Source of the DNA: Phycisphaerales bacterium
Lineage (GTDB): Bacteria > Planctomycetota > Phycisphaerae > Phycisphaerales > UBA1924
Direction: 5' to 3'
NCBI GenBank assembly: GCA_015487555.1
Contig: WFPK01000096.1
Coordinates: 1-44,886, forward strand
DNA: 44,886 nucleotides
The number at the start of each line of letters is the position of its first letter. Within the stretch, counting starts at the first letter, position 1. Positions 1 to 44,886 of the stretch are shown here, piece by piece. The notes beneath the pieces are model-generated. The model did no database searches and had not been told where the DNA came from. It saw only the letters and a list, made by a program, of their open reading frames with translations. The position numbers and the translations under genes were made by a program.

Positions 1-2
1 AG

Positions 3-1025
3 GATCATATCTGGACGGGCGAGCAATCCAACGAGCGAGCGAAGTACCTGGCCAGCGTGTATCTGGAATCTGTAAAGCAAGGCCGAGACGCGATGGTGAT
101 CTCACCGACCCATGCCGAGGGCAACGAGGTGACCAAATACATCCGCCAATCCCGCAAGGACAATGAGAAGACCGGCACCCGCGAGAAGAAGGTCACCAAG
201 CTGCAACCAAGGCAACTGACTGATCCACAGAAGACCGATGCGGCCATGTATCGCACCGGTGACATTATCGAGTTTTCGCAAAGTGTGAAGGGTGGCACCA
301 GAAGGGGCGACCGAGCCGAGGTCACCCATGCCAACGACGAACGGGTCAAGGCCAAACGCCAGCGTGATGGCGTGTCGTTTACTGTGCCATTGGATCACCC
401 CAAGCGGATCGAGGTCTATGAGCAGAAAGAGATCGGATTGGTCAAAGGCGATCAGATCCGCTTCACCAAGAACGGCAATACACAGGACAAGAAGCACAAG
501 GTCTTGAATGGCAGCAACTACACACTCGATCGTGTTGGTCGTGACGGCACCATGCACCTTGAGAACGGCTGGAAAATCGACAAAGACTTCGGCCATATCA
601 ACTATGGCTATTGCGTCACCAGTCATGCGGCGGAGGGTGCGACTTCCGATCTGGTGATCATCGCACAATCTGCCATGTCTTCGGGAGCCAGCAGTGCCCA
701 ACAGTTTTACACCTCGGCGACCCGTGGCCGTGATGGTGTGTTGATCGTCACCGATGATAAAGACCGACTCCGTGAATGGGTGCAGAAGGACGCATCACGA
801 GTCAGTGCCATGCAGGCGATGGATCACAAGCCCGTGAACAAGCAGCCAATGGAGCGATCACAAGAAGCTGTCCGAGAGACCGTGAAGCGGGAGACTTCCC
901 GCAGGCTTCTTGCTCATGAGCGGAGCAAGCTGGAAAGCCAGGCATGGCGTGAGCAATCACGCGAGCAAAGCGTGGGAAGAAACAGAGACCTCGATCGAGA
1001 TTGGAGCATGGAACGCGATGGCTGA
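3..1025 (+). CDS. Conjugative relaxase/helicase, C-terminal part (cut by window edge)
   Basis: The reading frame is open to the left edge, so only the C-terminal 340 residues are present. In MobF/TraA-type relaxases an N-terminal transesterase nicks oriT and a C-terminal RecD-like helicase unwinds the transferred strand; this is the helicase end. Visible signatures are the late helicase motif around GYCVTSHAAEGATSD (about residues 206-220 of the visible part) and the following TSATRGRDG, both typical of the UvrD_C_2 region of TraA/TrwC proteins. After about residue 270 the protein becomes a charged, glutamine- and arginine-rich tail with no recognisable fold. It overlaps the next gene by 8 bp (ATGGCTGA), suggesting translational coupling. 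It marks the left part of the window as conjugative or mobilisable DNA. I cannot see whether the relaxase domain upstream is intact. Confidence 0.8.
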   Translation, partial: DHIWTGEQSNERAKYLASVYLESVKQGRDAMVISPTHAEGNEVTKYIRQSRKDNEKTGTREKKVTKLQPRQLTDPQKTDAAMYRTGDIIEFSQSVKGGTRRGDRAEVTHANDERVKAKRQRDGVSFTVPLDHPKRIEVYEQKEIGLVKGDQIRFTKNGNTQDKKHKVLNGSNYTLDRVGRDGTMHLENGWKIDKDFGHINYGYCVTSHAAEGATSDLVIIAQSAMSSGASSAQQFYTSATRGRDGVLIVTDDKDRLREWVQKDASRVSAMQAMDHKPVNKQPMERSQEAVRETVKRETSRRLLAHERSKLESQAWREQSREQSVGRNRDLDRDWSMERDG

Positions 1026-1380
1026 ACACAACGGTTTAGATCAATACCTGCGGCCATCGGCGAAGAAATCGCCCAAGTCCAAAGACACCAGCCGAGCGGT
1101 GATGCTCGATGTGCATCTGCCCGATGACGAACAGGTGGCGTATTCGTATTCGCTGCTGAGCAAGGTGCGGATGAACCGCAATCGGATCATCGCCGAGTTT
1201 GTGCCGGGCAAGGTGATTGTGGAAGGCCTGTGTTTGGAGCCGCTGTATCGGGCATTGATCCAGCACCGTGTCCGCACCATCAGGATCACCAGCGATGGCC
1301 GATCATTCGCCAGCACCATGCGGCCTACCGAACCAGTCATCACCGGAATCCATGTGGAGGATTCCAGTGACTCTCGGTAG
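1018..1380 (+). CDS. Small hypothetical protein coupled to the relaxase gene
   Basis: A 120-residue protein starting MAEHNGLDQYLRP. The start at 1018 overlaps the relaxase stop by 8 bp; a GGAG lies about 11 bases upstream. The frame stays open further upstream, but that part would lie wholly inside the relaxase gene and has no family support. There is no signal peptide or membrane segment. The middle (LLSKVRMNRNRIIAEFVPGK) is basic and amphipathic, and the rest is soluble alpha/beta-like. I do not recognise the family. Its position suggests an accessory of the mobile element, for example an oriT-processing or mobilisation factor, but nothing in the sequence shows this. It ends one base before the stop codon of the opposite-strand ArdC-like gene, so the two converge with no terminator between them. 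Confidence 0.6.
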   Translation: MAEHNGLDQYLRPSAKKSPKSKDTSRAVMLDVHLPDDEQVAYSYSLLSKVRMNRNRIIAEFVPGKVIVEGLCLEPLYRALIQHRVRTIRITSDGRSFASTMRPTEPVITGIHVEDSSDSR

Positions 1381-2778
1381 TCATCGCACCAGTTGCCTCG
1401 ATTCAATCAAAGCAGCTTGCGTTTCCAGCGAGGCATTATCATCGAACATCGAAGTTTGTGCAGCTTTGCCGGGTATGAGTTTGACGGGCGGGCCACAGAG
1501 GATGTAGGTCTGCTTTCCGCGTGTCACCGTCATGCCATCGTAGAACCCGTTGGGATCATGGCGGGCAGCCTCGCCACCATCGTCGCGTGTTCTCTTGGCG
1601 TAGGTGGTTGGTGTGCGCGGGAATGATTCGGGATGCACCAGCCGGTAGGCTTGGATGCCGTTTCCCTTGCCGCTGGTCATGATCCATTGTTGCCCTTTCC
1701 AAGTGAATGGATTCCGCACCGTGTCGTCGAAGGCGATCTTGTCCGCACTGTACGACGAAACAACATCTCCTTCCCCGACGGTTCTTTCTTGTCTGTAGCA
1801 GAACTCGCCCGGTGCAAACCGATCTGGTTCCAACTCATGGACTTCAATTTCATGTTTGGCAACAGGCGGTATCGGAGGCTTTGGCGTGTTGTCATTGCGG
1901 CTTGGGCTTGGCCCATCGTTGCCGTCATGGTCATTGATGGCTTCGATGATGGTGCAGGCGGTCTTCTGGATGCGATCCAGTGAGGCCACCAGTGTTTCCT
2001 TGTTGCCGTCGTAGAGTTGGATGTAGTCTGACGATGCGGATTTGGTATCGAGACCCACCGAGTGCGATACCACAAAGGCCACCGCCTCAGCTTCGGTTTC
2101 ACGGACAACCTTTGGCGGTCGTGTCGCTTTGTCAACATGCTTGCCCTGATGGAGCAACTCATGTGCCCATTCATGCACCAACACCGAGAACCGCTCGGCA
2201 TCGGATAGTGAATCCACCACCTTGATGGTGCCGCCCGATGATATACCATCGGCACCGTTCAGCGATTCAACCGTATGAAGTACAATGCCATGCGATTCAA
2301 TGGCCGATTCCAACTTGGCAAGATGCAAACCCGGATCGCCATCGATCCGATCTGGTTGAGGCAATGGCTCGCCTTCGGTCTGCGAGACATCAAATACATG
2401 CACGGCTCGAAACCGCACGATGGGTTCTTCATTTTCCAACTGCCCCGGCTTCTTCTTGGAATCTTTGTCTTTGAAGATCATCGGTGCGATGATGACGATG
2501 CCCTTCTCGCCTCGTTTGACATTCCGATCCATCGTTTTCCATGTGCGAAACCCGGCTACTTGGATTGCGTCAGGGCATTGCCCCATGATGAGCATGACAT
2601 TGCCAAAGCTGTACTTGTGGAACTTGGCGACGGTACTCAGATAGGAAAGCAGTTGTTCACTCTTGCCTGATTCAAGCTGCTGGATCAGTGTATCAACAGC
2701 GTTTGAAACGGCCTCTCGGGCGGACTCGACCTTCGAGGCCGCATCGGGAAGTGTCCCGATGCGACTCGCAGTGGTCAT
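1381..2778 (-). CDS. ArdC-like antirestriction protein with zinc metallopeptidase motif
   Basis: A 465-residue protein. The N-terminal 130 residues match the ArdC/DUF1738 ssDNA-binding domain (KFHKYSFGNVMLIMGQCPDA, GFRTWKTMDRNVKRGEKGI). They are followed by an ImmA/IrrE-type metallopeptidase domain with HEWAH at 202-206 as zinc ligands and catalytic Glu, and a second glutamate cluster at 227-231 (ETEAE) as the probable third ligand. ArdC proteins protect incoming single-stranded plasmid DNA from restriction during conjugation, which fits the relaxase next door. The C-terminal 170 residues, after a proline-rich linker, hold a further small domain (about 310-450) that I cannot name and that makes the protein longer than classical ArdC. 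Its ATG overlaps the stop of the upstream gene by 4 bp (ATGA), so the pair is translationally coupled. Confidence 0.8.
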   Translation of the reverse strand: MTTASRIGTLPDAASKVESAREAVSNAVDTLIQQLESGKSEQLLSYLSTVAKFHKYSFGNVMLIMGQCPDAIQVAGFRTWKTMDRNVKRGEKGIVIIAPMIFKDKDSKKKPGQLENEEPIVRFRAVHVFDVSQTEGEPLPQPDRIDGDPGLHLAKLESAIESHGIVLHTVESLNGADGISSGGTIKVVDSLSDAERFSVLVHEWAHELLHQGKHVDKATRPPKVVRETEAEAVAFVVSHSVGLDTKSASSDYIQLYDGNKETLVASLDRIQKTACTIIEAINDHDGNDGPSPSRNDNTPKPPIPPVAKHEIEVHELEPDRFAPGEFCYRQERTVGEGDVVSSYSADKIAFDDTVRNPFTWKGQQWIMTSGKGNGIQAYRLVHPESFPRTPTTYAKRTRDDGGEAARHDPNGFYDGMTVTRGKQTYILCGPPVKLIPGKAAQTSMFDDNASLETQAALIESRQLVR

Positions 2779-3107
2779 CGTACAGCGTCGGTGCGTTGTT
2801 GCACTTGAGCGGTGTTGTTGACCGGTGCCTGGGCACGATCTTGCGACTGTGCTGATTGAATCAGGTCGTAAGCCCGATCCGTCACCTTGGCCAGCACCAG
2901 CATGTCATCTCGCTGATACGAAGTGGTGGATTGCCAGTTGCCTTGTGCATCACGGTAGCGTTTCTCGAAGGTGACGCTGTAGTAGTGACGCCCCTCAGTA
3001 TTGGTGTTTTGCCAAATCGCGGCGTGAATGGATCCAAGCTGGACTTTGTCGAATGGTTTTTTTGTTGGTAGACATATTTCGTACTCCTTGTTGTTTGTGT
3101 TGATCAT
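2775..3107 (-). CDS. Small hypothetical protein upstream of ArdC; start possibly frameshifted
   Basis: As read, this is a 110-residue protein starting MINTNNKEYEICL at 3107 with only a weak ribosome site. The body (KPFDKVQLGSIHAAIWQN, YYSVTFEKRYRDAQGNWQS, YQRDDMLVLAKV) looks like a compact beta-rich domain of the kind carried on planctomycete mobile elements; its function is unknown to me. A better start is the ATG at 3073-3075: it has a GGAG at 3084-3087 with ideal spacing and begins MSTNKK, but a run of seven A's (complement of 3058-3064) puts it one base out of frame with KPFDKVQ. Six A's would give MSTNKKPFDKVQ directly. So the true N-terminus is either the one given or a slippage/sequence-error product. 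It is coupled to the ArdC-like gene by a 4-bp overlap. Confidence 0.6.
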   Translation of the reverse strand: MINTNNKEYEICLPTKKPFDKVQLGSIHAAIWQNTNTEGRHYYSVTFEKRYRDAQGNWQSTTSYQRDDMLVLAKVTDRAYDLIQSAQSQDRAQAPVNNTAQVQQRTDAVR

Positions 3108-3147
3108 GGCCCTGATCAGCCGGTACGCGCAGCGGGGATCAAGCGAA

Positions 3148-3199
3148 CAGCCGCACACTCAGAAGTGTGGGATCGGCTGCAGAAAGCTCGTTTACGAGC
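3148..3199. other. Structured intergenic DNA between divergent units
   Basis: The space between the ArdC unit and the graspetide operon (about 3108-3410) carries no convincing gene. It holds a strong imperfect hairpin, CAGCCGCACACT (3148-3159) pairing with AGTGTG (3164-3169) and CGGCTG (3174-3179), then a second hairpin GCTCG-TTTA-CGAGC (3186-3199), and a short one with ATCCC/GGGAT near 3233-3247. None is followed by a T-run, so they are not obvious intrinsic terminators. They could be protein-binding palindromes (such as an oriT-like or regulator site) or structure in a leader RNA. The sequence alone does not decide. Confidence 0.35.
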
Positions 3200-3331
3200 C
3201 TTCGAAGCCGACGGCCGCTTGAAACCAGCGAGCATCCCGGCAAGGGATTACCATAAAGATCAATCACCAACACAGAGGAGTACAGAGGGTGTTGAAAATG
3301 GCAAGCAGTCTAAATGCATCAAACAAACATG

Positions 3332-3351
3332 GTTGGTAGACATATTTCGTA
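3332..3351 (+). repeat. 20-bp direct repeat of the 3064-3083 start region
   Basis: The 20 bases at 3332-3351 are identical to 3064-3083. The first copy spans the MSTN start codon of the minus-strand small gene, so the second copy carries the same reversed ATG plus four codons but lacks the GGAG ribosome site. It lies about 60 bases upstream of the graspetide precursor and just before its candidate promoter. Likely a duplication or recombination scar: it may record insertion of the operon into a formerly continuous ArdC-unit leader, or be a repeated regulator site. Confidence 0.7.
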
Positions 3352-3359
3352 GTTTGGGA

Positions 3360-3390
3360 TTGCACTAATATGAGGCTATTGCCGTACAAT
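3360..3390 (+). promoter_or_regulatory. Candidate promoter of the graspetide operon
   Basis: A TTGCAC box at 3360-3365 and a TACAAT box at 3385-3390 are separated by 19 bases, a longer than ideal spacer for a sigma-70 promoter. The predicted start would fall close to the ribosome site AAGGAG (3397-3402), leaving a very short leader before the ATG at 3411. Inference from motif match only; it is the best candidate in the 300-base gap upstream of the operon. Confidence 0.35.
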
Positions 3391-3410
3391 GAGACCAAGG
3401 AGTACAGAGC

Positions 3411-3839
3411 ATGAGAGTAAATAGTTCAGTTTCTGGTTTGCCTTTTTGGTCCGCATTTGAGGAGCCGTCAGGTGATCCAAACACTGACTTGGCTGGCAAA
3501 ACAATGACCTTCACACGAGAAGAACCTGATCAGGAGCTTTGTTATTTGTCTCAGTCAACAAAGACGGTGACAGAGACACGGGAAGAGAATGACCAAGACC
3601 CAATTGGAAACATGCGTACAATCCCTCTGGCTGTTGCAAGTAAAACACAAACTATGACCATGACCAAGACAAGAGAAGAGCAAGACCAGGATGCTCCTAG
3701 CAATGGGATGTCAGCTATTCCACGGCCGATTTCTGTTCACTCACAAACTCAGACCAGGCAGAGAGAGGAGCCCGATCAAGATGAATCGGTCAAACACCTT
3801 TCATCAATCCCCCATCATGCAGGGACATTCAATGGATGA
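3411..3839 (+). CDS. Graspetide (omega-ester/amide RiPP) precursor with four core repeats
   Basis: A 142-residue precursor. Residues 1-30 form a leader containing PFWSAFEE (11-18), which resembles the PFFARFLE recognition helix of microviridin leaders. Four aligned 12-residue cores follow: TMTFTREEPDQE (31-42), TVTETREENDQD (52-63), TMTKTREEQDQD (83-94) and TQTRQREEPDQD (113-124). The consensus is T-x-T-x-(T/Q)-R-E-E-x-D-Q-(D/E): Thr hydroxyls on one side and acidic side chains on the other, the donors and acceptors of graspetide macrolactones. Cores 2-4 are each followed by a spacer containing (M/L)-x-x-I-P (68-72, 100-104, 130-134), giving a unit of about 30 residues. There is one Cys only. 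The start at 3411 has AAGGAG 8 bases upstream, and the stop overlaps the ATP-grasp gene by 8 bp. The core differs from the microviridin TxKxPSD core; the graspetide group needs a database comparison. Confidence 0.85.
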   Translation: MRVNSSVSGLPFWSAFEEPSGDPNTDLAGKTMTFTREEPDQELCYLSQSTKTVTETREENDQDPIGNMRTIPLAVASKTQTMTMTKTREEQDQDAPSNGMSAIPRPISVHSQTQTRQREEPDQDESVKHLSSIPHHAGTFNG

Positions 3840-4809
3840 ATCTGTAGTTCTCATATTTACAAACTCAGAGGATGTGACTGCTGATTATCTATGCGATCGT
3901 CTGAGAAAATCTCAAATGGACCTCATTCGCTTTGACACTGACACATCGCTTGATTCCCTACGGGTAAACTTGACCCTAGATGGTCTCACGCTCACATGGG
4001 GAGATAGATCAGTGCGTCCTGAACAAATCGGGACGGTTATTCATCGTCGGCCAAAGCCATTGGTTTTGAATGTAGGTGGAGATGAATATCAGCAGAATCA
4101 TACTTCTGAAGAGTGGGCAGAGGCAATTGAGGGTTTTCTCGCTCATATACCGGCAGACAAATGGATTAATCATCCAACTAAGAACTATATGGCATCGCAT
4201 AAAGTCCAACAGCTCACTTACGCACACAAATGCGGCTTGAATGTGCCAGAATGGATGGTGACGACATCTCCTGAGCAAGCAAATGATTTTTTAATCGAAC
4301 ATGGATCAGAAGCAATTGTAAAGCCGTTGGCCAGCGGATACATAGAGCGTGATACTCCTGATCGCGACACCCTTATTTACACAAGAAGTATAACTGACAC
4401 AGATATTGCCTTGCTCGACAGACTTCCCAATTGTCCGGTTCTCTTTCAAGAACGCGTAAATAAACGGGCTGATGTGAGACTGGTTGTTGTGGATAATCAG
4501 ATGGAAGCAGTTTCACTTGTGGCTTGCGATCAAAGTGGAAATCAGCGGTTGGATATACGGCGAGACAATATGTGTGATGTAGAATACACATCAGTCCCGG
4601 TGCCTTCATCTGTCTATGAAGGAGTGTCAAAGATGATGCAAAAATATGCACTCAGGTTTGCAGCGATTGATTTTGCAATCACTGACGATGGTAAATGGAT
4701 GTTCTTTGAGGTGAATCCAAACGGTCAATGGGCATGGCTCGATTTAGCTGGAGCAAGTGATATTGGTCAGATGTTCGTTGATTCATTGCAGAAATTGTCG
4801 GGGAATTAA
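3832..4809 (+). CDS. Graspetide ATP-grasp macrocyclase (MvdC/MvdD-like)
   Basis: A 325-residue ATP-grasp ligase, the usual length for graspetide maturases. These enzymes phosphorylate core Asp/Glu side chains and close omega-esters with Thr/Ser or amides with Lys; with no Lys at equivalent positions in most cores here, ester rings are the likely product. Visible features: the pre-ATP-grasp N-terminal domain with RFDTD (33-37), the RRPKP motif (72-76), an ATP-site lysine in IVKPLASG (about 164), the RADVR motif (212-216), and Mg-binding D280, E293 and N295 within FFEVNPNGQWAW, which is close to the EINPNGQW signature of MvdD-type ligases. The ATG at 3832 overlaps the precursor stop by 8 bp and follows AGGGA at good spacing; longer upstream starts would lie in the precursor gene. 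The stop overlaps the next start by one base. Only one ligase is present, unlike the pair in microviridin clusters. Confidence 0.9.
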   Translation: MDESVVLIFTNSEDVTADYLCDRLRKSQMDLIRFDTDTSLDSLRVNLTLDGLTLTWGDRSVRPEQIGTVIHRRPKPLVLNVGGDEYQQNHTSEEWAEAIEGFLAHIPADKWINHPTKNYMASHKVQQLTYAHKCGLNVPEWMVTTSPEQANDFLIEHGSEAIVKPLASGYIERDTPDRDTLIYTRSITDTDIALLDRLPNCPVLFQERVNKRADVRLVVVDNQMEAVSLVACDQSGNQRLDIRRDNMCDVEYTSVPVPSSVYEGVSKMMQKYALRFAAIDFAITDDGKWMFFEVNPNGQWAWLDLAGASDIGQMFVDSLQKLSGN

Positions 4810-5654
4810 TGGTGCCAAAACAACCTTCGCAAAATGCTTCCTCATCGAATTGGTTACAGACAGCGATGAACAAGATTGAAGCTGCGTCTGTTTATCTCGC
4901 ATACAGGGTTGTTTGGTTGATGATGGCAGTTCTTAACCCTGGTCACACATTTTCAGAAATCAAAGATGGGAACATGGAATATGAGCAACAAGTTGACGCT
5001 GTAAATGTCTGCGATGCCGATGATCCTCAATTTGCTCTGGATGAGGCTCGCAGATATATGGAGCAAGAAGAGCAGCGGCGGATGGTAATTGACGACAAAA
5101 GCAAGGTAATGTTAACGGTAGCGGCCATTCTTTTCGCAGCCAATGCAGCTGTTCTTTCTAGATTATCGGTTTGGTGGTTTGGGCTGGTTCCTTTGGGTTC
5201 CTTGTTCATGTCCGTTTATTTGACTCTGATGTATTTCCGGACTTACACCTTGCAGGTTATTGATTATTCAAAAATCACATGGACTGATACAAAGGATACG
5301 AAACAGGAGATTGCTCAACAGGAGTTCAATTGCGTAGCAGGTATGGAGTCGCAAAATAGTTTGCGTATCGGTGTCCATAAAGCATCACGGCGTGCACTGA
5401 TTTTGGCTCTGGGATCGACATTTATCGTGGTGTGCATTCAGATGATACAACCACAACCCAAGGATGCTCTCGTGAACAGAATCGAAACCGATGCAGAAGT
5501 CCGCGAGCTACTTCGAGGGCCAGCGGGTTTAGCTGGACCACAAGGGGAAGTGGGGCCGACTGGTCCTACGGGGCCTCAAGGTAGCCGAGGCACACAAGGG
5601 GAGCCGGGTGTATCCAGTGTGGTGCACAAACAGAATTATGAGAGCAGTGATTAG
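4809..5654 (+). CDS. Three-helix membrane protein with C-terminal collagen-like tail
   Basis: A 281-residue protein. After a mildly hydrophobic stretch (about 27-43) and an acidic helix with YMEQEEQRRMVIDDKSK (83-99), there are two adjacent transmembrane segments (about 100-117 and 121-143), a 50-residue soluble loop and a third segment (about 195-213). Residues 237-269 are eleven uninterrupted Gly-X-Y triplets (GPAGLAGPQGEVGPTGP...), a collagen-like sequence expected to trimerise, then a 12-residue end. The charged-helix plus two-TM arrangement recalls small bacterial membrane effectors of the SLATT/Pycsar type, but I see no family signature strong enough to assign it. The TAATG overlap with the ATP-grasp gene shows tight coupling. 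It could anchor, export or sense the modified peptide, or act as the membrane component of a defence-like system. Confidence 0.75.
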   Translation: MVPKQPSQNASSSNWLQTAMNKIEAASVYLAYRVVWLMMAVLNPGHTFSEIKDGNMEYEQQVDAVNVCDADDPQFALDEARRYMEQEEQRRMVIDDKSKVMLTVAAILFAANAAVLSRLSVWWFGLVPLGSLFMSVYLTLMYFRTYTLQVIDYSKITWTDTKDTKQEIAQQEFNCVAGMESQNSLRIGVHKASRRALILALGSTFIVVCIQMIQPQPKDALVNRIETDAEVRELLRGPAGLAGPQGEVGPTGPTGPQGSRGTQGEPGVSSVVHKQNYESSD

Positions 5655-5655
5655 G

Positions 5656-7503
5656 ATGAAGGAAGAGGAGACTAACACAATTTCAAAAACACGGAGAAAG
5701 AGATTGAAAACTCCTCAACAAGTACTTGATCAGCTCTCCATCTTTGATGCGAGAAATGACACTTTTAGTATTCATGATGTTCAATCTGCAATTTCCAGTT
5801 CCATCGAACTAAAAAGCCTTTCTGATGATATCCGTCGCGGGTATTGGGCAGAAGTTGCGGCGTTTGTATTCAACACTCATTCAACTACCGATGGGGGGAG
5901 CCGGCAGGCATATTTTCAACCTATCTTCTCACTTGATGGTGAGGGCGGTACTGCAATCTACAGGCCTGGCACTAAGGAAGTTGATGTTGAAGTGATCAAC
6001 TATTGGGCATCGCGTGCAAGGTCTGTCAAACATCCTACTTTGGCAGCACGCTATGCTGACCTTGCTTGGGATTTGGGCAAGAATATCCCCGGACACAAAA
6101 CAGAAGTAGAGTTTGCACGCTTGGCAATAGATTCGTATATAGCTGCTTTAAGACTGGATGGCGGGGATGCATGGGGCGACAATCGAGACAATGTCGAGCG
6201 AGTGCTGAGACTTTCCATGAGCATTAGTGATATTCAGCGAGTCAATAGTGCAGTAGATGCCATCATTGATTATGCTGATCGAACTTCTCAAGAAGATCAA
6301 ATTGGAACCTATTGCTATCTGTTTGAACTGCTTCTTCCGGCTAAGAAAGGGCCACCTATCTCAGCAGCAAAAGAGAAGATGATTGTTACCATGTTCGAAA
6401 CTCGATTTGGAAAGATGATTGTTCCAGGTAGTCCATACGATGTGGATCCCCATTCTCCGCAAAGCATCGGTCTATTACTAGCCAGCTACTATGGCCGCAA
6501 TAATCGAACCGAAGACCGCATTTACACACTCGTAGAAATTGCCAAAGCATTTGAGCGGCGAGCAAATGTTGGCGACGCAATTTCTGGTGTGATGTTTTTA
6601 AAGGACGCACATCGGTACTATATCGATGCTGGGAAGCGATCAGAAGCCGAGCGTGTTCTCCGTGAGATACAGGCCTTAGCTCCTCAAGCAAAAGAAGGGA
6701 TGGCTTGCCATACATACGAGTATGAAATATCAGAAGAAGACCGAATGGAGTTTTTGAATGGAATGATGGCCGGTGGTGTTGAAAGCGGTTTTCGAGAATG
6801 GACAATACACTTTGTTCCCCGACAAACTGAAATACGGGAATGGAAAGTTAAAAGTGATAATCAGTTTCCATTTCAAGCCATGTTCGCTCCAACGATTCTG
6901 AACGATGAAGGGATTCAAGCCAATGTGGATGACACAAGAGGTGATCCAGATGGGCCAATGATTTGGGAAACTCAGAAGAGAATGGGCTTAAGCACGGTAT
7001 GGATATCGTGGGGGCTAGATCATCTGATCAAAAATGGCCTAGATTCAGAAGCCTTTGTAAAATTTATTAATCCATCTCCAGTGTTTGACCAAGAAAGGCT
7101 TCCCTTGATCAAACAAGGGATAGATGCACATCTTCGAGGTGACTACATTCAGTCAATCCATATTCTGGTGCCGCAAATAGAGCGGGCATTGGTACTGCTT
7201 ATGCTGCTTCTTGGAGAGTCAAATACCAAAACCCACCGTACAGGGCGGGGTGTTCTTCAGTCAATGAACATGAATGATGCACTGGCCAATGATGCAGTTC
7301 GGAATGCTCTCGGCGAGGATTTAAGGATGTACCTTTCGGCTTCGCTTTCCCACCCCAAAGGGTTAAATATTCGAAATGAAGTTTGCCATGGACTTTGGAA
7401 GCCATCGGCATTTACAAAATATGCGAGTGAAAGAGTCATACACACAATGGCCGCTCTATCGCTTATCCGAAAAAGTACTCAGCCAGATGAGGATTCTGAT
7501 TAA
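5656..7503 (+). CDS. DUF4209-containing protein
   Basis: A 615-residue soluble protein with no signal peptide. The N-terminal two thirds are mostly helical, with TPR-like stretches (for example about 130-180 and 290-340). The C-terminal region contains RNEVCHG (573-579), which fits the RNxxxHG signature of DUF4209, preceded by a helix-rich segment from about residue 500 (IDAHLRGDYIQSIHILVPQ). The R-x4-H spacing also recalls HEPN RNase active sites, so an RNA-cleaving role is possible but unproven. I placed the start at 5656, one base after the upstream stop; an ATG at 5638 in the same frame would add six residues and overlap the upstream gene. Neither start has a strong ribosome site. Its position between the membrane protein and the STAND NTPase suggests it is a functional part of the operon. 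Confidence 0.7.
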   Translation: MKEEETNTISKTRRKRLKTPQQVLDQLSIFDARNDTFSIHDVQSAISSSIELKSLSDDIRRGYWAEVAAFVFNTHSTTDGGSRQAYFQPIFSLDGEGGTAIYRPGTKEVDVEVINYWASRARSVKHPTLAARYADLAWDLGKNIPGHKTEVEFARLAIDSYIAALRLDGGDAWGDNRDNVERVLRLSMSISDIQRVNSAVDAIIDYADRTSQEDQIGTYCYLFELLLPAKKGPPISAAKEKMIVTMFETRFGKMIVPGSPYDVDPHSPQSIGLLLASYYGRNNRTEDRIYTLVEIAKAFERRANVGDAISGVMFLKDAHRYYIDAGKRSEAERVLREIQALAPQAKEGMACHTYEYEISEEDRMEFLNGMMAGGVESGFREWTIHFVPRQTEIREWKVKSDNQFPFQAMFAPTILNDEGIQANVDDTRGDPDGPMIWETQKRMGLSTVWISWGLDHLIKNGLDSEAFVKFINPSPVFDQERLPLIKQGIDAHLRGDYIQSIHILVPQIERALVLLMLLLGESNTKTHRTGRGVLQSMNMNDALANDAVRNALGEDLRMYLSASLSHPKGLNIRNEVCHGLWKPSAFTKYASERVIHTMAALSLIRKSTQPDEDSD

Positions 7504-7556
7504 ATCGAGAAGAACACACATTGACTTCAATTCTTTTGTGTGTGAAAGATCAAACC

Positions 7557-10500
7557 ATGAACAAAATCGATTGGAAGAGATACTGGTGCCCCTTCGGAAC
7601 TCCTGTAGCTACCGACGGAGCATTTGTCACGAGCCCTATTTTTAACGGTCTTTACCAACCCAATGCAGACCTTGTTGAAACAGCATCTCTTCCGCGGTCT
7701 GGTGTCTGCATCCTCCTTGGCGAAGCTGGGCTTGGAAAGTCTACAGAGCTAAAACAATCTTGCGATAACTCAACTGGCATTCAGATTGTGGATTTAGGTG
7801 GGTTTAGTTCTGAGGATCGATTAGAGAGAAGCCTTGGAGAAGAAATGAAGAGCCTTCCAGAGCATGGGCTGCTGATTCTTGATGGATTAGATGAAGTTCT
7901 AATTGAGATGTCAAAGGCAGGCGATGTCATTCTTGGGTTTCTTCAAAAAAATAAAGGGAATGTCAATTTATGGATTTCATGTCGAACAGGTGCTTGGCCA
8001 ACAACACTAACGGGCCGCATCCGTGAAATCTTCAATCCAGACCCAGATACGGATCTAGTTCGCGAGTTCGAGTTGTGCATGCTCCGAAGAAAAGATGTAG
8101 AACTGGCCGTATCAAGCCTTGATGACACTGAATCGTTCTGGAAAAAGCTTAGGGCTACGGGTGCAGAATCATTAGCTGCAAAGCCAACAACACTTGGAAT
8201 GCTCCTTTCGTTGTCAGAGAATGATAAGTTCCCGTCGACTCGTGTGGAATTATATGAGCAAGGCTTGCTGAAGCTTTGCACCCAAGCCCCTATTCGATCT
8301 GATCGAAGTTCAAGGGGGCATTCAGCACAAGAGTGGTTTGCGGTTGCCGAACGAGTTGCTGGCAGGCTTTTTTTATCAGGCCATGCCTCATTGGCTAAGT
8401 CTGGGGAGCACGGAAATGAATCAGAAGTTGTTTGTCAGCAAGATTTGGTTGGTGGATATGCAAATATTCCACATCAAGATTCATTGCTCATTTCAGAAGA
8501 GGTGATTCAAACAGTAGTTGGTCACACCGCACTATTCTCTGGTCGAACCTCTGGGATTAACGGATTTGCCCATAAATCATATGGTGAGTATCTCGCTGCA
8601 CGATATCTGTGCAATGCACTGAAAAAGCCACAGAGAGACTCCTTGTTGTATGTTCTGGTTGGCGGAGTTCGCAGGATTGTGCCGCAGCTAAATGAAATTG
8701 CGGCATGGGTTGCGGATATGGATTCAGATTTCAGGAAGCAGTTACTGAAAGAAGAGCCCTCAGTTCTTCTTCGTAGCGATATGTCGGTACAACCTGCCTC
8801 GGAGAGAACAGAGCTTGCCACAGCACTATTGAATGCAGTTGAGAGTGGATCTGTTTATCGTATCGAAGACACACTAGATTTAAGTGGGTTCGGTGGGCAG
8901 CGATACTCGACAATGCGACAGTTGCTTGAACGCCTTTCGTGTTCTGAAATGGCGAATGCTATTCGACCTTGGCTTACGAACAAAGCTTTGAATGTAAGGA
9001 CTCGTGAAACAGCAATCACCATTGCTTGGTTTACAAATACCGTTGAGCTTAGTCCTGAACTTCTGGCTATTGCAACTGATAAAGATGAGCACCAAGGGTT
9101 AAGACAAGAGGCAGGGTATGCAATCTCTGAGATGGGTGCTGGCAAACAAAAGAAGGGATTGATTTCATTGCTTGACGAAGGGGTAGATGATCCGGATGAC
9201 CAGCTTCGTGGTATTGCATTAAGGGCCTTGTGGCCAGATTGCTTGACTCCAATCAAACTCCTTGAGTATCTAGTCCCGAGAAAGGCCACAAATTTCCATG
9301 GGAGTTATGCAGGTTTTCTTTCTGGGCTGAAGGAGATGTCGTTTATCCCCAATGACGATCTGCCGAATGCGATCCAATGGGCATCTTCGATTGATGTCCA
9401 CCGAGGCTTTGGCAGTGACATTGGAGGTATTGCAGGGCTAATTGCATATGAAGCTTGGGTTAGAATGGATCAGGCCGATGTGATTGATGAATTGTCTGAC
9501 TTAGCCTTAAAGAGAGTAAAAGAGCATCAAGCTCTCCTAAGATTACCCGATCCAAACAGCGAAAGTGTTTGGGAATCACAAAAAAACTCTGCCGTGTACG
9601 CGCTTATCAAATCAGATTCAAGCCGACGAAGGAAGCTCTTAACGGCATGCCTGTTCAAGCTGAAAGATCCAAGCAAGTCGTTTCAGTTTATTGGAATTGG
9701 GTCAGACTTGACTCTTGCACTATCTGAAGATTTTGAATGGGCAATGGAGCAAGCATGCACTCTTTCGGGTGAACAAGCCATTGCGATGGCACACCTAGCA
9801 CGCCGTCTGTGCACTTATGTTGATGTAGGGCCAATGCGGAATAGAGAGCATCTGGAGATGTGGCTAGAAATGCGTGAGGGATCTAAAGCCATACGAGATG
9901 TACTGGATTGGCCACTTTCGATAGAGATTGGTAGCAAAGAAGCATCAGAGATGAAAGAGGACTGGCTAAAAGAGGAGGAATGGAAACAAAGAAGTCAACA
10001 GCACAAACAGAAATGCAGTAAGGCGATCTCTGATCGAGCGGATCTTATTGAGAAACTCATAGATCGAGCCCTTGTCGATGATATCCGGTTTGTTCCTAAA
10101 CTGTTATATGAATTGCTTGTAGATGAAAAGCTGCAAATACAAAACATAGACGATCTGACCCAAAGCCCTGGATGGGCAAAGGCTACCCAAGAGCAACAAG
10201 CGGATATCTTGGAGTGCTGTTTGCGGTATCTGATTGATTGTCCTTTGCCCAATAAAAAAGGAGTCGAAGAGGAAGAAGCTTTACTGCCGGGATGGGCAGC
10301 AAGGGCTCTGTTGCTCATACAAACTATTGACGAAAAAATGCTGGATAAAATCGATACGCAGAGGTTGGCTGAGCTAACGCCCTTCGTTGTTAGGGGAGTA
10401 TCAAATTTATTCAGCCCTGGAAAACAAACACTTCGTGTAGTGGACTATGTATTGCAGCGAAACTCAGAAGTGACTCGCAAGGCAATTATACTCGATATAC

Positions 10501-11810
10501 AGAATTGTTCCAGCCAGCAGCATGCCACTTGCATTTTGGAGTCAATGGAGTCTGTAGATGAAACACTTGGAGAAATGGTTCTGGAGGGACTCAGAAATGG
10601 CTTGTCTTTGAAGCCAATAGGTTCAGCACTGTTGATGTGGTCAATCAAGAAGGGGGTTTCAGGAGCATTTAAGGATGCCTGTTCTGTATTGGAGAAGAAG
10701 CCTAGAGGCAACACTGGTTGGGATGAGTTTTCTAGTATTATTCGTGCGATTGCTACTGAATCAGCAAACAACTCATGGCCTGTGCTGTATAAGCAGGCAG
10801 AAAAATCGCGAAAACGAGCTCGCAGAGTCTTGGCTGGGATCCAATCAAGCCGTGGACGATATGCAAATGACAATGAATTTCATTCTGAGTTAGAAGATGA
10901 GGCGCTCGCAGATTTACTATTCTTACTATTCAAACACTATGACCCAAAGTCTGATGAGGAACATTCTGAGTCAGGAGTCGCCTCAACAGAGGGTGATGTC
11001 CGTCGGTGGCGCCATTCTGTCTTAAGAGAACTTGTTGGACGAGGAACACCAGCATCAGTAGAACACTTGAGAGAAATGAGTAGAAAGTTCCCTGAACACG
11101 AGTGGCTTAGCTCGCATGTTCTTGATGCGATGGGACAACAAGCCAAATCAGAGTGGAATCCGCCGAAGGCCATTGAGTTGTTAAAAATGGAAGAGCAAGC
11201 AAAGAGTCGATTGATAAGATCAGGAGATGAGCTTCTTTCCGTGCTTTCAGACAGCCTAATCCGATGGAATAAAGATAAGCGGGAAAATGACCTTATAAGA
11301 TTAATGTGGAATGAAATCAGAAAAGGGATTTGGAAGCCAAAGGATGAAGAAGATTTAAGCCAAGAGCTAATGGGCTGGTTGCGCACCGATCTAAGAAATC
11401 ATCAAGTGGTAATAGGTAGGGAACTGCAATTCTCCCGCCGAACATCGAAGGATGGCGTAGCAGGTACGAGAGTTGATATCTCTGTTGATGCTATATCACC
11501 AGATCCACAGGTTGATCCAGTCAAGGCAATAGTTGAAGTGAAAGGTAGCTGGAATAAAGGAGCTAAAGGGGCAATGAAATCACAACTGGTCGATAGGTAT
11601 TTTGTGGAGGATCGCGTCAACAACGGCTTGTATGTTGTTGGCTGGTATGAAGCACCTGGCTGGGAGTCATCCGATGGAAGAAGAACAAGCAGTCCATGGA
11701 AGAAAATGGATATTGCTATTGCAGATTTGTCTAGCCAGGCATCTCGGCTTCAAATCGGTCACCCTGAATACTGTGTATCAAGTCTTGTTCTTGACTGCAC
11801 TTTGACCTGA
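7557..11810 (+). CDS. Giant STAND/NACHT-type NTPase with C-terminal PD-(D/E)XK-like nuclease domain
   Basis: A 1417-residue protein. Near the N-terminus is a P-loop NTPase: Walker A GEAGLGKST (55-63), Walker B LLILDGLDEV (105-114), an arginine sensor region (SCRTGAW) and, further on, AHKSYGEYLAARYL, typical of NACHT/STAND ATPases. A long helical region with HEAT-like repeats follows (clearest at about 480-590), of the kind that senses ligands in STAND proteins. The last 120 residues contain D1307 in GTRVDIS and E1327-V-K1329 in IVEVKGSW, a PD-(D/E)XK-type active site. So sensor, switch and probable DNA-cutting effector sit in one chain, an architecture known from anti-phage STAND proteins, though with the nuclease at the C-terminus. 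The start at 7557 is preceded by a weak GAAAG; a TTG at 7521 is possible. A 53-base gap separates it from the DUF4209 gene, with no terminator. Confidence 0.8.
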   Translation: MNKIDWKRYWCPFGTPVATDGAFVTSPIFNGLYQPNADLVETASLPRSGVCILLGEAGLGKSTELKQSCDNSTGIQIVDLGGFSSEDRLERSLGEEMKSLPEHGLLILDGLDEVLIEMSKAGDVILGFLQKNKGNVNLWISCRTGAWPTTLTGRIREIFNPDPDTDLVREFELCMLRRKDVELAVSSLDDTESFWKKLRATGAESLAAKPTTLGMLLSLSENDKFPSTRVELYEQGLLKLCTQAPIRSDRSSRGHSAQEWFAVAERVAGRLFLSGHASLAKSGEHGNESEVVCQQDLVGGYANIPHQDSLLISEEVIQTVVGHTALFSGRTSGINGFAHKSYGEYLAARYLCNALKKPQRDSLLYVLVGGVRRIVPQLNEIAAWVADMDSDFRKQLLKEEPSVLLRSDMSVQPASERTELATALLNAVESGSVYRIEDTLDLSGFGGQRYSTMRQLLERLSCSEMANAIRPWLTNKALNVRTRETAITIAWFTNTVELSPELLAIATDKDEHQGLRQEAGYAISEMGAGKQKKGLISLLDEGVDDPDDQLRGIALRALWPDCLTPIKLLEYLVPRKATNFHGSYAGFLSGLKEMSFIPNDDLPNAIQWASSIDVHRGFGSDIGGIAGLIAYEAWVRMDQADVIDELSDLALKRVKEHQALLRLPDPNSESVWESQKNSAVYALIKSDSSRRRKLLTACLFKLKDPSKSFQFIGIGSDLTLALSEDFEWAMEQACTLSGEQAIAMAHLARRLCTYVDVGPMRNREHLEMWLEMREGSKAIRDVLDWPLSIEIGSKEASEMKEDWLKEEEWKQRSQQHKQKCSKAISDRADLIEKLIDRALVDDIRFVPKLLYELLVDEKLQIQNIDDLTQSPGWAKATQEQQADILECCLRYLIDCPLPNKKGVEEEEALLPGWAARALLLIQTIDEKMLDKIDTQRLAELTPFVVRGVSNLFSPGKQTLRVVDYVLQRNSEVTRKAIILDIQNCSSQQHATCILESMESVDETLGEMVLEGLRNGLSLKPIGSALLMWSIKKGVSGAFKDACSVLEKKPRGNTGWDEFSSIIRAIATESANNSWPVLYKQAEKSRKRARRVLAGIQSSRGRYANDNEFHSELEDEALADLLFLLFKHYDPKSDEEHSESGVASTEGDVRRWRHSVLRELVGRGTPASVEHLREMSRKFPEHEWLSSHVLDAMGQQAKSEWNPPKAIELLKMEEQAKSRLIRSGDELLSVLSDSLIRWNKDKRENDLIRLMWNEIRKGIWKPKDEEDLSQELMGWLRTDLRNHQVVIGRELQFSRRTSKDGVAGTRVDISVDAISPDPQVDPVKAIVEVKGSWNKGAKGAMKSQLVDRYFVEDRVNNGLYVVGWYEAPGWESSDGRRTSSPWKKMDIAIADLSSQASRLQIGHPEYCVSSLVLDCTLT

Positions 11811-11864
11811 ATTTGAAGAGCGGAGTTAAAGAGCGGGGCAATTTGGCAGATTCCTACCTCCACC

Positions 11865-11936
11865 TGAGTTCCAAAATGAGTTCCAGATCGATGTCTCAAG
11901 AATGGCAAAGAACGGCAAAAACTGGCAAAGACTCGG
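11865..11936. repeat. Clustered short direct repeats next to the att-like site
   Basis: Two copies of TGAGTTCCA (11865-11873 and 11877-11885) are followed by three near-identical 10-bp units with the core GGCAAA (11901-11930). An inverted pair AATCACTG (11963-11970) and CAGTGATT (11986-11993) comes next. Groups of short repeats beside a tRNA-derived attachment sequence are typical arm-type binding sites of tyrosine recombinases; that role is inferred here. The 480-base gap 11811-12291 holds no gene that I can support. Confidence 0.45.
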
Positions 11937-12009
11937 AATGGGAAAATGGCTTTCTGATTCAGAATCACTGATTTAGACCTAAAACCAGTGATTGCAAAAC
12001 ACCAAGCGG

Positions 12010-12027
12010 CGAATCCCCCTCTCTCCG
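12010..12027 (+). other. tRNA-Ser 3'-end fragment, probable attachment site (att)
   Basis: The 18 bases read as the 3' part of a tRNA-Ser gene: T-loop end CGAAT, T-stem strand CCCCC, acceptor strand TCTCTCC and discriminator G. The upstream 90 bases do not fold into a tRNA and lack the complementary GGAGAGA acceptor strand, so no tRNA gene is present. Integrating elements that use a tRNA gene leave such a fragment at their far end while the intact gene sits at the other. The native-looking terminator directly downstream fits this reading. It would set the right boundary of the mobile element that carries the relaxase, ArdC and graspetide operon. Confidence 0.55.
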
Positions 12028-12030
12028 TTG

Positions 12031-12060
12031 AATAAGCCCTTGCGTTTGCAAGGGCTTATT
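12031..12060 (+). terminator. Strong intrinsic terminator
   Basis: A perfect 13-bp stem, AATAAGCCCTTGC (12031-12043) with GCAAGGGCTTATT (12048-12060), has a GTTT loop and a T-run after it. It starts three bases after the tRNA-Ser fragment, so it was probably the terminator of the original tRNA gene and now also ends transcription of the graspetide/STAND operon, which has no other terminator. Confidence 0.85.
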
Positions 12061-12291
12061 TTGTAGGCGCTTGCGAGCGATGTTGCGGCAAGGGGTTGGC
12101 GTCTACTCTATTTTGTTTGGCTGAGGAGCTCGGCGATACGGATGCTTTTCGGAGAAGGTCGATTTGCGGGGATGCTCGTATGAGGGGTGATTTGTTTTGG
12201 AAGTAGGTACTCGAGGGCGAAAATCTCTGTTTTTCTTTTGGATTCGTGTCAGAATCGAGATCGGGATACGAACTATGGGGTAGGAGACACC

Positions 12292-12873
12292 ATGATCTGT
12301 TCAGGGACGACAACCACTTTGCTTGGCAGAATCCGTGAAGGTGGCAGCCAAGATGACTGGAAGGCACTGGTTACTCGGTACTGGCGGGTGATCTTTGGGT
12401 ATGCTCGGCTGTATGGGCTCAGTGAGGCTGACGCAGAAGATTTTACGCAGGATTTACTCGTTGAGTTGACCCGTGTGTTGCCGGAGTTTGATTATAACAG
12501 AGAGTATGGTGCGTTCCGGGGGTATTTACGAACCATCACACGCCGACGGCTGGTTGATCGGCTTCGGGCAACCCGCCCTGAGGTGAGCGAGTTGTTTGCG
12601 AATGAATCGCAAAACAAAGAGGTTGGATATTGGTGGGAAACGGAGTGGGACCGGGCGATGTTACGCCAGTGCCTCGATGAGGCCTCGTCGGCGGTCGAAC
12701 CAAAGACATTTCAAGCGTTCCAACTCTTTGTACTCAAGGAGTGGGATTCAAATCGTGTCGCCGACTTTCTTGGTCTGAGTATCGACAGCGTCTACCAAGC
12801 CAAGGCCCGTGTCATCCGGCATGCGAATGCGGTCTATGAACGGCTTCAACAAGAGGAGGGTGGTCATGACTGA
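12292..12873 (+). CDS. ECF-type RNA polymerase sigma factor
   Basis: A 193-residue sigma-70 family protein. Region 2 is seen in the stretch with FTQDLLVELTRVLPEFDYN and FRGYLRTITRRRLVDRL (about 65-105), and region 4 as the helix-turn-helix around VADFLGLSIDSVYQAKARVIRH (about 155-180). Group features match the large ECF families of planctomycetes that work with Ser/Thr kinases, and such a kinase follows. The start at 12292 is preceded by TAGGAG at good spacing; a longer in-frame start lies upstream but has no ribosome site. The stop overlaps the next gene by 8 bp (ATGACTGA). It probably directs transcription in response to a signal received by the neighbouring proteins; the target genes are unknown. 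Confidence 0.88.
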   Translation: MICSGTTTTLLGRIREGGSQDDWKALVTRYWRVIFGYARLYGLSEADAEDFTQDLLVELTRVLPEFDYNREYGAFRGYLRTITRRRLVDRLRATRPEVSELFANESQNKEVGYWWETEWDRAMLRQCLDEASSAVEPKTFQAFQLFVLKEWDSNRVADFLGLSIDSVYQAKARVIRHANAVYERLQQEEGGHD

Positions 12874-13138
12874 GCGTCCAAGCGAAGCGGAACTCGTTCG
12901 GTACATCGAAGGCGAGATGTCTGCGAAACGAGCAAAGCAGATTGAAGCCATGATTTCAGATCATCCGTCATTGGCAGCAGATGTGGACTTGCTCCGCAAG
13001 GCGTTGGCGATGCAGGATGATCTGCGCGATGCCATGCGAGATGCGCCTGAAGCGAAGGTGGAGCGGCGGATCGAGAACTCGCTTGTTGAAACGGTGACAC
13101 ATGTGATTGAGAAAGCACACGAAGGAGAGCATCTTTGA
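12866..13138 (+). CDS. Small protein coupled to the sigma factor, possible anti-sigma factor
   Basis: A 90-residue soluble protein starting MTERPSEAELVRYIEGEMSAKRAKQIEAMI. The N-terminal helix pattern (VRYIEGEMS....IEAMISDHPSLAADVDLL) is like the cytosolic anti-sigma domain in which a short helix-turn-helix binds an ECF factor, but the zinc-binding H-x3-C-x2-C motif is absent and there is no transmembrane segment. The start overlaps the sigma gene by 8 bp behind an AGGAGGG ribosome site, so it is translated together with it. A regulatory partner of the sigma factor is the best inference; the family match is weak. Confidence 0.65.
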   Translation: MTERPSEAELVRYIEGEMSAKRAKQIEAMISDHPSLAADVDLLRKALAMQDDLRDAMRDAPEAKVERRIENSLVETVTHVIEKAHEGEHL

Positions 13139-13233
13139 AATATCGGCATTCCTCAGTGTACTCTGTGCCGGTTCCTCATGACTCGAAGCGGATTCGGTTC
13201 TCTCCACAGTGACCGATACTGGTTTATGAGGGG

Positions 13234-13272
13234 ACGGCCTGCGGTGTTGGAGTGATCCATGCCGCAGGCCGT
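13234..13272 (+). terminator. Intrinsic terminator after the sigma-factor pair
   Basis: An 11-bp perfect stem, ACGGCCTGCGG (13234-13244) with CCGCAGGCCGT (13262-13272), encloses a 17-base loop and is followed by TGTTATTTTG. It ends the sigma and small-protein unit 96 bases after the stop and separates it from the kinase gene, which therefore needs its own promoter. Confidence 0.75.
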
Positions 13273-13327
13273 TGTTATTTTGTATTCTCTTGTGTGAGCT
13301 TATATGAAGATCGGGTTATCATGAGGT

Positions 13328-14791
13328 ATGGATAAGTTGGATGAGATCGGTGGGGGCGATGGGATCGGTGGTCTCAAGTCGGTGCGTTGTCTTGGGAGCG
13401 GGGCTGTTGGTGAGGTCTGGCTTGCCCATGATGCGGCGGGGCGAGAGGTTGCCCTCAAGCGGATTCCCATCGATAAGCGGCGAGGGCGATCTGTCCATAC
13501 GCGAGAACTCGCCGCCCTTGAACTCCTCGCCAATCGGCTCGGCGAGCAGAGCGGGCTTATCCATGTTTTTCATGTTGGCATCACCGACGATGAGTTGTGG
13601 TACACGATGGAGCTTGCTGATCTTGTTGGCGAGCCGCCGATGGTGCTTTCGCTTGATCGGGCCATTGAATCGGCAAAGCGATTCACTGGGCCCGATGCAC
13701 TCGATATCATCGAGCATCTTCTCGAAGGTGTCGGCGGCCTTCATGATGCGGGTGTGGTGCATCGAGACATCAAGCCGACGAATATTCTTTCGGTTGGGGG
13801 TGAGTGGAAGCTCGGCGATATCGGTTTGCTCTCCGAAGAGCGCACCGAAATGACCGCAGTGGGGACGCCTGAGTTTATTCCGCCTTGGGGGCCGATAGAT
13901 CGGCGGGCGGATTTGTATGCGATGGGGCGAGTGCTGTATTGCATGGCGACGGGATTGACCGCTCGCGCGTTTCCGACCTTGCCCGATGAACTGCTCAGGC
14001 CTGAGCGGCAGCATGAAACCAAACTGATGAACAGTTTAGTTCTTCGAGCGTGCGACCCTGATCCTGGCAAGCGATTTCAGACAGCCGAGGAGTTTACTGC
14101 GGAAGTACGGAAGGCTCGAAAAGAAATGAGCATGGGCGAAGGGTTGCTGACTCGCCGAAGAGCCGTCGTCGTTGGCGGAGGCGTGATTGCTGCAGCATTG
14201 GTTGCTCCGATGGTCTGGCCGATCATCCGAAATAAAGCAAAGTCCGCGCCCAAATGGATATCGCTGTTCGACGGCAAGACGCTTGATGGATGGGAAACTT
14301 CAGTTCTGCCATACGCTGGAAACTGGTTCGTGCGCGACGGTGAGATTGCATGTATGCGCGATCAAGGCTACAAGCAGCTGTATACAAAGCGAAAGTTTCA
14401 GTACGGGCGATTCCGTTCTGTCATGACCCCAGATCACGACCGAGCCAGACTCGGGCTTTTGTATGGGTACCCCGAGGCGTCTTTCTTTGTTTTGTACGAG
14501 GACAAATACTTATGGATCAAAAAAACGAAGCTCAGCGACGATCCTGAGGAACTCGATCGCTGGCGGAGTTTTCCAAGTACGATGATTCCCAAAGCTGGGC
14601 AAAGCGTGGCGATGGAACTCGATTGGGGACCCGATCGCACACGACTCTTTATCAACGGCAAGTTGCTTCAGGAAGTTCCTGGATTGCCACGACCAGGGCA
14701 AGTTGGCTTCTATGTGTGGGGGAAAGAGGAGGGCGATGAGCAAGGCGATAGCGGAAGCTTTCGAGATATCGAGTTTCAACCCAGAGCCTAG
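13328..14791 (+). CDS. Membrane Ser/Thr protein kinase fused to a DUF1080 (LamG-like) domain
   Basis: A 487-residue protein. Residues 15-265 are a Hanks-type kinase: glycine loop GSGAVGEV (23-30), ATP lysine in VALKRI (44), catalytic HRDIKPTN (145-152) and metal-binding D164 in a DIG rather than DFG motif. One transmembrane helix follows basic residues at about 279-300. Residues 310-487 form a DUF1080/3-keto-disaccharide hydrolase-like beta-sandwich beginning WISLFDGKTLDGWE, presumably outside the cytoplasm, where it may bind sugar. The layout is a sugar-sensing receptor kinase, and the preceding ECF sigma factor is the natural downstream partner. DUF1080 domains are very common in planctomycetes. 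The start at 13328 has only a close GAGG. The DIG variant is seen in active kinases, so activity is likely. Confidence 0.88.
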   Translation: MDKLDEIGGGDGIGGLKSVRCLGSGAVGEVWLAHDAAGREVALKRIPIDKRRGRSVHTRELAALELLANRLGEQSGLIHVFHVGITDDELWYTMELADLVGEPPMVLSLDRAIESAKRFTGPDALDIIEHLLEGVGGLHDAGVVHRDIKPTNILSVGGEWKLGDIGLLSEERTEMTAVGTPEFIPPWGPIDRRADLYAMGRVLYCMATGLTARAFPTLPDELLRPERQHETKLMNSLVLRACDPDPGKRFQTAEEFTAEVRKARKEMSMGEGLLTRRRAVVVGGGVIAAALVAPMVWPIIRNKAKSAPKWISLFDGKTLDGWETSVLPYAGNWFVRDGEIACMRDQGYKQLYTKRKFQYGRFRSVMTPDHDRARLGLLYGYPEASFFVLYEDKYLWIKKTKLSDDPEELDRWRSFPSTMIPKAGQSVAMELDWGPDRTRLFINGKLLQEVPGLPRPGQVGFYVWGKEEGDEQGDSGSFRDIEFQPRA

Positions 14792-14793
14792 GT

Positions 14794-14949
14794 CGTGTCT
14801 GACGGCTCGTTTATCAATCCGAATCTGGGTGCCACGACTCGCCCGAAGGGCGCAGTCGTGTTCTTTGATGGCGGAAAAACCAAAGCACTACTGCGCCGAA
14901 GACGGCGAGTAGTGGCACCCGATGGGATGTTTTTGAGCCGTCAGACACG
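14794..14949. repeat. Large nested palindrome, unit 1
   Basis: CGTGTCTGACGGCTC (14794-14808) is inverted exactly at 14935-14949 as GAGCCGTCAGACACG. It encloses the 94-bp GGGTGCC...GGCACCC element described separately. The gap between the kinase and malic enzyme genes (14792-15135) contains only this unit and a related second unit. Read as RNA either strand would fold into a long rod that could end transcription; read as DNA it looks like a non-autonomous repeat. Confidence 0.75.
14827..14920. repeat. REPIN-like dispersed palindrome, copy 1 (94 bp)
   Basis: It begins GGGTGCCACGACTCG and ends CGAGTAGTGGCACCC, an imperfect inverted repeat. Each half is itself a hairpin: CACGACTCG pairs with CGCAGTCGTG on the left, and CACTACTGCGCC with GGCGAGTAGTG on the right. 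Two facing hairpins in inverted orientation are the hallmark of REP doublets (REPINs) moved by RAYT/IS200-type transposases. A second copy of almost the same length lies at 41204-41296, so this is a dispersed family. No transposase gene is in the window. Confidence 0.75.
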
Positions 14950-14958
14950 GCCTAGGCG

Positions 14959-15058
14959 GTGTCTGCCAGCTCGTTTTCCCCGAAAACTCGCCTCTCTCGC
15001 GCTTGCGGGGGAGGCGAAAAGATGGCGCCTTTGTGTGAGAGAACGAGCCATCAGACAC
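14959..15058. repeat. Large palindrome, unit 2, related to unit 1
   Basis: GTGTCTGCCAGCTCGTT (14959-14975) faces AACGAGCCATCAGACAC (15042-15058), an imperfect inverted repeat of the same end sequence as unit 1. Inside is a smaller hairpin CGCCTC (14989-14994) with GAGGCG (15011-15016). The core differs from the GGGTGCC element of unit 1, so the two units share ends but not centres. They lie in tandem nine bases apart. Confidence 0.65.
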
Positions 15059-15135
15059 GATCGAATGAAGGAGAAGATCGGTTCTCCATTGAATACATTT
15101 CGCCCTTCCACCGTTTTTCGATCATCTTTTTTCGA

Positions 15136-16434
15136 TCATCTTTTTTCGTTGGCTGCTTGCTCGACCGCCTTGGCGACGCGGCGGTGGGCCTCGTGATCGA
15201 GCGGCGAGGGGATGAGCTCGCCCTCGGGAGCAGAATCGGCGATGGATTTGGCACCGGCGAGGAGCATCGAATCGGTGAACTTGGGGGCTCCCGAATCGAG
15301 GATGCCTCGGAAGAGCCCGGGGAAGGCGAGGACATTGTTGATGTTTCGCCCGTCAGCTGCGAACCGGGCGCCTCGCTCGAGGGCCAGCGCGGGCTCGATC
15401 TCGGGATCAGGGTTCGAGAGGGCGAAGATGATCTGCCCTTTGCGAACCATCTCGGGTTTGATGAGCCCCTTGACGCCTGTGGTCGAGATGACAACATCGG
15501 CGTTCTCCATCACAAAGTCGAGCTCGGCGGGGATGCCTCCGATGTCCTTGAGCCTTGCCTGGGCATCCGACGAGAGGTCGGCCCCGAGGATTTGGTGGAC
15601 TCCAAAGCGCATGAGCAGCTGGGCGATGCCCAGCCCGGCTGCGCCGAGCCCGATCTGTCCGATGACACATTCTTCGAGATTGACCCCGGTGATCCGGGCC
15701 GCGTTGATCAGCGCCGCGATGACCACGACCGCGGTGCCGTGCTGGTCATCGTGGAGGACGGGGATATCGAGCTGGGCGCGGAGCTGATTTTCGATCTCGA
15801 AGCATTCGGGAGCTGCGATGTCTTCGAGCTGGATCGCACCAAACGAAGGCGCGATCGCCTTGACGACGCGGACGATCTCATCGGCGTCCTTGGTCTCAAG
15901 GAGGATGGGGATTCCTGAGACGCCTGCGAAAATCTGGAAGAGTGCCGCCTTGCCCTCCATGACGGGGAGCCCGGCGACCGGGCCGATATCACCGAGTCCC
16001 AGGATGGCGGTGCCGTTGGTCACGATGGCGACGGTGTGGGCCAGCGAGGTGTACTTGCGGGCGAGGGCGGGGTCTTTTTCGATCGCCAGGCACACATGGG
16101 CGACGCCTGGGGTGTAGACATCTCGAAGAATTTGCAGGGTGTCGATGGCGGATCGCGAGTTGACTTCGATTTTGCCGCCCTCGTGCCTGCGCATGATCCG
16201 ATCGGACTTGCCGATGACGGTCGCGATGGGGAGCTCGTCGATTTTCGCGCACAGGGCATCGACGAGGTTTTCTTCCATCTCGACGGTGAGTTCCCAGCGG
16301 GTTCGGTTCTGTTTGCGATCGAGCGACTGGAGGGCTTGAACAGGGACTCCGGCATCGCCGACAACCGCAAGCACCTTGGCGAGATTGCCCGGGGCATGGA
16401 CAACTTCGAGCAGGAGGATGTGTGTGATTTTCAT
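15136..16434 (-). CDS. Malic enzyme with N-terminal ACT domain
   Basis: A 432-residue NAD(P)-dependent malic enzyme, which oxidatively decarboxylates malate to pyruvate and CO2 in the cytosol. Residues 1-75 form an ACT-type regulatory domain (MKITHILLLEVVHAPGNLAK). The catalytic part shows RDVYTPGVAHVC, TNGTAILGLGDIG, the metal-binding ED segment, HDDQHGTA, and the NAD(P)-binding IGLGAAGLGIAQLL. ALSNPDPEIEP and GLFRGILDSGA are further family blocks. The short bacterial type matches in length apart from the ACT addition, which suggests control by an amino acid or similar ligand. I chose the start at 16434 (AAGGAG upstream); a longer frame to 16536 has no support. It is a single-gene unit, divergent from the P-type ATPase and converging on the palindromic repeats. 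Confidence 0.93.
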   Translation of the reverse strand: MKITHILLLEVVHAPGNLAKVLAVVGDAGVPVQALQSLDRKQNRTRWELTVEMEENLVDALCAKIDELPIATVIGKSDRIMRRHEGGKIEVNSRSAIDTLQILRDVYTPGVAHVCLAIEKDPALARKYTSLAHTVAIVTNGTAILGLGDIGPVAGLPVMEGKAALFQIFAGVSGIPILLETKDADEIVRVVKAIAPSFGAIQLEDIAAPECFEIENQLRAQLDIPVLHDDQHGTAVVVIAALINAARITGVNLEECVIGQIGLGAAGLGIAQLLMRFGVHQILGADLSSDAQARLKDIGGIPAELDFVMENADVVISTTGVKGLIKPEMVRKGQIIFALSNPDPEIEPALALERGARFAADGRNINNVLAFPGLFRGILDSGAPKFTDSMLLAGAKSIADSAPEGELIPSPLDHEAHRRVAKAVEQAANEKR

Positions 16435-16463
16435 GGTGGAGCTCCTTGTCAGTTGTATCGACT

Positions 16464-16479
16464 GTTCCGCAAGCGGAAC
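16464..16479. promoter_or_regulatory. 16-bp palindrome upstream of the malic enzyme gene
   Basis: GTTCCGC-AA-GCGGAAC is a perfect inverted repeat 30 bases upstream of the malic enzyme start, in the 215-base divergent region shared with the P-type ATPase. It could be a dimeric regulator operator or a hairpin in the 5' leader. No T-run follows on the minus strand, so it does not look like a terminator. Confidence 0.4.
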
Positions 16480-16649
16480 GGTAGTTTGCGATCGCCGGGC
16501 ACAGATGTGACGCATCGTGATCCAAACTTGTGCCATCTATCGGGCCAAACATGGTGCTCAACGCAATCTCTTCGCGGGAGCATGAATAGAATCGAGCATC
16601 GGGGAGTTGTTCATGCGTACAGGAGACTTTCTCAAGGGGAGCACAGTCC

Positions 16650-18962
16650 ATGCAAGCGCATCTTCAGACGACCGACCCGGTTTGTGGCATGTCCATCACC
16701 CAAGAATCGGCAGCCCAGTCGATCGAATACAACTCGCAAACCTATTACTTCTGTAGCGACAAATGCGCAGGCAAGTTCAAAGACGATCCTGAGCACTACC
16801 TCACACCGGCTGAAGATCGACCCGCTGACGATGCGCCCAAGGATGTGATCTACACATGCCCGATGCACCCCGAGATTCAGCAGGTCGGGCCCGGGTCGTG
16901 TCCCAAGTGCGGGATGAATCTTGAGCCGATGGATGCAGGGGCAGAGCAGGATGATTCCGAGCTGCGCGATATGACGCGCCGGTTTTTGATCTCCGCTTTT
17001 TTTACCCTTCCATTATTGGTTGTTGCGATGGGCAATCTGCTCCCGAATCAGCCCATTGACAAGCTCATGGGGCATACGGCTGCGCGGTGGAGCGAGCTGA
17101 TCCTGGCGACGCCTGTGATTCTGTATTGCGCCTGGCCTTTCTTTGTGCGGGCGGTGGAATCGGTCAAGCACAAAAGCCCCAATATGTTTACGCTCGTCGG
17201 GATGGGCGTGGGCGTGGCGTATCTCTTTAGCGTGGTCGCCACCCTCGCGCCTGGGATTTTCCCAGATGCCTTCCGCAGTGAAACCGGATTCGTCGCGGTC
17301 TACTTTGAAGCGGCAGCCTTTATTGTCATGCTCGTGCTGCTGGGACAAGTCCTCGAACTCCGCGCACGATCGCAAACCGGCTCGGCGATCCGCGAGCTCC
17401 TCCAACTCGCCCCGCCGACGGCGATGCTCATCGGCGACGACGGCACCGACACCGAAGTGGCGGTTGAAGTGCTCAAAAAGGGCGATCGCGTGCGGGTCCG
17501 CCCGGGCGACAAAATCCCCATCGACGGCGTCGTCACCGACGGACACTCAACCGTCGACGAATCCATGATTACCGGCGAGCCGATCCCCGTCACCAAAGAA
17601 CAAGGTTCGCAAGTCACCGGCGGCACCGTCAACATGACCGGGTCGTTCGAGATGGAGGTCGAGCGTGTTGGATCGGACACCATGCTCGCCCAGATCGTGC
17701 AGATGGTCGCCGACGCCCAGCGCTCGCGTGCGCCGATCCAGAAACTCGTTGACGCTGTCGCTTCGTGGTTTGTGCCCGCGGTGATCGTGATTGCGATCGT
17801 GTCGTTTATTGTCTGGTCGCTTGTTGGGCCGCCGCCGGCGATGGCCTACGCCCTGATCGCTGCGATCTCGGTGCTCATTATCGCCTGCCCGTGCGCGCTG
17901 GGGTTAGCCACCCCGATGTCGATCATGGTCGCAGCGGGCAAGGGGGCGCAGAACGGCGTGCTCATCAAGGACGCCGAGGCGCTCGAAACCTTCGAGAAAA
18001 TCACCACCATCGTCGTCGATAAAACCGGCACACTCACCGAGGGCAAGCCCAAGCTCGTCGATGTGCAGACGATTGATGGCATCGATGAACGCCGAATGCT
18101 CTCGATGATTGCTGCAGCTGAGCGATCGAGCGAGCACCCATTGGCCAGCGCGATTGTCAGCGGCGCCAGCGAACGAGGCGTCGATCCGATGGAGGTCGAA
18201 AACTTCGAGTCCGTCACCGGCAAGGGCATCAAAGCAACCGTCGATGGCATCGAGATCGGGATCGGATCGCCCAAGATGATGATTGCGATGGATATAGACC
18301 CTTCGCCATTGCAAGACGCTGCGGATGAAGCAAGAAAACAAGGGCAGACCGCGATGCTCGTTGCGGTGGGGGGGCATCTCGGCGGGATGATCGCTGTTGC
18401 CGATCCGATCAAGGAATCAACTCCGGGCGCGATCGAAGCGATGCACAAGCTCGGGTTGCGCGTGGTGATGCTCACAGGTGACAACGAAACCACCGCCCGC
18501 GCCATCGCAGCAAAGCTCAACATCGACGATGTAAAAGCCGATGTCCTGCCTGGGCAAAAGGCCCAGGTCGTCAAGGAGTTTCAGTCCAGGGGCGAACAGG
18601 TTGCGATGGCAGGCGATGGTGTCAACGATGCTCCGGCATTGGCCCAGGCAAACATCGGCATCGCGATGGGCACCGGCTCAGGCGTCGCCATCGAGAGTGC
18701 GGGCATGACCCTCATCGGAGGCGATCTGCGCGGGTTAGTCCGCGCTCGCAAACTCAGCACCTCGACGATGCGCAATATCCGTCAGAACCTGTTCTTCGCC
18801 TTTGTGTACAATGCTGCGGGCGTACCGATCGCAGCGGGGGTGTTGTATCCACTCTTCGGCAAGGCGGCGCTGCTGAGCCCGCTGATCGCAGCGGTGGCGA
18901 TGAGCCTGAGCTCGTTCTCGGTCATCGTCAACGCCCTTCGGCTTCGCCGCGTCAAGCTCTAG
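16650..18962 (+). CDS. Copper-type P1B ATPase with YHS and heavy-metal-binding domains
   Basis: A 770-residue heavy-metal transporting ATPase that should export Cu+ or a similar soft metal across the inner membrane. In order: a YHS domain (DPVCGM at 9-14 and FCSDKC at 34-39), a small metal-binding motif CPMHPEI...[12 protein letters not shown] (70-93), two pairs of transmembrane helices (about 110-235), the actuator domain with TGE (308-310), the CPC metal-site helix (413-415), the phosphorylation site DKTGT (457-461), the ATP-binding domain, the hinge GDGVNDAP, and two final helices containing [11 protein letters not shown] and MSLSS, typical of CopA. Instead of the usual HMA domain it uses YHS plus the Cys/Met motif, as in many environmental CopA/CopB-like pumps. 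The start at 16650 follows AAGGGGAG. The gene is divergent from malic enzyme and precedes the nuclease-fold gene by 20 bases. Confidence 0.92.
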
Positions 18963-18982
18963 GCCTTCAAAAAGGGAATCCA

Positions 18983-19606
18983 ATGGATAACGCGGTCACA
19001 CTCGTCCAAGCCTACCTTCGACTCAACGGCTACTTCACCGTCACCGAGTTCCCCATCGTCGAAGCAATGAAGCACGGCGGGCATCGTACCGCGACCGATA
19101 TTGATGTGCTGGCCTTCCGATTCCCCGGCGCCGGTCGGCTCATCACCAAAAAAGGAAAAGGCGCCCACAACGATCGCCTGATCGGAAGAATCGACCCCGC
19201 ACTGGGGCTCTTGGACGATGGTGCCGACATGATTATTGGCGAGGTCAAAGAAGGACGCGCCCAGGTCAACCACAGCGCACGCGACCCCGCAGTGCTCCGC
19301 GCTGCGCTGACAAGATTCGGATGCTGTCATGGCGATTCGGTGGATGCATTGGTCGAGTCCCTGATCCGCAAAGGGCACGGCACGACCGAACACGGGCATC
19401 GCGTCCGCATCGTGGCTTTCGGATCCATTCTCCCCGAAACCGATCCGGGGTACCACACGATCAGCCTGGGACAAGTGATCGCGTATGCGCAGGCGTATTT
19501 GAACGATCACTGGGAGGTGTTCCGGGTCGCCGAGCTCAAAGACCCAGCATTGGGGTTCCTGGCCACGATGATTAAATCGACAGCCAAGTCTACAGTTGCC
19601 CCATGA
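18983..19606 (+). CDS. Hypothetical protein with a possible PD-(D/E)XK nuclease fold
   Basis: A 207-residue soluble protein. TATDIDVLAFRFP (about 37-49) followed by MIIGEVKEGRAQ (about 83-94) gives the D...E-x-K spacing of restriction-endonuclease-like folds. No DNA-recognition domain is visible and there is no partner methyltransferase, so it may be a repair or housekeeping nuclease or a degenerate fold member. The start follows AAGGG at normal spacing, 20 bases after the ATPase stop. The stop overlaps the PepSY gene by 4 bp (ATGA), so the two are coupled. The combination with a copper pump and a PepSY protein does not suggest a common pathway. The fold assignment rests on short motifs only. 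Confidence 0.6.
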   Translation: MDNAVTLVQAYLRLNGYFTVTEFPIVEAMKHGGHRTATDIDVLAFRFPGAGRLITKKGKGAHNDRLIGRIDPALGLLDDGADMIIGEVKEGRAQVNHSARDPAVLRAALTRFGCCHGDSVDALVESLIRKGHGTTEHGHRVRIVAFGSILPETDPGYHTISLGQVIAYAQAYLNDHWEVFRVAELKDPALGFLATMIKSTAKSTVAP

Positions 19607-20358
19607 AACCCAGAAAAACAACATACATCGCCCACCGCTGGATCGGACTCATTATCTCGCTTCAGCTCCTCGCATGGAGTGTCGGCGGGCTGATCTTCAG
19701 CGTGCTCGATATCAACGAAGTACGCGGTGCGAATGATTCGCGTGACCAACCTTTCGTTCTCCTTGACCAAGACACGATCCAAATGCTCCCGATTGGCCTT
19801 GCGCAAGCGATCGGTGAGCTCGGCGCCGACGAGATCGCGAGTGTCAACCTGGTCGATCGCGGGCTGGGCGCATTCTGGGAAGTGCGGGACAGCGAATCGG
19901 AGTTGTTGGCTCGGCTCTACCCATCGGGCGAAGAATCGGGGCTGATTACCCCCGAGCAGGCCGAGTTTGTTGCGCTCAATGATTTCACGCCCGAAGCAAC
20001 GGTGCGCAGCATCGAACTCATCGAAGACAACCCGCCGGGCGAATATCGAGGCCCATTGCCGGTGTACCGCGTCGACCTTGAGCATCCAAAGAATCCTCAC
20101 ATCTACATTGATCCTGCAACCGGGCGAATCATCGCTCGCCGAAACGACGCCTGGCGGACATTCGATTTCTTCTGGATGCTCCACATCATGGACTACAAAG
20201 AGCGAAGCGATTTCAACCACCCATTGCTCATCATCGCCAGCGTGTTCGCAGTCGCAGCATCGGGCACCGGGATCGCGCTGTGGGGGTGGCGATTGATCCC
20301 CAGGTTCTTCTCGAAGCGCAAACGCACGAAAAAGGTCCAGAACACTACCGCACCGTGA
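19603..20358 (+). CDS. PepSY-type inner-membrane protein
   Basis: A 251-residue protein with an N-terminal transmembrane helix (about 13-34, following HRWIGL), a periplasmic part of some 165 residues and a second helix (about 206-226) leading to a basic C-terminal tail. The periplasmic segment ending VYRVDLEHPKNPHIYIDPATGRIIARRND is a PepSY signature, and the H-R-W near the start and WMLHIMDY before the last helix are seen in PepSY-TM proteins linked to metal or reductase systems. This fits its place after the copper ATPase, but the role is inferred. It is coupled by a 4-bp overlap to the preceding gene. Its 3' end overlaps the opposite-strand adenine deaminase by 14 bp, so transcription converges here. 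Confidence 0.75.
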   Translation: MKPRKTTYIAHRWIGLIISLQLLAWSVGGLIFSVLDINEVRGANDSRDQPFVLLDQDTIQMLPIGLAQAIGELGADEIASVNLVDRGLGAFWEVRDSESELLARLYPSGEESGLITPEQAEFVALNDFTPEATVRSIELIEDNPPGEYRGPLPVYRVDLEHPKNPHIYIDPATGRIIARRNDAWRTFDFFWMLHIMDYKERSDFNHPLLIIASVFAVAASGTGIALWGWRLIPRFFSKRKRTKKVQNTTAP

Positions 20359-22105
20359 TCGGCACCACCCGCTGGTGCTCGACATCAACGAGCCCCATGT
20401 CGGTGAGCTTGAGCTTGGGGATCACAGGCAAGGGCAGGAAACTCAAAGGCATAAACGGGTCCTCGATCGGGCACCCGATCGCTTTGACACTCGCGAGCAG
20501 GGCGTCTTGCTGGTCGATGATCTCTTGAGCAGAAGCATCTGAAATCAACCCGGCGATGGGCAAGGGCAAGAGGCACAAAACCTGTCCGTCTTTGACCACG
20601 CACTGCCCGCCTCCGACTTGTTCAAGTGCGCGGGCAGCGATCGCCATGTCCTGGTCGTTGGTGCCCACGACGGCCAGATTGTGGGCATCGTGCCCGACCG
20701 TGCTCGCCAGTGCACCCTCAGCGAATCCAAAGCCGGCCACAAACCCGAGCCCGATCCCATTGGAGGTTCCATGCCGGGCGATGACGGCGAGCTTGAGCAG
20801 ATCACGCGATGGATCGGCAACCAGGCATCCATCTTTGATCGTCGGCTCCATGTGCACCTCGCCGGTGATGAGCTGATGCGGGTTGGCCCGGATCACACGG
20901 ATGAGTGTGGCATCAGCATCGGCTTTGATCCGGAACGATGCGCTGGATAGGCCTTCGGGCAGCGTCACCGAATCTCGGCTCAGCGCATCGTCCGGGCTCG
21001 GCGCATCATCGAGCATGTGTTCGACGATCGCGCCGCCTTGGGCAATGAGCTGACCTTGCCAATAGACACTGCTCGGGCGGATGTCATTGAGATCATCGAA
21101 CACGATCAGATCGGCCTGTCGCCCCGGCGCGATCGCGCCCAGATCAGGCAAGCGATAATGTTCGGCAACATGCAGCGACCCCATCGCCAAAGCTGTCATC
21201 GGCTCGAGCCCAAGCGCAATGGCTGTGCGCACAACATGGTCGATATGCCCCTGGCGATGCAGATCGCCGGGATGGCGGTCGTCGGTGCACAGGCAGAATC
21301 TTGTCGCGTTCTCAGGCGTCACCGCCGGGATCAGGGCTTCGAGATTTCTCGCAGCGCTCCCCTCGCGCAGGAAGACCCGAAGCCCGAGCTTGATCTTCTC
21401 GATCGCCTCGTCGGCAGTGGTGCATTCGTGATCCGAGCTGATCCCGGCGGCAGCATATGCGCCGAGCTGCGATCCTGTGAGCCCCGGGCAGTGCCCATCG
21501 ACCACCGCCCGGTCGAGCCCGAGCCGAACCTTGGCGAGCACATCAGGATCGCCCATGAACACCCCGGGGAAGTTCATCATCTCAGCCAGGGCAATGATCC
21601 GCGGGTCATCGAAGAGTGGTTCAAGATCGCCCGCTTCAAGCCGGGCCCCCGAGTGCTCAAAGCGCGACGAGGGCACGCACGACGAGGCAGCGAAGAGGAT
21701 ATTCATCGGAAGATCAGCACTGGCATCCATCAGGAACCGGATCCCCGCGATGCCAAGCACATTGGCGATCTCGTGTGGATCGAAGACCACGCCGGTTGTG
21801 CCATGGGGCGCTGCCAGGCGGACAAACGCCTTGGGCATCATCATCGTGGATTCGACATGCATATGCGCATCAATGAGCCCGGGGGCGAGGTACTGTCCGT
21901 GCAGGTCGATCGTCTCGTTGGCTTCGATTGCTCCGGCCCCGATCGCTGCGATCCGCCCGCCAAAGATCGAGACGGCGACGGCTTCGATGGTTCGGGTGAA
22001 CACATTGACCACCCGCCCATTGACAAAGACCATGTCGGCCCGCCGATCGCCGCGAGCGACTTCCATCAGCTCGGGGCTTGTTCGTGAAATCAGTGGTGAG
22101 GTCAT
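20345..22105 (-). CDS. ade: Adenine deaminase
   Basis: A 586-residue amidohydrolase that converts adenine to hypoxanthine and ammonia in purine salvage. Family features: PGLIDAHMHVESTMM (metal-binding HxH), PHGTTGVVFDPHEIANVLG, GHCPGLTG, the DDRHPGD metal-site block, and the C-terminal region with AVVGTNDQDMAIAARAL and GGGQCVVKDG. Length is close to the usual 570-600 residues. The start at 22105 has AGGAG upstream; the frame runs to 22138 but without a ribosome site. It stands alone on the minus strand, divergent from the glycosyltransferase gene with a 133-base gap, and overlaps the PepSY gene by 14 bp at its 3' end. Confidence 0.93.
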   Translation of the reverse strand: MTSPLISRTSPELMEVARGDRRADMVFVNGRVVNVFTRTIEAVAVSIFGGRIAAIGAGAIEANETIDLHGQYLAPGLIDAHMHVESTMMMPKAFVRLAAPHGTTGVVFDPHEIANVLGIAGIRFLMDASADLPMNILFAASSCVPSSRFEHSGARLEAGDLEPLFDDPRIIALAEMMNFPGVFMGDPDVLAKVRLGLDRAVVDGHCPGLTGSQLGAYAAAGISSDHECTTADEAIEKIKLGLRVFLREGSAARNLEALIPAVTPENATRFCLCTDDRHPGDLHRQGHIDHVVRTAIALGLEPMTALAMGSLHVAEHYRLPDLGAIAPGRQADLIVFDDLNDIRPSSVYWQGQLIAQGGAIVEHMLDDAPSPDDALSRDSVTLPEGLSSASFRIKADADATLIRVIRANPHQLITGEVHMEPTIKDGCLVADPSRDLLKLAVIARHGTSNGIGLGFVAGFGFAEGALASTVGHDAHNLAVVGTNDQDMAIAARALEQVGGGQCVVKDGQVLCLLPLPIAGLISDASAQEIIDQQDALLASVKAIGCPIEDPFMPLSFLPLPVIPKLKLTDMGLVDVEHQRVVPITVR

Positions 22106-22238
22106 CAATGGTTCTCCTGATGGGGGCAAAGAGATCATACGGGGCTTGGAGGCTCACGCCCAACGGGCGATATGGTCGATATATTCGATTGATCCGAGTG
22201 ATCAAAGTTGAATCGCTGCATTGTTCTGGAGTGCGCCT

Positions 22239-24416
22239 ATGCCTTCTCATCTGACCAGTTCTCGCCCCCCGATGCTCGATCGCATCCCTTTCCAAGAACG
22301 CTTGGACATCCTCACCAAGAACCTCGCCCGCATTGATGTCCCCGGCATGTCGCCCGAGCGTCTTGCGCATTGGCAAACATGCGCCAAAGAGGTCGCCCAC
22401 TCCGAGGAAATCCGCTCGTCGCATGAGAAGTTGATCGCGCCCTTGCTCGCCAAGTTGAGTGCGCAAAACATGGCACCGATCATACTCGAAGGCGTCGATC
22501 CGCCTTGGATGCTCAAGTCACTGATTGATGCGCCGCCGCCCAAGGGTTCCTTGGGGTTTCGTCAGCGGGTGCTCGTGGTGCAGTCCGATTGGAACGAGTT
22601 TTTCGACGGGCTTGCATGTGTCGATCTTGGCGACGGGCTTGGCGACGGGCTTGGTGATCCGCGTTTCGTCTGGTTCGTCGGGCAGGATGCATCGGATCGG
22701 TTGATCGAGTGGGTCGATGCCCGGCTCGACGACGCGCCGCCTGCGATGGCGGTGCAGTGCCCGGCGGTGCGTAAGAAAACATCGCCCGATGCCCCCGGGC
22801 TCATCCGCGAGATCGACGCGCGGTGGATGCGCCATGCCCAGGAGCTCAAAGCCAAGGTCGCCGGGCGAAGGCTGCGCGATCGGCAATGGTGGGCCAACCG
22901 GTTCGAGCACATCGGGCACATCGAGCGATCTGGCCCTGCCAGTGACCCCCTGCGGGTGCTGATCCCGGTCTCGCGATACACAACCTACCTCAAGCACGCA
23001 GCAGCCGACCTTGAAGCTTCATTCATCGCATCGGGATGCCAATGCCGGGTGCTGATGGAAACCGACGATTCAACGATTATGTCTGAGAACTCGATCATGC
23101 GGGCGATCGACGAGGTTGATCCAGACCTGATCGTCTCGATCAACTACACACGCAGTGCCCTTGGAGCCGATATCCCCCAAGACATCCCGCATGTGTGCTG
23201 GATTCAAGACGCGATGCCTCATCTGTTTGATTCCAAGATCGGGGCGGCGTTGGGTGTGTTCGACTTTGTTGTCGGGATGGTGAACTCTGAGCTGATCGAG
23301 AAGTATGGGTATCCCGAGATACAGACCAGGTGGATGCCGATGGTTGCGTCACGGGCAAAGTTTGGCACCCAATCAATCGCTGAGGCGTTTGATTCAGAGA
23401 TTGCATGGGTGACGCACCAGAGCGAGCACCCTAATGTGTTCCGTGATCGGATGATCGAGGAGATGGTTCGCAATGCGCCCGATGCTTCAGGCAAGTTCTC
23501 CAAAGTGCTCGAGGAAGTTGAATCGGTGGTGAGCACCAAGCCTGGTGCATCTGTGTTCCACGAGATTCGTCAGTTTGTCGACAATGCGTTCTTCCCCGCA
23601 GGCATCCCCGAGGGCGCTTGGGGTTTGCGGTCCAATCTGCTTCAGAGCATGGTTATTCCTTACGCGGAGCGTGTTTTTCGTCATCAGGCTGCCCAGTGGG
23701 CAGCCGATATCGCCACACGACGAGGGTGGCGGTTTAGGCTCTATGGCAATGGTTGGGAAAACCACCCCCAGCTCAGTGGATTCGCAGCCGGTCAACTCGA
23801 ACACGGGGATGCACTCAGCGCGTGCTATCGTCATTCGGTCGTTCAGCTCCACGCATCGATCAATCAGGTGACTCATCAACGCGTCAGCGAGTGTTTGCTC
23901 TCGGGCGGGTTGCCGTTGTGCAGAGTCACCCGTGAGGCGTTTGGCCTTGCTCAGATGAAGTTCATTGACCAGTGCCAGCGGGAGAACATCGGCTCGCTGG
24001 TCGATGCGCCATCCTCAGCCGAGGGGCCTGGTCAGAAACGATGGCGTGTTGAGATCGAGGCTTGTGATCTGATCAAAGAGCTGATGAATGATTTGCATCG
24101 GCTCGACTTGTGCGACGACGCCGAGCTTGCCATGGGTTGGATATCATGGGATGTAGAGCGGTTTGCCAAAGCACAAGAGGCATTGAGCAACCCAAACGAA
24201 CAAGGAAACATGGAGATGTTCGCGTCCATCAAAGACCTCTTTTTTACCAGCGAATCGCAGCTCGAATCCCTCATCGAGCGGGCAATCAATGACCGGACAT
24301 GGCGACGAGATCGCATCGAATCAGCAAGGAAGACGCTGCCCGAGGCACTCACATTCGATGGGTTCGTCAAGCAGGTGCTTGATCTGATCGGATCGAGGCT
24401 TGGGCAAAACAAGTAA
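22239..24416 (+). CDS. CgeB-like glycosyltransferase, large
   Basis: A 725-residue soluble protein. The C-terminal half looks like a GT-B fold of the CgeB/group 1 type: RFRLYGNGWENHPQLSGF, then HSVVQLHASINQVTHQRVSECLLSGGLPL, matching the nucleotide-sugar binding and E-x7-E area of that group. The middle, from about residue 240 (LRVLIPVSRYTTYLKHAAADLEASF) to 380 with DIPHVCWIQDAMPHL, is the likely acceptor-side Rossmann domain. The N-terminal 230 residues are unassigned and contain a GDGLGDGLGDP stretch coded by a short tandem repeat. The start has GGAG 7 bases upstream. It heads a run of surface-glycan genes, and its product probably adds a sugar to a cell-surface or flagellar glycan. Donor and acceptor are not visible. 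Confidence 0.7.
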   Translation: MPSHLTSSRPPMLDRIPFQERLDILTKNLARIDVPGMSPERLAHWQTCAKEVAHSEEIRSSHEKLIAPLLAKLSAQNMAPIILEGVDPPWMLKSLIDAPPPKGSLGFRQRVLVVQSDWNEFFDGLACVDLGDGLGDGLGDPRFVWFVGQDASDRLIEWVDARLDDAPPAMAVQCPAVRKKTSPDAPGLIREIDARWMRHAQELKAKVAGRRLRDRQWWANRFEHIGHIERSGPASDPLRVLIPVSRYTTYLKHAAADLEASFIASGCQCRVLMETDDSTIMSENSIMRAIDEVDPDLIVSINYTRSALGADIPQDIPHVCWIQDAMPHLFDSKIGAALGVFDFVVGMVNSELIEKYGYPEIQTRWMPMVASRAKFGTQSIAEAFDSEIAWVTHQSEHPNVFRDRMIEEMVRNAPDASGKFSKVLEEVESVVSTKPGASVFHEIRQFVDNAFFPAGIPEGAWGLRSNLLQSMVIPYAERVFRHQAAQWAADIATRRGWRFRLYGNGWENHPQLSGFAAGQLEHGDALSACYRHSVVQLHASINQVTHQRVSECLLSGGLPLCRVTREAFGLAQMKFIDQCQRENIGSLVDAPSSAEGPGQKRWRVEIEACDLIKELMNDLHRLDLCDDAELAMGWISWDVERFAKAQEALSNPNEQGNMEMFASIKDLFFTSESQLESLIERAINDRTWRRDRIESARKTLPEALTFDGFVKQVLDLIGSRLGQNK

Positions 24417-24439
24417 AGCTTTTCCAGTAAAGCTTTTCC
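24412..24439 (+). repeat. Tandem 14-bp repeat between convergent glycosyltransferase genes
   Basis: AGTAAAGCTTTTCC occurs twice in direct succession (24412-24425, 24426-24439), starting in the last codons of the plus-strand gene and filling the 32-base gap before the end of the minus-strand gene. The AAAGCTTTT palindromes could help end transcription from either side, but no stable GC stem is present. Confidence 0.5.
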
Positions 24440-24448
24440 CAGCAGAGC

Positions 24449-26011
24449 TCAGCCTTGGCGCGACGAAGCGAGGATGACATCGGCCAAGGGGGTGTCCTGG
24501 GTCGGGTAGAGCCGATGCAAACGCACACCCAGCGACTCGATCGCTTCTCTCTTGGCCCAGATCGTGTCTTCATAAATCCAGCTCGAAATCACCAGGTCGG
24601 TCGCGCCCAGTTCCGGGATCATACTCGATGGGTAGATCGGATATCCGATGAGCCCGGTGCCCGCTTTGGATGGATCATCATCGACGATGCCCACGATTTG
24701 CGCAGGCGAGTTGTTGATCGCTGCGCTGACATCTTTGGTGTGCTGACCCGAGCAGAAAATCAGCACCTTCTTCGCTGCCAGCGAGTCAAGCATCGCTTCC
24801 ATCCGCTCGATCGCATCGGGCGGGGTTGACCCATCGAGCTCGGCTTCTTTAGCGCTATACGATGCGCGGCGATGATCGGGCCAAGGGCGATCCGGGAGGG
24901 AAGTGACCCGCTCGATCAACGCAACAAGTTTGTCAATATGCACAGGGACGCTGTGGTTTTTGAGTGCGAGCTGGTGCGCGTTGCGAGCAATCGCGGGCAT
25001 GTCCATCCCCATGACCGACACAATAGCATCGCAGAGCCCAGAAGCGATCTGCTCGACCGGCGTGTTCCACTGGGTATCAACGCTCATCCCCGTGTGGCCA
25101 TCGATCACCGCATCGCCCGCGCCCGAGCGCACCCGCGTTACCACCGGGATGCATCCTAGCGAGAGCGCTTCGAGCATCGCTACGCTTTGTCCCTCGTACC
25201 GCGAGGGCAAAACCCACACATCTGCCCAGCGCAGGTGCGTCTGGACCGCTTCAGGCGCCACCGCGCCGATGCACTCGATCCGATCATTGGAAACGATCGA
25301 CCGGAGGAGTTGTTCCCGCTCAGGACCATCGCCAACAATCCGGAACTCGAAATCAACCCCACGCTCACGCAGCTCGTCGGCAAGGTGCGGCAGCACACTG
25401 ATACGCTTTTGTTGCTCATGCAGACGACCTGTATACACCATCCGCAATGCCCGATCGACCATCGGGGTGCGCTCTGGGCAGCGAGCTTCGACCTCGACGC
25501 AATAGGGGATATGAACAACATCCCCAGCTCGTTTGGGCATGGTTCGCTTGGCGATGGATTCGAGCTCCCTGCTCACCGGAACAATCGCATGAACCATCGG
25601 CTCGTAGCGTTTGGCAACCGCGATGTCGTACTCGTTGTCCGAATGAATCCACGAAGCGACTCGGACAAGGTGGGGGTGTTGCTGAGCGATGATTGCGATC
25701 GCGCCGTGACAATCGCCGTGGAGATTGGGCGAGACGAGCACAGGCTGTCCGGTGAGTGCATGCATCTCCTCGATGGCTTTGAGATAAACCGGGACAAGCG
25801 CATCGAGACATCCACGCAGATGATGGATCGATGGCGCATCGCGCACAACGCCAACAACAAAGGGCTCAAGAAATGCGGGTACGGATTCACCCGGGCGGGT
25901 ATGGACAATCAATCCCGCGGGGATGGATCGTTCTCGCAACCCTTTGATCGCGTGCATCGCCCAGGTGGTGACGCCGCTGACGCAGAGGTGATCTGGTAGA
26001 ATAATCAGCAT
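24449..26011 (-). CDS. GT4-family glycosyltransferase with C-terminal Rossmann-like module
   Basis: A 520-residue protein. Residues 1-395 are a GT-B glycosyltransferase of family 4: N-terminal LPDHLCVSGVTTW, VVYTGRLHEQQKR-type hinge (MVYTGRLHEQQKRI), FRIVGDGPEREQLL, and PSRYEGQSVAMLEALSLGCIPVV with the E-x7-E donor-binding pair. It transfers a hexose from a nucleotide sugar to a growing glycan at the cytosolic membrane face. The last 110 residues are a separate module: VLIFCSGQHTKDVSAAI, GIVDDDPSKAGTGLIGYPI, LVISSWIYEDTIW, LHRLYPTQD. Related modules occur in the next two genes. The start at 26011 has GGAG 11 bases upstream. It is divergent from the following gene across 115 bases that should hold both promoters. 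Confidence 0.8.
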   Translation of the reverse strand: MLIILPDHLCVSGVTTWAMHAIKGLRERSIPAGLIVHTRPGESVPAFLEPFVVGVVRDAPSIHHLRGCLDALVPVYLKAIEEMHALTGQPVLVSPNLHGDCHGAIAIIAQQHPHLVRVASWIHSDNEYDIAVAKRYEPMVHAIVPVSRELESIAKRTMPKRAGDVVHIPYCVEVEARCPERTPMVDRALRMVYTGRLHEQQKRISVLPHLADELRERGVDFEFRIVGDGPEREQLLRSIVSNDRIECIGAVAPEAVQTHLRWADVWVLPSRYEGQSVAMLEALSLGCIPVVTRVRSGAGDAVIDGHTGMSVDTQWNTPVEQIASGLCDAIVSVMGMDMPAIARNAHQLALKNHSVPVHIDKLVALIERVTSLPDRPWPDHRRASYSAKEAELDGSTPPDAIERMEAMLDSLAAKKVLIFCSGQHTKDVSAAINNSPAQIVGIVDDDPSKAGTGLIGYPIYPSSMIPELGATDLVISSWIYEDTIWAKREAIESLGVRLHRLYPTQDTPLADVILASSRQG

Positions 26012-26126
26012 AAAAGAATATCTCCGCTGTATGTGCCAAACCCTGTGAGCGATTGTATCGTTTGCAAACGACTACGCCAAGGCGTTTGCACGCCAGAAAC
26101 AAATCATTTCGATCGCTTACCTGTCT

Positions 26127-28190
26127 ATGTCCATTTGCCCGAGCAAACCCGCTGCCTTGTTCATCGCTCACGGAGCCCGAGCATATCACTTGAGCGCAGT
26201 TGCCCAAGCATTGGCAGATCGCCAATGCGAAGCACGCTTCGAGACACTCCAGACGGGGGCATCCATCCGCCTGACAAGCAGAATCGTGCAAGAGGCGAAT
26301 GTGATTGTTCACGCCGATACGGTGGGGCTTGATGCGATCACAATCCACAACACGCCGATCAAACCAACCCGGCCAATCCTGCTTCAAATGGACGGCATAC
26401 TCGAATACGCCAACACCTTCCTCAATACCAACACCGGCAATCAATTCCTCCAACCCGCCCCTGCCGATGCCATCTTCGCTTCTGGAGTCCATGACCGATC
26501 CATTCTGCGCGCGCTGGGCAATCGGGCGATCGCAACCGGGCTGCCAAGGCTCGGTGGGTTCGCCGATCGTGTGCGCACACAACGCGTTGATTCACGCCAA
26601 GGGATACTCGTCGCCACGGCCAATCAGCCTGCGTTTACTCCAGGTGCCAAGCGACGATTACTTGCTTCGCTCAGAAGCATCAAAGACCACGCAGGCGATC
26701 GAAACCTGCCGGTCCGCTGGCGCATCGAATCGGCAATCGCCTGCGAGCTGGGCGTTGAGAACGATGAATCCGAGCTTGCCGAGTCATTGGCCCAGGTGCG
26801 TGGCGTCCTGACCAGCGCCTCGACGCTGGCGATTGAATCCATGATCGCCAACAAACCCACCGCGATCATCCATCCCCATCCCTGGCCTTTGTGGATTCCG
26901 TGCGCATGGCGATACAGCACCGACGCGACAGATGGGATCGCCCAAGACCAGGCAACGATCGACGCCCTGCAAGGCAAAGACCGCCGGGCCAACGCAGCAG
27001 CTGCCGATTCGATCGCAAAGATACGCGCCCAGACAACGCCAATCGCCACCCGATCAGCCAATGAGCTCTTCGACGCACTTCTCGACCCTGCTCCCGAGCT
27101 GATGGCCTTTCAAGAACGCATCGTCCAGAGCTACACCCGCCCGAACCCCGCAAACCGGGTGGCGCGGATCATCGAACGGGTCGCATCATCGAGCACGCTG
27201 CACCCAGAAGCCAACCAACCCTCCGTGCGCATCCCAGAGCCCAAAGGGCAACTCATCGAAGCTTTCGACACGATGTACAAAGATCAATCATCCAAGATCA
27301 CCATCGTCGCAAGCCGAGCGCCCACACCCGAGCTTGCAACACTCGCCGAGCACCGGTTCGATCAGATCGAAAGGTTCATCGTGCTCGCCGAGCCCAACAA
27401 CGCCACGCTCCTGGGCATCCCCGCTGTCAGCGATGCCCACATCGAAAAGCTGGTTTCACCCAAGAACCCCGTCCTGATCGCGCCCCAGGGTGATTGCGAG
27501 CTGATCGTCGCGTCGCGCGCTTTGCGCTCATCAGGAATCCACCCCCTCGTCTGCCCAGACCCAAAGGCCATCGAGCATATCGACGCGGTGATCGACGCTG
27601 CCCAGGCAGCGCTCGCCCAAGGCCCAGTGCGCACCACACTCCAAGAAGCATCCATCGAAGGCGCCGAGCACTGTTCACCCGCTCAAATCCTCCGAGGTAA
27701 TCGCCCTGCGATGCTCGTGCTCAAAGGCGACGAGATCGACTTCGAGCTCTACCGCCGATCGCGCCCCTGGCGAGATCAGGGAACCATCGTCCACTCGCTC
27801 CGCTGGAGCGATGCCGAGCTTTCTTCGCCCGAACGCTTCGCAGCGATGGTCCAAACCCTTCACAACCAACCCTACGCAATCTATGGCGGCGGGCTCCACA
27901 CACGCCGACTCCTCAAGTATTCACAGATCACAAACAAGCCTGCCATGATCCTCGATGACCTTGTGCCTATCGGTTGTGACGATGTGTTTGACACCATCCC
28001 GATGATCCATCCGCAGGACCCCCGCACGCGCGAAGCCGGGACACTGATTCTCTCTTCGCTTGTTCATGAGGAATCGTTATGGGAAAAATCTGCCCATTTT
28101 CGCCGCATCGGGATAGGCGTATATCGGCTCTATGTGCCGTTGGCAAAGATCGAGCAGCGATCCGACGAGCCCAATGCGGGAATCTGCTGA
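26127..28190 (+). CDS. Large unknown surface-glycan protein with C-terminal Rossmann-like module
   Basis: A 687-residue soluble protein. The N-terminal 330 residues look like a capsule or CDP-glycerol glycerophosphotransferase-type GT-B fold: ILLQMDGILEYANTF, ILVATANQPAFTPGAKRR, then GVLTSASTLAIESMIANKPTAIIHP, which is the usual phosphate-binding block of that fold. A variable middle follows, and the C-terminal 110 residues repeat the module of the neighbouring glycosyltransferase: YAIYGGGLHTRRLLK, MILDDLVPIG, LILSSLVHEESLWEK, GVYRLYVP. The start at 26127 has no clear ribosome site. It probably makes or modifies a surface polysaccharide with its neighbours; the reaction is not visible. The family assignment is by fold-level motifs only. 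Confidence 0.6.
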   Translation: MSICPSKPAALFIAHGARAYHLSAVAQALADRQCEARFETLQTGASIRLTSRIVQEANVIVHADTVGLDAITIHNTPIKPTRPILLQMDGILEYANTFLNTNTGNQFLQPAPADAIFASGVHDRSILRALGNRAIATGLPRLGGFADRVRTQRVDSRQGILVATANQPAFTPGAKRRLLASLRSIKDHAGDRNLPVRWRIESAIACELGVENDESELAESLAQVRGVLTSASTLAIESMIANKPTAIIHPHPWPLWIPCAWRYSTDATDGIAQDQATIDALQGKDRRANAAAADSIAKIRAQTTPIATRSANELFDALLDPAPELMAFQERIVQSYTRPNPANRVARIIERVASSSTLHPEANQPSVRIPEPKGQLIEAFDTMYKDQSSKITIVASRAPTPELATLAEHRFDQIERFIVLAEPNNATLLGIPAVSDAHIEKLVSPKNPVLIAPQGDCELIVASRALRSSGIHPLVCPDPKAIEHIDAVIDAAQAALAQGPVRTTLQEASIEGAEHCSPAQILRGNRPAMLVLKGDEIDFELYRRSRPWRDQGTIVHSLRWSDAELSSPERFAAMVQTLHNQPYAIYGGGLHTRRLLKYSQITNKPAMILDDLVPIGCDDVFDTIPMIHPQDPRTREAGTLILSSLVHEESLWEKSAHFRRIGIGVYRLYVPLAKIEQRSDEPNAGIC

Positions 28191-28359
28191 GCACCGGCGT
28201 GCTTGCAATGCGTTGTTGTTGAGGTGCTCAGGCGATCTGAGTCCTGACCTTGGGGGCTTTCAATCGGCGATATCGCTTCGCATGCCCCATACGCGGGTGG
28301 TGATCGAGTTTTTGAAGTTCGATGGGCAACTTCTTCGTTTTTCGACTATGCTTTTTCTT

Positions 28360-30342
28360 ATGACACCCCATGCCAACCCGGTCGATCCCAAACTCGCAGA
28401 AGACTTCGCCAATCGCATGCGAAACCCCGGCTCACCTGTTCTCCCTCCCCTCCAAGCCCTTCGTAATCAGGTCTTTGAGCGCACCGCATCCATGCTCAGC
28501 GCCCAAGGCATTACCGACATCGCCCTCTTTGGCGCAGGCCGTCACACCCGCCCGATCGTTCGTCAACCTTGGATACGCTATGGCATTGCTGTGCGTGTGA
28601 TTTTCGACGACCATCCGATTCAATCCGCGATGGGAGGCGTCCCCATTGCCAAACCTTGCCCTGACAATCTCCCCGACGCTGTCGGCGCCATCGTCATCAG
28701 CTCCGAGTGCTACGAGCGCCAGCTCGATTGTCGAGCCCGCCAGGTCTTTGGCGGGCTCGATCTCCCCATTGTCAAGCTCTACACCACCGACGATGCACCC
28801 TACCAGGCTGACCAAACACTCGAACGCTTGGCAGGGCTCTCGAATCTCACCCAAGACGATGCCCGTTGGCTTGTCGAGAACCGAGGCGAACGCCACGACG
28901 CACTCCTCCCCATGCTTCCGCCTGCGCGCACCGAGCTTCATATCCGTCGATACGAACTCGCTGGGGATTTGATCGGCTGCATCGGAGCAACCGCTGTTGC
29001 CGATCTCGCTTGTGGCACAGGGTACGGCTCAACCATCCTCGCGCACAATCACGACATCACCTATGTGGGCGTTGATATCGACCTTCCAACGATTCAATAT
29101 GCCCAACGACGCTATGGATCACCAACCCGTCAGTTTCATTGTGCCTCAGCCATTGAACTTCCCATCGACGACAATGCGGTCGATCTCATCGCCAGCTTCG
29201 AGACCATCGAGCACATCGAGCAGACTTCTGAGCTCTGTGCTCAATATGCCCGAATCCTCAAACCCGGCGGGCTCCTCGTGGTGAGCACCCCCAACAAGCT
29301 CGGCCCGACCCCGCACCATGTCCACGATTGGGACCTCGAAGAGTTCATCAATGCCCTCGAGTCTCGGTTTGAAATCATCGAGCTCATTGCCCAGCTCCCC
29401 ATCGACGAAGTCTTTGATCCTCATCTCCCTCCGGGTATGTGGAGGATTGATCGAAACCGAGTCAATCGAGAAGCCTTTGATCAAAGCATGCCTCGCCCTG
29501 ATTTTCTCTTGGCCATCGCCAAGCACCCGGGCGCATCGGTGCCCAAGCTTATTGAGCCGGACACCAACGAGATCACAACTTTGCCGAGTGCAAATGATGA
29601 AGTCGTCATTGAAACCAAGCATGGGCCCATCTGCTTCTATTGCCCCGGGGGGGCCGCCGGCTGGCGAGCCCAAACTCTCCTTACCAAAGAGCCTGAGACA
29701 CTCGATTGGATCGACCAGTTCGATCAAGGGGATATCTACTGGGACATCGGTGCAAGCACGGGTCCCTATGTCATGTACGCAGCAGCTGCTGACAAAGCGG
29801 CCCAGATCCTTGCCTTCGAACCCTCACCCTGGAGCTGGCATGTCCTCGCAGAACAGATCAGACGCTCGGGGCAGAGCGATCGAATCAAGGCCTATCCTGT
29901 CGCGGTCAATGCCGGTGCCGATTCGGGAACCCTGCACATGCGCAACCCATTTGCAGGCGGCGCAGGATCGAGTTTCGGCGAACCGATCGACGAATCCGGG
30001 AAAATCTTTACGCCAACATTCGCCCAAGGGGCCATCGGGATATCCATTGACGAGCTCGTCGAAGTGTTCAATCTCCCAGCCCCCAACCGGATCAAGATCG
30101 ATGTCGATGGAATCGAAGAGCAGATTCTCACCGGAGCAAGGCGGACACTTCTCGATCGCAAACTCAAATCAGTTTCTGTCGAGATTGACTCGTCCCGCAA
30201 GGACCTGGTCGATTTGGTCGCAGGGAGGATGCAAGAGGCCGGGCTTGTTTATCAGCAGATTCGTCAGCCGAGGGCGCAACAAGAAGATCGTCCCAAGACC
30301 ATCGAGAACTTTGTGTTTACACGAAACGGAGCACACCCATGA
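28360..30342 (+). CDS. Three-part protein: Rossmann-like module, SAM methyltransferase, FkbM methyltransferase
   Basis: A 660-residue fusion. Residues about 35-155 hold the same module as the two previous proteins, here at the N-terminus (IALFGAGRHTRPIV, VIFDDHPIQSAMGGVPI, IVISSECYERQL, VKLYTTDD). Residues about 205-350 are a class I SAM methyltransferase (VADLACGTGYGSTIL, YVGVDIDLPTIQYAQRRYG, FETIEHI). Residues about 455-640 are an FkbM-family methyltransferase (DIGASTGPYVMYAA, AFEPSPWSW, RIKIDVDGIEEQIL). Such enzymes O-methylate sugars of surface glycans. The start at 28360 is chosen by family start; one at 28348 would add four residues, and no ribosome site decides between them. The stop overlaps the next gene by 4 bp (ATGA). 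Confidence 0.78.
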   Translation: MTPHANPVDPKLAEDFANRMRNPGSPVLPPLQALRNQVFERTASMLSAQGITDIALFGAGRHTRPIVRQPWIRYGIAVRVIFDDHPIQSAMGGVPIAKPCPDNLPDAVGAIVISSECYERQLDCRARQVFGGLDLPIVKLYTTDDAPYQADQTLERLAGLSNLTQDDARWLVENRGERHDALLPMLPPARTELHIRRYELAGDLIGCIGATAVADLACGTGYGSTILAHNHDITYVGVDIDLPTIQYAQRRYGSPTRQFHCASAIELPIDDNAVDLIASFETIEHIEQTSELCAQYARILKPGGLLVVSTPNKLGPTPHHVHDWDLEEFINALESRFEIIELIAQLPIDEVFDPHLPPGMWRIDRNRVNREAFDQSMPRPDFLLAIAKHPGASVPKLIEPDTNEITTLPSANDEVVIETKHGPICFYCPGGAAGWRAQTLLTKEPETLDWIDQFDQGDIYWDIGASTGPYVMYAAAADKAAQILAFEPSPWSWHVLAEQIRRSGQSDRIKAYPVAVNAGADSGTLHMRNPFAGGAGSSFGEPIDESGKIFTPTFAQGAIGISIDELVEVFNLPAPNRIKIDVDGIEEQILTGARRTLLDRKLKSVSVEIDSSRKDLVDLVAGRMQEAGLVYQQIRQPRAQQEDRPKTIENFVFTRNGAHP

Positions 30343-31052
30343 CCACCATCGAGCAGCATCAAAGCACCGATCACCTCGCCAGCGCCGAGTATGCCCTTCG
30401 CAACACACCAGTCAATCATTGGCCATTTGTCCATACACTGGTTCGCCCGATCCTTCCGGAAAACTACTACCAGCAGATGATCGACGCTTTCCCCGAAGAC
30501 GAGGTCTTCGTTCCCCTCAGCGAGTACCATCGGGATCGAGGCGCTGTCTTCCTCACCCACCGAGACGCAGGCGATGATGATCTCGATCGACTCGACGCCC
30601 ATCAGCGGATCTTCTGGGAAGGGTTTATCGAGACCCTCGGCAGCACTCGCTTCCGCAAGGCCTTGCTCGAAACCATGGGAGGCCCAGAGCTGGTTGAGTC
30701 TTACCTCCATCGCACCCGATCACTCATCCATCTCTCGCTCGATCGCTTTGGCTACCAGATTCGCCCGCACACCGATATCGCCCAAAAAATCGTCACCGCC
30801 CTCTTCTATCTTCCAGATCCTAACGATCAATCACTCGAAAGCTTTGGCACCAGTGTGCTCGTCGAAAAAGAAGGTGTGGAGGAAGCCGATCCGCATGATT
30901 GGAACAAATACGAATGTGCATTCACTGCACCTTTTATCGCCAACTCGCTCTTCGTTTTCAAAGTCGGTGATGCTTCATGGCATGGCGTCAAACCCATCGC
31001 CCAACCAATCCGCAGGCGAAGCGTACAATGCTTTATCGTCCTTGACGAATAA
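30339..31052 (+). CDS. 2OG-Fe(II) oxygenase-like protein
   Basis: A 237-residue protein. H144 and D146 in RPHTDI with H215 in SWHGV form the usual iron-binding triad of 2-oxoglutarate dioxygenases, and R225-227 can bind the 2-oxoglutarate carboxylate. The central FYLPDPNDQSLESFGTSVLV matches the double-stranded beta-helix core. Proteins of this kind hydroxylate sugars, lipids or proteins. Translational coupling to the fused methyltransferase suggests that it acts on the same surface glycan. The start overlaps the upstream stop by 4 bp. Confidence 0.75.
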   Translation: MTTIEQHQSTDHLASAEYALRNTPVNHWPFVHTLVRPILPENYYQQMIDAFPEDEVFVPLSEYHRDRGAVFLTHRDAGDDDLDRLDAHQRIFWEGFIETLGSTRFRKALLETMGGPELVESYLHRTRSLIHLSLDRFGYQIRPHTDIAQKIVTALFYLPDPNDQSLESFGTSVLVEKEGVEEADPHDWNKYECAFTAPFIANSLFVFKVGDASWHGVKPIAQPIRRRSVQCFIVLDE

Positions 31053-31097
31053 AGTCACACCAAGACCAAGGCTTCCCTTCCTGCTCCGGAGTCACCC

Positions 31098-32342
31098 ATG
31101 ATCTTCCCCAAAGCATACTCCATCCTCACCCTGGCGATCTTCGCTTGCGGGCTCTTCGTTTCGTCGATCCAGGCAGCCGACCCCTACGCCCGCATCACCC
31201 AAACCCCGCGTGGGCTCGTCACCCTCGAGATGTGCGAGCGGACATTCAAACCAGTCTCAGGCGATGCCCCGCGCATCCACCTCGTCTCGGCGATCCACAT
31301 CGCCGACCGATCCTTCTACCAGACGATGCAGGAGGTGCTCGAATCCTACGACCGTGTCCTCTTTGAAGGCGTCAAGCCCGCCGGGCTCGATCCCATCGAC
31401 CCCATGCTCGACGACCAAGCCAAAGCAAACGCCACCGCCGATCGGCTCGATCTGCTGATCGACATCGTTGCCCGGTATCATGACCATACGGGCAAGCTCC
31501 CCGAATCATTCGACGATCTGCTCGCCAGCGACGACCCACGCATCGCTGCCATCGTCGAGTCCATCGCTGTCGATGGTTGGGGCGAGCCGATCAAACTCGA
31601 TCAAATCACCACCACCCTCGATGATGCGCCAGCCCGCGCCATCCGCCTGGTTTCCACCGGCGCCGACTTCATCCCCGGCGGCGAGGCCCTCAACGCCGAC
31701 ATCATCCGATCCTGGACCCCTGAACCCGCAGGCTCGAAGGAGCCTGCGCCCGAAGGCATCCAGTCCCAGCTCGCCCGGGCCCTGCGCGTCTCCTTTCAGC
31801 TCGACGAGATGGACATGACCGATCCCGATTGGATCAACGCCGACATCGACATCAACCAGCTCCAAGCCCAGCTCGATGAGATGGGCGAGGACAACGCGAT
31901 GATCCTCAAACTCATCGAAGGCGAATCCTTCCAGGCCAAGCTCATCGGCTTCGTGCTCAAGTTCGTCGAGCGTTCACCGACCATGTCCGCGATGATGAAG
32001 CTGGTGATGATGGACATGCTCGCCCTGGTCGAATCGACCGAGATGCTTTCTCAGTTCGAAGCCATCGAGAAAGTCATCCTTCATGGGCGAAACGATATCG
32101 TCATCGAATACCTCAAAGAAGAGCTCGCCGACAACCCCGACGCCAAGGACATCGCCATCTTCTACGGCGCAGCCCACATGCCCGGGATCGAAGAAGTGAT
32201 CCTCAACGAACTCGGCTACGCCTTCGAGTCCAACACCTGGACCCCGGCGATGCGCGTCAACACCAAAGACACCGGGCTCAGCGATGGGCAGATCAAAATG
32301 ATGCGCAGGATGATCAAAAACTCACTCGAAGAGCAGTTCTAA
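31098..32342 (+). CDS. Secreted TraB/GumN-like protein with a GspG-like insert
   Basis: A 414-residue protein with a Sec signal peptide (about 1-27, cleavage after SIQAA). The TraB/GumN fold is indicated at both ends: RIHLVSAIHIADRSFYQTM with LFEGVKP (59-93), and IAIFYGAAHMPGIEEVILNELGY (about 345-368), the paired histidine motifs of that family. Between them, residues 117-206 read like a type II pseudopilin (GspG) C-terminal domain: a helix, then LPESFDDLL, DGWGEPI, RAIRLVSTGADFIPGGEALNADIIRSW. In GspG this region binds calcium. The domain looks inserted into TraB. TraB-like folds are erythromycin-esterase/ChaN related, and a hydrolase or ligand-binding role in the periplasm is possible. GGAG stands before the start. 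A hairpin terminator follows. Confidence 0.68.
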   Translation: MIFPKAYSILTLAIFACGLFVSSIQAADPYARITQTPRGLVTLEMCERTFKPVSGDAPRIHLVSAIHIADRSFYQTMQEVLESYDRVLFEGVKPAGLDPIDPMLDDQAKANATADRLDLLIDIVARYHDHTGKLPESFDDLLASDDPRIAAIVESIAVDGWGEPIKLDQITTTLDDAPARAIRLVSTGADFIPGGEALNADIIRSWTPEPAGSKEPAPEGIQSQLARALRVSFQLDEMDMTDPDWINADIDINQLQAQLDEMGEDNAMILKLIEGESFQAKLIGFVLKFVERSPTMSAMMKLVMMDMLALVESTEMLSQFEAIEKVILHGRNDIVIEYLKEELADNPDAKDIAIFYGAAHMPGIEEVILNELGYAFESNTWTPAMRVNTKDTGLSDGQIKMMRRMIKNSLEEQF

Positions 32343-32372
32343 GAAATGCGAAGTATTTCACTGGTTGGTGCC

Positions 32373-32404
32373 GTGGTTAAAATCTCGAAGAGATTTCTAA
32401 CCAC
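32373..32404 (+). terminator. Hairpins after the TraB-like gene
   Basis: GTGGTTA (32373-32379) pairs with TAACCAC (32398-32404), with AAATCT/AGATTT inside it. A second stem, CATGCAGG (32414-32421) with CCTGCATG (32436-32443), follows at once. Neither has a clear T-run, so bidirectional factor-dependent termination or attenuation between the convergent TraB-like and MacB genes is the likely role. The second stem starts with GGGTGCCA and may be a remnant of the palindromic repeat family. Confidence 0.5.
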
Positions 32405-32468
32405 GCCGGGTGCCATGCAGGTGGTGTCTTCGCCTCCTGCATGATCCCATGATCCCAAGCCACTTCAG

Positions 32469-33737
32469 TTACTCGTGCCTTAGCGCCTCGATCGGATCAA
32501 GATTCGCTGCCCGCATCGCCGGGTACATCCCAAAGATAATCCCCACCCCGATACTGATCACCACCGAGAGCAGCACACTCCAGAGCGTCACCACCGTAGG
32601 CATATCGGCAAACATCGTGATGAGCCACGGGATCAGCATCCCGATCCCGATCCCGATGAGCCCGCCCGTGACCGAGAGCACCACCGTCTCGATGAGGAAC
32701 TGCCCGATGATCTGTTTTCGCCTTGCGCCGATTGCCCGGCGGATGCCGATCTCGCGGGTGCGCTCGGTGACCGATGCGAGCATGATGTTCATAATCCCGA
32801 TCCCGCCGATGAGCAGCGAGATCCCCGCGATCGACCCGAGCACAATGTTGAATGTTCGCTGGGTTGCCTGGGCCTGGCGCAGCAGCGCCAGGGGCACGCT
32901 CATCTTGTAGTCCTTCTTGGAATGGAACAGCGAGAGCATCCGTTCGATCCCCGCTGCGGTCGATTCCACATGCTCGATCGAGTCAACTTGCACGATCAGC
33001 TGGTGGAGCTCGACGAGCTCGCGCGAGCGTGAGCCTTGCCCGCGTGTGGTGGTGATGTCCCCGAACCGCTCGATGGCCACATTGAGCGGGATGTACGCAT
33101 CGATCTCTTCGTCGGGGGTTTGCATGGCGCCCGATTGGATGCTTTCGGATTTGATTACCCCCACGACGGTGAAGTAGCCCTGGTTGATTCGGACCTGGGA
33201 TCCGATGGTGCTTCGCCCCGCGAGGAGCTTGCGAGCGCCGTGCTCGGTGAGCACCACGATATTGGCATTGGTCTGCATATCGTGCGGGGTCATTACCCGC
33301 CCGGCGATGAGTTTGCGTTCAACGAGTTCGAACCAGCTGGGCGTCGTGCCCACCAGCCGAAGGTCGAGCGAGCGCCCGCCGATGCGCCCTGTTCCGCGGA
33401 TGAGCTTGGCGGGCACCACGCGCTCAACGGTGTCAAAGCTCTGGGTGATCCGATCGAGATCATCATAGAGCAGCCCATAGATATTCATCCGTACCCGCAT
33501 CGAGCCCGATGCGGCCTGTTGGACCGATTTCTGCGAGTTGATGATGATATTCTGACTCCCAAGCCTCCGAATCTGATCGAGCGCTTCCTTGCTTGCCCCT
33601 TCGCCAACAGCGAGCATCGCGATCACCGCGCCGACGCCAAAGACCATCCCCGTCATCGTCAGGATCGAACGCATCTTGTGGAGCATCAGCGTCTTGATCC
33701 CGAGGCGGACATTGCGAAAGAATCGGGTGTTTAGCAT
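32469..33737 (-). CDS. MacB-type ABC transporter permease
   Basis: A 422-residue FtsX/MacB-family permease. One N-terminal transmembrane helix (MRSILTMTGMVFGVGAVIAMLAVG) is followed by a large periplasmic domain (about 50-275) and three C-terminal helices, with the family motifs GIMNIMLASVTERTREIGIRRAIGA and the end GMYPAMRAANLDPIEALR. Such proteins do not carry substrate through the membrane but power efflux through TolC by a mechanical stroke. The start at 33737 (GGAG upstream) overlaps the ATPase gene by 7 bp, whereas the longer frame to 33776 would overlap it much more. It is the third gene of the four-gene unit: outer-membrane channel, adaptor, ATPase and permease are all on this strand. 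Confidence 0.9.
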   Translation of the reverse strand: MLNTRFFRNVRLGIKTLMLHKMRSILTMTGMVFGVGAVIAMLAVGEGASKEALDQIRRLGSQNIIINSQKSVQQAASGSMRVRMNIYGLLYDDLDRITQSFDTVERVVPAKLIRGTGRIGGRSLDLRLVGTTPSWFELVERKLIAGRVMTPHDMQTNANIVVLTEHGARKLLAGRSTIGSQVRINQGYFTVVGVIKSESIQSGAMQTPDEEIDAYIPLNVAIERFGDITTTRGQGSRSRELVELHQLIVQVDSIEHVESTAAGIERMLSLFHSKKDYKMSVPLALLRQAQATQRTFNIVLGSIAGISLLIGGIGIMNIMLASVTERTREIGIRRAIGARRKQIIGQFLIETVVLSVTGGLIGIGIGMLIPWLITMFADMPTVVTLWSVLLSVVISIGVGIIFGMYPAMRAANLDPIEALRHE

Positions 33738-34492
33738 GATAAGCTGCTCCCCATAGGCCTCTTCCCCGATCGGCACGAAGTGTTCTCAACAATCGAAGCG
33801 ACCTTCCCATCGCGCATTGTGAGTTGATATTGCGCATAGGCTGCGATTTCAGGCTCGTGTGTCACCATCATGATCGTCTTGCCCTGCTCGTGGAGCTCGG
33901 TCAAGAGTTGCATAATCGAATCGCCTGTTGCGGTGTCCAGATTTCCCGTCGGCTCGTCAGCCAGAAGCACCGAAGGCTCATTCGACAGCGCCCGCGCGAT
34001 CGCCACACGCTGCTGTTGACCACCCGAGAGCTCCGTCGGGCGATGTCCGAGCCGATCACCAAGCCCGACGCGATCCGCAATCGCCCGCGCCCGATCGGAA
34101 GCGACCTGTGCATCAATCCCCTGATAAAACAGGGGCAGCTCGATATTTTCTTGCACAGTCAGCTGTGGGATCAGGTTGAAACTTTGAAACACGAACCCGA
34201 GGTGCTTGAGCCGAAGGTCGGAGAGCGCGTCGTCGCTCATGCTCGATATATCCTGCCCCTCGAGCGCATACGACCCGCTCGTCGGGCGATCAAGACACCC
34301 CAAAAGATTGAGCATCGTGCTCTTGCCCGACCCGCTGGCTCCTGAGATCGCCCAGAAACTTCCATGCTCGATGTTCAGATCAACCCCCGCCAGCGCATGG
34401 ACATCCTGGTCACCCATGCGATAGGTCTTCCAGACCGCGCGGAGTTCGATGACATGCTTGGATCGGGCGGGGTTTGTTGTCGGCGTGTTCAA
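33731..34492 (-). CDS. MacB/LolD-type ABC transporter ATPase
   Basis: A 253-residue ATP-binding protein: Walker A GASGSGKST (about 51-59), Q-loop in GFVFQSFNLIP, signature LSGGQQQRVAIARAL, Walker B VLLADEPTGNLD and switch histidine in MMVTHEPE. This is the LolD/MacB ATPase subgroup, which pairs with FtsX-like permeases. It overlaps the permease gene by 7 bp and the adaptor gene by 4 bp, so the proteins are translated together. The C-terminal tail (after TMRDGKVASIVE) is longer than usual by about 20 residues and rich in serine and cysteine. Confidence 0.93.
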   Translation of the reverse strand: MNTPTTNPARSKHVIELRAVWKTYRMGDQDVHALAGVDLNIEHGSFWAISGASGSGKSTMLNLLGCLDRPTSGSYALEGQDISSMSDDALSDLRLKHLGFVFQSFNLIPQLTVQENIELPLFYQGIDAQVASDRARAIADRVGLGDRLGHRPTELSGGQQQRVAIARALSNEPSVLLADEPTGNLDTATGDSIMQLLTELHEQGKTIMMVTHEPEIAAYAQYQLTMRDGKVASIVENTSCRSGKRPMGSSLSC

Positions 34493-36084
34493 GGTCGATT
34501 CCCCGACCCTCTCCCCGACCCTCCCCCTGACCCTCTTCCCGACATCCCGCTTGGGGCAGGCCTGCGGGCTTTGGGTCTTTGTGTTTGCTCAGATTCTGGG
34601 CGTGCCCGATCCCCAGGCGATTCATTTGCGCCAAGAGGCGGGGTCAAGAGCACTTGTTCGCCCTCTTCGAGTCCACTGAGGATGTGGATCATTGTATTGT
34701 TATCAAGCCCGGTGACAACGGACCTCGCCTTGGACTCGTTGCCCTTGACGACATACACCACCGATTCGCCCGCGCGTCCAACCACTGCCTGGATCGGCAC
34801 GAATAGCGCATCTGTATAGTGTTCGATGAGCACTGTCGCCTTGCAGCTCATACCTGTTCGCAGCGCCGGATGTATGCCGTCGATCATGATTTGGGTGTCG
34901 TAGACTTTGAGATCCGGATTCATAAAGACCGAAGTCGCATCAGGCAGCGGGGCGATCTTGGTGACTTTCCCGGTAAAGTTTGCATCGGGGAGCGCATCGA
35001 CCTTGATTTGCACCGATTGTCCAAGCTTGACTTTCCCCAGCGCTGATTCTTGCACACGGATGACCACCATCATCGAATCCGCAGTTGGCAGATGGATCAG
35101 CTCTTGCCGTTCCCAGACCTCTTGTCCTTCATCCAAAGGCTGGGTATCGCCCCGCCAGCTGAACTCCGAGCTCGTGGCATACACCACCATTCCGTCGGCG
35201 GGGGCGTAGATTTTTGTTTTGGAGATCTGGTCTTCGATTTTGGTCAGCCGATTCTTTTGACGATTCTGCTCGGCTTCCAGGGCGCGAAGCCTTGCCTGGG
35301 CCTGCACAAGATTGCTTGCGGATTCTCGTTTGACACGCTTGAGGGCGAGCTCCTTCTGTTCGATATCCGAATCAAGCTCGGCCAATCGACGCGTATGGGT
35401 GTAATCGGTAAGCAGCGAAAGATTCTCCTTGGCCAGCGCAACCTGTAGCTCGGCCCGCTTGAGGGCAAGCTCATCGGCGCGGTACTGTGTCTCCGAAAGA
35501 TACTTTTCAGCGTAGAGTTTTTTCGACCATCCAAACTCGTCGGTCGCGCGCCGAAAATCCTCCTGTGCCAGCGTCACATCCGTTTGGGCCTGCATCAAAG
35601 ATTTGGGCCAATCGCCTTCGAGGTATTTGATTTTGTCCTCGATCGCAAACTGATTTTCGAGCTCAGCCTTGGCGATGTTACTCTGCGACTGGATCTTGGT
35701 GACCTCAAGATTCTCTTGCGCAGAGACAAAGTTCGCATCCGTATTCTCGACCTGAATCTGCTGATCCACAAGTCGATCCTGAAGAGCGCTCGAATCGAGC
35801 TCGATCAACAGATCACCTTTCTTGACAGTCACCCCCTCATCGATCACATAGATCACCGAGGTCCGCCCCTCAACTTCGCTTTTGACTATAAACTGATCGC
35901 GGGATTTGATTGTCCCCGATTCGGTCAGCCCAATCGTCAACGCCCCTCGCTCAAGAGTAAACACCGATCCGGCATCTACCTTATTTGAAGATCGGGCATT
36001 GGCGACCGACACCGCTGTAGCTACGCTCGCGATGACCACCACAGCCGATACCAGCATAATCAGATTCTTTGTTGCTCGCTTCAT
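34489..36084 (-). CDS. MacA/HlyD-type periplasmic adaptor
   Basis: A 531-residue membrane-fusion protein: an N-terminal signal anchor (about 8-30), a barrel-sandwich lipoyl half (SEVEGRTSVIYVIDEGVTVKKGD), a long coiled-coil hairpin (about 105-280, rich in Glu, Leu and Lys), the second lipoyl half (KTKIYAPADGMVVYA) and beta-barrel domains. It connects the inner-membrane permease to TolC. The hairpin is long, suited to an outer channel reaching far into the periplasm. The last 45 residues are low-complexity, basic and Gly/Ser/Arg/Pro-rich, which is unusual for MacA. The start at 36084 gives a standard signal anchor. It overlaps the ATPase gene by 4 bp. Confidence 0.9.
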   Translation of the reverse strand: MKRATKNLIMLVSAVVVIASVATAVSVANARSSNKVDAGSVFTLERGALTIGLTESGTIKSRDQFIVKSEVEGRTSVIYVIDEGVTVKKGDLLIELDSSALQDRLVDQQIQVENTDANFVSAQENLEVTKIQSQSNIAKAELENQFAIEDKIKYLEGDWPKSLMQAQTDVTLAQEDFRRATDEFGWSKKLYAEKYLSETQYRADELALKRAELQVALAKENLSLLTDYTHTRRLAELDSDIEQKELALKRVKRESASNLVQAQARLRALEAEQNRQKNRLTKIEDQISKTKIYAPADGMVVYATSSEFSWRGDTQPLDEGQEVWERQELIHLPTADSMMVVIRVQESALGKVKLGQSVQIKVDALPDANFTGKVTKIAPLPDATSVFMNPDLKVYDTQIMIDGIHPALRTGMSCKATVLIEHYTDALFVPIQAVVGRAGESVVYVVKGNESKARSVVTGLDNNTMIHILSGLEEGEQVLLTPPLGANESPGDRARPESEQTQRPKARRPAPSGMSGRGSGGGSGRGSGNRP

Positions 36085-36109
36085 CGCAAAGTCCTCAGAG
36101 CGCCAACGC

Positions 36110-38059
36110 TCAGTTCATCACATTCTTGCTTATCCTGTTGTGCTCGTTCGATCCCAACTCGCCCAAAGCCTCCTTGAGCTCGTCGATGTCGTAGGTGCTT
36201 GGGTCAAACTCAACCCAAAGCCCATCGCCAGTCACATCGAGCACCCCCAGATCACGCTGGAGCTCGAGCTCGCCGATCCGATAGCTCACCACCGCGCTGG
36301 TGAGCGCATCTTGGGCAGCGTTGAGCGCGTTCTGTGCTTCGAGCAGGTCACGGATCTCGGCTCGGCCGGCCTGGAGAAACAAGTTGGTCGAATCCACCCG
36401 GCGCTGGGCAACACGAACCGCCTCGGCCTGAATCTGAATCGACTCCCTCGCTTCGAGCAAATTCCCAAGCACTGTGCGCACATCAAACTTGACCGAATCC
36501 TCGATCTCCTGAAATCCGCGAACCGTTTGCTCGTAGCTGATCAACGCATTGCGATAGCTATTGCGCTCGGCGGTACGCTCGATGGGCAGGTCGATCCCGA
36601 TCAGAAGCGAGTAAAACCCACGATCAGTCCTCAGCTGGGCGTTGTCGCTGTCGGCGCTGCTCAATGACCGAGGCTCGCCCAGCGACGCCGAGCCCAAAAG
36701 TGTCACATCGGCGCGAAGATTATCCGCAGCAACAACCACCCCGCGCTGGGCATCAACAATCTCGCCCACAGCTACCCGCAGATCGAGCCGATTCATCAAC
36801 GCGATCAAGATCGCATCCGATTCAAGCAACTCCATCGGCCCCGCATCTTCTGCCGAAGGGGGCTTGAGGGTCACCGGAGCATCGGCAGGCGGAACAGGCT
36901 CATCGGTTCCCAATTTCTGAGGCTCCAAGTATCGGGCATACCGATCAGAGTTGAGTAACACATCAAACTCCGCCGGATCAAGCTCGATCTTCGCATCGGT
37001 CGGCAACCCCAGTGACATCTTGAACCGATCAAGCGATCGCTCGTGGGCCTGCACCGCGCTGATCCACGAGTCGCGAGCGCGAAGCTCGTCCTGCACCGAC
37101 TGATCCACCTGAATCTCAGGGAGCCGACCCGCATCGGCCAATCGCCGGGCGCGCCGGGTCGAGGAAATCACCCGCTCATAGTTCGCCTGGGCATTGGCAA
37201 CCCGGTCGAGCTGCTGGAGCACCGAAAGATAATCACTCGCGATCCCCACCGCAAAGGTCCGCTTGAAGCGCTCAAAGCGGTAAATCGAATACACCACATC
37301 CCGCTGGGCCTGCGTCAGAGGCTCACTGACCACAAACCTGCTCGACCCACGCAAAAGCGGGATCGACAAGCTCGTATCAAGCCGAACCCCCGTCGAGCTC
37401 TCCTTGGATCCACTGAGCAGTTTGGCCAGATCAACCGCCAGTAATCCCAAAAACTGCGATCCATCTTTGAATCGTCGAGACACCGATACTGAGTCCTGAT
37501 TGAGAATTCCGTTGGTCTCCGAGTTGGCACCCAGGCTCGAGCTCGCGGTGGTGTCGAGCACGCCTGCCCAGATCGAGCGGAACGCGTTGCGCTGCAGATC
37601 AAGCCGAAGCGCTGTCTGGAAGACGGTTTCTTTCTGCGATTGGTAGAGTCGGCTGTTGCTCGCTGCGATCATGAGCGCTTCGTTCAATGAAATCTTGGGT
37701 ACCTGCGCATCGCCAAGGTTGATAGAAGTATCGTCGAATCGCCGATCGGCAAAGTACCGCGCATCGGGCCATTGCTCGATGAGCTCGTCGTCGCTCGATC
37801 CGGCACTGGCGGGTATCCGCATCGGCAGGTGCTGATCGAGCAAAAGCCGACGCCGAAGGGTGTCGCTGGCGGGCTCGATGGTGAACCCGTCTTCGGTGCG
37901 TCCCATCGCGGCTTGCCAGGATTCATCGAGAATCTTCGTCGCCACATCATCCGCTTGGGTGCGATACGACTCGGGCGATCGGCACCCACCTAGGGTCAGC
38001 AACGCGCACGAGACAACGATTCCTTGTCCGATGATGCGATGAGCATCCATACCCGCCAT
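36110..38059 (-). CDS. TolC-like outer-membrane efflux channel, lipoprotein
   Basis: A 649-residue outer-membrane factor. The mature part has the repeated long helices of TolC proteins (QAQRDVVYSIYRFERFKRTFA, ANYERVISSTRRARRLADAG, and in the second half SYEQTVRGFQEIEDSVKFDVR). A lipoprotein signal peptide ends in the lipobox LTLGGC just after the start. I chose the start at 38059 with AGGA about 10 bases upstream; 38050 is also possible. The longer frame to 38233 would overlap the next gene and put extra sequence before the signal peptide. It lies 25 bases upstream of the adaptor gene and completes the tripartite pump. Substrates cannot be told from sequence. Confidence 0.88.
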   Translation of the reverse strand: MAGMDAHRIIGQGIVVSCALLTLGGCRSPESYRTQADDVATKILDESWQAAMGRTEDGFTIEPASDTLRRRLLLDQHLPMRIPASAGSSDDELIEQWPDARYFADRRFDDTSINLGDAQVPKISLNEALMIAASNSRLYQSQKETVFQTALRLDLQRNAFRSIWAGVLDTTASSSLGANSETNGILNQDSVSVSRRFKDGSQFLGLLAVDLAKLLSGSKESSTGVRLDTSLSIPLLRGSSRFVVSEPLTQAQRDVVYSIYRFERFKRTFAVGIASDYLSVLQQLDRVANAQANYERVISSTRRARRLADAGRLPEIQVDQSVQDELRARDSWISAVQAHERSLDRFKMSLGLPTDAKIELDPAEFDVLLNSDRYARYLEPQKLGTDEPVPPADAPVTLKPPSAEDAGPMELLESDAILIALMNRLDLRVAVGEIVDAQRGVVVAADNLRADVTLLGSASLGEPRSLSSADSDNAQLRTDRGFYSLLIGIDLPIERTAERNSYRNALISYEQTVRGFQEIEDSVKFDVRTVLGNLLEARESIQIQAEAVRVAQRRVDSTNLFLQAGRAEIRDLLEAQNALNAAQDALTSAVVSYRIGELELQRDLGVLDVTGDGLWVEFDPSTYDIDELKEALGELGSNEHNRISKNVMN

Positions 38060-38226
38060 AGCACCAGCTTCCTGCATCCAAAGGACCGCGCAGCGTCCAC
38101 CCACGGGCCACATACCCATGCCTGATCCACTAAATCTTTGCCGAGCAAGCCCTTCGAGACGAAAAGCCTGTTTCTCGGAGAGTATCCTACATCCCAAACC
38201 CATCAGGGTTGCAAGGCTCCACAGAA

Positions 38227-39153
38227 TCAGCACGCTTTCTCGCGCATAGTTTCGAGCACCCCGACGAGCTCATCGGCCAACTCGTTGGCGATCATCCCGC
38301 TGCTGCTGTGGTGATGCTCGACCCATCGCTCGCCTGCGATCGCATGGGCCTGCACCCCGATTGCGCAGCTCATGAAGAGGCCGATCCCCTGGGCAATCAA
38401 ACCCCCGATCACCCCGCTGAGCACATCGCCAGTCCCCCCAACCCCCATCGCTGAGCACCCCCGATCGCACACCCAGACCCGATGCCCATCCGAGACAACC
38501 GTGCCCGATCCTTTGAGCACCACCACGCACCCGATCCGCTGGGCGAGTCCGATGCAGGCTTCGATCCGATCCGATGCACTCCCCGCTGGCTCGCCCGTGA
38601 TGGACAGGTTGTCCATCAATCGCTTGGCCTCGCCCGGGTGAGGCGTGAGCACCAGATTGGCCCGCACATCGCGCCCAAAGTCAGGCATCGCTGCGAGCGC
38701 ATTGAGCCCGTCGGCATCGACCACGATCGGCACCTCTTCCTGTCCAACAAGACGAACCACGATCTGCCCGACCCCATGCCCCGTGCCCATCCCAGGCCCA
38801 ACGACGATCGCATCACTTGTGCGCACAAGCTCGTCGATGATCGGCGCTGCGCTCGATGCGATCATCGCCCGATCCGCATCAACCTCGACCCCGAACCCGG
38901 TCGCAAAGGGCGCCAGCGTCAGCACCGCTTCGACAATCGGCATCGGCGTCATGATCTTGACGAGCCCGCACCCCGACCGGATCGCCCCCATCGCAGCCAG
39001 TGCCGGCGCGCCGATCATCGTGGCTGCGAAATCCTCATCCCGGTGCCTCCCCGCAGAGCCGCCGATGATCCCGACGGTGCCAAAGGTGCCTTTGTGCCCA
39101 TCTTCGGGTCGGCGAGGGAGTTTGGGCAGTGTATCAACTCGTTGTGCATCCAT
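38227..39153 (-). CDS. nnrD: ADP-dependent NAD(P)H-hydrate dehydratase
   Basis: A 308-residue YjeF C-terminal-type enzyme that repairs NADHX and NADPHX by dehydration with ADP or ATP. Family blocks: GTFGTVGIIGGSAG, VVGPGMGTG, VDADGLNAL, LTPHPGEAKRL, VVLKGSGTVV and GGTGDVLSGVIGG, the last being the nucleotide-binding and catalytic Asp region. The N-terminal epimerase domain (NnrE) is absent, so the epimerase must be encoded elsewhere. The start at 39153 is an ATG; a GTG at 39168 would add five residues. It is divergent from tatD by 45 bases, so the two share a promoter region. Confidence 0.92.
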   Translation of the reverse strand: MDAQRVDTLPKLPRRPEDGHKGTFGTVGIIGGSAGRHRDEDFAATMIGAPALAAMGAIRSGCGLVKIMTPMPIVEAVLTLAPFATGFGVEVDADRAMIASSAAPIIDELVRTSDAIVVGPGMGTGHGVGQIVVRLVGQEEVPIVVDADGLNALAAMPDFGRDVRANLVLTPHPGEAKRLMDNLSITGEPAGSASDRIEACIGLAQRIGCVVVLKGSGTVVSDGHRVWVCDRGCSAMGVGGTGDVLSGVIGGLIAQGIGLFMSCAIGVQAHAIAGERWVEHHHSSSGMIANELADELVGVLETMREKAC

Positions 39154-39198
39154 ACCCCATTGTTGCACGCCCGAGGCTCGACTTCCCTACCATTGCCC

Positions 39199-40023
39199 AT
39201 GATCGACACCCACGCCCACCTCACTTTCCCCGACTACGCCGGCCGAATCGACGAAGTGATCCAGCAGGCTGCCGATGCAGGCGTCACCGGGATCATCACC
39301 ATCGCCACCACCACCGTCGATGCCCATGATGCCCTCCGGGTCGCCAAGGAATACGACCATGTCTGGTGCACCGCAGGCGTGCATCCTTTATACAGCGACA
39401 AAGAACCCCACGACTGGAACGCCATCCGCGAAATCGCCAAGCACGAAAAATGCGTCGCCTGGGGCGAGCTCGGGCTCGATAACAAACACTCCAGACCAGT
39501 CCGCTCGATCCAAGACCCGGTTCTCGCTACCCACCTCGCCTTCATCGAATCGTGCAAAGCCGAAGGCATCGACCTTCCCATCGTCATCCACTGCCGAGAG
39601 GCCTTCGACGATCTTTTGCCCATCCTCCGCGCAACCACCCTCGATCCATCGCGCTTCGTCTTCCACTGTTTCACCGGCAACCCAGACCAGGCCCGCGCAG
39701 TGCTCGATTTCGGCGCCATGATCTCCTTCACAGGCGTCGTCACCTACAAAAACGCCAAAGAGGTCGCCGAGTCGGCCAAGCTCGTCCCCGACGATCGCAT
39801 CATGGTCGAAACCGATTCCCCCTTCCTTTCGCCCGATCCCAAACGAGGCACCCGCCCCTGCGTCCCCGCCTACGCCCGGTACACCGCACAGTTCCTCGCA
39901 GCCCTGCGCAACACCCCCTTCGAGCAGTTCCACGAGCAGATCGACACCAACACCGAGTCATTCTTTGGCATCAAAGCCCCCAAACCATCGCCTGAAATCA
40001 TCGCGAACCCCTGCACATGCTGA
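39199..40023 (+). CDS. tatD: TatD-family metal-dependent DNase
   Basis: A 274-residue amidohydrolase-fold exonuclease: DTHAHL (3-8), WGELGLDN with the catalytic glutamate, VIHCREAFDD, HCFTGNPDQA and VETDSPFLSPDPKRG. TatD/YcfH proteins trim 3' ends of DNA during repair or act as D-aminoacyl-tRNA-type hydrolases; this one fits the YcfH group. The start at 39199 gives the classical MIDTHAHL. The reading frame is open 239 codons further upstream, but that stretch is antisense to nnrD. The stop overlaps lgt by 7 bp (ATGCTGA). Confidence 0.93.
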   Translation: MIDTHAHLTFPDYAGRIDEVIQQAADAGVTGIITIATTTVDAHDALRVAKEYDHVWCTAGVHPLYSDKEPHDWNAIREIAKHEKCVAWGELGLDNKHSRPVRSIQDPVLATHLAFIESCKAEGIDLPIVIHCREAFDDLLPILRATTLDPSRFVFHCFTGNPDQARAVLDFGAMISFTGVVTYKNAKEVAESAKLVPDDRIMVETDSPFLSPDPKRGTRPCVPAYARYTAQFLAALRNTPFEQFHEQIDTNTESFFGIKAPKPSPEIIANPCTC

Positions 40024-41141
40024 ATCTCGCCACCTTCCAACCCGCCTCGGCTGCTGTCCAAACCAACCTCGGCGGATGGTTCCACGACTTCTCCCCCTTC
40101 CTCGTCAAGTTCACCCCGACCTTCGGCATCCGGTACTACGGGCTTTCCTACGCACTCGGGTTCACCTTCGCCTACCTCTTCCTCCGATTCCTCTCACGCC
40201 GAAACGCGACCCTCATCCCATACGATCGCATCGGCGACGCCATGATGTACCTCATCGTCGGCACCCTCGTCGGCGGCAGGCTCTTCTATGTCATCGGATA
40301 CGAACCTTCGCTTCTGATCGACTTTTCAAGCTCCGCGCCGTGGTGGGGGGTGCTGGCCATCAACAACGGCGGCATGGCATCGCACGGCGGCATCATCGGA
40401 TGCGCACTCGCTGCCTGGCGCATATCCAGAGGCTTCAAAGACCAAACCGGCAAAATCGTCGGGCGATGCTCGCCGTTGCATATCTTTGACACCGCGGTCC
40501 TGATCGCACCCTTCGGCTTGTTCTTCGGCCGAATCGCCAACTTCATCAACGGCGAACTCCTGGGCAAAATCGTCGCCAACCCGGGACAACACGCCCCCTG
40601 GTGGGCGGTGCGCTACCCACAAGAAATCACCACACTCGCCGACTCCCAACTCGCCCAAACCCCCGAGCAGATGAACCAGATCATCGAGCTCTCGATGAAA
40701 CACATGCTCCCCAACGAACAAGATTGGTTCCAAGGGTACTACCGCATGCTCGATCTCATCCAACGCGGCGACGACACCCTCAAAGCCCAGCTCGAACCCT
40801 TGATCGCGGCAAGATATCCCACTCAACTTTTGCAGGCATCGCTCGATGGCTTGTTGGTGCTGGCCGTCGTCTGGATCATCGCCATGAAACCCCGTAAGCC
40901 CGGCTTGATTGCGGGCGCCTTCGCCATCACCTACGCCCTGGGCCGAATCCCCATGGATTTCATCCGCCTCCCCGACGCCGGCGTCTCCCAGTTCGGCCCC
41001 CTGACCCGAGGCCAAACCTACTCCGCGATTACCCTCCTCGTGGGGATTGTGCTGGTGGTTTATGCGATGCGATCATCGGCAGACAAACTCGGCGGGTGGA
41101 TGAAAAACAGCAAAGCGGAAAATCAGCAAAGCAGCAAATAA
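40017..41141 (+). CDS. lgt: Prolipoprotein diacylglyceryl transferase
   Basis: A 374-residue inner-membrane enzyme that moves diacylglycerol from phosphatidylglycerol to the lipobox cysteine of prolipoproteins, the first lipoprotein processing step. Motifs include FGIRYYGLSY (37-46), GGMASHGGIIG (118-128, with the essential histidine 123), and FGRIANFINGEL (170-181), plus RLPDAGVSQFG near the last helix. Between about 190 and 260 is a larger periplasmic loop than in E. coli Lgt (about 290 residues). The last 11 residues (NSKAENQQSSK) are encoded by a 37-bp repeat and are the same as the end of the convergent DUF368 protein. Translation is coupled to tatD. Confidence 0.95.
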   Translation: MLNLATFQPASAAVQTNLGGWFHDFSPFLVKFTPTFGIRYYGLSYALGFTFAYLFLRFLSRRNATLIPYDRIGDAMMYLIVGTLVGGRLFYVIGYEPSLLIDFSSSAPWWGVLAINNGGMASHGGIIGCALAAWRISRGFKDQTGKIVGRCSPLHIFDTAVLIAPFGLFFGRIANFINGELLGKIVANPGQHAPWWAVRYPQEITTLADSQLAQTPEQMNQIIELSMKHMLPNEQDWFQGYYRMLDLIQRGDDTLKAQLEPLIAARYPTQLLQASLDGLLVLAVVWIIAMKPRKPGLIAGAFAITYALGRIPMDFIRLPDAGVSQFGPLTRGQTYSAITLLVGIVLVVYAMRSSADKLGGWMKNSKAENQQSSK

Positions 41142-41344
41142 GAGGGAAGAGGAACGCAGAGGACGCAAAGATCACGCAGAGGTGCAGAGAAGAGTTTCTT
41201 ATTGGGTGCCACTACTCGACGCGCAGCGGCGCAGTAGTGCGACGGCTAAATACGATTCAAGACACTACTGCGCCCTGCGGGCGAGTAGTGGCACCCTTCT
41301 TCTTTCCTATTTGCTGCTTTGCTGATTTTCCGCTTTGCTGTTTT
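41104..41344. repeat. 37-bp inverted repeat flanking the palindrome, covering two gene ends
   Basis: Positions 41104-41140 are inverted exactly at 41308-41344. The left arm holds the last codons of lgt, the right arm the last codons of the DUF368 gene. The arms contain repeated AGCAAA units. Between the arms is a purine-rich stretch with CGCAGAGGACGCAAAGATCACGCAGAG (about 41154-41180), a type of repeat found outside genes in several bacterial groups, and the REPIN-like palindrome. Confidence 0.85.
41204..41296. repeat. REPIN-like dispersed palindrome, copy 2 (93 bp)
   Basis: It begins GGGTGCCACTACTCG (41204-41218) and ends with the exact inverse (41282-41296). Each half is again a hairpin, CACTACT...AGTAGTG left and CACTACTGCGCC...GGCGAGTAGTG right, with a variable centre. 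The length, ends and half-hairpins match the copy at 14827-14920. It sits between two convergent genes and is likely to act as a bidirectional transcription stop. Confidence 0.8.
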
Positions 41345-42290
41345 CTCTCCCCACCCTCGCAATCCCAACCGTCATCCCAAACCCAAGCACGATCAACCCA
41401 AGCGAGCCAACAACCTGCATCGCGCTGGGGGTAAATGTTTCTTGCTTCCAGTCTTTGGCATTGTCGAGCGACTGCATCTCGATGAGGTTTTCTTCCGTGA
41501 CGAGCTCGCCTTTGATGGTGTCGCCGATTTCGGGCAAAACCCCATCGCGGAAGGGATACAACCCCGCTGGGGCCGCGATGATCAAACCGAGCAAGACCCC
41601 AAGCGTGACGCGTTCGTATCGGTGCAGCACCCACTTGAGCACATTGCTCACCACCGCCACGCCCAGCAGCACGCCGATGCCGATGGGGATGATGATGCTC
41701 ATCTGGTCGATGACTGCGGAGACATCGCCAGCTTTGAGCGCAGAGATCGTGTCCTTGATCGCGCCGATGATCGGCTCATACAACCCAAGCAAGAGCAAGA
41801 GGAACGCGCCGGAAACTCCGGGCAGGATCATCGCACTGGCAGCTGCTGCCCCGCCGACGATGAACCCGACGGTGCCCGACATGCCGATGCTCTCACTTCC
41901 CATTTCTTGCAGTGCGACGAGTGCGCCCATCATCAGCACACCAAGGGCGAGCCCGGCGTAGGTGTCTTTTTTGATCGGTTTCGCCATCATCCAGAGGATC
42001 GGCACCCCGCCGAGGGTGAGCCCGATGAAGAGCGAGAACATGATCCACCGATGATTGACCAACGCCCAGTGGATCGTGCCTGCCAATCCACCGATCGCTG
42101 CGATCGCGCCCACCACGACCATCGCCAGCACCAAGATGGTCTTGCGTGAGAATCGGAATCGGGTCGCATCGGACACCGCGTCGATGAAGAGGGTGTAGAT
42201 GCCGCAGGCGACGAGCATGGTGCCCCCGGAGATGCCGGGGACGAGGTTGGCCAGCCCCATGAGCACGCCTGCGAGCCCGCACCGGATCAT
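41307..42290 (-). CDS. DUF368 polyprenyl-phosphate translocase-like protein
   Basis: A 327-residue membrane protein with about nine hydrophobic segments. Two copies of the family signature face each other: GLANLVPGISGGT near the N-terminus and ASAMILPGVSGAFLL in the middle. DUF368 proteins such as PopT recycle undecaprenyl phosphate across the inner membrane for peptidoglycan and glycan synthesis. I prefer the start at 42290, with AGGAG five bases upstream; the longer frame to 42347 adds 19 polar residues and lacks a ribosome site. The C-terminal NSKAENQQSSK comes from the 37-bp repeat and is probably a late addition. Confidence 0.88.
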   Translation of the reverse strand: MIRCGLAGVLMGLANLVPGISGGTMLVACGIYTLFIDAVSDATRFRFSRKTILVLAMVVVGAIAAIGGLAGTIHWALVNHRWIMFSLFIGLTLGGVPILWMMAKPIKKDTYAGLALGVLMMGALVALQEMGSESIGMSGTVGFIVGGAAAASAMILPGVSGAFLLLLLGLYEPIIGAIKDTISALKAGDVSAVIDQMSIIIPIGIGVLLGVAVVSNVLKWVLHRYERVTLGVLLGLIIAAPAGLYPFRDGVLPEIGDTIKGELVTEENLIEMQSLDNAKDWKQETFTPSAMQVVGSLGLIVLGFGMTVGIARVGRENSKAENQQSSK

Positions 42291-42470
42291 CGGTACTCCT
42301 GATTTTTCGCAGACTTTTTCTTTGGAATTTCCTTGCGATTGGGTCATGGGGTTTTATCCATCTTGGGGTGTATGTCCATTTTTCGTCAGCCGGGGGGACA
42401 ATATCCGGTATCATCGACAGACCGCCCCGCCGATGTCCATTTGGGTGGGCATATTCTTCGGAGATTATCC

Positions 42471-43931
42471 ATGAACCGTCCATTCGTAAAGCCCCTTTCG
42501 CTCACCGTCGCTGTCATGCTCTCGGTGAGCGGGTGTCGATCCGTTCAGAACGCAGCCTATGCCCCGGTTTCCTCGGTAGATCAGTCGCAGACGATCGCCC
42601 GCCCGTCAGCACCCGCTTTAGAGCCCCCCGCAGCGCTTCCATCACGCTGGCCGACGCGCTGGGGCAACAACCCCGACAAACCCGGCACCATCATCGAGCT
42701 CGACCCGGCCGATCCCCTGCGCCCGATCCACCTCTCACGGTTCCACCAGTTCCGCTCGACCGACATCGAATACAGCGACGCCAACCAACTCGCAGCCGAC
42801 ATCGGGATCACCACCGGATTCAAGTTCAAACCCGAAGGCCCGGGCTCGTTCCTCTTTATCCCCAACCCCAAGAACGAATCCACACCCGATCTCACCAAAG
42901 ACACCGGTAAGCAATCCAAATCCGACATCCCAGACCTCGCCTTCAAGTTTGTGTCTGCGACCAAAATAGAAGCTGCAGATATGATTCCCGAGATCACGGT
43001 GACGGATGATCCCGATTCTTCAGGGAAAATCGGAATTACGGTGACACGCAAAGGCGTCAACGGGATGCCCCTGGCGAAGGTCTCACCCGATGAGGATCAT
43101 GTCGAACTCCAGCGCACCTGGTTTACTTACCGCGACCCAAAGCCCAACGCCCAAGGGGTTGATCCCATCGGCACCATCATCCTTCTGCCCGGGATGTTCG
43201 GCACACCCGACCCCATCGTCGATGCACTCGAAAACTACTGGCACCATCAGGGCTACGCCATTTTGCGGATGCGTTCGCATCCATCCCGATTTACCGAGAG
43301 CGTTGTCTTTCGGGGCTCTCCCGAGCAGATGGTTCGTGTTGCGGGCAAGGTTGCGCGCATGAACGATGATCGTGTAGCCGAGGGTGCTTATGCCACCAAG
43401 GCCGCGGTCGATTATCTTTTCACCAAACGATCAAATCTGATCGACAAGCCCGTTATCCTTCTCGGTATGTCCGGCGGCGCCATGATGCTGCCCACCGTCT
43501 ATGCCTATGCGCCCGATCACTATGATGCGGCGGTGCTCATCGCAGGCGGTGCCAACTTTCTCCAGATATCGCTCGATTCCAACTACAAATCCTGGATAGA
43601 TGCGATCACCTTTGACTTCGATCCTCGTTCAGACAGAGCAGGCAAAATTACGGGTGAGCATCGGGAGAACTTCCTTGGCGATTACCTCAAAGAATCCAAG
43701 CTCGATGCCTACCACACCGCCACCGAGATGGCCGATGTTCCTGTTTTGATGCTCCATGCGAGCTTTGACCAGGCCGTCCCCTCATCGACCGGCGAGCTGC
43801 TCTATCGTCAGCTGGGCCAGCCCGAGCGCTGGACTTATCCGTTGAGTCATGAGTTGATTTTCGCTGGGCTTCCAACCCAGGTCGCACGGATCGACAAGTG
43901 GATTGCCAAAGAACTTGGGATTGGGCAATAG
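42471..43931 (+). CDS. Alpha/beta-hydrolase-fold lipoprotein
   Basis: A 486-residue protein with a lipoprotein signal peptide (MNRPFVKPLSLTVAVML, lipobox SVSGC), so it should be anchored to a membrane. The C-terminal 240 residues are an alpha/beta hydrolase: oxyanion region TIILLPGMFGTPD, nucleophile S334 in GMSGG, aspartate in HASFDQAVPSS and histidine in LSHELIF. The N-terminal 200 residues are unassigned. It may be an esterase or lipase on envelope substrates. The start at 42471 follows GGAG by 9 bases; the upstream open frame lies before the signal peptide. Between this start and the DUF368 start is a 180-base divergent region. Confidence 0.8.
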   Translation: MNRPFVKPLSLTVAVMLSVSGCRSVQNAAYAPVSSVDQSQTIARPSAPALEPPAALPSRWPTRWGNNPDKPGTIIELDPADPLRPIHLSRFHQFRSTDIEYSDANQLAADIGITTGFKFKPEGPGSFLFIPNPKNESTPDLTKDTGKQSKSDIPDLAFKFVSATKIEAADMIPEITVTDDPDSSGKIGITVTRKGVNGMPLAKVSPDEDHVELQRTWFTYRDPKPNAQGVDPIGTIILLPGMFGTPDPIVDALENYWHHQGYAILRMRSHPSRFTESVVFRGSPEQMVRVAGKVARMNDDRVAEGAYATKAAVDYLFTKRSNLIDKPVILLGMSGGAMMLPTVYAYAPDHYDAAVLIAGGANFLQISLDSNYKSWIDAITFDFDPRSDRAGKITGEHRENFLGDYLKESKLDAYHTATEMADVPVLMLHASFDQAVPSSTGELLYRQLGQPERWTYPLSHELIFAGLPTQVARIDKWIAKELGIGQ

Positions 43932-43995
43932 GCAATGGCAGTGGGGGGCGCAGCGTGATGGAAGGGGAGCTCTCTTTCCTCTTCTCCCTTTCTCC

Positions 43996-44463
43996 TCACA
44001 TTCGAAATACATCAATAAGCTTGCCGCTTCCAACCAGCTCCTCGCCATCAATCCGAATCATGACCACCTCGCCGGCTTGAAGCGACGAAGCCTGGGCGGT
44101 GGGGCCATCGGTGAGCACCGTTCGTAGCTGACCGACTGTGGGCATGTGTCCGACAATCGCGATGGCCTCTTGATCTCGATGGTCTTCGAGCACAGCGAGC
44201 ATTTCGGTCAATCCGCGATCCGCCCCGAGCCGATCATCGGTGTGGACACTCAGCGAGCGTGCATCGCAGGCCGCCTTGGCGGTTTGTTGGGCGCGCACAA
44301 AGGGTGAAGCGATCACCCGCGTAGGCATCGGGCGACACCCCGCCAGATACACCCCGATGGCCCGGGCTTGTTGATACCCAAGCTCGGTGAGGCCCCGATC
44401 CTGATCGCGTCCGGTGGTCGAATGATGCTCCGCATCGCCATGACGAACAATAGAAACCAACAT
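43996..44463 (-). CDS. sixA: SixA-like phosphohistidine phosphatase
   Basis: A 155-residue histidine phosphatase: the catalytic motif VRHGDAE with H8 (6-12), then LTELGYQQARAIG, VIASPFVRAQQTA and the second histidine in IVGHMPTV. SixA removes phosphate from histidine residues of phosphotransfer (HPt or PTS-type) proteins. The start at 44463 follows GGAGG with good spacing; the ATG nine bases upstream has the ribosome site directly against it. It lies five bases after the crcB stop, so the two form an operon. Confidence 0.85.
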   Translation of the reverse strand: MLVSIVRHGDAEHHSTTGRDQDRGLTELGYQQARAIGVYLAGCRPMPTRVIASPFVRAQQTAKAACDARSLSVHTDDRLGADRGLTEMLAVLEDHRDQEAIAIVGHMPTVGQLRTVLTDGPTAQASSLQAGEVVMIRIDGEELVGSGKLIDVFRM

Positions 44464-44468
44464 CCTTC

Positions 44469-44876
44469 TCATCCTCCCGCGAGTGCCAGTCCAAATCCAT
44501 GCCCGCTCCACGCAGCGAACATCCCAACCCCGACACTGATGAGCACATAGACCATCGCGGTGCCGATTCGTCCTTCGTTCATCAGATCAAGCGTTTCCCA
44601 TCCAAACGCAGAAAAAGTCGTAAACCCTCCAAGCACCCCGACGACCAAAGCCACCCGCAAAAGCTCGTTGCCCTCTTCAGGTTTTCCAAGCATCCCCCAT
44701 GCAAATCCAATCAGCCCACACCCGACCAGATTCACCACCAGCGTCGCAGCCGGGTACATCGAGAGCCAGTGGGGGGTGTCGGCTCCGGGAGGCGTCAACT
44801 GTCCGATCAATCGCCCGGTCGAGTACCGAAGTATCGATCCAATTCCGCCTCCGAGGAATACGAGCAGCAGTTTCAT
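44469..44876 (-). CDS. crcB: Fluoride channel CrcB/Fluc
   Basis: A 135-residue four-helix protein: GGGIGSILRY at the N-terminus, ATLVVNLVGCGLIGF with the conserved asparagine, and GGFTTFSAFGWE with the phenylalanines that line the fluoride pathway. Two copies form an antiparallel dimer that lets fluoride out of the cell. The gene is complete and ends 10 bases before the right edge at its start side. No fluoride riboswitch can be checked, since its upstream region is outside the window. Confidence 0.93.
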   Translation of the reverse strand: MKLLLVFLGGGIGSILRYSTGRLIGQLTPPGADTPHWLSMYPAATLVVNLVGCGLIGFAWGMLGKPEEGNELLRVALVVGVLGGFTTFSAFGWETLDLMNEGRIGTAMVYVLISVGVGMFAAWSGHGFGLALAGG

Positions 44877-44886
44877 GCAATGAGTA

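Follow-up and report, generated by a model that had tools for sequence, protein, structure and literature searches.

The window analysed here, a stretch of 44,886 nucleotides (contig WFPK01000096.1 of a Phycisphaerales bacterium, genome G000), raises the question of why the last bases of a serine tRNA gene stand behind an operon with a graspetide-type precursor and a STAND protein. A sequence-only reading had taken this fragment, together with the terminator behind it and the short repeats ahead of it, as the right end of an integrative element that carries the operon as cargo of a conjugative element. Our analysis makes it very probable that an integrative element, most likely a mobilizable one, sits in tRNA-Ser(GGA) and that positions 1-12032 form its right end. 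The host is a marine planctomycete, and the element is ordinary in kind and new as a family; a literature search found no published description of planctomycete integrative elements or of this family.

The fragment at 12010-12032 (+), CGAATCCCCCTCTCTCCGTTGAA, consists of the 18 bases that end tRNA-Ser(GGA) and five bases beyond, and the length first given as 18 bases was accordingly corrected to 23. A search of the window's own genome returned an exact second copy, once only, at C36:3190-3212 (-) (E 1e-4). There it closes an intact tRNA-Ser(GGA) gene of 89 nt at C36:3194-3282 (ARAGORN), so that the intact gene with the same end, proposed earlier as a check, was found in the same genome. The tRNA scan detected no tRNA-Ser inside the window, in line with the claim that none lies upstream of the fragment. 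A direct repeat of the tRNA end with the tRNA kept intact, as expected for elements integrated at a tRNA gene by a tyrosine recombinase, is thus present as 23 bp in G000, and also on one contig in the complete genome G043.

The core repeat closes an attR module (P arm plus core; 11852-12032, +) that is 87-93% identical over 174-183 bp in three other species of the genus (G009:C32, G015:C29 and G016:C54), and that has the same geometry in eight copies. It holds two candidate arm-type integrase sites, GAGTTCCA, at 11866-11885 (+), starting at 11866 and 11878 with a 12-bp period, the same sequence being also found 50 bp inside attL beside the intact tRNA. Three GGCAAA boxes with a 10-bp period follow at 11904-11929 (+; starts 11904, 11914 and 11924). 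The direct repeats reported ahead of the fragment proved to be real, and the arm repeats among them belong to the module conserved in eight copies. The arm spacing was 12 bp in all of the modules (8/8), the distance from the first arm to CGAATC was 144, 144, 144, 144, 147, 144, 144 and 146 bp, and the boxes sit at +38, +48 and +58 from the first arm in 4/4 genus copies, while they are in part lost from the modules of other genera. The arm sequence would be bound by the integrase, and for an HTH_17 directionality factor the boxes, spaced one helical turn apart in the stretch from arm to core, offer the best candidate sites. An exact scan for the phased boxes gave no match in viral contigs, and in the reference genomes it recovered three known relatives and otherwise apparent chance matches only (one such inspected). 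Right after the tRNA fragment comes the terminator previously noted, a 14-bp hairpin at 12030-12061 (+; -22 kcal/mol, z -7.8), which is probably the original terminator of the tRNA gene and which a simple terminator scanner missed because its T-run is only four bases long.

Behind the intact tRNA-Ser of C36 stands a hairpin that differs from the one in the window, and GAGTTCCAAAAGAGTTCCAGATC comes next, about 50 bp away from the end of the tRNA. The arm repeats therefore lie inward of both copies of the tRNA end, which agrees with the expectation for attL and attR. The hairpin in which the intact tRNA now ends is element-borne, is placed, as read from the sequence, like the original terminator and presumably acts as one. 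Past the attL arm, C36 carries an insertion sequence (rve transposase) directly adjoining the arm, a pRiA4b ORF-3 gene and a DUF6088 gene, and then stops, indicating that the middle of the element is unassembled. Joining C36 to the window contig by end overlap failed; since attL and attR are on separate contigs, it is the tRNA type and G016 that support pairing them. A second attL module occurs in G000 at tRNA-Ser(CGA) (C95:133-221, L060), and no attR partner for it was found in the G000 assembly.

The double arm, GAGTTCCA-N1-6-GAGTTCC, was detected at 13 sites in six of the 21 genus genomes, and 11 of these sites stand in attL or attR contexts. The attL modules follow tRNA-Ser(GGA) in G000, G016 and G001, and tRNA-Ser(CGA) in G000 (C95), G016 and G009; the attR modules of the genus terminate in an acceptor strand of the GGA or CGA type, the type of the fragment being that of the occupied tRNA in G000 and G009. 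More modules were recovered from other genera of the family in a wider search. Both G009 and G015 have an attR that closes an element with the same backbone and other cargo, and in G016:C54 (L068:1-360) the attR is fused straight to a second attL, forming a tandem insertion. The tRNA fragment of this last copy, CCCCCCCTCTCCG, matches the tRNA of G001 and not that of G016, suggesting that a core can arrive with an element from another species.

The left part of the window is the backbone of the family: the DNA of positions 1-3295 is 86-89% identical to the matching parts of G009 and G015, small conserved ORFs included. It begins with the C-terminal 340 aa of a MobF/TrwC relaxase-helicase (3-1025, +), cut by the contig start; the G015 relaxase is complete at 948 aa, and its residues 609-948 are 89% identical to this part. 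The N-terminus is missing from the G000 assembly. An ArdC-like antirestriction protein (1381-2778, -; Pfam ArdcN) is 90% identical to the G009 homologue that adjoins its attR, and a conserved 127-aa backbone ORF (2775-3158, -) lies in DNA that is 87-89% identical to the G009 and G015 loci (L066 and L067) up to 3295. A tRNA-Val called by ARAGORN at 2820-2901 was rejected as false, as it falls inside this ORF and was not called in the homologous loci. The GC content is 55% in the backbone (1-3295), 45% in the cargo (3296-11851) and 57-59% to the right of the element, so that the change in base composition described between the operon and the following sequence is real.

A complete relative was found in G043, a single 3.6-Mb contig of another genus, where an element of about 60 kb lies between an intact tRNA-Ser (989110-989197, -) and a 23-bp repeat at 929100, TTCGAATCCCCCCCTCTCCGCTT, which duplicates the tRNA end and adjoins an attR module. 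Its genes include those for a TrwB-like coupling protein, an HTH_17 protein and an integrase that shares 48% identity with the G009 integrase near attL. A further tyrosine recombinase, which has an HTH_17 neighbour of its own, is 49% identical to the product of a G009 gene, and a MobF relaxase (51% identity) and an ArdC protein (53%) are encoded as well. The congener G042 has this tRNA-Ser too (990938-991025), with a native terminator behind it and, 85 bp on, the flank that is found at 864573 in G043; the 124.5 kb between the G043 tRNA-Ser and that flank are absent from G042 at that place. A second attL-like arm near 876 kb lies within this insert, which therefore looks like a tandem array. 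The relative without the element that had been called for thus exists at the family level, as the tRNA-Ser of G042 is unoccupied, and within the genus coaBC-tRNA-Ser(GGA) occurs without the module in G015 and G009. A search of the relatives for an empty site with both flanks of the window's own locus gave none, because the gene order to the right of the tRNA is kept in G016 only. Contig C54 of that genome, which starts with attR, is collinear with window positions 16382-44876, supporting a same-site insertion in both species, although the contigs do not join the two flanks.

Between ArdC and attR, the window carries 3296-11851 (+), a right-end segment not present in the other element copies; similarity to G009 and G015 stops at 3295 in both and resumes at 11852-11854. 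It contains a graspetide-type precursor recognised by its sequence, with four T-x-T...REE-x-DQ(D/E) repeats (3411-3839, +), an ATP-grasp peptide maturase (3826-4809, +; NCBIfam GRASP_SAV_5884, MvdC and MvdD, all below their cut-offs), a membrane protein with a collagen-like tail (4809-5654, +) whose place next to this ATP-grasp gene is conserved in another genus, a DUF7380/DUF4209 protein resembling the PADLOC candidate PDC-S39 (5608-7503, +), and a NACHT/HEAT STAND protein related to the antiphage protein EruA (7521-11810, +; NF058535, 219 bits over residues 53-1380, below its cut-off). The corresponding segment holds a QueC-like protein and a CD-NTase in G009, and a CAP12/TIR protein, a KAP NTPase and a HEPN protein in G015. 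As the content differs in the three copies, the space between ArdC and attR is a cargo slot that is exchanged wholesale and that mostly takes up likely anti-phage genes. The graspetide/STAND operon is therefore inside the element, in the exchanged slot, as had been proposed. The ATP-grasp gene was present in four of 301 genomes of the order, belonging to four genera, which fits mobile cargo. As a separate observation, the trio of precursor (T-x-T...REE-x-DQD repeats), ATP-grasp protein and collagen-tailed membrane protein at 3411-5654 is also found at L133 (G169), in another genus.

The tyrosine recombinase gene to be looked for on the left turned up in relatives, on the contigs with attL in G009 and G015 and within the complete element of G043. 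The window genome's own assembly (93% complete, 115 contigs) yielded no integrase of the element family. Other integrases in G000 were rejected: those on contigs C91 and C24 resemble housekeeping Xer recombinases, and those on C64 and C104 show no close relationship to the element family. Viral contigs gave no relatives of the integrase. Two distantly related tyrosine recombinases, each beside an HTH_17 gene, occur in the same order in two genera (L116:7666-8955 and L069:28-1257 in G009:C64; L141:6115-7230 and 17596-18726 in G043). Elements of the same two genera also contain a set of type II secretion/pilin-like genes that includes giant proteins (L136/L137/L151 at 938-955 kb in G043; L114-L115 in G009:C64); the giant proteins have RHS repeats in G043, and the G009 set was judged from its ORF sequences only.

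The description of the element as conjugative held in part. The family has its own relaxase, of the MobF/TrwC type and represented in the window by its C-terminal part, and a TrwB-like coupling protein in relatives, but no match to VirB4/CagE/TrbE was obtained in G000, G009, G015 and G016, and no mating-pore family of type IV secretion systems (T4SS) was identified among the approximately 30 proteins of the G043 element that were scanned. The term is therefore better read as relaxase-bearing and probably mobilizable, and the element is more likely mobilizable than self-conjugative. A complete T4SS including VirB4, the hallmark of an integrative and conjugative element (ICE), was not found in these four assemblies, which are incomplete, and this lowers the claim of an ICE without excluding it. 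That the element is a complete self-transmissible ICE, its T4SS genes being unassembled or too divergent for the model used, is consistent with the MobF relaxase and TrwB-like coupling protein, and with the presence of planctomycete plasmids' relaxases among the nearest ones in plasmid records; in view of the searches above we consider it improbable.

A rather more plausible alternative, which we hold quite possible without favouring it, and which is a sub-case of the attR reading, is that the copy whose right end the window shows has decayed into a CIME, which keeps its att sites and has lost integrase or transfer genes, and moves in cis only or not at all. It accords with the lack of a family integrase in a 93%-complete assembly and with the tandem and degenerate copies in relatives (G016:C54, G015:C35 and G043 near 876 kb), and the insertion sequence directly beside the C36 attL arm suggests that the window's copy may be immobile. 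Against this, the right end, the ArdC gene and as much of the relaxase as the window shows are intact, with 89-90% conservation relative to other copies, and in an assembly fragmented into 115 contigs the absence of the integrase is weak evidence. The hairpin directly after the fragment might instead suggest a chance match, or a duplicated piece of tRNA kept only as a transcription terminator. This is extremely improbable, given that the chance expectation for the 23-mer in the genome is about 1e-7, and that the fragment always ends a conserved module of about 180 bp and, in G000 and G009, is of the same type as the occupied tRNA; the conserved module and the complete G043 element already refute it.

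Under the preferred reading, an integrated and probably mobilizable element, a tyrosine integrase would have joined the attP of the element to the 3' end of the tRNA gene. The tRNA would have been rebuilt at the left end (C36), gaining an element-borne terminator, and the right end would have kept 23 bp that repeat the end of the tRNA and, probably, the terminator that the gene had before. In the excised form, the circle joint is predicted to consist of the arm-core segment 11852-12010 joined to CCGTTGAACCGCGTTC and the attL arms. Transfer would proceed via the MobF relaxase, with the mating pore presumably supplied by another element if none is encoded, and cargo would be exchanged in the slot between ArdC and attR. 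We tentatively propose, as a possibility that falls somewhat short of an even case, a Phycisphaerales family of MobF mobilizable elements with two tyrosine recombinases, each with an HTH_17 partner, and a fixed ArdC-attR slot that exchanges anti-phage modules wholesale (NACHT/EruA-like plus graspetide operon, CD-NTase/QueC, TIR/KAP).

In elements with tyrosine integrases, attL and attR each hold a copy of the core and have arm-type sites in common (PMC11963761), and the att anatomy described here fits this model closely. ICEs of the ICEMlSym R7A type, which use a winged-helix directionality factor usually encoded near the integrase, share the core direct repeats and the arm-type sites in attL and attR (PMC11963761), whereas here the arm sequence, GAGTTCCA, is another one, there are phased GGCAAA boxes, no T4SS was found and the host phylum is unrelated. 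The integrative and mobilizable elements (IMEs) with tyrosine integrases in tRNA genes share the integrase, att sites that repeat the 3' end of the tRNA, a relaxase of their own, the lack of detected secretion genes and frequent tandem accretion (PMC5704250), but the family here has a MobF relaxase and two conserved, distantly related tyrosine recombinases. A 2017 review stated that no canonical IME with a MobF relaxase was then known (PMC5704250), so that the family would be an exception if the absence of a T4SS holds; an arrangement with two recombinases is mentioned there for MTnPi1-3, putative IMEs of Prevotella (PMC5704250). The MobF relaxases of planctomycete and Runella plasmids are 30-37% identical over 93-97% of the relaxase, but here the gene lies in a chromosomal element.

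These results set firm edges for a family of mobile elements from a phylum that has been little studied, and place a graspetide/NACHT operon inside a mobile element as exchangeable cargo. The arm pair, the phased boxes and the tRNA-Ser end offer a sequence handle for the same defence-exchange slot in other planctomycetes.

Several minor observations concern the right flank. A serine recombinase gene lies directly to the right of attR in G009 (L066:18623-19999, by Pfam) and in G015 (L067:14778-16514, by sequence), suggesting that another element is stacked at the same tRNA. In the window, the segment to the right of attR at 12187-16382 (sigma factor, kinase and a malic-enzyme-like segment) is absent from the collinear G016 contig, and the G016 sigma gene adjoins tRNA-Arg and rpsT. 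A short repeat at 14882-14921 recurs in several genus genomes (36 bp at 97-100% identity, longer at lower identity), with a 174-bp copy on C36 at 17186-17359.

Follow-up and report, generated by a model that had tools for sequence, protein, structure and literature searches.

The domains nearest to the one described here are the PglD/NeuD N-terminal, CoA_binding_3, and sugar C-methyltransferase C-terminal domains, all of Rossmann-like fold. For PglD-type enzymes, PMC8040287 places the second Asp of the binding site in contact with uracil, the first Asp and a Ser in contact with the ribose, and His15 (Cys13 in the Psychrobacter enzyme) next to the pyranosyl ring. CoA_binding_3 is hosted by large phosphoglycosyl transferases and PglF-type dehydratases. 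In WbaP, as PMC10942596 has it, this domain supplies most of the dimer contact of the enzyme, is stabilised by uridine nucleotides, and was assigned nucleotide-sensing and dimerising roles; in EpsZ, according to PMC12802240, it is the modelled dimerisation site, aided by a response regulator. The sugar C-methyltransferase domain (PF08484, Methyltransf_14) closes KijD1, TcaB9, and MtmC. A similar domain, recognisable as a weak match (Foldseek 1.6e-3), stands ahead of an FkbM methyltransferase in the N-terminal part of 2py6 from Methylobacillus flagellatus, for which we know of no published function. Our literature search for the module studied here or its kin, which was thin on subscription journals, returned no description of the module and no structure paper for TcaB9 or KijD1.

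The window, i.e., the whole stretch of DNA that was analysed, is the 44,886-nucleotide contig WFPK01000096.1 of a Phycisphaerales bacterium (assembly GCA_015487555.1); it also carries a defence system. A sequence-only reading had placed a related block at the C-terminus of a GT4 glycosyltransferase, at the C-terminus of a 687-residue protein, and at the N-terminus of a double methyltransferase, and all three copies were found where it had put them (Table 1). The BLASTP E values between the segments were 5e-9 (GT4/687), 1.8e-5 (GT4/methyltransferase), and 0.015 (687/methyltransferase), and the local alignment scores stood +15, +13, and +9 SD above those of 1,000 shuffles, none of which reached any of the three. 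These alignments indicate that the three segments, each a module of ~100 residues, are homologous. The motif proposed for all of them (G-x-G/S-x-H-T, D-D, G before P, S-S-x-x-x-E, and Y-x-x-x-D) holds for the block overall and fails in details: the first G is a C in the GT4 copy (C-S-G-Q-H-T), while the copy of the 687-residue protein has no G before the P (D-T-I-P) and lacks the final D. A six-frame search of the window with the three-copy profile gave no further convincing copy; a fourth module was found elsewhere in this genome, on a separate contig (modules on contigs C96 and C101).

Table 1. Module copies and their host proteins, in window positions
Feature	Positions	Strand	Basis
GT4 glycosyltransferase, 520 aa	24449..26011	-	Glyco_trans_1_4, E 1.2e-23
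Module copy 1, C-terminus of GT4 (aa ~399-508 of 520)	24488..24817	-	BLASTP, profile, AF2 model
687-residue protein: GT-B domain, degenerate module, half module, intact module	26127..28190	+	
GT-B domain of 687-residue protein (aa 5-357)	26139..27197	+	fold comparison
Degenerate module in 687-residue protein (aa ~372-475)	27240..27551	+	hhalign, intermediate, model order
Half module in 687-residue protein (aa ~508-558), without the first half of the fold	27648..27800	+	hhalign, HMM
Module copy 2, intact, C-terminus of 687-residue protein (aa 566-675)	27822..28151	+	homology; AF2 model order
Methyltransferase: module, Methyltransf_11, FkbM methyltransferase	28360..30342	+	Pfam/NCBIfam; likely start, from relatives
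Module copy 3, N-terminus of double methyltransferase	28468..28800	+	homology, E 7.8e-24

The GT-B domain of the 687-residue protein has no Pfam match above cut-off and no NCBIfam match; it folds like the non-hydrolysing UDP-GlcNAc 2-epimerases (291 residues aligned at rmsd 3.4, best Z 19.5). Between this domain and the intact module lie a degenerate and a half module, both overlooked in the earlier reading. Against a module profile built without the 687 family, the degenerate copy gave an hhalign probability of 97.8% (E 6.5e-13), and it is further supported by an intermediate sequence (L057, residues 431-523, E 3e-11). It has lost GxGxHT and DD and retains the strand/helix order in the model of the protein. 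Because the ligand motifs are all lost and the fold is kept, this copy at least has a different role, perhaps a structural one. The half module is weaker than the other copies (hhalign 91.6%, E 8e-7; HMM 0.0015). The double methyltransferase combines Methyltransf_11 (E 6e-20) with FkbM (TIGR01444, E 1.8e-16), and its gene probably starts at Met77 of the open reading frame, since the module then occupies about residues 45-141, as in the relatives.

We compared the predicted fold with solved structures. The GT4 copy, modelled alone with AF2, forms a Rossmann-like domain (pLDDT 91.1, pTM 0.84), and the intact copy within the model of the 687-residue protein, where pLDDT is mostly >90, has the same strand/helix order; thus, for the two segments compared, the predicted structures agree in the order of their elements, as a common domain would lead one to expect. 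The best solved matches of the GT4-copy model, over the whole module, were the C-terminal domains (~301-410) of KijD1, TcaB9, and MtmC (Z 9.9-11.1, rmsd 3.0-3.3, 103-105 residues aligned). In the same structure list came 3nkl (Z 10.6), Rex (Z up to 9.6), succinyl-CoA synthetase (Z 9.4), PerB (Z 8.2-8.6), and the WbaP accessory domain (Z 8.3), and Foldseek ranked a Rex protein first (E 3.9e-5). Rossmann-like folds bind many kinds of ligand, which counts against a nucleotide sugar in particular.

Searched against the PDB, the module profile matched 3nkl (1e-6), PerB (1e-4), and the FkbM methyltransferase 2py6 (0.024), with Rex at E 1.4. The hhalign probabilities were 97.6% for Methyltransf_14, 97.9% for PglD_N, and 97.6% for CoA_binding_3, against 0.6% for a SAM-dependent methyltransferase control, 0.8% for GT4, and at most 1.0% for column-shuffled profiles. 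By profile, the module is equally near the three families, and it belongs to the Rossmann-like superfamily that unites them; the guess of a kinship with PglD and with the nucleotide-binding end of C-methyltransferases was thus borne out by structure comparison and by controlled profile-profile alignment. No window copy reaches a Pfam cut-off. With PglD_N (PF17836), the GT4 copy scores 19.6-19.7 bits (cut-off 23.4) and the other two give no score; among 68 full proteins, four match at E ≤ 0.001, including L038, which passes with 25.3 bits, and TIGR03570 matches 28 of 65 copies at E ≤ 0.01. With Methyltransf_14, the GT4 copy scores 16.8-17.0 bits (cut-off 23.5), and the genome of the window holds no match at E ≤ 1e-5. 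CoA_binding_3 (PF13727) matches no window protein at E ≤ 1 and none of the 65 copies at E ≤ 0.01; one true match is present elsewhere in this genome (contig C92). The module is an unnamed family of the superfamily.

Eleven columns are conserved in at least 80% of the 65 copies; placed by secondary structure, 10 of them stand 1-6 residues past a strand end, the exception being one glycine. Over 71 copies on unrelated enzymes, conservation is 82-99% at the key positions (G, G, H, T, D, D, S, S, E, and Y); three GT2-linked copies, left out of the module alignment, are without H-T. The H and DD align with the UDP-sugar contact motifs of PglD, in which the loop Ser corresponds to a G in the module, and the second D is a D in only 4 of 17 PglD_N sequences compared. 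G-x-G-x-H and the first D are common to the module and the PglD/NeuD/PerB domain (PF17836, TIGR03570), which has other residues in place of SS-xxx-E and Y; indeed, SS, E, and Y are conserved in none of the three families. No acetyltransferase family, as a left-handed beta-helix domain after the module would be, was found in the window proteins or among the families displayed when the 68 proteins were tallied by Pfam. The PF08484 domain ends one enzyme type only, has a K where the module has H (20 of 21), and lacks DD. CoA_binding_3 resembles the module as an accessory on glycan enzymes and in G-x-P-V, with DD in about half of the sequences, but it lacks H-T and has a different set of partners. 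The strand-end residues and their PglD equivalents make the ligand-sensing part of the earlier proposal plausible.

In relatives, the enzymes found joined to the module are GT4, GT2, a sulfotransferase, and several methyltransferases; all partners that Pfam recognises are glycosyl-, methyl-, or sulfotransferases. A copy lies within 10 kb of another in 42 of 68 cases (random expectation 0.7). This repeated, clustered occurrence supports the view of a domain common to enzymes of one glycan pathway. In the phylum, 58 of 392 genomes match the profile at E ≤ 1e-5, the weaker ones being either true copies or PglD_N or CoA_binding_3 domains, and all 10 genomes with E < 1e-15 share their family or order with the window genome; a contig scan with the three-copy alignment found three loci, in Phycisphaerales only. 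In plasmids, one query found nothing, another found a locus of Azospirillum oryzae where three module proteins are encoded side by side, a radical SAM enzyme among them, and a query from this locus returned itself only. A flagellin glycosylation island received no support: the flagellin genes of this genome are on contigs C24 and C90, and in 30 genomes searched for such genes none of the listed places was within 10 kb of a listed module.

The copies group by partner enzyme rather than by locus (13 partner-label changes on the tree, 43.8 after shuffling), and the closest relative of each window copy is not a neighbour but a copy that another genome carries on the matching enzyme type. A recent duplication inside the locus was rejected: each of the three window copies sits in a separate clade, together with same-enzyme copies from other genomes. 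The grouping by partner points to ligand binding tuned to each partner enzyme and away from a single docking interface common to all; it speaks against the proposal that the modules bind one another, or a common scaffold protein, and thereby keep the enzymes of a pathway in a complex. Genomic clustering, the position at different ends of unrelated enzymes, and the dimer contacts formed or modelled through the cousin domains of WbaP (PMC10942596) and EpsZ (PMC12802240) speak for docking. However, the conserved residues, judged by secondary structure, face the ligand side and not the outer face, and 3 of the 27 matching genomes hold a single copy, a count that draft assemblies may inflate by hiding others. 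Docking that brings the enzymes together, as first suggested, gained no direct support, and we consider it unlikely.

Binding of NAD(H) usually involves G-x-G and an acidic residue past strand 2, both of which the module has, and Rex leads the Foldseek ranking; the module could be a Rex-like sensor of redox or energy state, or what remains of a dehydrogenase. We regard this as improbable: by sequence profile, sugar-nucleotide enzymes come well before Rex, the G-x-G-x-x-G form is lost (H at the fifth place, T at the sixth), and the recognised partners are transferases. A folded, ligand-free spacer would fit the degenerate copy of the 687 family, which folds without the motifs, but conservation at 82-99% exceeds what a spacer needs, which makes this explanation very improbable.

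We therefore favour, with a probability of roughly 60%, a nucleotide- or NDP-sugar-binding accessory domain, with a ligand and a regulatory or anchoring role that are inferred. The cleft of strand ends is the predicted site for a nucleotide or nucleotide sugar, and would be formed by G-x-G-x-H-T past strand 1, D-D past strand 2, S-S-x-x-x-E past strand 4, and Y past strand 5; DD would hold base and ribose, with H beside the sugar. The module would serve whichever glycan enzyme carries it, either by retaining the NDP-sugar substrate or product of that enzyme or by tuning activity to the nucleotide pool, possibly via subunit pairing.

More speculatively, and with the odds against it, the module might be a lineage-wide plug-in sensor in Phycisphaerales, through which a pathway-wide NDP-sugar or nucleotide pool would gate several surface-glycan steps at once via the same domain on chemically unrelated enzymes (GT4, GT2, GT-B epimerase-like, methyltransferases, and sulfotransferase); the Azospirillum locus would then be an independent case. 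Among the accessory domains of the superfamily, a nucleotide-sensing role was recently given in one enzyme type, WbaP. If the module, related yet distinct and present on many enzyme types of one pathway, plays a similar part, the sensing idea would reach beyond a gatekeeper enzyme and cover glycan pathways as a whole. H-T, DD, SS-xxx-E, and Y also offer an annotation handle for planctomycete glycan loci, where Pfam detects the module in few of the proteins that carry it.

The sequence-only reading had noticed one Rossmann-like module in three neighbouring glycan enzymes of the window, which is one contig (C96) of a draft genome of 2.64 Mb. The module is about 100 residues long. The observation is real, and the module had been placed correctly: the three segments are homologous (pairwise BLASTP E values of 5e-9, 1.8e-5, and 0.015), and each pair scores above 1000 of 1000 shuffles. 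Across all six reading frames, a profile of the three copies found no further convincing copy in the window, and a fourth copy in the same genome is carried by a Methyltransf_24 protein on contig C101. The last 4 bases of the methyltransferase gene are shared with the oxygenase-like gene, and the two probably belong to the same operon.

Genes and domains of the window considered in this analysis
Feature	Position	Strand	Remarks
GT4 glycosyltransferase	24449-26011	minus	
687-residue protein	26127-28190	plus	no Pfam family over cut-off, no NCBIfam family at all
GT-B domain of the 687-residue protein	26139-27197		aa 5-357; no model of Pfam or NCBIfam reaches cut-off
Methyltransferase (Methyltransf_11 and FkbM domains)	28132-30342 (ORF)	plus	start probably 28360
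2OG-Fe(II) oxygenase-like protein	30339-31052		PF13640, E 3e-6
731-residue protein adjoining the GT4 gene	22221-24416		no module; Glyco_trans_1_2 match sub-threshold (E 0.015)
Protein with DUF7380 and DUF4209	5608-7503		match to candidate defence family PDC-S39 (E 9e-34); neighbours: 1429-residue protein (NACHT and HEAT matches sub-threshold) and ATP-grasp-like protein

A search of the window's own genome and 60 relatives with the three-copy alignment (E ≤ 0.01) gave matches in 27 of the 61: the window's own, 12/20 of the same genus, 12/16 of other genera of the family, and 2/24 of other families of the order. A larger profile matched 58 of 392 genomes of the phylum at 1e-5, and the 10 that matched below 1e-15 all come from the same family or order. 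An Azospirillum oryzae plasmid (L106:11755-18420) encodes three module-bearing proteins side by side (E 4e-13, 4e-9, and 2e-12), including a B12-binding radical SAM protein; other radical SAM proteins and a carbamoyltransferase are encoded in the same locus.

We fetched 40 stretches around matches, which together with the window gave 71 module matches in 68 proteins. In a Pfam scan with overlapping models, these 68 proteins matched GT4 (21), GT2 (9), Methyltransf_24 (11), Methyltransf_11 (8), FkbM (4), TylF (2), CmcI (2), and sulfotransferase (1) models. The module is C-terminal in glycosyltransferases, internal in Methyltransf_24 proteins, and N-terminal or nearly so in most methyltransferases of the window's type. 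One protein ends in a tandem of two modules (L060:8647-10593), and another also has two (L075:5853-10616).

The module consensus starts with hALYGAGxHTRxLL, followed about 20 residues further by DD and then by G-x-P-V, VVISSxxxE, and RLY. Across the 71 copies, the key residues are G (92%), G (99%), H (89%), and T (85%) in the first motif and D (97%), D (96%), S (89%), S (82%), E (87%), and Y (90%) in the later ones. Eleven columns are conserved at 80% or more across 65 copies. In the model of the GT4 enzyme's copy (65 sequences, pLDDT 91.1, pTM 0.84), G22, G24, H26, and T27 come after strand 17-21, D46 and D47 after strand 40-45, S78, S79, and E83 after strand 74-77, and Y104 after strand 99-101; G58 is the only one placed before a strand. 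In a Rossmann-like sheet, the edge formed by these strand ends, as read from strand positions in the model, is usually the one that binds the ligand. Three GT2-linked copies (L044:6323-7936, L046:8590-9876, and L055:7017-8231) have lost H-T (GAGD-F/L-A) while keeping G-x-G and DD, possibly a change of ligand.

Among solved structures, the GT4 enzyme's copy best matched 3nkl (Z 10.6) and, with Z 9.9-11.1, the C-terminal domains of three sugar C3-methyltransferases (KijD1, TcaB9, and MtmC). Next came Rex (9.6), succinyl-CoA synthetase (9.4), PerB (8.6), and WbaP (8.3); Foldseek's own ranking was headed by a Rex protein, with 3nkl in second place. When PDB was searched by sequence profile, 3nkl (1e-6) and PerB (1e-4) led, with the FkbM methyltransferase 2py6 at 0.024. 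In hhalign, against alignments built from this phylum, the module scored 97.6% with Methyltransf_14 (PF08484), 97.9% with PglD_N (PF17836), and 97.6% with CoA_binding_3 (PF13727), while the controls (SAM-methyltransferase domain, GT4 domain, and three column shuffles) stayed at or below 1.0%. On these structural matches and controlled scores, the module belongs to the superfamily of these three families. No window copy passes their curated cut-offs, and the S-S-x-x-x-E and Y of the module are conserved in none of them.

In PglD-type enzymes, uracil is held by the second Asp and ribose by the first Asp and a Ser, and PglD His15 abuts the sugar (PMC8040287); the module retains the H and both D. 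The related domain of WbaP is stabilised by UMP, UDP, and UTP, and the authors of that study assign it nucleotide sensing and a dimer contact (PMC10942596); that of EpsZ is modelled as a site of dimerisation and response-regulator activation (PMC12802240). Based on these contacts and roles, we infer that the module is probably a nucleotide- or NDP-sugar-binding accessory domain.

The 687-residue protein (model from 31 sequences, pLDDT 87.5, pTM 0.83) has a GT-B domain nearest to non-hydrolysing UDP-GlcNAc 2-epimerases (Z 19.5; TarL 16.6) and an intact C-terminal module with, in the model, the element order of the GT4 enzyme's copy. Ahead of this intact module, a profile built without this protein's family found a degenerate module with an hhalign score of 97.8% (E 6.5e-13) and, at 91.6%, a half module; the GT-B part gave 0.7% as control. 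In the relatives L206 (1132 aa) and L207 (1150 aa), this GT-B part precedes a GT4 domain (Pfam match shown for L206), after which come degenerate and intact modules. The 687-residue protein looks like a form lacking the GT4 part, probably by loss, since L057 still has a short segment similar to the beginning of that part.

Module places lie close together: 42 of 68 from the 61-genome search have another within 10 kb, whereas 500 random placings gave 0.69 on average and 5 at most. The count of 42 includes two copies inside one protein (e.g., G051), and contig breaks can only reduce it. The sequence-only reading had proposed docking, with the copies bringing the enzymes of one pathway together, or ligand sensing. 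In a tree of 69 copies, resting on 110 columns and with deep forks unresolved, 13 changes account for the 10 partner classes, versus 43.8 with shuffled labels, and every window copy groups (starred clade) with same-enzyme copies from other genomes. The fusions are thus old, and every copy has evolved along with its own enzyme, which would be expected of a module that serves the substrate or control of that enzyme and less of an interchangeable connector. We consider docking less likely. The sequence-only interpretation is mostly correct, with ligand and role remaining putative. The module is a new, unnamed variant among known domain kinds, and its interest lies in its spread across many glycan enzymes.
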